Below are positions 1 to 35,831 of a DNA stretch of 35,831 nucleotides, in pieces. The stretch comes from a virus: the IMG/VR virus record IMGVR_UViG_3300025133_009838, positions 1-35,831 of that record. The stretch is one strand, 5' to 3'. Positions within the stretch are counted from its first letter, which is position 1, and every line of letters begins with the position of its first letter. The position numbers and the translations under genes were made by a program. Under the pieces are notes generated by a model that saw nothing but the letters and a program-made list of their open reading frames with translations, was not told the DNA's origin and did not search any database.

Positions 1-1407
1 AGAACCTGCTGCTCGAAGGACCGCTTGGGAATGTGCGTCTTCCCTTGGATCCAGTGGCCACATGCTGGCCAAAGATATGTTGTATGGTTGATATGATTCT
101 AGTTGTACGAAACCGCCATATGGCTGCGAGGAAGCGTTTCCGTATGCATCGACTCCGCCAGTCAAAGTGTTGACTGCATTCGCTACAATACCATTTGTGA
201 TGAAATCAATATTTCTGTGCCAATGTCCGGTACCCGGAAGGTCTGAATCTAGATTTGGGTTTGGGTCGTCGGCATCTGGGTACTGGTTTCCTCCAAAAAC
301 TTTTCTTGAAGCCGGCGTTGATATTGCTAAGTTCGGCATGCCGTGTTTTTGTGTATATTCTTGTGAATTCAGCGCCGTTGGTTCTCTTCCTTCCCCGCCC
401 AGGGCCAAAGAGCACCCCCCTCTTAATCTAGAATGAGCCGAAGAGGTAGCCTCGCTGGCGAATCCACCCTGGGATGATCTCCAAAAACTTCTATTAATCG
501 CTCTATCGTATCCGTTACTTCCTACTCCCGAAACTTCTTCATAATTTGGCTTTACTAGTTTGAATGGCCTGTATGTACTAGCAACGCGAGGAAAAATAGT
601 CTCAGTATACCTATATCTACTTGCGCCTAGCATTCCAGCAGTCCACACGGCGCTATATAATCCCTGCTTCGGATACGAGTTGGCGCTAGCAGTACTTGGG
701 TTGATCGAACCTATTTTCAGATATTCATTGAGTTTTTTTTCAGTAAAAAACATCATCTGGTTCGTTAAGGTTTGGCGCGCCGTTGCTATCTCTGCGGTGT
801 TGACGTCAGTATTATACATTATTTCGTATATATAAGGGTGATGTTTGGATATTACAGATGGTTCATAATAATGTCTTAATTTGGGTCCACGTGGAAAGCG
901 GAGATTATGGTAATAGCCATGGCCATATTTTGTTTTTTCTAAACGCTGCGATTTCTGTAGCCAATTTTTGTCAGTCAGACTTAAATCTTTTCTAGGCTGT
1001 CTTATATCAATCGACATTGTATTATTTAGCCGCATAGATCTTGCAACAGGATGCTGCCAACCGCGATATTGTTTCCACGAGGGATGTTGGTATGGGCCAT
1101 TGCGATTAGTCAATATGCCATTTAAAATTTTAGGGATCCCAACATATGTTGTAGATAATTTGTCGACTAGCCCACCTCGAAAATTAAAATCTGTAGTCGA
1201 TTCAGCTGTTAAATTCGGGTATCCTAAAGTATTAGTGCTGGCTGTTATTGGTTCGTAAATATTCATATTTAAACCAACAAAGTCATTAGGTATAAATTCA
1301 GCGCTTGCCGCGGCCAAAGTATCACGACCATAGTATCGATCGCCAGAGATTATATAGCTGCCTACGATACTAGCGCTCAAAAAATTTAATGATCCACTTA
1401 TTGCCAT
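1..1407 (-). CDS. Large tail structural protein, 3' end outside window
   Basis: The frame is open for all 469 codons from the ATG at 1407 to the window edge, so the C-terminus is missing. I checked it codon by codon and found no stop. The start is well supported: GAGGT lies 5 nt upstream and the previous gene ends 37 nt away. The product is rich in Tyr, Asn, Ser, Gly and Pro, has no signal peptide or membrane segment, and includes the patch GPYQHPSWKQ (about residues 105-114) followed by HPVAR. From memory, such patches recur in large structural proteins of uncultured marine phages; I could not check this. It follows the 2119-residue protein, so a role in a tail fibre or baseplate periphery is inferred. 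No catalytic motif was seen. Confidence 0.8.
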   Translation of the reverse strand, partial: MAISGSLNFLSASIVGSYIISGDRYYGRDTLAAASAEFIPNDFVGLNMNIYEPITASTNTLGYPNLTAESTTDFNFRGGLVDKLSTTYVGIPKILNGILTNRNGPYQHPSWKQYRGWQHPVARSMRLNNTMSIDIRQPRKDLSLTDKNWLQKSQRLEKTKYGHGYYHNLRFPRGPKLRHYYEPSVISKHHPYIYEIMYNTDVNTAEIATARQTLTNQMMFFTEKKLNEYLKIGSINPSTASANSYPKQGLYSAVWTAGMLGASRYRYTETIFPRVASTYRPFKLVKPNYEEVSGVGSNGYDRAINRSFWRSSQGGFASEATSSAHSRLRGGCSLALGGEGREPTALNSQEYTQKHGMPNLAISTPASRKVFGGNQYPDADDPNPNLDSDLPGTGHWHRNIDFITNGIVANAVNTLTGGVDAYGNASSQPYGGFVQLESYQPYNISLASMWPLDPREDAHSQAVLRAAGS

Positions 1408-1412
1408 TTTTT

Positions 1413-1417
1413 ACCTC
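1413..1417 (-). promoter_or_regulatory. Shine-Dalgarno site fixing the start at 1407
   Basis: The minus strand reads GAGGT, 5 nt before the ATG at 1407. It supports this ORF as a separate gene rather than an unreported extension of the 2119-residue ORF, whose stop codon lies at 1445-1447. Confidence 0.7.
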
Positions 1418-1426
1418 ATTCCTGTA

Positions 1427-1443
1427 ATATAATTAGATTATAT
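1427..1443 (-). repeat. AT-only inverted repeat between two structural genes
   Basis: Two 7-bp arms, ATATAAT and ATTATAT, flank a 3-bp spacer in the 37-nt gap between the 2119-residue gene and the partial gene downstream. An A/T-only stem with no U-tract is too weak to call a terminator. It could be a promoter-like element or simply AT-rich sequence. Confidence 0.35.
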
Positions 1444-1444
1444 C

Positions 1445-4400
1445 TTAAATTAACGATGCTGTTATCCATCTTGTTTGATTATCTGTTCTTGGTATCATAT
1501 GCGAAACATATGCGTTGTCAAATAACGACGCTGTGAGGAAAGTTGCATTTGGAGAAGTGGCGTAATCCCCATGATACTCTATCCTTTCAGTGTTGTTTCT
1601 ATGAAATTTCTGCGCAGAAGCATCACCGGTAACTGTATAATCACCAGTATTGATCAACGCAGCTGATTCTGAGCCATATACTCTTGCGGTAGAATCGTGT
1701 CCGCCTGTCAATTCGCCGCTTGATATATCTCCCGCAACATTTGTAACAATAATACTATTTCCCGCAGATCCAGGATTATTAGCAGCTAAAGTAATACCTG
1801 TAGTTCCCTGTAAGGTCGCAGTAACACCAGGGATTCCAACTCCGGCGACGTCGCCTGACGCAGCAAAATCATGACCGTATGTGCCGTTACCAGTGCCAGT
1901 ATATCCGTTAATCATATCAACTAATGTTTCCGCTACGGTTCCATCACTCGGACCAGTGCTCTCACCAACGACTAGTCGATAGGCGCTTGCCGACCAGTCG
2001 CCGGTTGCGTCAACAGCTTCAAACATGATTGTATAAGTTTGGCCATTTCCTCCGGTATGCAAAGGAACAGTTATATTAACTTGATCGCTAATAGCATGAC
2101 TGGCAAGATTAAGTATACTAACAGCAGACGCCGTAGCAGCTGCGCGGTGGGTACTGACCCCATACTGCCCCTGATGTGGAGTCAGCTGTGAATTATGCAC
2201 TTTTCTGACCCAACTATTTCGCCATGGCATCGCGTTGTATACAGAATAAGTCTCATGAGCTGGGTCTAGATAGCCGCGAGACAAAACGTCATGACTTCCA
2301 GGAGAGCTGAATCTATATTTAAATCTAGTTCTATTTTTAACAGCATACTTATTTTCCTCTATAGTACCAGAGATAAAAGATCTGTTGGGCAATGTAAAAT
2401 CCAAAGCGTTGTCTGTTCTAGGCCCGAGACCATCGCCGGCGCCAAACTCAATAGACGCTGCAGAAGATGTTAGTATTTGAGCTATGCTGGAAATAAAATT
2501 ATTTTCAGCAACCGAACTAACTACTTGATCAGAAAATTTAGTAAGCCAAGGATCATTTGATTCAGGACTCATAGTGCTAACATACTCATATCTTTCTAAG
2601 AAATTTCCAGCTCTTGTTGGCGAAGATCCTGTTGTTTGAATATTTCTAATATTAACTGGACGTTTTGCAAACTCCTCGCGGCTAAGTGTCGCAAATGGAC
2701 GATGATGGTTGTCATAAGTTGGGTGGAGAAGTTTAAATGAGTTCTGGTTATAGCCGGGCGTAAAAGCGGCATCGCTTTTGTAAATTTGTACTGTATCAAT
2801 CGCACAATCACCTAAATGAGTAATACCGGCAGTATATAAAAACCTAACATAAAATCTTTTATTTTTAAAATTCGCCAAGGTACCTGTGCCAGAGATGCCG
2901 AAACCAGAAGGTGAAGACGTGCCGGCGCTATCAATAAGGGCCGTGGAGCCCTCCAAGGAAGATCCAGCAGAAATATGCTGCTGGCCTGAAATTATTAATA
3001 CGTCTTCTATTCCAGAAGCAAAATCTCTATCTGTGCAGAGCTGTACTTTTAAATTACCCATATGTAAACCAAACATATGATATCTAAAATTTAATCTAAT
3101 TTCGCTATCATTATCAAGCATGTCTATGAGTGGAGTTACTAAGCCAAATGTCTGACCAACTTTAGATGGTAAGACTTCACAATATGCATAATTACCAGAG
3201 CTTGGGCCGGTGCCGGCTGTTGGTGTTGAACCTTCCAAGAATGTCCACTCATTATCTGCGGCGACACCATTTCTCCAGTATTCTTCTTCTCCGGGGTCGT
3301 CAGTTGTAGAACCAAGGGGTAAATTTAAAATTGTTGTTGAGGTTGTCGCTGTCGAGGTTGCGTTAGTAAAGTACTCGTTAATTATACGCCCGTAACCAGT
3401 TTCTTTATTTAAAAATTCTTGTAAATGCCAACCTTCTGGCCTTGTTAACGGAGCATCAAGATTGTTAATATTATTCTTGTTTGTAATAGAATCGTGTCGG
3501 TTTAAATCTGTATGTCGAAATTGCATCCCTCCAACATTTTTTTCAGTAAACGGACTTTGCATCGGCACTTCGTATGAAGATCCGTATTTATCATCGTGCA
3601 AGTTCGCAAAATTAATTTTAAACTGATCCGCATATAAGGACTGATATCCGGTATCAATAGACGAAGTATAAATACTAAATGGCAAAAGTAATCTGGCCTT
3701 GGTTTTACCGGTAAAATCAGCCAAAGTGTCGACTTGCTCAGCACCAGTGCCAAATGCATTCGATCCAGTTGTCTCTCCGGCGCGCATGGTAAGCGCATTA
3801 ATATTAAATATTTTCTTGTTTAATTCCGGTGGTGTGTATGCGTCGTTACAAACAACTTCGTTTATTTCGTTGTCAAGATCAATGTAGATAAAATCGTCAT
3901 CACTGCCCCATTTTATGACACCTCTGTAAAAATCATTTATATTGTTATATTCAGGATTTGACCCACCCAAAAATTTAAGTGATCTATTCGCTTCCAGAAC
4001 TGTTGGCTTCCCAAATTTTCTATATCGGTAATAACTATCTTTATATTTTACGCCGCCAAATGTTTGAAGGGTTGGCTTGGTGCCGGATACTTCTGTAATG
4101 GCAATTTTTAATAATTCTTCTCTTTCGTTATCGACACTAGCCACGCCAGAAGCTAAATGGCCACCTCTTTCAGCCCTCTCTTTCCACCAAAAACATTTTT
4201 CGTCTTGAGGCAGAGGAGAAGATGGAAGTGGGGCATGCCCAAATTTCCAATTATATTTAAGTTCATTAACACCTACAAAATTGCCTATAAGATCAGGTTG
4301 TTTAACCTCTAGTGTAGGAAACTTCATGCAGTACTTATTGCGCTCTAGAATATGACTTTCGACCATATTTCTTAACAATTTACTGGTATTAGCAGACGCT

Positions 4401-7400
4401 GGTACTAACTGGTAAATCATCATTGTTACGGCGTCGTCAATCCACCTATAATAATCGAGAAATTTGTCTAAATCAGGTTCATTTTCGACTTTATCGAAAA
4501 ACAAATCTCTAAGTTTTTCCATGTCCTTGTAATCCGGCCTATATCGATTAACAGGATCTCCGATTAAGTTGTTGAACCCGATAATTGTAGCAAAAAGCCT
4601 CAACATCTCTTCCGATATTGTTTGGTACATACTTTTTTCTACTGATAGAAAATGCTGTATATATGTGGTATCCCTCGTAAAGACAATATCGTCTTGCTTA
4701 TTCAAGATTTTTACCATGTCATCGCTGTTAACAACTTCTGGTAATTTTTGTTTTGCAGTCTGTACAAACTCGATATCGACAGCTTGATCGCGATAGGTTG
4801 AACCGGATATGAAGTAGTCGCCGCGGCCCGTATAGTTATATTTTAAAACATCAGTTGGCCACTTGTATCTTTTTATGTTTCTATCCGAAACAGATCCGGA
4901 AGTATAATCTTCGATCAAGAAGCGGCCTGAAGCATCGGATCCAGTAACGTTGTCCATTGTCCAATTTAGCATTAAAGTCTCTATTTCCGGTATGCGAACA
5001 TCGAATAGATTTTCATAATTTAACGCAAAATTGCTATTTTTATAAGGGTTTAAGGTACCATATGTATTGGCATTTTTTGCATGCGCGCGGATGACCTCAT
5101 TTGGTAGGTAATCTAGCCAGCATCTTACTGATGAGATCTTTACATCAGAATGTCTTATAACGTCGCCAGTAAAATTAGTTCTATTGGCGCCAGCAAAAAT
5201 TCTCTTTGGCTGTGTGAAGAATTTTTCTGCATTCGCGTAACTAATAGTGCCACTTACATAAAATTCATCCTGCAATATATTAGAAGCATAGCTAGCGCCA
5301 CATAATTCGTAGATATATTCAGCACCTAGCTCGGGGGCGCCTGAAGCCATCTTTAGACTACCAGAAGCAAAATTAGCCAGCGGATATTTATGTGGTTTAA
5401 GCCTAAACGCTAAAGTCCATTTTTCATTATCATATGTGCCCGATATGGCGTTTGGGCTTTTAATGGTGCTGAAGATATCTGATGCAGAATTATTAGTCGA
5501 TTCAAGTATAAATCTTGCGTCTCTAACATCTCCAGTGTTAGTTTTGTCTGCGGCTATGTTGAAATTAATAGTATCGTCGCTAGCGAAAGAAAGGTCTTCA
5601 TTATCAGCCAAACATGCATGAATTCCAAAGAGAGAAGCTTTGGAACCCGGAAAATGTGTATTATTAATGTCATCATTCAAAAATCTTTTTGGGAAAAATA
5701 TCTCTGCCTCCAACGTCATTGCGGCGCCGGAGAGCATGCTTCCCGTTAATCCAGGTATATACGAAATTGAATTAGAATCACTGGGATCATAATACTGGTA
5801 TGCTGTTGCAGTATAAGAATTTGTGTAATATCCTGTATCTGCCCTTCTTGTTTCTGGGTCATCAAAATCTAAATATTTTTTTCTAAGAGCAGTATTAGTA
5901 AAATTATCTTTTAACTCGTAAGTCTCGCCACTGGCGTATATATTGAGTTTTATTAATTCTTCCCCAACGCCGAAACATCTTAAAAAGTTGCGTAAAGACT
6001 TAAGAGTACCTTTTGATTTCTGTATATAGCTTAAATTATTATAGATATTTTGATAAATTGTATTTTTTATATCATATAATTTCTTTTCAAAAAGTTTCTT
6101 TTCATCACGCTGTAAAAATTGAGCTAAAGCCGATGCATCAGCAAATATCTCTGGGGCGTTGTAGCCATGGCTAGATAAAAGTCTATCTGCGAACGGTAAC
6201 GCTTTTTCGTAATTTTTGTCAAATGGAAAATTTATATTTTTTAGTTTAGGTAAATTTTGTATCTGTATGTATAAATCATCAAAAAAACTGGCCATTATTT
6301 GAGTCAAGTATTTTAAATGATTAGATTTCTCTTCATCTTCCTCTAAAATCCAGCCCGGAAGAGAGCGATAAAGTGAAGAAGGATTGTTGAAATCATGCAT
6401 TGACCCGCTTAGTTTTTTTGCAGTTAAGAAGGCTGACACGCTTGGGTGATCAGAATAAATAATCGGATCTTTAAATTCTTTACTTGCCGCGGAAGCTAAA
6501 ACAATAGCTGATCCTGTATTCCTAGAAGTAGCAGAATCATAATTTATAAATGTGCCGTTGGAAATGCGCCCTGAATAATCTAATATTGTGGCGTCGGTCG
6601 TAGAATTTCCTGTGATTCCTTCGTTAAACTTATAATATACACCCAAATCAACGAAATTAGAGACATCGTCGTATTTTATGTCATCAGTATTAGTCCCACC
6701 GCCAACTTGATCTCTAAAATGTCGACCAATTTGCTGCGCAGTTCTTTCTGCTTTCCAATATCTAAATTCGTCAAAAGAGGTAGAGGTGATGTTTCCCCAG
6801 CCGCGGCCTTGTGCTGGAGTATCTTTTCCGCGGGGGCCAGCTAGGGCCCCTATACTAGCTATAAGAGTTCCGTCAATAGCATTGGCTGGCGATGTATCAA
6901 CATGCTGTGATTTGTGTGCTCCGTCAACATAAAAATTTGTCACGTTGTTGGCATTATGTCTTTTTAGCGCAAACGCATAATGATGCCATTTTGAATCTGC
7001 TAATCCGCCTTCTGGACCCTCAGTAATTCCAGTTTCCGCGGTGACAGAGGTGAGTACAGATCCTGATACGACTACAAAAATTAATTCTGTTGGAAAAGTC
7101 TTTCGAGTGTATATAGCTAAATTTCCATAAGTGTCACCAGAAGATCCGGTAGAAGAAATATTAAATATGTACTCAGCGGCGGGATCGCCGTCGGGTGGAG
7201 TCGCCCAGCCATCTTTCTTCATCCAAAATTCAATTGTTAAACCTTTAACTGGATCTATTTCAAGATTGTTTGTTCTTTGGCTTCCTGCATGATATATATT
7301 TGCTTTAGAAATGCCCTTTTTTGATGGGCCAGCAGAAAAATCACTAGTATAATCACCGCCAGGATCAGCATGTGGCCCACCAGTAAAATAAATATATTGT

Positions 7401-7804
7401 GGCGCACTACTGCTATATATACCGGCATGGCTTGTAGAAGTATAAGTATGAGAACTACTATTAAAAGTTACAAAACCATTCGTTCGCGGATATTCATTCT
7501 CAAATATAAAAAGATCTACGTACGTACTATTATTATGCCACTCTAATTTCTCAGCCAAAGAGCCATCATACGGATAAGTTTGGTAGATTCTTTGAATTGC
7601 AGATTCATAATAAAGTTCTGCTAGGCCGAAGTGTGCAAAACTCGAAGCAGTTGTAAAATCAGTATCTGGTATATAACGCTGCTTATATTTTGTATATGCT
7701 TCAACATATCTCGCAGACTCTAGATCTTCTCTAAAACTATCTCTGGTTTTATTTTTAAGAGATTTTAAAGAAAGTCCTTTATCAAATAGATCTTTAACGC
7801 CCAT
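1445..7804 (-). CDS. Giant tail protein with two LamG-like domains (2119 aa)
   Basis: This is a virion protein of unknown exact role, probably in a tail fibre or baseplate periphery that contacts host glycans. Residues about 185-365 look like a LamG/concanavalin-type lectin domain: GLTIEFWMK, then WHHYAFALKR, then FYVDG, ending with FDEFRYWKAERTAQQI. A second, more diverged copy spans about 690-915 (AMTLEAEIFF to ISSVRCWLDY). A charged helical segment lies between them (about 560-620). Residues about 1905-2035 form a Thr/Gly-rich module resembling one in the 629-residue protein. The C-terminus ends HMIPRTDNQTRWITASLI. The gene follows the 629-residue gene after 20 nt, and no clear Shine-Dalgarno precedes its ATG. 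LamG assignment rests on motifs only. Confidence 0.85.
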   Translation of the reverse strand: MGVKDLFDKGLSLKSLKNKTRDSFREDLESARYVEAYTKYKQRYIPDTDFTTASSFAHFGLAELYYESAIQRIYQTYPYDGSLAEKLEWHNNSTYVDLFIFENEYPRTNGFVTFNSSSHTYTSTSHAGIYSSSAPQYIYFTGGPHADPGGDYTSDFSAGPSKKGISKANIYHAGSQRTNNLEIDPVKGLTIEFWMKKDGWATPPDGDPAAEYIFNISSTGSSGDTYGNLAIYTRKTFPTELIFVVVSGSVLTSVTAETGITEGPEGGLADSKWHHYAFALKRHNANNVTNFYVDGAHKSQHVDTSPANAIDGTLIASIGALAGPRGKDTPAQGRGWGNITSTSFDEFRYWKAERTAQQIGRHFRDQVGGGTNTDDIKYDDVSNFVDLGVYYKFNEGITGNSTTDATILDYSGRISNGTFINYDSATSRNTGSAIVLASAASKEFKDPIIYSDHPSVSAFLTAKKLSGSMHDFNNPSSLYRSLPGWILEEDEEKSNHLKYLTQIMASFFDDLYIQIQNLPKLKNINFPFDKNYEKALPFADRLLSSHGYNAPEIFADASALAQFLQRDEKKLFEKKLYDIKNTIYQNIYNNLSYIQKSKGTLKSLRNFLRCFGVGEELIKLNIYASGETYELKDNFTNTALRKKYLDFDDPETRRADTGYYTNSYTATAYQYYDPSDSNSISYIPGLTGSMLSGAAMTLEAEIFFPKRFLNDDINNTHFPGSKASLFGIHACLADNEDLSFASDDTINFNIAADKTNTGDVRDARFILESTNNSASDIFSTIKSPNAISGTYDNEKWTLAFRLKPHKYPLANFASGSLKMASGAPELGAEYIYELCGASYASNILQDEFYVSGTISYANAEKFFTQPKRIFAGANRTNFTGDVIRHSDVKISSVRCWLDYLPNEVIRAHAKNANTYGTLNPYKNSNFALNYENLFDVRIPEIETLMLNWTMDNVTGSDASGRFLIEDYTSGSVSDRNIKRYKWPTDVLKYNYTGRGDYFISGSTYRDQAVDIEFVQTAKQKLPEVVNSDDMVKILNKQDDIVFTRDTTYIQHFLSVEKSMYQTISEEMLRLFATIIGFNNLIGDPVNRYRPDYKDMEKLRDLFFDKVENEPDLDKFLDYYRWIDDAVTMMIYQLVPASANTSKLLRNMVESHILERNKYCMKFPTLEVKQPDLIGNFVGVNELKYNWKFGHAPLPSSPLPQDEKCFWWKERAERGGHLASGVASVDNEREELLKIAITEVSGTKPTLQTFGGVKYKDSYYRYRKFGKPTVLEANRSLKFLGGSNPEYNNINDFYRGVIKWGSDDDFIYIDLDNEINEVVCNDAYTPPELNKKIFNINALTMRAGETTGSNAFGTGAEQVDTLADFTGKTKARLLLPFSIYTSSIDTGYQSLYADQFKINFANLHDDKYGSSYEVPMQSPFTEKNVGGMQFRHTDLNRHDSITNKNNINNLDAPLTRPEGWHLQEFLNKETGYGRIINEYFTNATSTATTSTTILNLPLGSTTDDPGEEEYWRNGVAADNEWTFLEGSTPTAGTGPSSGNYAYCEVLPSKVGQTFGLVTPLIDMLDNDSEIRLNFRYHMFGLHMGNLKVQLCTDRDFASGIEDVLIISGQQHISAGSSLEGSTALIDSAGTSSPSGFGISGTGTLANFKNKRFYVRFLYTAGITHLGDCAIDTVQIYKSDAAFTPGYNQNSFKLLHPTYDNHHRPFATLSREEFAKRPVNIRNIQTTGSSPTRAGNFLERYEYVSTMSPESNDPWLTKFSDQVVSSVAENNFISSIAQILTSSAASIEFGAGDGLGPRTDNALDFTLPNRSFISGTIEENKYAVKNRTRFKYRFSSPGSHDVLSRGYLDPAHETYSVYNAMPWRNSWVRKVHNSQLTPHQGQYGVSTHRAAATASAVSILNLASHAISDQVNITVPLHTGGNGQTYTIMFEAVDATGDWSASAYRLVVGESTGPSDGTVAETLVDMINGYTGTGNGTYGHDFAASGDVAGVGIPGVTATLQGTTGITLAANNPGSAGNSIIVTNVAGDISSGELTGGHDSTARVYGSESAALINTGDYTVTGDASAQKFHRNNTERIEYHGDYATSPNATFLTASLFDNAYVSHMIPRTDNQTRWITASLI

Positions 7805-7824
7805 AAATTAGCCCAACTATATAA

Positions 7825-9714
7825 TTAATTATCTTCAACTCTAAATTTAAATGTATCTTCCTGTTCTCTCCAGTCTCCAGATATATGATAAAAAAGCTTA
7901 ATCGTATACATATAATCAGACTGCAGCATGGACAAATCTAAATCAAAATAACTACCAGAATTATCATATGACAAATAAGTCTCATAATCGTTACTGCCAG
8001 TAGAATTGTTAATTACCACTTTTTGGTCAATAGTTCTAAGAATTTCGTATGAAGCACTTGGTATTATCGTCTTTTCAATATCAGTCGAAGCAACTGTGTA
8101 TATTGTTGGACTGAAATTTCTAGGACGAGCGAAAACTCTAAATTTGGCTTTTTCATTTTTCCTATAAGCAGATTTTAGATTAGTAATTTTTGTTGTATAC
8201 TGGAAATAATCATTTGCGGTGCGCACGCACGTATCATTAAAATCTTTAACTGTGACAGACCCGGTTTTGTATTCCCCGCCAATACTACCAACCCAAACAT
8301 CATTTAAAGTTGTTAAAGCAGTATCAATAACGCCGGAAGCTTTATATACTCCGGTACTAACCTTCGATGCAGTCCAAGTTGCTAAGACCGAACCATCTGG
8401 GGCGCCGTCGCTAGACTCATATAATTTTACTGATATAGTCTCAGTACCAGTTTTAGGAATATCTTTTAATGTACCGCGTATATAATTGTATAAATATAAA
8501 TTATTTATGTTATCCTGGGCTGAGGCTACAGAAGAACTAGCATAGAAATTACCTCTGTCGTCAGTCACGCGAGAATCCCAGCGCGCTTCGATAACTGGCC
8601 TTAGGAAGAAATTCTCGCTTGTTCTAGAAAAGAATCTCTTTGTATAAAAGCTTTTTCTTGCGCCGACAGTATTATGTATTAAAGCGCCGTCATCTTTGCC
8701 AGTCGATGAAGAATGATAGCCTTCTTGACTAGAAGTTATAAAAATACCAAAACCGTAATTTGGTGAATTTCCAGCTATCCACTCTTCTACTGCGTTAGTA
8801 ACGTCTAATAGCAAGTCTTCATGACCGTTTTCAAAAGTATAAGTGTACGTAGGCATTGTAGAGCCTGAAGTATACGAGGATGAATAAAAATCACCTCCAA
8901 TATTTGCCCACTGGCCTGTTCCGCCACTAAAATTAGTAGCTGTTATATGGTCGTTAGTGTCAACATTGATTTCTGAATTTCCGCGATATCCCGTTGTATC
9001 TTGTGTGAGGGGCAGTGTCATTTGTGAATCAGCATCGCCGGCCGCTGCAGCTGTGCCGGCAGTTATTTTTAGCGAAGTTACGTTATTAATAGCAGTTTTT
9101 ATAGAGTCTATCGCATGCGTTGTATTACTATCTCCGTCAAATCCAATCGCGCCGTCGGCGAGGCTGGTACCATCATAATCTATAGTAAACGTTTGTACGT
9201 TACCCTCTGCATCTGTGAGAGTAAAAGTTTTTGCGTCCAAAGCAGCTAAATTGGCTCCACCTTGTAAGACTAATGTTGCGGTCGCGGCAGTAAAATTACT
9301 ATTAGCGTTGATCCAGTTTGATCCATCTATTGTATCTTTAGTTAAATCATCATAGTCGATCATGTCCAAGCCGGTACCTTCCTGCCAAGATCTTGATACA
9401 GCCATGACGTTGGCTACTAGATTTTTTGGCAATTGTTCTGCATGCCTGGCATTATACAGCCTCAAATAAAACTTAACATTGTTTAAGCCGCCGACGACCT
9501 CGTTATCTCTATCCGATATCATCGTATCGACCGGGAACTGGACTAGGGCCCTTGATAATTCAACCGAAGAGGTTGTTTTTTGCCCATATAACGAGAAAAT
9601 CTCAACCACATCAGCGTTGCCCATATTTGACCCCGTGCCACGGGTCGTCATGCCAAATTTAAAAGCATTGGTAATTGTACTATCTTGACCTGCTTTATAT
9701 CTTTTTATGCCCAT
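7825..9714 (-). CDS. Tail appendage/structural protein (629 aa)
   Basis: This is a predicted beta-rich virion protein. It starts within a TAATG overlap with the end of the gp6-like gene, so its translation is probably coupled to a baseplate component. The N-terminal part (residues 1-120) and the segment from about 265 on (QWANIGGDFYSS, then EDLLLDVTNAVEEWI) look like two parts of one fold. Residues about 140-262 form a separate low-complexity Thr/Ala/Asp module (TFTLTDAEGNVQTFTIDYDG to HITATNFSGG) that appears inserted between them. A similar module lies near the C-terminus of the next gene. KRFFSRTSENFFLRPVIEAR follows around residue 355, then a DDRGNFYASS stretch. No enzyme motif was seen. 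Its placement in the tail is inferred from gene order. Confidence 0.85.
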   Translation of the reverse strand: MGIKRYKAGQDSTITNAFKFGMTTRGTGSNMGNADVVEIFSLYGQKTTSSVELSRALVQFPVDTMISDRDNEVVGGLNNVKFYLRLYNARHAEQLPKNLVANVMAVSRSWQEGTGLDMIDYDDLTKDTIDGSNWINANSNFTAATATLVLQGGANLAALDAKTFTLTDAEGNVQTFTIDYDGTSLADGAIGFDGDSNTTHAIDSIKTAINNVTSLKITAGTAAAAGDADSQMTLPLTQDTTGYRGNSEINVDTNDHITATNFSGGTGQWANIGGDFYSSSYTSGSTMPTYTYTFENGHEDLLLDVTNAVEEWIAGNSPNYGFGIFITSSQEGYHSSSTGKDDGALIHNTVGARKSFYTKRFFSRTSENFFLRPVIEARWDSRVTDDRGNFYASSSVASAQDNINNLYLYNYIRGTLKDIPKTGTETISVKLYESSDGAPDGSVLATWTASKVSTGVYKASGVIDTALTTLNDVWVGSIGGEYKTGSVTVKDFNDTCVRTANDYFQYTTKITNLKSAYRKNEKAKFRVFARPRNFSPTIYTVASTDIEKTIIPSASYEILRTIDQKVVINNSTGSNDYETYLSYDNSGSYFDLDLSMLQSDYMYTIKLFYHISGDWREQEDTFKFRVEDN

Positions 9715-11510
9715 TATTTAATTGTCCCTTTGATATCAATACTAGGAAATTTCAATTCGTAAATTGTATCTGGTGGCGCGTACAATATTCTGCCATCCGC
9801 AGATACGTATTCAGACAAGTTTATTGTATATGAAGAATATTTAGAACCTACGCGATCTACTATTTCCACGTTTGTAACGTCGACAATCTCGTCTAAATTG
9901 TTTAATACATCATATATTTTAGTAATATAAATCGGCTGTCCAATATCTAATTTCTGCTCAAATATATTTTCAATTTCTGTAATCGCTAGGTTTAAAGCCT
10001 CAAACTTATCTTGACTATAGTCGACAACAGCGACAAAATTAATTCCAATACTTACAATTTTAGGATCCAAGATATCAATTGTGTCGTTAATCATTTTATA
10101 GTGATTAATCCATGTCTTAACATTCCTCTTCATAATTTGATTACATTCAATCAAATTCTGATTTATGTCTTCAGCTAGCAAATATAAATTCAGGTTTCTC
10201 TTAAATGAATCAGCATCTCGAATGATTTTAGTTCTTTTAATCTTGCCGAATTTAGAAGGCATTCTATATATTAAAGCTTCGTAATCCTCAACAGTTACGG
10301 CCCGGTTTTGAGAAGCAAAGACATCGTTAACTCTCTGTTTGAGTTCCTTAAGCGTTGGTATGCTAACATCTCCTAATACTGGCTCTTCGTTTATAACTTC
10401 CAAGCTGTCCCTAACAAAAACTTTTTTTGAAGTTTCAGCGGCAGATTCTTTAAAAGAAAATAGCGGGTCTATAACTGTGTTAAGGGCGCGACTGGCGACA
10501 TTGACGTCTTCTTCTGTATTGGTCCTATAAATTATTCGAAGAGTTGTGTTAGAGGGAGCAATGCCAAATTTGTCAGTCTCCAAAAGTTTTGATGGGTCCA
10601 AAGATAAATCCGTCTCGTAGGATCTTCCATGCATTTTTAGAACAACATTTGAAGGATGCGTTGTATTGTCCGTCTTAAGAGACGATTCCGACCCATATCC
10701 AAATTTTAAGGTTATTTGGCCACTATTATTTTTAGTAGTAAATCTACGCGGAACAGTGGTAGTCACAATAATATTCGGCACTCGGTCTCTTGTGTCCGGA
10801 TCCTTGTTCACAACAGATTTAAAAATTGTGTCCTGGGATAAATATTCTACTTCAAAATACTCATGGCCTTCAGAATCAGTCACAGAAACAATCTCAGTTA
10901 TATTTGGATCGGAGACAGGTACCTCTAGAAATCTTTCGAAAGCCGCAACAGAGTGCAGCGCTTCACTTAGCTCGCCTGATATAACCCGGCCATAAGCTTT
11001 TACCGCGAAGGAAGTTGGCGCGCCGTCTACTTCCGTTTCGGTCGCGACCACTATCTCATTATCAGCACTAGCGAAATCGACGTCGTCTATAAGGGTGAAT
11101 ATTTGGCCAATTTGAGAAGTGAATTTACTTCCCCTTACGAGCATTGGTAGATAGTTCACATCCGGGCCAGAGCCGTTGACCTCAACAGGCGCCAAGATAT
11201 AAAGGGCAACGACGCCAAAAGAATTTGCTCTTAAAGGTTGTTTATACCCAACTTGTTCCCCAAGTCTTAGTACATTGTTATACTCAATAGCCGTATCCAA
11301 AAATGACTCATTGGCTTGATAATCTAAGTAAAAAGATAAAACATCGCCGACGTGGGCCACTGTATCTAACATCAAAGAACCGAAAGACGCTTGCGAAAAA
11401 TCTTTAAATGTGTCAGGGTAATAACGCTTGGCATATTCTACCAGGCTATCTTTTATAGAATTAAAATCGCGATTAGTGTATTTTATGAGTTTTTTGTCTT
11501 TTTTCGCCAT
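9714..11510 (-). CDS. gp6: Baseplate wedge protein, T4 gp6-like (598 aa)
   Basis: This is a structural subunit of the baseplate wedge. In T4, gp6 dimers join neighbouring wedges into the ring around the hub. The N-terminus has the pattern I associate with gp6/baseplate-J proteins of T4-like marine phages: YTNRDFNSIKDSLVEYAKRY, then FSQASFGSLMLDTVAHVGD, then LSFYLDYQANESFLDTA, then VGYKQPLRANS. The C-terminal third (QNRAVTVEDYEALIYRMP, then the IVSIGINFVAVVDY stretch) fits the baseplate-J C-terminal region. Length is close to T4 gp6 (about 660 residues). The gene starts 2 nt after the gp25-like stop, matching the common gp25-gp6 order in myoviruses, and overlaps the next gene by 1 nt. Confidence 0.92.
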   Translation of the reverse strand: MAKKDKKLIKYTNRDFNSIKDSLVEYAKRYYPDTFKDFSQASFGSLMLDTVAHVGDVLSFYLDYQANESFLDTAIEYNNVLRLGEQVGYKQPLRANSFGVVALYILAPVEVNGSGPDVNYLPMLVRGSKFTSQIGQIFTLIDDVDFASADNEIVVATETEVDGAPTSFAVKAYGRVISGELSEALHSVAAFERFLEVPVSDPNITEIVSVTDSEGHEYFEVEYLSQDTIFKSVVNKDPDTRDRVPNIIVTTTVPRRFTTKNNSGQITLKFGYGSESSLKTDNTTHPSNVVLKMHGRSYETDLSLDPSKLLETDKFGIAPSNTTLRIIYRTNTEEDVNVASRALNTVIDPLFSFKESAAETSKKVFVRDSLEVINEEPVLGDVSIPTLKELKQRVNDVFASQNRAVTVEDYEALIYRMPSKFGKIKRTKIIRDADSFKRNLNLYLLAEDINQNLIECNQIMKRNVKTWINHYKMINDTIDILDPKIVSIGINFVAVVDYSQDKFEALNLAITEIENIFEQKLDIGQPIYITKIYDVLNNLDEIVDVTNVEIVDRVGSKYSSYTINLSEYVSADGRILYAPPDTIYELKFPSIDIKGTIK

Positions 11511-11512
11511 GA

Positions 11513-11908
11513 TTAACTAATATCTCCAGGATCTATGGTTATTTCTGCCTCCAAATTCAACGTTGGTACCTCGTATACGATCTGCACAGATAAAGTTTGT
11601 CGATCGATTAACTCATCAATAGTAGATGCCGTGCCAAAACTAATCTCAGTTACGTTTATGAAAGGCATATATTTATTTACTTGGCTCGTTATTCGTTGTT
11701 TAATCTTTGGCTGGACTTCTAGGTTTGGCTCAAATAAAAACTGTTTCAAACCAATACCAAAATCCGGATTCATTACTCTTTCACCGGGAGAAGTTAACAA
11801 TAGATTTTTAAAATTTTGTTTAACTTCTTCCTTATACGAGGTTACCAATGTGTAAGGGCCGTGTGCAAGATCTCTGTGTAGTGGTAATTCGGGGCCTAAG
11901 CCTTTCAT
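11513..11908 (-). CDS. gp25: Baseplate wedge protein, T4 gp25-like (131 aa)
   Basis: This is a small baseplate wedge subunit of the GPW/gp25 family, which in contractile tails and related injection machines anchors the first sheath ring to the baseplate. The core motif is visible at about residues 35-65: QNFKNLLLTSPGERVMNPDF followed by GIGLKQFLFEP, where the SPGER part corresponds to the conserved EPR-type turn of the family. Length (131) matches the family (about 130). The start at 11908 has AGGAGA 8 nt upstream, and this Shine-Dalgarno overlaps the stop codon of the giant gene. The gp6-like gene follows directly. Confidence 0.95.
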   Translation of the reverse strand: MKGLGPELPLHRDLAHGPYTLVTSYKEEVKQNFKNLLLTSPGERVMNPDFGIGLKQFLFEPNLEVQPKIKQRITSQVNKYMPFINVTEISFGTASTIDELIDRQTLSVQIVYEVPTLNLEAEITIDPGDIS

Positions 11909-11916
11909 CTTCTTTC

Positions 11917-11922
11917 TCTCCT
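11917..11922 (-). promoter_or_regulatory. Shine-Dalgarno overlapping the giant gene's stop
   Basis: The minus strand reads AGGAGA 8 nt before the gp25-like ATG. Its first two bases lie inside the TAG stop (11921-11923) of the 3926-residue gene, so translation of the two genes is probably coupled. Confidence 0.65.
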
Positions 11923-14900
11923 AAAGCTCGTCCTGGCAATTAGGATCATTGCCGATATTCTCAATGTCGTCATGCATTTTATCTTCGTATACATCCATAA
12001 GTAGTAGCGCAAGATAAATCATACCAGGAACAGTGCTAGGAGGGCCGATAACAATTGGCGCCGGAATTAGGCCGCCAAAATACGGTAACTGGGAAGGCAG
12101 CATAGCAGCCCACAAAGAGGGCAATAAATAAGGCGAAGAAAATATAGCCTTCATAATTTCTTTTGCTTCAGCCATTTTTAAATCAATTTCTTCTTTAATA
12201 TCATCAGATTTTTGTTGAAGTTCTACAATGTCTTCCTGGACAGTCTCATAATCTTCTTTAAGACCATTGATATCTTCCACCGCCTGCACTATATCGTTAT
12301 ATTTGCTAGTATTTTCTGATTTCCAGTTTTCCCATGCTTCATAATCGGAATCGGCGGGGGTTGGTTCATATATACCAACTTCCCACCCCATCAGGGCGCC
12401 ATCGGTGACGAGGTGCACTCTGCCTTGTAGGTCTTGAGGCAAACTACTTTTTGCGAATTCTAGAGGAATCCTGAGTTGGCCGGCGGCGCCGTCCAGCGCT
12501 GTTAAACCGTTTTGTGCTTCTTTCACCGCCTGATCAACAGCAGCCTTTGCCATTCTTAAACTTTGCTCAATAGCACCAATAATAGTTTGCTGTACCGTGT
12601 TGGCAATGTCTATAATAGCTTTAGCAATAATTATCGCAGGGTCGGTTATTTCCACAAATCCCTTGAGAATGAGCAACGGGGTCTCTAAAATTAACTTCAA
12701 GATCTGTTTAGTCAAGCCAGGTTCTTGTCCGGTAGTGCCGGTTTCAGCGCTATGTTGTTGCTCTTCTAGAAGATTTTTAATCGGATCTGGTACATAATTA
12801 TAATCCGATGAGCTTCGTAAGCCTTGAACTACAGACAGTATCATATCTTTTGTCTCATCTAGGAGATCAGAAGTCTCTGGGATCCATCGAGACATACCCT
12901 CAGCTGAATAAAGGAGAGCTAAGGAAAAATATCTTTTTACCGGAAGTAGGTGCCCAAAAAGCAATTTAAATTCAGCCGTGTCTTTCATCTCTTCGAAGAA
13001 ATTGTAAGCCATAATATCATGGAAGAGGCTGGTTGATTCGCTAAGCGACGCGTAGTTGTAATGGGTGCCTTCAAGAACAAAGTTACCCTTTTTTAAATCT
13101 AACTCTCTGCTAACTTCGATAATCGGAATATGTATTTCTGGTACTAAATATGTTTCTGCTATATTGGTCCGCGTTGGGTTAACAAAGATGGCTTCCTCTT
13201 CTAGTTCCACAGGCGCCTGCTCACCCTGGGGGGCGGTGATGGCTTCTGGGTCCTGTTTGCCGGTGACGGCGGCGCCGCTGCTCCACGCATCTAGGAGGGG
13301 TCCAAAGATGGTCAACAGCGCTTGCTCGCCCCAGGTGAATTCTTCCGGTGGCGTGCCGGAGTCCCATACCTCATTGTGGTCTAGGTAACCAGCATTGATG
13401 TCTTCATCGTATGTGCCTTCAGGTAACTCGGCATTAGAGGCTATCTCCGTTGGGGTTGGATTTGGAGTCGGCGGAAAATATCTAGCTCGATCATAAAATA
13501 CTGCCATGGCCGGATAAATGTCATTCACCCCTTGCGCGCGCTCGATCTCGTAGGGCGTTATGACGTCGAGTACAGCGTCGTTGGCGTTTATAGATGAGAA
13601 AGGAGCGCTGGTCTCTTCGAAACTTAACGGAATATTTGGTTGATAAAAATGACTTGGGCCATGGGGATCTTGTCTGATAAAATCTATACCATCATTCGCT
13701 AGCTGTACAATGTCGGTCTCGGTGGGGTCATAATCAAAATGGTCAAGATATTTTCTTTTCTGAAATAATGATTTAGTACGTTTTGCAGCTAATACACGGG
13801 CGGGATCTTGCATCAAATCATTAAAATCATGGCCACCAGAGGAACCCTCCGTGACGTAGCCTTGGATCATCTGCGCTGCGAAGGGCTGGTGATACCACTC
13901 TTTCATAACTGGGTAGCTAGCATTATAAGTAAGCCGAAGGCCGAATTCAATTTTACTAAAAAATGGCGCAAGGCCATAACTATTGTATAGGCTCTTCAGC
14001 AAGTCCGGGGCGGCGCCGGTGGGTGCTAAGTAAGGCAGCATAATATACTTACAGAAGTATTCCCAAACGCCCAAGGGAATATAATCAAACATGTGGCACT
14101 GAAATACGTTAGCTTCGCTTCTATAATTTCCTAGAAGAGGGCCCTCGAAAGCGTCGCCGGTCAGGCCAGGTAGCCCCGGCTCAATTGGCACAAAGCAAGG
14201 ATCTTCGCCGATTGGATATTCGACTTCTGTAGTAATCCTATATACTTGGCGCTCTGCGGCTGTTGTATCGACTACACGAACAAATGGTTGAAAGGTCATA
14301 TTACCGAATCTAAAGTTTATATTATTCCCCACAAGATATTCTTGTAAATTTTCCGAATCTTTCCACAAGTCCCTAGTTCTCGGGCCGGCGACGCTGGGCT
14401 TCTGGTCTAAATGAGGCGCACTATTCCCGGTGTATATGCTTTCGGGACGAGCGAGGTAGTTGACGGATCCGTCAGATGCCTCGCTAAGGGCCGGATCGAG
14501 GATCCGGCGGGCCTTGATCTTTTGGCCGACGAAGCCGCTCCAGGTGCCCGCTTCGCTCTCACCGTACAGGACGATGTTCTCGAACGCAGCTAGTCCATAA
14601 TTGTCTCCGTCATCAAAGAAGTAGCCTTCATCCAAGGCGCCATCTGGTCCTAGGCTTTTGAAGAGGCTAGGAGACAAATCAGGCTTCGCCGGAACAAAGA
14701 GTTTTCCGAGGCCGATCGGCTTGCCCGTGGACGCGTCGAGGTCGACTACAGAGTAGCCGGTCTGGCTCTCGATCTGGCTAAAGATATAATTATAGTTATT
14801 CGGCCTAAAGCTTGCGTCATTTTTTTGTGGATATAATATATAAGGTGATTTACCTAGGTCCAAAATATCACCTTCTTCGACGTAGCCCCCTGAGGCCTTC

Positions 14901-17900
14901 TTGAGCTTGTAGTTGTATACTTTTTGGCTGGCAACCTGCCCAATATCCCCTGCGGAGGCGCGAGGATTGTAAATCATTGTGTTGATGGGAAGAGAATGAA
15001 AAGTGTCTTTTTGACCACTCCCATAATCATACAAATTTGATTTAGTCGCAGCTAGGCTAGCCGGTTGCCAATCTTGAGTTGCGACATAATAAGTTGGGTG
15101 CTCATCCTGCGCTACCTTCAATGCGGCTTCGCCGTCGACGCCTAGGCCGATATCGTGGCCAAAAAACTCTGTACGAGAGTAGCCCGGGAGAGCGGTCTCA
15201 TATAGTGCTCCTAGTAATACTTCGCCGGCGAGAGCAGGATTAACCTCTGTTAGGCCAAATTCGGGGCCGCGGAATTCCGAATGAAGTTTCGTATTGCCGC
15301 CATAATTCATAGTATATACGTTGTTAAGAATCCTAGATCTGACCCGGGTCAAATCATCTATGGTTTCACGATCAACTTCCACAGAGATGTTTGTATTAAC
15401 GCGGTCTGAATTCTCGAATAGAGTATCAATTATTTCAGCGATATTCTTTCCCTCTTCAGAGATCAAATATTTTAGCGCACTAGTATCTTCCAAGGCCAAG
15501 AAGGCTTCTATATTAGAATATCCCTCTTTCTTTTTTAGAATGTCATTTGAGTATTCAACAATTAAATCAAAATTTGGAGTTTCTTTTTTTAGATTATCTA
15601 TGACTGACACGATAGTAAGATCGTCTTCAAACACATTATATAGGTTAAACCCGTCCCAGGCAGCAATCCCTGCCAAGCAAATTTCCAAGGTAAAGACTCT
15701 TATTAATAATATTGTACAGCCTTCTAGCAAAGATCTCTGTACGGCGCCTTCAGCGACCAGGCTACCTTCAAAAATATCACGACAAATAGATTTTTCATAA
15801 AATTCAAGTATGCTACTTTTTACTTTCTCTAGATTAAAGAAATCAGTCTCTGTGTTCTGTAAATCAGCGGTCGCCGTCATACCTAGTTGATCAAAAAGCG
15901 CTGCGCAGCGAGGATCAACATTACTTTTGTTTAAGGGACTTTTTAAAATCTTTTTCCATAATTTTCTTAGATACTTTCTATAGTTTAGTCTAGAATGCCT
16001 TATTGCGTTAAAAGCCTGGCCAGAATAAGCATGTTGTAACGCCGTATACCCATATGTTAGAACAGCCTTAAGATGGGTTCTTTGTTCTTCGCTCATTGGC
16101 GTGCCACCATGGTGGATAAGGGCATCATTAAATTTTTTCTCAAGTAATTGGCAAAAAATAGTCGGCTTATTATTCAAGGGGTTTACTTCTACTGCTGAGT
16201 GGTCACCAGCTTCGCCGTCCCAGTCGAGGGTCCGAGTTAAATTATATTTAGATGTATTGTTCGGCGTCCAGGCGCCGAAGAAGGTGGCGGCCTTTTCGAT
16301 GTCGAAGGGTGCGTCGGTCTCGGGGTCCAGTCCCAGTCCCAGATTCAGGATCGTCCCGCCAGACATGTCGTAGCTCTTCGATGACGCCGCGGCGGCTGAT
16401 ATATTTTTGTTATATTGTGTGGCAATAGAATTGTGATTGGCCGTCGTCCAGCCGTCGAGAGCGAATAATTCATCCAGTAGGTCTTTTATATCAGGCGCGT
16501 ATTCCTGTCCAAATTCATAATTATAATTCGTATTATTTAACTTATTGTCTTCTAATATTACCTCTCCTGCTGCAGGGTCGTCCTCCATAAGTACTTGTGA
16601 TTTAAACACGGAAAAGTTATCTCGCGCTGCTTCTGCCTGAGAAGTTATATTGTCTAACGTTGAGCCGGCGGCCTCCATTCTGACATTCTGGTGCACAAGT
16701 TTTTTCGGGGTGGTGGAAAATTGTAGCTGATCCAGCAAAAGAGCTGTTTCAGCATTGTCAGTCTGTATACCTGAAAATACTTTCATCAGTTGGCTAGTTA
16801 TATTGGCGGAATTTATATTTTTATAAGATATATCAGTTAGCGGAAGATTGTAAGACAAATAATTTGGATTAAAATTCTTCATTGTCCGGGCCTCGGGCGC
16901 AGGAGGCGAAGTGGCCCTTAAACTACTGTACTGTAATGGTGGCGCTGCTAGACCAGTGCCCAAAGTAAAATCTTCATATATATATGGTTGATATTGATTA
17001 ATCATTGTAGAATAGTATTCTTTGTTGACTAAAGCGTTAGCACCCATAAAATGATTGATAACCGTTTCTTCATCTTGGTTAAGAAGGCTGTTCGGATCTC
17101 TGAGATGTCGATCATAGGTTAAACCAATTGGAAAAAATGATGGCGCGCCACTCTTATACGACTGCCGCAGCGGGTTAATTGTTTTTGCTGTTCCCACAAT
17201 GGATGTTTCATACCACAATATTTGCTTAGAATCATACCATAATGCTGTAGTAGGCTTGGGCTCTCCTTCCACATCCAGGCCGGTGGTGGGGTCGGTGTAG
17301 TCTTGGGTGGACCCGGCGATCGGGTTGCCGTCCTTGTCTTTAGCGACGACGGTATCGTCTCCGTGAGTAAATATCTGATTTGTAGTTTTTATAATATGAT
17401 AGGTTGGACATCCGTAACCGAGTATCAGGCCGTTGAACATGTTCGGACCGCCGGGCATATTGGGGTAAAGCATACTCATCCTCTCTTTCGTGAGGCCGGC
17501 GGCCTCGCCCAGCGTTAGCTCCATAAAAGCGTCTATTAAGTTCCAGGCCTTATATTCAAGATCACCGTCTTTTATAAATTTATTATAGAGATAATTAACG
17601 CCTGGTGATTCCTCTGTAAGTACTACATACCACGGTATTGTTAATTTAGTCCAGTAAGGGCCCGTTGAAGTACTCAACGGGCTAGGATGATTAAATTGCT
17701 CGGGGTTACTATATTGGCGGTAAAGCGCTATGTCCATATCTTCAGCCCAATCAGATAATCTGCGGTGTATATAAACAGGGCCTTTTTCCTGTTCTTTTTC
17801 CAAGGCACCGGTCGAGCTGGGGTTCAACTTCCAGGACTGGTCACCCGAGGTGTGGCCGTGAATAAGTGACATCGACGGGAGGTTCCCTAAGGTATCGGTT

Positions 17901-20900
17901 ATAGTGGCGCTGGATGCTTTGATGGCAGATGGGACAATATAAGCTAGCCTCTGGTCGATCCGGTCAATGGCGTTAATATCTTTTACGTATTGCTCATATT
18001 CAGCCACCGAAGAGTTATTCATGGAGGTCGCTAAAAGAGGAGAGGCGCCGATGAACATACCAAACATGTCCCACCAATTGCTGCGTAAGGGAGAAATTCC
18101 TCTTAATGGTGTATCAAGTGGCCAGGTAATCAAGCATTGCATGGGATGTCCCCATGAATTGCTATCGCCCGCCGCGGTGCCAGGGTGCTTGGAATGTGAC
18201 GTCTTCGGGCCCAGAGGAAGTCCATAGTATGCCAGATGAGGAATGCCGGCGGGAGAATTCAAAGAAGAGTAATGAAAAGTTCCTGCCATATGTACGCTGG
18301 ACGCGGCAGAGTACAAGGCTCTGTCTGTCCAAAGTAATGTGGCTAAACCGTTCGGCTGTATGTCTTCGGTGAATGATCCAATTATTAAATCGCGTACCCT
18401 TTTATGAAACTCTGGAGAATACGATATTACAGTTCCGGGTGGCAACAATTCGACATATTCCGGATTGTCAGCATATGCCTGCTCTATAAAACTTGAGAGG
18501 ACGGAACCGTCAACGTCGGTACCGGACAATCTGCCCAGCCAAAAATTATTTTCAGTTCCACCTACTGTATAATCTCTGTTTTCATGTTCCCCCTCCAGCA
18601 CTACGCCGGCGATTGTCAATGGTACCGGCTGGGTGTGATCACGAATATCCTCAGGATTTGGTTCAATCTGCTGCAAATATTCCTGATATAATTTAACAGT
18701 ATCACTAGAAAGTTCTACAATAGTTTTGTTGATTTCGCCATCGCCGTTCGGATCGTAGAAGGAGTCGTCGGTGTACGACTCGTGGCCGGTTTCGGCACCC
18801 ACAGGAAGAAACATACCATATGACGTTCTCTCATTGTAGGTCATCTTATAATTCATATGATCTGCGGTGCTTGGATCACCGACGTCGTTGCCAGTTGGGC
18901 CAACATAAGCCACGCAAGAACTAGTATAGGGGTTGGCCAAGGCTTCTGCAAAAACTTTATGTGCTTCCTCAAGTTTTTCTGCTGATGTGGCAGCCTCGAC
19001 GGCGCGGGGCGGCATAGAAAAGAACTTAACCGCCCTCAGGTCGACCATTAAAGAGCCTTTGACGCTAGTTAAAATGTTGTTTGTGACTCTCTCCATGGTG
19101 TTTTTTATGCCTTCTGGCAAGGCGAAAAATCCGCCCGGGCCACATATAGCAGGCAATTTATTTTTAAATGGGTCTGGATCATGGAATATGAAATCAGCCA
19201 GTCCTATAATCTTGTTTCTTAGATCGCCCAACTCACTTCTTAGTTGATCAGCGGCTTCGTCGCTAGTCAGTCCCTGCTTTTTCAGCTCTTGCAACCTTGC
19301 ATCGCTGTTAAAATCCACGGCGCATGGAGATGTAATTATTTCGTCAACCGGCTGGTGTCTGTTACACAGATCCAGACTCATCGATTCACCTATGGTTTTG
19401 AATATGGTGTTGTGCTCCGCAGTTGTATCATACCCTGCCTTAAATATATCCGGCCAAGAAGTTCTCGTCTTGCGTACACACTGGAGCAATAGCGCCTCTG
19501 AAGCTTCTCCTTTCAATAAAGCGCAAAGTTGACCCAAGGACATTTCACTCATTAAATCAGTTATCCACCCGAATACTATCTCTGGATCATTTTGTCCGCT
19601 AAGAGGCTTGAGGATGTTTTGGAGTCTAGGTAAAGAAATGCTGCCGCTGTCGACGGCCGCGGCGAGAGCGTTGTTGTCAGTCGCGGCATTGCCGGCTATA
19701 CCCTGGTCCATTCCCTCTTCTATACAGTTTTCTATATATTCGCGTAATACTAGGCTCAAAGATTGTCCTAATAGATATCCCAACATTGATAAGACAGTCT
19801 CTAGAAGTTTTTGCCCGTAATCACCAATAAAATCATCAGTTTCTAATTTATCAGGAAAGCTTATAGTGGGTACAGGAAAAGAAAAGCGTTTTTTTAGCCT
19901 GTCCCAGTAATCTCCTCCCCAGCTCTCAAACCCGCCGGCCCAGGAATCGGGATCCGAGAAAAGAAGACCAGGAAGATCCAATAAGGGCCCGACGATTAGT
20001 TCACATAAAGCCCCTAAATCCATAAATTTCTTTATATACGTCACCCAATTTTTTGCGTCTTGTATCGTGCCGGCCATAGATCCAGAATCAATATCAGCGC
20101 CATAAATTTTAGCTGGGGCGCCAATAGCACTTAAGTCAGAGGCCATGGCTTCAAGAGATTCCAGGGCCATATCTCCCCCTAAAAGAGGCTCATATTGTGC
20201 CGGGGTTGGTATGAGATATCCTTTCTGTACTAGCAAGGCCCGGGCCTCGGACGAAGAATAGCCTAATTGTAATAATCTTTCTCTTTCATTTTCAATTTCC
20301 GACCATGTATACTTAGAGCCTTGATCCGCCTCTACCTCAATTCCAAATGGTAAAACCTCGATAGCCTGCGCCGTTTCTGGGCGATATCCGGGCTCTAAAT
20401 CAATATAGTGGCCGCCCTTTTCCAAATTAAGAATAATGTTAATAGCGTCTGTATCATCGCCACTAGATACTAAAGCTAAAGAAGCTGCGATGGGTGCGCC
20501 GGCAAATTTAGGACTTATGTCGCCGTCTGAATTAATCGCAGTATTAGTTGCGCCCCCGGTACTAGAATTACTTTGTTCTAATTCTTCCAAAACAGCAGCA
20601 GTTTCATCACTTAAATACCCTTCAGAGGCCCAGCCAAGCTGCGCTGCCAGTTCGGGTACATTTTCAATTATTAATGTTTTAAAACCCCCGGGATCAGCCT
20701 CAATAATCTCAGCAATTGCTGCCTCACATATGGCCTCAGCCGTCATAGGAATTCCTAATTTGGCTTGCAAACAAGTTAATAAAAGCGACATTAACCCCTG
20801 AGGGTCCAAAGTATGTAAAAATCCATTATAAAATATCTTAAATCTTTCCCAGTGCACGTTAGAACCGTCAGAGGCGGTCTCCATGTCTTTCGCTCTTTTT

Positions 20901-23701
20901 TCAATTGCCTTTCTAGAGGCTTCAGGATCCGTTGCTGGAGTTGGAGCGCTCCACATATCTTTCCACTTTTCCATACACTCTGGATTGGAATATAGCAACT
21001 CTTCTAGCTTCCTCTCTTCTGGGCCGACTTCGGTACTTGAATTGCTTAATTTTTCTATAATTTCTAGGCAAGATAAAGATTCTACGTCTCTCTCGGACCT
21101 GTCTTTCGAATACCAAATTTTAAAAGGCGGGACCGAAAAAGATTGTAGGAATTTAATCCACTGTTGTACATCAAATTGATCCCCAAGCTTTTGTTTTGAA
21201 ACAAACATGTTGCTTTCAAACATTAGATAATGAAGTGTTCTAGACCCCTGGACTCCTAAAAATTTCTCCCTTAGGCTATCCAGGCCTACTCTTAAAGTAA
21301 CAGCCGATCTAGGCATAGTTGTTGCGCCGCGAGCTATTTCTTGATCCGTTAGGTAGGGATCAAATTCAAATAATTTAGAATTTTTATTTTCTTCTAAGCT
21401 TTTTAAGCTCTTAGGGTCTGGTGAAAATAAAATATGAGAGATGGTCAGGCGAGCATTTTCACCTAACAAACCATTATCTCTCAAACCAACTTGAATGAGG
21501 TGATCGTTATTTTCGTCCTCAAACGCCTCTAAAAGCATCAATGTGATCGCATCCCTGTCAGTAGTACTCGGGTAAGCCTGTTTGGCGAAGAAATCAGTAA
21601 AATGACCCACTATCTTATCAAATTCTTGGATCTGGCTATCTACATCATATTTTAAATCATAAGGATTTTTTATTACCCCCTTTTGATCTTCAAACTTTTT
21701 TAATCTGTTCTTTATTTCTTCAAAAACTTTTTTAAGATTATTGGCTTTGTTTTTTAGACTATTTTTACCTCCCAGGGGCACATTAAAGATAAAATTTCTA
21801 CCATTTTTGAATTCGGAATCATCCTCAAAATTATCACTATATATTTTTTTAGAATCTGGTAGTGCGTCTATATACATGGCAGATATAGCGAAAAGAGACT
21901 GCTGATTGTTGGGTGATACGCCCTGAGTTGATACCCTCGTAGAAACAGGGACAAAGTATTTTTCCCTCAACTGGTTTAACAGGAATGTTTCTGCTTTATC
22001 TTTGTTCAAATATTTTAACAGCGCGCCGAAGGCGTCGCTTTTGATACCTTCGTTTACAGTATTGGCCTGTATTTGAGCTATAGCGTCGAGGGCGTCTTCA
22101 GAATCTTCATCGTATCCTAATTCTTCAAAATCAATATCGATATCTTCTGGACAAGGAATCTCTTTTCCGCTAGTATCGTAGCATGCCTGAACTGTTATTT
22201 CAGATTCCCAAGCTTGGCCATGCTCATATTCGGTCACTGTAACTTTCTTCTCCTGATACATGTTTTCAGGATCGACAAAGGCTTCCGGTTCGGTGCGACG
22301 ACCTTCGCCGACAATAAAATAGTAATACCCCTCCGAATATCTCAAAGTCGACTTAAAGTTAATGGTCTCGGCGGTATATTCTAAGTCCTCGCCAATTTCA
22401 TCTTCATTAAATTGATTAAAATTAAAATAAGCTAGCCTGGCTTCTCCGGGAGGGATCTTTGTCCAATTATATGTTTTTCCCGGGCTTATTATAGTGTTCC
22501 CAGGAGAAATGGCTACGCGGTTTGAGGAGCTGTCGGTGTTTGAAAGCCTGGGAGCCAATATTGGATCTGGTGACACATTTATTGCGCTAGACCTTTTTTT
22601 AATGTAAAAAGGTCTCGTGTATAAAACTCTGGGCCGACCATCGGTGTCAAGCAAATCCCAGTCTAAATCCAGATTATCTTCTTCAGATGGGTGAAAAACA
22701 AAACCAACCCATGGACCAGTATTGCCATAAGTAATTTCTGTTATTTCTACGCTAGTGCCTAACGGTATTTCAATTCCGTTATCGTCGTAGTTGCCGCTGG
22801 TCGACTCTCTATCGACCATATTGCCATCATTGTCAAGTATTTTATAGCCAAAATCATCCCACCCAAGCTTAAGTGGAGGATCATAAAGTGCCGGTGATGT
22901 ACGAATAGGAAGATAGGGCGACGATCTTTTTTTAGATTTTCTTGGATCTAAAAGCATTCCTATATAATAATCGCTATAAAAAGGCTTTTGTAAGCTAGAT
23001 TCTAAAATAGAGTCGTCAGTTATAGTTGCTGGCCCGAGGGCGTCTGAATAGGCAACTGATCTTATGTCCGCGCCCATTGGGAATCCGATTCCCTTGCCGG
23101 TGGCGCCGACTAAAAATGTCAAAGAAGTGTCCAACAAACCCTCAAGGATCGATGATAAAGACGGCTGATCATCGGCATCGATCGGAGGGCGTGGATAAAA
23201 ATATATGTTTAAGGTGTCTTCACTGATCTCAGACGCAAATTGATTTTGTATGGCGTCTCTAACATCTTGTAGAAAAGAAGCCACTGATTGCGCGACAATT
23301 TCTCTATAAAAGGCCTCGTTATCCGGCGCCATATTATTTTCTACAGCGTATTCTTCAAGTTCTTCACAGCTTTTTATTTTCTTGCAATCATCCCACCAAT
23401 CCTCCGTGGATCCTACGGGGTTAGCTTTGTAGAGGGTATCAGCAGAGTTCTTGAGAGATTTAACGATTTGCCCCAACTTAGCTGCTTCTTGATATTTTGT
23501 TATCTCTGCCAAGTCTGTTTCGTCAAATGGCGGCGCTTGGCCAGTGATATCATACGCTTCTAATTCCCCCATTGGGATGAAGCCCATGAAATCAACATCA
23601 GCGACGCCTGTAAGATCAACTAATTTTTTTAAATAAGCGCGGACATCTTCCCAATATGCTGCGACAATGTCAATTTCTTCGGCGCCTTCTGGAACTGCCA
23701 T
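11921..23701 (-). CDS. Giant virion protein of unknown function (3926 aa)
   Basis: This is a single uninterrupted frame of about 11.8 kb. The start at 23701 has AGAGGT 5 nt upstream, directly after the previous stop. No enzyme domain is recognised. Most of the chain looks globular and mixed, with many Pro, Gly, Trp and Cys residues, unlike the long helices of a tape-measure protein. Visible features are a calcium-loop-like DPNGDGEIN at about residue 1650, a hydrophobic stretch near 2660 (CTILLIRVFTLEICLAGIAA), amphipathic helices at about 3660-3725, a coiled coil at about 3795-3850 and a Pro-rich hydrophobic end (PSTVPGMIYLALLLMDVY). Its place between the lysin/spike genes and gp25/gp6 suggests a baseplate, hub or tail-tip part. 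Several internal patches are unusually GC-rich. Confidence 0.85.
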   Translation of the reverse strand: MAVPEGAEEIDIVAAYWEDVRAYLKKLVDLTGVADVDFMGFIPMGELEAYDITGQAPPFDETDLAEITKYQEAAKLGQIVKSLKNSADTLYKANPVGSTEDWWDDCKKIKSCEELEEYAVENNMAPDNEAFYREIVAQSVASFLQDVRDAIQNQFASEISEDTLNIYFYPRPPIDADDQPSLSSILEGLLDTSLTFLVGATGKGIGFPMGADIRSVAYSDALGPATITDDSILESSLQKPFYSDYYIGMLLDPRKSKKRSSPYLPIRTSPALYDPPLKLGWDDFGYKILDNDGNMVDRESTSGNYDDNGIEIPLGTSVEITEITYGNTGPWVGFVFHPSEEDNLDLDWDLLDTDGRPRVLYTRPFYIKKRSSAINVSPDPILAPRLSNTDSSSNRVAISPGNTIISPGKTYNWTKIPPGEARLAYFNFNQFNEDEIGEDLEYTAETINFKSTLRYSEGYYYFIVGEGRRTEPEAFVDPENMYQEKKVTVTEYEHGQAWESEITVQACYDTSGKEIPCPEDIDIDFEELGYDEDSEDALDAIAQIQANTVNEGIKSDAFGALLKYLNKDKAETFLLNQLREKYFVPVSTRVSTQGVSPNNQQSLFAISAMYIDALPDSKKIYSDNFEDDSEFKNGRNFIFNVPLGGKNSLKNKANNLKKVFEEIKNRLKKFEDQKGVIKNPYDLKYDVDSQIQEFDKIVGHFTDFFAKQAYPSTTDRDAITLMLLEAFEDENNDHLIQVGLRDNGLLGENARLTISHILFSPDPKSLKSLEENKNSKLFEFDPYLTDQEIARGATTMPRSAVTLRVGLDSLREKFLGVQGSRTLHYLMFESNMFVSKQKLGDQFDVQQWIKFLQSFSVPPFKIWYSKDRSERDVESLSCLEIIEKLSNSSTEVGPEERKLEELLYSNPECMEKWKDMWSAPTPATDPEASRKAIEKRAKDMETASDGSNVHWERFKIFYNGFLHTLDPQGLMSLLLTCLQAKLGIPMTAEAICEAAIAEIIEADPGGFKTLIIENVPELAAQLGWASEGYLSDETAAVLEELEQSNSSTGGATNTAINSDGDISPKFAGAPIAASLALVSSGDDTDAINIILNLEKGGHYIDLEPGYRPETAQAIEVLPFGIEVEADQGSKYTWSEIENERERLLQLGYSSSEARALLVQKGYLIPTPAQYEPLLGGDMALESLEAMASDLSAIGAPAKIYGADIDSGSMAGTIQDAKNWVTYIKKFMDLGALCELIVGPLLDLPGLLFSDPDSWAGGFESWGGDYWDRLKKRFSFPVPTISFPDKLETDDFIGDYGQKLLETVLSMLGYLLGQSLSLVLREYIENCIEEGMDQGIAGNAATDNNALAAAVDSGSISLPRLQNILKPLSGQNDPEIVFGWITDLMSEMSLGQLCALLKGEASEALLLQCVRKTRTSWPDIFKAGYDTTAEHNTIFKTIGESMSLDLCNRHQPVDEIITSPCAVDFNSDARLQELKKQGLTSDEAADQLRSELGDLRNKIIGLADFIFHDPDPFKNKLPAICGPGGFFALPEGIKNTMERVTNNILTSVKGSLMVDLRAVKFFSMPPRAVEAATSAEKLEEAHKVFAEALANPYTSSCVAYVGPTGNDVGDPSTADHMNYKMTYNERTSYGMFLPVGAETGHESYTDDSFYDPNGDGEINKTIVELSSDTVKLYQEYLQQIEPNPEDIRDHTQPVPLTIAGVVLEGEHENRDYTVGGTENNFWLGRLSGTDVDGSVLSSFIEQAYADNPEYVELLPPGTVISYSPEFHKRVRDLIIGSFTEDIQPNGLATLLWTDRALYSAASSVHMAGTFHYSSLNSPAGIPHLAYYGLPLGPKTSHSKHPGTAAGDSNSWGHPMQCLITWPLDTPLRGISPLRSNWWDMFGMFIGASPLLATSMNNSSVAEYEQYVKDINAIDRIDQRLAYIVPSAIKASSATITDTLGNLPSMSLIHGHTSGDQSWKLNPSSTGALEKEQEKGPVYIHRRLSDWAEDMDIALYRQYSNPEQFNHPSPLSTSTGPYWTKLTIPWYVVLTEESPGVNYLYNKFIKDGDLEYKAWNLIDAFMELTLGEAAGLTKERMSMLYPNMPGGPNMFNGLILGYGCPTYHIIKTTNQIFTHGDDTVVAKDKDGNPIAGSTQDYTDPTTGLDVEGEPKPTTALWYDSKQILWYETSIVGTAKTINPLRQSYKSGAPSFFPIGLTYDRHLRDPNSLLNQDEETVINHFMGANALVNKEYYSTMINQYQPYIYEDFTLGTGLAAPPLQYSSLRATSPPAPEARTMKNFNPNYLSYNLPLTDISYKNINSANITSQLMKVFSGIQTDNAETALLLDQLQFSTTPKKLVHQNVRMEAAGSTLDNITSQAEAARDNFSVFKSQVLMEDDPAAGEVILEDNKLNNTNYNYEFGQEYAPDIKDLLDELFALDGWTTANHNSIATQYNKNISAAAASSKSYDMSGGTILNLGLGLDPETDAPFDIEKAATFFGAWTPNNTSKYNLTRTLDWDGEAGDHSAVEVNPLNNKPTIFCQLLEKKFNDALIHHGGTPMSEEQRTHLKAVLTYGYTALQHAYSGQAFNAIRHSRLNYRKYLRKLWKKILKSPLNKSNVDPRCAALFDQLGMTATADLQNTETDFFNLEKVKSSILEFYEKSICRDIFEGSLVAEGAVQRSLLEGCTILLIRVFTLEICLAGIAAWDGFNLYNVFEDDLTIVSVIDNLKKETPNFDLIVEYSNDILKKKEGYSNIEAFLALEDTSALKYLISEEGKNIAEIIDTLFENSDRVNTNISVEVDRETIDDLTRVRSRILNNVYTMNYGGNTKLHSEFRGPEFGLTEVNPALAGEVLLGALYETALPGYSRTEFFGHDIGLGVDGEAALKVAQDEHPTYYVATQDWQPASLAATKSNLYDYGSGQKDTFHSLPINTMIYNPRASAGDIGQVASQKVYNYKLKKASGGYVEEGDILDLGKSPYILYPQKNDASFRPNNYNYIFSQIESQTGYSVVDLDASTGKPIGLGKLFVPAKPDLSPSLFKSLGPDGALDEGYFFDDGDNYGLAAFENIVLYGESEAGTWSGFVGQKIKARRILDPALSEASDGSVNYLARPESIYTGNSAPHLDQKPSVAGPRTRDLWKDSENLQEYLVGNNINFRFGNMTFQPFVRVVDTTAAERQVYRITTEVEYPIGEDPCFVPIEPGLPGLTGDAFEGPLLGNYRSEANVFQCHMFDYIPLGVWEYFCKYIMLPYLAPTGAAPDLLKSLYNSYGLAPFFSKIEFGLRLTYNASYPVMKEWYHQPFAAQMIQGYVTEGSSGGHDFNDLMQDPARVLAAKRTKSLFQKRKYLDHFDYDPTETDIVQLANDGIDFIRQDPHGPSHFYQPNIPLSFEETSAPFSSINANDAVLDVITPYEIERAQGVNDIYPAMAVFYDRARYFPPTPNPTPTEIASNAELPEGTYDEDINAGYLDHNEVWDSGTPPEEFTWGEQALLTIFGPLLDAWSSGAAVTGKQDPEAITAPQGEQAPVELEEEAIFVNPTRTNIAETYLVPEIHIPIIEVSRELDLKKGNFVLEGTHYNYASLSESTSLFHDIMAYNFFEEMKDTAEFKLLFGHLLPVKRYFSLALLYSAEGMSRWIPETSDLLDETKDMILSVVQGLRSSSDYNYVPDPIKNLLEEQQHSAETGTTGQEPGLTKQILKLILETPLLILKGFVEITDPAIIIAKAIIDIANTVQQTIIGAIEQSLRMAKAAVDQAVKEAQNGLTALDGAAGQLRIPLEFAKSSLPQDLQGRVHLVTDGALMGWEVGIYEPTPADSDYEAWENWKSENTSKYNDIVQAVEDINGLKEDYETVQEDIVELQQKSDDIKEEIDLKMAEAKEIMKAIFSSPYLLPSLWAAMLPSQLPYFGGLIPAPIVIGPPSTVPGMIYLALLLMDVYEDKMHDDIENIGNDPNCQDEL

Positions 23702-23712
23702 ATTTTACCTCT

Positions 23713-25137
23713 TTAGTTCGCCTTATTATTTTTGCTATTAATATAAGTATTGCCAGACGGAGAAAGGAAATTACCTTTAACACCACTTAGATTTGTTATG
23801 TGCTTCATAACCGATACCTCTGTGAAACTAGCGGTCGCGACATCTAGCTGAATACCTTCCACGATCGCCTCTTTAGAAACTAATGTTTTTTTACCGTAAA
23901 AAGGTGTGTGATGTGTGTGATTCTGCAACGCTTGATTGAATTTCATTTGATATTTTACATACCCATGCATAATTTTTGCTAATGCTTCTAGGTTATCCAA
24001 CATTATAACTAATAATAATTGTAAATTGTTTCCCAATGGTATAGGTTGCAAAGTATCTGGGTCGTTGTTCGCTATCAATTCTATACCACTTTTACCAAAT
24101 TGTTCAGACCCTTGAGAATTTTGTTTGTCTGTTCTGGTAACTAAGTGTAGCGTCTCCCTGCCAATTATTCGAATATTGTCCGCTTTTAAGGCAATTGCGG
24201 AGCGCGCTCCGTGCGGGCCGATCTCTAGTGGGTCTGCAGGGGTTTCTTTAAATTTTCCCAAACCAAAATTGAGATCTACATCAGTTTTTTGAGATATGTA
24301 AATTCTAGCAGCGTCCTTAAAGAAATTAGGGTTTGTATCTTTTTTTCCCAGGCCTGTAACCTCGCTAGGCTTATGGCCTCCGACGCCGGCCACAATATCA
24401 ATCATATCGCATTGAGTGTGACCTTTACCTCCATATCCCGTTAACCTTTTGGCCGGCCGGTCGTTACCCAGCACAATATAGGCATTGCCGTCTTTATTTT
24501 TAATAACCTCTTCACAGAGAGCCCTAGGGCGGTTAACTCTAGCTTGCATTCTCATAGAACCGAATCCGGCGCCAAAGCCGCGCTTAATCCGTTCTATTTT
24601 GCTCATTTCTTTAAATTTTTGTAGTCTTACTTTGCTTACACCTGATATGTCAACCGCCTCTTTTGTTTCAGTTGCTTTTTCAATTATATTTTCTCCAGAA
24701 TCGCTAGTCGGGCTTTGTTTCGGATCAAAATCTTTTAGGGTTTTTCCAAGTGGTTTCCCAGTAACATCACAATCCATCGTCTCTGTTTGGCCTAAATCTG
24801 CACCGGAATCTACCGTAACATCCTTGCATTCAACAGCTTCAAAGCCGCCCAATTCATAGTCTGCGCTTGAACCGAAACTGCCATCTGTAAACGGATTTGT
24901 GTCAAATTCGCCGTTAGTAGTAGAGTTGGGATTGTTATTTTTTTGTTGGTTATACCATTCTTTTGCTTTTTTTGGATCTGTAGTATTAAGAACAGCCGTT
25001 GGCTGTCCTGTGGCATTATCAAAAATACTAAGATTGTACATCTTAGCTTCGCGTACACCATTAGGCGAGTTGTTATCTAGTACTTGTGTTGTAGAAGTAG
25101 TTGCTACTATATTATGCGTTGTTGAGGCATTTGCCAT
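23713..25137 (-). CDS. Putative central spike/baseplate hub protein (474 aa)
   Basis: The probable role is a tail-tip or spike component; this is inferred. The first 150 residues are Asn/Thr/Ser/Asp-rich and probably extended. Residues about 180-350 are compact, with repeating short beta-type segments (RSAIALKADNIRIIGRETLH). Around residues 370-400 is a helical stretch (LDNLEALAKIMHGYVKYQMK), followed by NHTHHTP (His407, 409, 410). In gpV-type spikes a His-X-His cluster at the tip binds iron, so this cluster may be metal-binding, but the context is different and I hold it loosely. The gene lies between the M15 lysin and the giant protein. No strong Shine-Dalgarno is seen; GGGGA lies about 15 nt upstream. 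A function other than a spike is possible. Confidence 0.75.
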   Translation of the reverse strand: MANASTTHNIVATTSTTQVLDNNSPNGVREAKMYNLSIFDNATGQPTAVLNTTDPKKAKEWYNQQKNNNPNSTTNGEFDTNPFTDGSFGSSADYELGGFEAVECKDVTVDSGADLGQTETMDCDVTGKPLGKTLKDFDPKQSPTSDSGENIIEKATETKEAVDISGVSKVRLQKFKEMSKIERIKRGFGAGFGSMRMQARVNRPRALCEEVIKNKDGNAYIVLGNDRPAKRLTGYGGKGHTQCDMIDIVAGVGGHKPSEVTGLGKKDTNPNFFKDAARIYISQKTDVDLNFGLGKFKETPADPLEIGPHGARSAIALKADNIRIIGRETLHLVTRTDKQNSQGSEQFGKSGIELIANNDPDTLQPIPLGNNLQLLLVIMLDNLEALAKIMHGYVKYQMKFNQALQNHTHHTPFYGKKTLVSKEAIVEGIQLDVATASFTEVSVMKHITNLSGVKGNFLSPSGNTYINSKNNKAN

Positions 25138-25146
25138 AAAATTTGT

Positions 25147-28100
25147 CTATTCCCCAGTAATCTTTTTTCTAGCGTTAGCAATTTCTGCCCACCTGAATAA
25201 AGATCCTTTTTTCCAAAATTGGAAATGCATATGATCATCCCGGCGATATAACCATGATATTCTTTTGATCCTCATCGCCACATCTTCGATTCCATATATC
25301 TCGTCTAGCTGCGACCTGTGGCTATTGAAATCATAAGGACTCCAAGCTGTACCAGAATATCTTTTTTTCAGAAAATGGCCGTTGCCCCATATCATACCAG
25401 ATCTTTCACAAAATACTATTGCCCACAATGTAGGATTAGCTTCCGGCGGGACAATTGGTGTTCTCGCTAATGAATCTAGCGTGGTTTTCATACCCGGGTA
25501 TCCTTCGCCTGGTCCATATAGATCTGTTGCTTGAAATCTATCCTTTACTAATAAAGATCCTTTAGATTTCATGCCGTCGGTATATATATTTTGAACGTTT
25601 TGGCTCACCTCGTTGCTAAAAACCCCCAGAGCTGCGGGGTATATATCGCTCTTTGGACCTAAAAGTGGATTATCTCCTATACCGGGAGTCCAGGCGCCGG
25701 TAAAAATGCTATGTCGCAGATCTGCTGCATTATACCCAGTAAACGACGCGTCCATATCAAAAGCCAAGCCAAGCGCATGACAAGATACTCCCCCGCCATA
25801 TGCAGTTGCTGCATTTCTGCTGTTTACTCCATATCCGCGCGCGCCATTGTTAGCTCGAAATGGAATATAACCCGAGATCTCGCATGCGTGCTGCCATGCT
25901 TCCTCAAGTCTTTCTTTTAAGCAAGACCACATATTATAACTTCTAATCGTGCGGCTCTTGTTACCGCGTGGACTATCGGCGCGCGCTTTATATTTAAATC
26001 TATCCAGCTTGAAGCCCGGCAAAGTAGTCAGCGACGTCGCTTTTTTAGATTTCATAGCGGAGCCGGCTTTTACAAATGGCATAAAATCTTCTTTTACCGG
26101 AAAATATGGCACCATCGTGGCCATTTCAGTATAAGTACTGGGACGCTTAACCGTAATATCTCCGCACTTTGAGGCTGCGGCCACAATAGCCGTGCTTTTA
26201 ACGCCTTTTAATTTTGCCTTATTGAGCATAAACATGTCTTTTAAGAGTACTGGTTCAATCGCACAATCAACTGGTACTTCCGGATTTTCCTGCAACTTAA
26301 ATTGTTTTCTCTTGTTCAAAAGTTTTTGAATATATTTTTCTACAGCATCTCTATAAGCAATTGTCTCGGCGACCAGCGCTATATAGCCTTGGTCAACATT
26401 TTGATTAATCATGTTATCGAATGCCGCTTTGGATGAAAAATATTCCGGCTTAAAAGTTTTTTTAAGTTTGTTCCACAAATCTTTTGGTGAGTCTGCGCCT
26501 GGTTGTTTGTTATCTAAAGAAGTTGTGTGTGTTTGTAATATAACTTCATATTCAGTTAATTGTTGTTGTACACTTTCTTTAGTTACTAATATTTCCGCCT
26601 GTTGTTCAAAGAAACTTAAATGTTTGAGTTCCATATATCTTCTTTTATTCTCAAAATATTTTGCATATGCCTTAGCGAATGGGCCGTCAGAGGCACGGTA
26701 GAAAAAGCCTTCCTTGCAATAAGTTTTATATTCTGGATTGTCATCCCCACAAATTTTGCCCCAATCACCATTGTGGAGTGATGGGATGGCCAGAACATCT
26801 TCAAAATTTTGTATTTCTTCTTCAAGCTTTATCATCTCCCTCACAATCTGTTCCAAACCGAGTGGGCCTGATTTTGTGTTAATAGCCTCCGCGTGGTTCG
26901 GTACTGTATCAGTAGAAGGGGCGGCCGCTGAATTGCTAACACTTTTTAACGGATAATTACCGCTTTGGCCGGAAAAATCGTTTATCATGCTAAAAGCATA
27001 GCCAACCTGCTCATTATTCTTTGTTAAGTGCAGACTAATCGTACTTTTGGAATTTTCAACATCTTCAACAAAAATTGAAAATTTTCTTTGCGCTGTAGCG
27101 GTATTAACAAAATTTTGCCTATATTTGTCGCCATGGCCAAGAAGATCAAAAAACCTATTCGTTTTTGGTTTGTCGCCCGCATATTCAGTAATATAATTAA
27201 ATTCCATTTTTTGTGCGGGATTTTCTGCCTTAAGAGTAAGGTAATCAGTGTATAAAGTATATGAAGGGGTATAGGGAAAAACATAAAAACCGCCGGGAGC
27301 AACGCCGAGGTCGCCGGCGACGAAGCCCGGGCCGATTGAGATATCTCTGTCTAGGCCAATATCAATAAAATCAATTTTCTGAATATTGACTAATCTCAAG
27401 CCGTTTTCGGCTTCTACATGAGTCGCGCTGGCGGGGACGCTTTGCGCAATTGCAGCTAAGTTGACGGCGCCGAGGCCGTCGGCCAAAATTGAAACAAAGT
27501 CTATCTTGTCATAATCAATTCCGAGATATTGTTTTAAGACGTCTAAGACTTCTTGGTGGAATAAATGAAAATTGCCACCCGTTATACTGCCATCAAAAGT
27601 TGAAAATTCGCGATCGCGAAGTCTTGTTACAGACAACAAGCTTTCACCATCAGATGCCTGCAACCCGCTTAGATATTCTTTTGCGTAGGGCAACACCTGA
27701 TCTGTTAGTTTCGTGCGCACAGTTAGGCCGGCCGCGTGCTCGCCTTCAGTATACGGCGGGTCTCTTTGTGCTATTTTTTGCATCCGTTGACCAGAAGACC
27801 GGCCTGTACCAAAACCCTTAGAGTACATCATTTCTGGTATAACCAATATGATATTCCTCTTCTCTTTGATCAAGTCTTTCATTCCAGGCCCAATTTTTTC
27901 TCTAAAATCGTTTCCTGGGGTGACCGCTAATTCTTTTGATTCGGACGGCGTTGTTGTGGGCCCCTTGAGCCATGCATGGCCAAAGCCGCCATCGTTGTGA
28001 AGATAATATTTTATTTCTATTGGCGCTGATAGATCCAGCATCTTAGAGGCGTAGATTATTGTTTCGCGACCGGGTGTGTGTGGTCGGTCCAATAAATCTA

Positions 28101-29001
28101 AATACCCATTATTTCTTAAATGCCCTATCCATATAAAAGCATTGTCGGGACCGGGTGCTGGACCAGGGATTTTATGTTTATATGATTCAGGTGCAAGTGA
28201 CATGGCCGCGGCAAAATGTGCTTTTGTGTTTTCTGTGCCATCTCCGAATATTCCAGTCTTGAGCCGGCCCTTAATTCTTCTGATCGGGGGCCCGGGCTGA
28301 ACATCCGTTACGGTTTTGCCAATATATAGAGGTCCGGTAGGCCCTAAAAGTTCTCTTGAGACTTTGCACTTAGGCTCATATTTGGCCCTTGTTATTTCTT
28401 TAATCGTACCCTCAAATTGGCTGGCGCCTCCAGGGCCCGGGCCCAATAAAATACCGGCCGGACGTCCGGATAAATTTGACGTCCAATACTCGCTGGTAAA
28501 TCGGATGAATACCACATGGCCAGGTCTAATCCCGGTCAGTTTCGAGTTTTGCTCAAGCGCTTGGTATTCTCCATGTACGGATATACGACCAAAATCAACT
28601 TGAGATGCTTCTCCATCAATTTTAAAAGTTTTTGGCCAGCCGATGTCAACATCAAATTGAGGTACCTTGGCGATGATTCTGACTAAGCTAGGATGGCCGG
28701 CCTTGATCAATTCTTCGTCATCGAATGTCTCCAGGCCCTTCATTCGAAGACATTTTGTCTCGCCGCGACCATTAGTACTAGCGTCGTTATAAGCCTGTGG
28801 GCCGGCCAGTACTTTCAAAACTACGGCCTCAAAGGGGCCACGGTGGTCAGGGAATTGATCATAGCCAAAATGTTCTTTAAAGAACGACCTCATTTGTGTC
28901 AAGGCGCTTACATTATTATTAAACCTTGCTCTTAAAACATTGTGGTTACGCTCGTTAAGCTCACCAATATCGTAAGTTTTAGCTTTTGTATATGTCGACA
29001 T
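25147..29001 (-). CDS. Tail-associated lysin with C-terminal M15 peptidase (1284 aa)
   Basis: This is a multidomain tail protein predicted to cut peptidoglycan cross-links during entry. Residues about 1020-1284 are an M15/VanY-like LAS metallopeptidase: SCHALGLAFDMD gives the HX6D pair (His1075, Asp1082) and DDHMHF gives the HxH motif (His1257, His1259). Residues about 45-190 resemble an OB-fold hub domain (GPFEAVVLKVL to RPGHVVFIRFTSEYW). Residues about 320-520 resemble an esterase-type alpha/beta-hydrolase: IEIKYYLHNDGG, NIILVIPE, FHQEVLDVLKQYL. At the expected nucleophile elbow the sequence reads ADGLGA, with no serine, so this domain may be inactive. A charged, partly coiled-coil region (about 740-900) follows. 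GGAGGT precedes the ATG. The M15 call is strong; the middle domains are inference. Confidence 0.88.
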   Translation of the reverse strand: MSTYTKAKTYDIGELNERNHNVLRARFNNNVSALTQMRSFFKEHFGYDQFPDHRGPFEAVVLKVLAGPQAYNDASTNGRGETKCLRMKGLETFDDEELIKAGHPSLVRIIAKVPQFDVDIGWPKTFKIDGEASQVDFGRISVHGEYQALEQNSKLTGIRPGHVVFIRFTSEYWTSNLSGRPAGILLGPGPGGASQFEGTIKEITRAKYEPKCKVSRELLGPTGPLYIGKTVTDVQPGPPIRRIKGRLKTGIFGDGTENTKAHFAAAMSLAPESYKHKIPGPAPGPDNAFIWIGHLRNNGYLDLLDRPHTPGRETIIYASKMLDLSAPIEIKYYLHNDGGFGHAWLKGPTTTPSESKELAVTPGNDFREKIGPGMKDLIKEKRNIILVIPEMMYSKGFGTGRSSGQRMQKIAQRDPPYTEGEHAAGLTVRTKLTDQVLPYAKEYLSGLQASDGESLLSVTRLRDREFSTFDGSITGGNFHLFHQEVLDVLKQYLGIDYDKIDFVSILADGLGAVNLAAIAQSVPASATHVEAENGLRLVNIQKIDFIDIGLDRDISIGPGFVAGDLGVAPGGFYVFPYTPSYTLYTDYLTLKAENPAQKMEFNYITEYAGDKPKTNRFFDLLGHGDKYRQNFVNTATAQRKFSIFVEDVENSKSTISLHLTKNNEQVGYAFSMINDFSGQSGNYPLKSVSNSAAAPSTDTVPNHAEAINTKSGPLGLEQIVREMIKLEEEIQNFEDVLAIPSLHNGDWGKICGDDNPEYKTYCKEGFFYRASDGPFAKAYAKYFENKRRYMELKHLSFFEQQAEILVTKESVQQQLTEYEVILQTHTTSLDNKQPGADSPKDLWNKLKKTFKPEYFSSKAAFDNMINQNVDQGYIALVAETIAYRDAVEKYIQKLLNKRKQFKLQENPEVPVDCAIEPVLLKDMFMLNKAKLKGVKSTAIVAAASKCGDITVKRPSTYTEMATMVPYFPVKEDFMPFVKAGSAMKSKKATSLTTLPGFKLDRFKYKARADSPRGNKSRTIRSYNMWSCLKERLEEAWQHACEISGYIPFRANNGARGYGVNSRNAATAYGGGVSCHALGLAFDMDASFTGYNAADLRHSIFTGAWTPGIGDNPLLGPKSDIYPAALGVFSNEVSQNVQNIYTDGMKSKGSLLVKDRFQATDLYGPGEGYPGMKTTLDSLARTPIVPPEANPTLWAIVFCERSGMIWGNGHFLKKRYSGTAWSPYDFNSHRSQLDEIYGIEDVAMRIKRISWLYRRDDHMHFQFWKKGSLFRWAEIANARKKITGE

Positions 29002-29013
29002 AAAACCTCCGAT

Positions 29014-29310
29014 CTACTGATCTTTAATCAAATCATAAATTTCAGATTTTTCTAGAGAAGATAAGTTAGTCGAAGCGCTTTCTTTCTTAGTTAGCATTGA
29101 AGCCAACTTTACCAACTGTTCGTTTGACCTTTGTAACGTTTCTAAATATTTTGCCGCAACAGGGCCTGAATACTGATGCTTCGTTTCATCGGTCTTTAAT
29201 ATCTTCATTAATTCTATTAATAATGTTGAAGCCATGGCTCGGTCTTTTCTCAAGTTATCAATAGCTTCTTCAACGAATTCTTGTGAATTTAAATGTTGCC
29301 TTTTATCCAT
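29014..29310 (-). CDS. Small helical protein, unknown (98 aa)
   Basis: This is a charged, mostly helical protein with no cysteines, signal peptide or membrane segment. Readable segments are ASTLLIELMKILKTDE, YSGPVAAKYLETLQRSNEQ and a C-terminal KSEIYDLIKDQ. Its start overlaps the last 22 nt of the gp55-like gene, so it is probably co-translated with it. The T4 late-transcription coactivator gp33 is a small protein that works with gp55, so such a role is conceivable, but I see no gp33 motif. A terminase small subunit-like role is another possibility. Function unknown. Confidence 0.7.
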   Translation of the reverse strand: MDKRQHLNSQEFVEEAIDNLRKDRAMASTLLIELMKILKTDETKHQYSGPVAAKYLETLQRSNEQLVKLASMLTKKESASTNLSSLEKSEIYDLIKDQ

Positions 29311-29981
29311 TCTTTTTTAAAATTCCTGTATTTTTTCCTAATACGATTTAAATTATTAACAATTTGTTTCGTATTTAAGCCAGTAATTTCCCTCATATAT
29401 AGATAAATAGCTTTTTTATTAAAAATTTCTATCTCATCGACACTATCAAACAAGATTTTAATAGCTTCTAGCACTTTTCTTTCGTTGTCCTTCAACTTAA
29501 GGTTTTCCCAGCCCTTTATCTCTTCAAACAAGTGGGACCAAAATTCGTGCTGTTCTCTTACTTTTTCATATGAATTTTCAGTAACAAGCTGTTCTATTTC
29601 TGTTTCATTAATTAAATTATCATATTTTACATCTCGTCGTAATTGTTTTGAATTTTGTTTGACTTTATGTATAAACCAATTTTTAGTGATCACACTGAAA
29701 TAGGAAAAAGCTTTTGATTTTCTAGTTGGATCGTATTTGTTTAATATCGTCATCAGCCAAATCTTACAATCATCTTTTAAATAATCGATATTTGGCAAAT
29801 TATTAAACTTATATGTATAAACTATTTTGTCGACTAACTCGTTAAAGGCCGGCCCGATATAAGATAGATACAAATCAGTTCGTACTGACCGGTCTTCAGT
29901 TAACGCATATTTTATTATGGCGTCTTCATGAACTTTGGTAAAGTAATTATTCTTCTTTCTCTTCTTCTTCACTTGAGTCAT
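29289..29981 (-). CDS. gp55: Late-transcription sigma factor, T4 gp55-like (230 aa)
   Basis: This is a predicted sigma factor that redirects host RNA polymerase to phage late promoters. The recognisable core is about residues 65-125: YLKDDCKIWLMTILNKYD, then KSKAFSYFSVITKNWFIHKV and KQNSKQLRRDV, matching the region-2-like part of gp55 proteins in T4-like marine phages. It is longer than T4 gp55 (185 residues) and has a very basic N-terminus (VKKKRKKN) and C-terminus. I could not identify the C-terminal clamp-binding motif known in T4 gp55. The start lies inside the end of the upstream membrane-protein gene (35-nt overlap), and a GAAGAAGAAG purine run just before the ATG may serve as ribosome binding site. 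Confidence 0.85.
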   Translation of the reverse strand: MTQVKKKRKKNNYFTKVHEDAIIKYALTEDRSVRTDLYLSYIGPAFNELVDKIVYTYKFNNLPNIDYLKDDCKIWLMTILNKYDPTRKSKAFSYFSVITKNWFIHKVKQNSKQLRRDVKYDNLINETEIEQLVTENSYEKVREQHEFWSHLFEEIKGWENLKLKDNERKVLEAIKILFDSVDEIEIFNKKAIYLYMREITGLNTKQIVNNLNRIRKKYRNFKKEWIKGNI

Positions 29982-30336
29982 TTTCTTCTTCTTCTGTTGT
30001 AATTTCTAGATCATCGTAATATTCTTCTTGCATTTCTATAAACTCATTAATCAGTCTTCTAGAGCGACTAATCAAGTCTTGCAAATCAGAGTCACCATAA
30101 TATGTTTCAATCTCATGCAAATTTTCTAGATGCCCGGTAAAGTCCTCTATAGAATTAAAAAATGTAAAAGTATCATCTCTTATTTCCTCGCTTCTTTTAA
30201 CTGTCTTATGCAGGAACCAAATCAATGAAATGTTGAATATGATGCTTAAATATAGCAAGAAAGGTATCACACCGAGCACTACCATCGCGAAAATAGCATT
30301 AACTATCACGGAAGCATATAAACTGTATTTAATCAT
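29947..30336 (-). CDS. Small membrane protein with acidic tail (129 aa)
   Basis: Residues about 4-43 are continuously hydrophobic (LYASVIVNAIFAMVVLGVIP, then FLLYLSIIFNISLIWFLH) and probably form two membrane helices with a short turn. A charged helical domain follows (about 45-105), then an acidic tail of about 20 residues, nearly all Glu, Asp and Ser. Its start overlaps the FmdB-like gene's end by 8 nt (ATGATTAA), and its acidic 3' end overlaps the start of gp55. The function is unknown. The location inside the late-regulator group suggests a conserved accessory protein. Confidence 0.75.
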   Translation of the reverse strand: MIKYSLYASVIVNAIFAMVVLGVIPFLLYLSIIFNISLIWFLHKTVKRSEEIRDDTFTFFNSIEDFTGHLENLHEIETYYGDSDLQDLISRSRRLINEFIEMQEEYYDDLEITTEEEENDSSEEEEKEE

Positions 30337-30589
30337 CCGGGCTCCACATCTTTTCTTTCAGGGTTCTCTTTTCATTATTTAATTCTGTTTTAAAATCTTT
30401 TATGGCTCTTTCCACAAGATCGCCAACGTTTGTTCTTTGCTCTTCTTCTCTTTTAGTCGAAAACGAGGAAGGCTTTCTTACCAAAGAATCTAATTTGCAT
30501 TTACTACATTCTTTTAATAGATCTGCTATCGAATGGTGGCAAGTGAATGAATCCTTGCACTCCGCGCACTCATACGTATATTTAGGCAT
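30329..30589 (-). CDS. FmdB-type zinc-ribbon protein (86 aa)
   Basis: The N-terminus matches the FmdB/CxxC regulatory zinc-ribbon family: PKYTYECAECKDSF with Cys8 and Cys11, then Cys28 and Cys31 in KECSKCKLD. These four cysteines should bind one zinc ion. The rest (residues 40-86) is charged and helical, ending KEKMWSPDD. Proteins of this type are common in phages but their molecular role is not established; DNA or protein binding is assumed. GGAA overlaps the upstream stop codon ahead of the ATG. The gene overlaps the membrane-protein gene by 8 nt. Confidence 0.8.
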   Translation of the reverse strand: MPKYTYECAECKDSFTCHHSIADLLKECSKCKLDSLVRKPSSFSTKREEEQRTNVGDLVERAIKDFKTELNNEKRTLKEKMWSPDD

Positions 30590-30592
30590 TTT

Positions 30593-30781
30593 CTATTCCG
30601 AATAATCGCTTTCTAAAGAATCGACATGCACAACAGGAGGGTTTAGTACGTATAACTCTCCTTCTTCACTTGTCTCGAAATTGAACCCCTTTAAAGTAGG
30701 CACGATATCGCTCTGTTCCATCAACGACTTTTGTAACGCCATCATAATGGCCCCCATGGCCTCATCAGATAATTTTAACAT
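30593..30781 (-). CDS. Small acidic protein, unknown (62 aa)
   Basis: The start at 30781 has AAGGAG about 7 nt upstream. An N-terminal helix (LSDEAMGAIMMALQKSLMEQ) is followed by a beta-type segment (GELYVLNPPVVHVDSLE). There are no cysteines or membrane segments. It is the first gene after the sugar cluster and is followed after 3 nt by the FmdB-like gene. Function unknown. Confidence 0.7.
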   Translation of the reverse strand: MLKLSDEAMGAIMMALQKSLMEQSDIVPTLKGFNFETSEEGELYVLNPPVVHVDSLESDYSE

Positions 30782-30810
30782 ATTAAACTCCTTTTTTTAT
30801 TAATATTAAT
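30782..30810 (-). promoter_or_regulatory. AT-rich junction, sugar cluster to late genes
   Basis: This is the widest AT-rich gap near the boundary between the sugar genes and the regulator/structural genes. It carries a perfect 12-bp palindrome ATTAATATTAAT (30799-30810) spanning the epimerase stop codon, then an A-run and AAGGAG. It could hold a promoter for the next group, but I do not see an exact T4-type late promoter (TATAAATA). Confidence 0.3.
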
Positions 30811-31669
30811 GAAAGCAGGTTCTCAAACCATGCTCAATGCTAATTTTAGCAGACCAGCCTATTTTTTTTAATGCTTTTGTTTCAGCTAAAGTAATATTTG
30901 CGTCCCCGGGACGAGGAGACACGTACATAAATTTTACATCAGGGCAGTGTTCCTTAACAATTTCTTTTGCCTCGTTTAAAGAAATATTCTTGCCGGTGCC
31001 GACATCAAAAACTGCGCCGCTGAAGCTTTCTTTATATTCCATAGCAAAAATGTTAGCTTCTACCGCATCGTCAACATGCAGCATATCTCTTCTCTGTTCG
31101 CCGGTACCAGTTATAAAAGGCATCTTGCCTTCTTTGATATATTTCATCCAATTTGATATTGCTGTAGCATATGCGCCGTTTGCCGGCTGATCTTTTGAAT
31201 ATACGTTAAAATACCTCAAGCTAACTGTATCTAAATTATATAAATCAGAATATAAGCCACACTCTAGTTCAGTTGTCATTTTTTGTAAAGCGTATGGATT
31301 AATCGGCCCGCTGCCATTGCCTTTGATCGAAGAGGAACTTGAGTATATGACACGCCTGGCTCTACTTTTTCTTGCAAAATTCAAAACAGTACTACCGGCA
31401 ATAACGTTATTTCTCATTGTTTCTAGCGGCTTTTCTATACTAAGGCCCACCCTGGGAAAACATGCTAAATGAAATATATATTCCGGATTAAAATCAACCC
31501 GGCAAGGATGAAAATTACCTTCAGAATCTTCTTGCAGGCCTTGTAAGCTATTAATATCGCACCCATCTTTTAAATCAATACCTTGCACTTCATGGCCGAG
31601 CGCCTTAAGTTTTTTAAAAAGTCTCGAACCTATGTATCCTTTGTGTCCTGTAACTAAACATCTAGACAT
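30806..31669 (-). CDS. NAD-dependent sugar epimerase, GalE/WbpP-like (287 aa)
   Basis: This is a predicted NAD-dependent nucleotide-sugar epimerase or dehydratase (extended SDR). The Rossmann glycines are TGHKGYIG (Gly8, 11, 14). The catalytic tyrosine and lysine are in PYALQK (Tyr126, Lys130), preceded by a serine run YSSSSSIKG. GTGEQRRDMLHVDDAVEA and RPGD are typical of UDP-sugar 4-epimerases. The length (287) is slightly below the usual 310-340. The exact sugar cannot be told. It starts directly after the GT9-like gene, with GGAGGT 5 nt before the ATG lying inside the last codons of that gene. Confidence 0.85.
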   Translation of the reverse strand: MSRCLVTGHKGYIGSRLFKKLKALGHEVQGIDLKDGCDINSLQGLQEDSEGNFHPCRVDFNPEYIFHLACFPRVGLSIEKPLETMRNNVIAGSTVLNFARKSRARRVIYSSSSSIKGNGSGPINPYALQKMTTELECGLYSDLYNLDTVSLRYFNVYSKDQPANGAYATAISNWMKYIKEGKMPFITGTGEQRRDMLHVDDAVEANIFAMEYKESFSGAVFDVGTGKNISLNEAKEIVKEHCPDVKFMYVSPRPGDANITLAETKALKKIGWSAKISIEHGLRTCFH

Positions 31670-32449
31670 TTAAAACCTCCATTCCGGTAAATCATTTAAT
31701 ATGTAGCCCTGAGGCGACACGTATGTATTGTTAGGAAAAAGCCAGCATGTAGGGCCGCTCATAAACTCGTTTAATTTGTTTTTACTGCTAGAATAACAAT
31801 CTGGTATTAAACACAATGTATCAGTTTTTCTAATTGCTGCAGCCAATACGTTCGAACCGCTATAAATACAAACGAATTCTTTACAGCTCATGAGAATATC
31901 AGCATAATGAAATATATTTTCAATTTTTATTTTTTTTATTGCAGGATCCGGTGTTATAGGGCTAGCACTATGTATGCTATCGATTACAAGAAACTTGTCT
32001 TTATCATACATTTCTGTAATTTTATTTAAATTATACACTAAATTTTTCAAATCATATTTATTATGGCTATAAGATGCGATCCCGCCTAGATCTAATATTA
32101 CTTTATCGCTCAAGGCATCAACAAAGTTTGGTTGATAAAATATTTCTGGTGTTGAATTTTTTGGCTCTAGTCCAAATCTAGCTTCATTCCACTCTATAAC
32201 ATTCCTAACATCATACAATATATCTCTAGATGAATTGGCGCCGCAATTTGGATCGGAATCATAGTCAGAATCCGTTACATATGGATTAATATCCCAAACT
32301 AGTTTTTTAATTTCGTCGTTACTGTATGCATTTTTATTTGAAATATTAAATTCGCAACCTAGCTTATGTAGACGTCGAGGTAAAGTAGAAAATTGTAAAT
32401 TATCTCCGAGCCCACCCCAAGGTTGATGTAAGACTAGTTTTTTCTTCAT
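31670..32449 (-). CDS. Glycosyltransferase family 9-like protein (259 aa)
   Basis: This is a predicted sugar transferase related to LPS heptosyltransferases, which move heptose from ADP-heptose onto lipid A core. The N-terminus KLVLHQPWGGLGDNLQFSTL corresponds to the GT9 glycine-rich GDxxxxTP-type start. The C-terminal half has ENIFHYADILMSCKEFVCIY, then SGSNVLAAAIRK, matching the donor-binding region in which GT9 enzymes carry a D-S-G-x-x-H-type motif. At 259 residues it is shorter than typical GT9 (about 330-350). No clear Shine-Dalgarno was seen. Function is supported by adjacency to the heptose kinase, but a different sugar is possible. Confidence 0.7.
   Translation of the reverse strand: MKKKLVLHQPWGGLGDNLQFSTLPRRLHKLGCEFNISNKNAYSNDEIKKLVWDINPYVTDSDYDSDPNCGANSSRDILYDVRNVIEWNEARFGLEPKNSTPEIFYQPNFVDALSDKVILDLGGIASYSHNKYDLKNLVYNLNKITEMYDKDKFLVIDSIHSASPITPDPAIKKIKIENIFHYADILMSCKEFVCIYSGSNVLAAAIRKTDTLCLIPDCYSSSKNKLNEFMSGPTCWLFPNNTYVSPQGYILNDLPEWRF
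31675..31680 (-). promoter_or_regulatory. Shine-Dalgarno inside the upstream coding end
   Basis: The minus strand reads GGAGGT, 5 nt before the epimerase ATG at 31669. It is formed by the Trp-Arg-Phe codons that end the GT9-like gene, so the two genes are probably translationally coupled. Confidence 0.65.
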
Positions 32450-32482
32450 ATCGTTTATTATAATGCATAAGCGATGCTTATT
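32450..32482 (-). repeat. Short perfect hairpin in the kinase-GT9 gap
   Basis: The 33-nt gap contains ATAAGC, a 3-nt loop and GCTTAT (32467-32481), starting about 2 nt after the kinase stop codon. No U-tract follows, so it is not a standard terminator. It could affect mRNA stability or separate expression of the GT9-like gene. Confidence 0.35.
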
Positions 32483-33265
32483 TTAAGCACATATTTTTTT
32501 AATATCTTCTTTTGTCATAGTATACGTGCCAAACTTTGTAACTGAGTAAGAAGCACACTTATTTGCAAATATTATGGCATCTTCTAAGTTTTTTGTTCTT
32601 AGAAAGTGGTATACTAAAGCGGCTAGAAAAACATCCCCTGCGCCGCAAACATCAAAAACCTCAACTTTATCTGTTTTGTATACCTGATTATTGTAGAGGG
32701 CGCCGGTGGGTCCTAGCGTGACTATTAATTTACTTGTATTTGACAATCCAGCTATGTTGTCACATTCTTTTTTATTTATTTTTATAATCGAATTTTTAAA
32801 ACACGAAAGGTTATTCTTTTTTGAATCGACAAAGACAGGTATATCTTTAAAATGTTTTGTTATTTTTCTGCAATCATCAAACGATAAAAATCCTTTATCA
32901 TAATCACTTATAATAACAGCGTCTAAAGAATTTTTAATTGACTTAATTTTCTTAATATCGACAGAATCTAAAACATCTTGCTCACCCTCGTCGACTCTTA
33001 GTAAATGTTGACTAAAGTGTGCATCAACAAAACGATGTTTTCTGATTGTCTTTTTATTAGTTGTGTGAAGGACTGATATGTCAAAAGTTTTTAAATTCTC
33101 AACTACGTTTGCCGACATTCCAGATTTAATTTCTGTTCTAATTTCTTTTAAAATTGGTACTGGTGCCTCGGGACTAATCCTCTCACATTTTCCATAGTGA
33201 TATATATCCTCACAGCTATCACCTATTACTAATACGTTCAATTGTTTTTGTTGTTGAGTATTCAT
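32483..33265 (-). CDS. hldE: Heptose-7-phosphate kinase, HldE N-terminal-like (260 aa)
   Basis: This is a predicted PfkB-family kinase equivalent to HldE domain I, which phosphorylates D-glycero-D-manno-heptose 7-phosphate at C1. Signatures: VIGDSCEDIYHYGKCERISP, continuing PEAPVP, is the HldE N-terminal motif; SGMSANVVENL replaces the usual GGAANV block; and DVCGAGDVFLAALVY is the PfkB C-terminal signature with catalytic Asp211. Length (260) is below that of HldE domain I (about 315-320), so internal loops are shortened. The start lies inside the nucleotidyltransferase gene (47-nt overlap) with no Shine-Dalgarno, suggesting coupled translation. Ribokinase-like specificity for another sugar phosphate cannot be excluded. 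Confidence 0.8.
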   Translation of the reverse strand: MNTQQQKQLNVLVIGDSCEDIYHYGKCERISPEAPVPILKEIRTEIKSGMSANVVENLKTFDISVLHTTNKKTIRKHRFVDAHFSQHLLRVDEGEQDVLDSVDIKKIKSIKNSLDAVIISDYDKGFLSFDDCRKITKHFKDIPVFVDSKKNNLSCFKNSIIKINKKECDNIAGLSNTSKLIVTLGPTGALYNNQVYKTDKVEVFDVCGAGDVFLAALVYHFLRTKNLEDAIIFANKCASYSVTKFGTYTMTKEDIKKICA

Positions 33266-33605
33266 CTATATAATCAAATATTATTACTTTTGCTAAATCA
33301 CTGCCAACTACGTTTTCTAAATTATAGTCACCGCCCTTTACAATAAGGTCTGGCTTTAAGCTTTGAACTAGATTATAGGGGGTATCTTCTTCAAATAAGA
33401 TTACAGAGTCAACAAATCTGCATGATTCAAGCATAAATTTTCGATCTTTCTGGTTAAAAATAGGTCTATTTTGCCCCTTCAATCTTTTTATGCTATTATC
33501 GCTGTTAAGACCGACGACAACTGTGCCTAGGGAACTACAATACTTTAATAATTCAATATGTGCACGGTGAAGTACATCGAAGCAACCATTCGTAAAAACG
33601 ATCAT
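33219..33605 (-). CDS. hldE: Heptose-1-phosphate nucleotidyltransferase, HldE C-terminal-like (128 aa)
   Basis: This is a predicted cytidylyltransferase-fold enzyme equivalent to HldE domain II, which joins heptose 1-phosphate to AMP to give ADP-heptose. MIVFTNGCFDVLHRAH matches the FTNGCFDxxHxGH start, GLNSDNSIKRLKG matches the nucleotide-binding loop, and KPDLIVKGGDY matches the KGGDY motif. The catalytic HxGH reads His13-Arg-Ala-His16. Length is typical for this single domain (about 130-160). In most bacteria it is fused behind the kinase; here it is a separate gene placed before it. It overlaps the HAD-like gene by 4 nt (ATGA). Confidence 0.85.
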   Translation of the reverse strand: MIVFTNGCFDVLHRAHIELLKYCSSLGTVVVGLNSDNSIKRLKGQNRPIFNQKDRKFMLESCRFVDSVILFEEDTPYNLVQSLKPDLIVKGGDYNLENVVGSDLAKVIIFDYIDEYSTTKTIERISNR

Positions 33606-33907
33606 TGTTCAAAAAAATCTTTAGAATTTATTGCTTTATCACATATAAAAACATCATAATGCGGTTTTCCTAATTTAATTGCATGGTGTTTGGCACCCCA
33701 GGATTTTAATTGTTTTTTAGTGAGATCTGCCCAATCTAAGCCACTGACGCTGCCTCTGGCAGTCCAATAGACGATATGATGACCCTCGTCATATAATTTA
33801 TTAATCTTATTAATGTTTTTTTCTATAGGTCTCGCCTTACTATAATCCCTATCTTTATCTTCTTCATTTAAACATATTGTTTCGTCAATGTCAACATAAA
33901 AAATCAT
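33602..33907 (-). CDS. Small HAD-superfamily phosphatase-like protein (101 aa)
   Basis: This is a predicted phosphohydrolase of the HAD superfamily. Motif I is DIDET (Asp6, Asp8, Thr10), motif II is YWTARGS (Thr49), the motif III lysine is probably Lys81 in LGKPHYD, and Asp85/Asp90 are candidates for motif IV. Acidic residues thus remain in all needed positions, but the protein is only 101 residues with no room for a cap domain. It is far shorter than GmhB (about 190), which removes the 7-phosphate in ADP-heptose synthesis. Its position next to the heptose enzymes makes it a candidate for that step, but this is inference. It starts in a TAATG overlap with the cupin; AAGGGTG lies upstream. Confidence 0.75.
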   Translation of the reverse strand: MIFYVDIDETICLNEEDKDRDYSKARPIEKNINKINKLYDEGHHIVYWTARGSVSGLDWADLTKKQLKSWGAKHHAIKLGKPHYDVFICDKAINSKDFFEQ

Positions 33908-34269
33908 TAGTCACCCTTAATAATTCTATGGCTATCCTCATCAAAATGCTGTGTTGAAAATTCAAATAATTCTGTATCTTCTAGCGCGATTATTTGATGC
34001 CTCAAACCGGTATATACATGAAATTTATCACCAGGGCCAAGCTCTATTTCGGCAGCTAAATTTATATTATCACGATCAGAAAACTTAACTAAAACTCTAC
34101 CAGATTGAATATAGAAAACCTCATCTTTAATTTTATGGTAGTGCCAAGAACATTTTCGGTTTTTTACAAAATATAAAAGTTTGCCGCAATATTTTTCAGT
34201 ATTAACAATCCATTTTTCGAATCCCCAACCTTTAGAAACGTATTTTATTTCTTTGTAATCTTTATTCAT
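33907..34269 (-). CDS. Cupin-domain sugar protein (120 aa)
   Basis: This is a single-domain cupin with metal ligands His43, His45 and Glu50 in WHYHKIKDEVFYIQSG and the second-motif histidine His91 in PGDKFHVYTGLRHQ. The family includes mannose-6-phosphate isomerase-like and nucleotide-sugar-modifying proteins, and its place in the cluster suggests isomerisation or epimerisation of a sugar phosphate. I prefer the start at 34269 (MNKDYKEIKYV), which gives an 8-nt overlap with the methyltransferase gene; the in-frame ATG at 34287 would add six basic residues (MFLRKK) and a longer overlap. A purely regulatory or binding role is possible. Confidence 0.8.
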   Translation of the reverse strand: MNKDYKEIKYVSKGWGFEKWIVNTEKYCGKLLYFVKNRKCSWHYHKIKDEVFYIQSGRVLVKFSDRDNINLAAEIELGPGDKFHVYTGLRHQIIALEDTELFEFSTQHFDEDSHRIIKGD

Positions 34270-34870
34270 TTTTTTTCTTAAAAACAATATTCCAATTTAA
34301 TGCATGGTTGTGGGGAGTTAAAACGCTATTTTGCTCACTTTTAACAATCTCGATATTTTTGTTTAAAACCAAATCATGAAAATCGTTTGGGCCTTCAACA
34401 AACAGAACACCGTATTTATCTAACTCGTTGCCGAGCTGCAGTTGTATAAAAGCTGTGCCAGACGGTTTTAAACATCGAATAACCTCATCTATAAATTTTT
34501 CTGGGTCGATAGAGTGGTCAAATATATTTGTATAGAAAAGACCCACGGAATTATTAGCGAACTGCATATTATGTATATCGCCTTGAATTACATGTTTCAT
34601 AAAAGGCACTAAATCTGTACCGAGAGCTTTTTTAAAACCCAGGGCTCGGAGAGCTAATACTTCTTCACCGGTCCGGGCGCCCAAACAGTAAACGTCCTCT
34701 TCCTTGTGTGCACTTAACAAATCAGCATATTGTTTAAACGTCGGTATAAATTTTCTAGTATTTTCTTTTAATGCACTTTGCCACTTTTCTCTTCTAACGG
34801 GATCTTCAGTTTTTTCTTTTTGAAGAGATAAATATTCTTCATATGTATCGATATTTTTTATGCTAATCAT
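34262..34870 (-). CDS. SAM-dependent methyltransferase-like protein (202 aa)
   Basis: This is a predicted class I methyltransferase. Motif I reads VYCLGARTGEEVLALRALGF (about residues 60-79), the acidic residue after beta-2 is in GTDLVPF, QGDIHNMQFANNSVGLFYTN is the next acidic region, and CLKPSGTAFIQLQLG is the beta-5 region. The substrate is unknown; a sugar or glycan is suggested by the neighbours. Length (202) is normal for a compact enzyme. It overlaps the epimerase gene by 8 nt (ATGATTAG) and the cupin by 8 nt, so these genes are probably translated together. Confidence 0.75.
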   Translation of the reverse strand: MISIKNIDTYEEYLSLQKEKTEDPVRREKWQSALKENTRKFIPTFKQYADLLSAHKEEDVYCLGARTGEEVLALRALGFKKALGTDLVPFMKHVIQGDIHNMQFANNSVGLFYTNIFDHSIDPEKFIDEVIRCLKPSGTAFIQLQLGNELDKYGVLFVEGPNDFHDLVLNKNIEIVKSEQNSVLTPHNHALNWNIVFKKKNE

Positions 34871-35831
34871 CTTTATTCCGTAATTTACTGCAATAATATT
34901 GCCCTGCTATCCAAGCATAAGTCTCTAACATACCAGTTTTTAATGATTGGGAATAATCCCAGCCTAATTTTTCGCGAATAAGAGCATTATCAGAATTTCG
35001 GCCACGAACACCTTCAGGGCCAGGAATATTTTTAATTTTTAAATTTTTGCCGGATATATCAATTGCCATTTGCGCAAAATCGTTAATCGATATCATTTCT
35101 TCAGATCCAATATTTACAGGACCGGTAAAATCTGATTCCATTAAACGTCTAGTAGCTTCAATACATTCGTCAATGTATAGAAATGATCTTGTTTGTTTAC
35201 CGTCTCCCCAAACCTCAATTTCACTACCGTCTTCTGCCATGGCTGCTTTTCTGCAGAAAGCGGCGGGCGCTTTTTCTCTACCACCCTCCCAAGTTCCTTC
35301 GGGGCCAAATATATTATGATATCTAGCAATTCGCACGTCTAAGTTATAATTTCTTGCAAAAGCCAGCCATAATCTTTCGCTAAAAAGCTTTTCCCACCCA
35401 TATTCTGAATCCGGATCCGCAGGATAAGCAGAATCTTCAGAACATTTTGGATTATTTGGATCCATTTGGTTATATTCTGGGTACATGCAGGCAGAAGAAG
35501 AATAAAAGATCTTTTTGACACTTTTTTTAACACATTGCTCTGCTACGTTTAAATTAATCATGGCAGAATTATGCATAATATCAGCATCGTTTTCGCCAGT
35601 AAAAACAAAGCCGGCGCCGCCCATATCTGCAGCGAATTGGTAGACTTCATCAAAAGAATTTTCTTTGTCATTTTCAGCATGCTGGTTGGGCGCAAAAATA
35701 ACGTTACTTACAACTTTATGATCTCGTAAGTCGCCTATAATAAATTCATCTGCAACGTTCTCAATTTTATAAAATTCGTGATGTTTTAAATCAACGCCGC
35801 GGACCCAATGCCCCTCTTCTTTTAATTTTTT
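34863..35831 (-). CDS. GDP-mannose 3,5-epimerase-like enzyme, 5' end outside window
   Basis: This is a predicted extended SDR acting on GDP-mannose or a related GDP-sugar. The frame is open to the window edge for 322 residues; the N-terminal Rossmann glycines lie outside. Counting from the edge, Cys115 (SSACMYPEY), Tyr144 and Lys148 (YGWEK), Lys187 (GGREKAPAAFCRK) and Arg276 (GPEGVRGRNSDN) are spaced 29, 72 and 161 residues from the Cys, exactly as I recall for the plant enzyme (Cys145, Tyr174, Lys217, Arg306). WGDGKQTRSF and EEM are also conserved. An internal ATG at 35624 is not the real start because the upstream codons fit the family (VDLKHHEF, YQFAADMGG). It heads the visible part of the cluster. 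Confidence 0.9.
   Translation of the reverse strand, partial: KKLKEEGHWVRGVDLKHHEFYKIENVADEFIIGDLRDHKVVSNVIFAPNQHAENDKENSFDEVYQFAADMGGAGFVFTGENDADIMHNSAMINLNVAEQCVKKSVKKIFYSSSACMYPEYNQMDPNNPKCSEDSAYPADPDSEYGWEKLFSERLWLAFARNYNLDVRIARYHNIFGPEGTWEGGREKAPAAFCRKAAMAEDGSEIEVWGDGKQTRSFLYIDECIEATRRLMESDFTGPVNIGSEEMISINDFAQMAIDISGKNLKIKNIPGPEGVRGRNSDNALIREKLGWDYSQSLKTGMLETYAWIAGQYYCSKLRNKDD

Follow-up and report, generated by a model that had tools for sequence, protein, structure and literature searches.

The 35.8 kb virus record analysed here (the window, 35,831 nucleotides in full) encodes a giant protein of 3926 residues between the genes for a spike-like protein and the baseplate wedge homologue gp25. 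It is a real, single protein of an uncultured T4-related phage. The giant is probably a host-contact part of the tail tip, very large and without known counterpart.

A giant gene between hub and wedge genes

The frame comprises 3,926 codons and a stop, read from 23701 down to 11921, while the plus strand over this region is interrupted by stops throughout. It starts with ATG preceded by a Shine-Dalgarno-like AGAGGT, and gaps of 11-12 bases separate it from the neighboring genes. The genes of the module are as follows.

11921..23701, minus strand: giant protein, 3926 aa (single open frame, homologues, selection)
23713..25137, minus strand: spike-like (gp5-like) protein, 474 aa (position and a conserved HTH(H)xPF motif only)
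25147..29001, minus strand: hub-type protein, 1284 aa, with a C-terminal M15-type peptidase motif (HAxGLAxDxD ... DDHMHFQFW)
11513..11908, minus strand: gp25 baseplate wedge homologue (PF04965, E 2.8e-14)
9714..11510, minus strand: gp6 baseplate wedge homologue (phrog_219, E 6.4e-14; isolates)
7825..9714, minus strand: 629-aa protein after gp6, conserved in the module
1445..7804, minus strand: 2119-aa protein, conserved in the module, with a weak MAM match

The sequence-only reading had given the frame its correct coordinates, without mention of the minus strand, and had correctly named the neighbors, with gp25 and gp6 to one side and hub/lysin genes to the other; the latter are a spike-like protein and a hub of the M15-peptidase type. 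Its remark on composition was right for Pro (5.8%) and Gly (6.9%). Trp and Cys, at 1.3% and 0.7%, are not abundant as it had claimed, and this part of its compositional argument was wrong. Peptidase_M15_4 was detected in 5 of 18 hub homologues (best E 7.8e-4), and the spike-like protein gave no Pfam or PDB profile hit. The neighborhood resembles that of the T4 hub (gp5, gp27, gp5.4) and wedge (gp25, gp6), with a spike-like gene before and gp25/gp6 after. However, where the window phage carries the giant, only the small genes 5.1, segC, 5.3, and 5.4 lie between T4 genes 5 and 6, in agreement with the earlier statement that T4 has no counterpart of such size.

The flanking genes have several further features. 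The MAM/LamG-like match of the 2119-aa protein is sub-threshold, and this protein exceeds 2,800 aa in a distant giant-bearing group. Far-T4 phages conserve a 230-aa protein (29289-29981, minus strand) upstream of the hub, with 30% identity in immuto; it appears sigma-factor-like by eye, without Pfam support. At 32483-33605 (minus strand), a gene for a PfkB-type sugar kinase (260 aa) overlaps that for a cytidylyltransferase-like protein (128 aa). The pair resembles a heptose kinase/adenylyltransferase whose two halves are divided between phage genes, and it lies among several other genes for sugar-nucleotide functions (epimerases, cupin, methyltransferase).

Relatives were reached through gp6, which as bait yielded 42 related viral contigs; a direct search of viral contigs with the window protein as a family gave no pattern match. 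Alignments of the giant were then used as queries and added 35 and 77 further loci, on partly overlapping contigs. Complete homologues, each one unbroken frame of 2,024-4,260 aa, were found in about 40 contigs, a number that includes near-copies. The gene order hub, spike-like protein, giant, gp25, gp6, 629-aa protein, 2119-aa protein is invariant in all sufficiently long loci. Close pairs of giants have dN/dS values of 0.067, 0.085, and 0.146, indicating strong purifying selection. A chance reading frame is excluded, given complete homologous frames at the same place in about 40 other contigs and dN/dS of 0.07-0.15. Assembly fusion of several genes, named by the sequence-only reading as a possible refutation, is likewise ruled out by the full-length single frames in these contigs. 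Two distant loci, L036 and L061, match the core family weakly by profile and are included mainly by position. No relative of the giant was found in isolated phages, where tblastn with six giants and the conserved blocks returned matches to the peptidoglycan-binding end of L036 only, nor in bacterial and archaeal genomes. A description of the protein was not found in the open-access literature.

The giant is the fastest-diverging protein of the module. Median identities to the window genes across 16 relatives are 35% for the giant, 38% for the hub, 44% for the spike, 53% for gp25, and 69% for gp6; the 629-aa protein has a median of 61% (13 relatives). Its rate is like that of the hub and spike, not the wedge, and by divergence the giant therefore groups with the parts in contact with the host envelope.

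Phage affiliation and the spike-to-gp25 slot

By sequence, the window phage is a member of the Far-T4 branch of the T4 superfamily. The window itself is without capsid, portal, terminase, and sheath genes, and the link to Far-T4 phages is made through the gp6 tree. In this tree of 57 rows, all 27 giant-bearers fall to the same side of one branch (100/100); presence of the giant is clade-wide and fits a single change. The T4-type capsid, portal, terminase, and sheath by which the Far-T4 branch is recognized occur in related records: G007 matches phrog_138 (E 3.5e-69), phrog_213 (E 6.7e-78), and phrog_2 (E 2e-54), and the sheath match is weak in G007 and above cut-off in G015. The sheath-like frame in G007 (the record of L022; 39251-42715) spans 1,154 aa, and those in G013 and G015 are near 1,000 aa, all far exceeding T4 gp18 in length. 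Among named phages, gp6, capsid, and terminase have their closest relatives in the Flavobacterium immuto phages, Microcystis Mel-JY01, and a 484 kb uncultured phage (LR756508), with RM378 also among the nearest by capsid.

These closest database relatives, immuto, Mel-JY01, and LR756508, share the spike-to-gp25 slot with the window phage. In contrast to the giant, their slot proteins are approximately 140-370 aa, and the Far-T4 sister phages, including immuto and Mel-JY01, have no giant but short or unrelated proteins in this position. Some 50 further sister contigs carry short proteins in the slot as well, except for a few in which it is filled by unrelated proteins of 870-1,400 aa; the Mel-JY01 slot includes an annotated chitinase. 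Profile comparison of the giant with the sister-phage slot proteins gave nothing significant, only recurrent low-score hits near the coiled coil. The sister slots themselves (for example L217:5792-9061, L225:4556-7471, L194, and L235) contain several unrelated families of about 200, 316, 265, and 950-1,090 aa. One slot protein of 1,388 aa has a weak NAGPA match, and proteins of the 200-aa and 1,000-aa kinds may have ends in common, as judged by eye.

Conserved blocks, variable regions, and predicted folds

Within one protein under selection, the giant combines conserved core blocks, optional or variable parts, and a very conserved coiled coil and hydrophobic C-terminus. Its regions, with giant residue numbers, are listed below.

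23102..23701, minus strand: residues 1-200, variable N-terminal region, absent from several relatives (e.g. L078, L090)
20702..23101, minus strand: residues 201-1000, conserved mixed alpha/beta region (conservation and AlphaFold2 model)
18842..20104, minus strand: residues 1200-1620, conserved helical stretch belonging to the core common to distant groups
16202..18904, minus strand: residues 1600-2500, variable, indel-rich middle part
15332..16174, minus strand: residues 2510-2790, conserved helical bundle, core block
13802..14344, minus strand: residues 3120-3300, conserved alpha/beta domain
12140..13036, minus strand: residues 3556-3854, conserved block of helices plus a long antiparallel coiled-coil hairpin (3688-3752 / 3795-3854)
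11924..12139, minus strand: residues 3855-3926, hydrophobic, Pro/Gly-rich, highly conserved C-terminus (SSPYLLPSLWAAMLPS...GPPSTVPGMIYLALL)

Profile comparison identified blocks at approximately 660-1620, 2600-2790, and 3560-3770 as common to most of the distant groups, with their order kept. Further indel-rich stretches lie at residues 2800-3100 and 3300-3530, and conservation and hydrophobicity reach some of their highest levels in the last 70 residues. About 2,240 residues, a little over half of the giant, were modeled with AlphaFold2 at moderate confidence (residues 201-1400: pLDDT 63, pTM 0.52; C-terminal part, modeled on the relative L086: pLDDT 71, pTM 0.63). Residues 201-800 are predicted to contain 32% helix and 22% strand, and the C-terminal part alone is predicted to be mainly helical (58%). 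The antiparallel coiled coil precedes the hydrophobic end, for which model confidence is low.

The claim that the protein has no recognizable domain was borne out: searches with Pfam-A and PHROGs profiles revealed no domain in the window giant over curated or significant score, and PDB sequence profiles gave one chance-level hit. The single domain match in the family comes from the distant member L036, which carries PG_binding_1 at its N-terminus (residues 35-79, E 5.4e-7); this end corresponds to giant residues 1-200, and the peptidoglycan-binding domain is confined to L036, the window protein not having it. Fold comparison of the residues 201-1400 model (pLDDT 63) gave no match. Comparison of the moderate-confidence C-terminal model with the PDB yielded nothing significant, only generic coiled-coil rows or rows with E >= 1. 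A likeness to prefoldin and V-ATPase stalks (Z up to 9.1) was taken as generic coiled coil, and the weak rows for neck and tail-terminator proteins (E >= 1) were not used. Foldseek searches of BFVD with the same model highlight three unnamed viral proteins (A0A1B1IUR6, A0A516M7H3, and A0A516MAR9; E 3e-6 to 7e-4, probability 1.00), which align with low TM-scores (0.20-0.25). From these predicted models, the three are probably related to the giant, although without detail, and are probably long proteins themselves, since the matching models are numbered fragments.

Proposed role at the tail tip and alternatives

We favor, with some reserve, reading the giant as a structural protein specific to this Far-T4 lineage, located at the tail tip or baseplate center and aiding passage through the host envelope. 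A tip scaffold of this kind is preferred on account of the hub/spike-like divergence, the M15-type end of the hub, and the gene position. The fixed gene order, close spacing, clade-wide presence, and purifying selection point the same way, as do the PG_binding_1 domain of L036, the alpha/beta and C-terminal hairpin models, and the presence of other slot proteins in sister phages. Counted against it are the weak core-family match of L036 and the lack of significant sequence or fold matches to characterized tip proteins; comparison with phage baseplate proteins likewise found no profile or fold match. The earlier proposal of a large baseplate or tail-tip structure thus agrees with position, spacing, divergence, and the L036 domain, and it remains an inference. 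In such a scaffold, the conserved blocks, and the C-terminus in particular, would dock the giant to the hub, spike, or tube, and the variable N-terminal and middle parts would face the host envelope, an orientation that is assumed. On contact, the giant may act with the spike and M15 peptidase to bridge the outer membrane and cell wall, its hydrophobic C-terminal end perhaps touching a membrane.

A tape-measure or tube-internal protein, ejected and helping to form an envelope channel, would also be large, and the giant has conserved hydrophobic stretches in its C-terminal part and a predicted long coiled coil at that end. Some tape-measure proteins carry cell-wall-binding domains and, like the giant, are large tail proteins with helical parts. 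The giant differs from these in its mixed alpha/beta models, in which the N-terminal part is not mainly helical and coiled, and in its gene position, which in G007 is separated from the sheath by approximately 55 kb rather than adjoining sheath or tube genes. Moreover, a separate helix-rich candidate of 758 aa (55% AEKLQRM, no Trp/Cys) adjoins the sheath in G007, and in G015 and G013 its homologues are likewise encoded close to the sheath; PHROGs gave it no name, and its status is that of a candidate. Across five records, giant length (2,350-3,752 aa) does not track that of the candidate frames (717-996 aa). Given the mixed folds and this separate candidate, a tape-measure role is unlikely, in support of the sequence-only reading.

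We regard as equally improbable a host-binding adhesin or unusual tail fiber at the baseplate, outside the core of the tip. Very fast divergence, the indel-rich middle, and the optional N-terminus would suit such a protein. However, other large proteins occupy the fiber-like position downstream of gp6, the giant has no fiber or adhesin profile match, and it is present in all clade members at a single place, whereas fibers tend to be swapped. Least probable is a role as spike-delivered cargo or effector, comparable to the spike-adjacent effectors of other contractile systems: the giant gene directly follows the spike gene and the sister slot carries enzymes or unrelated proteins, but searches of the giant found no toxin or enzyme domain, and it is conserved, kept clade-wide, and far larger than usual cargo.

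A bolder form of the tail-tip reading, which we consider possible but doubtful, is that the giant represents a new class of giant modular tail-tip machine, in which one polypeptide of 2,000-4,300 residues takes over anchoring, reach through the envelope, wall binding, and membrane contact, and which defines a large uncultured clade. If it is a virion protein, the giant would rank with the largest of T4-related phages and would be a fixed trait of a widespread uncultured clade, for which it serves as a marker gene; it also provides a concrete target for proteomics and cryo-EM. If the tail-tip reading is true, the spike-to-gp25 slot would be a site where contractile tails gain lineage-specific tip parts.
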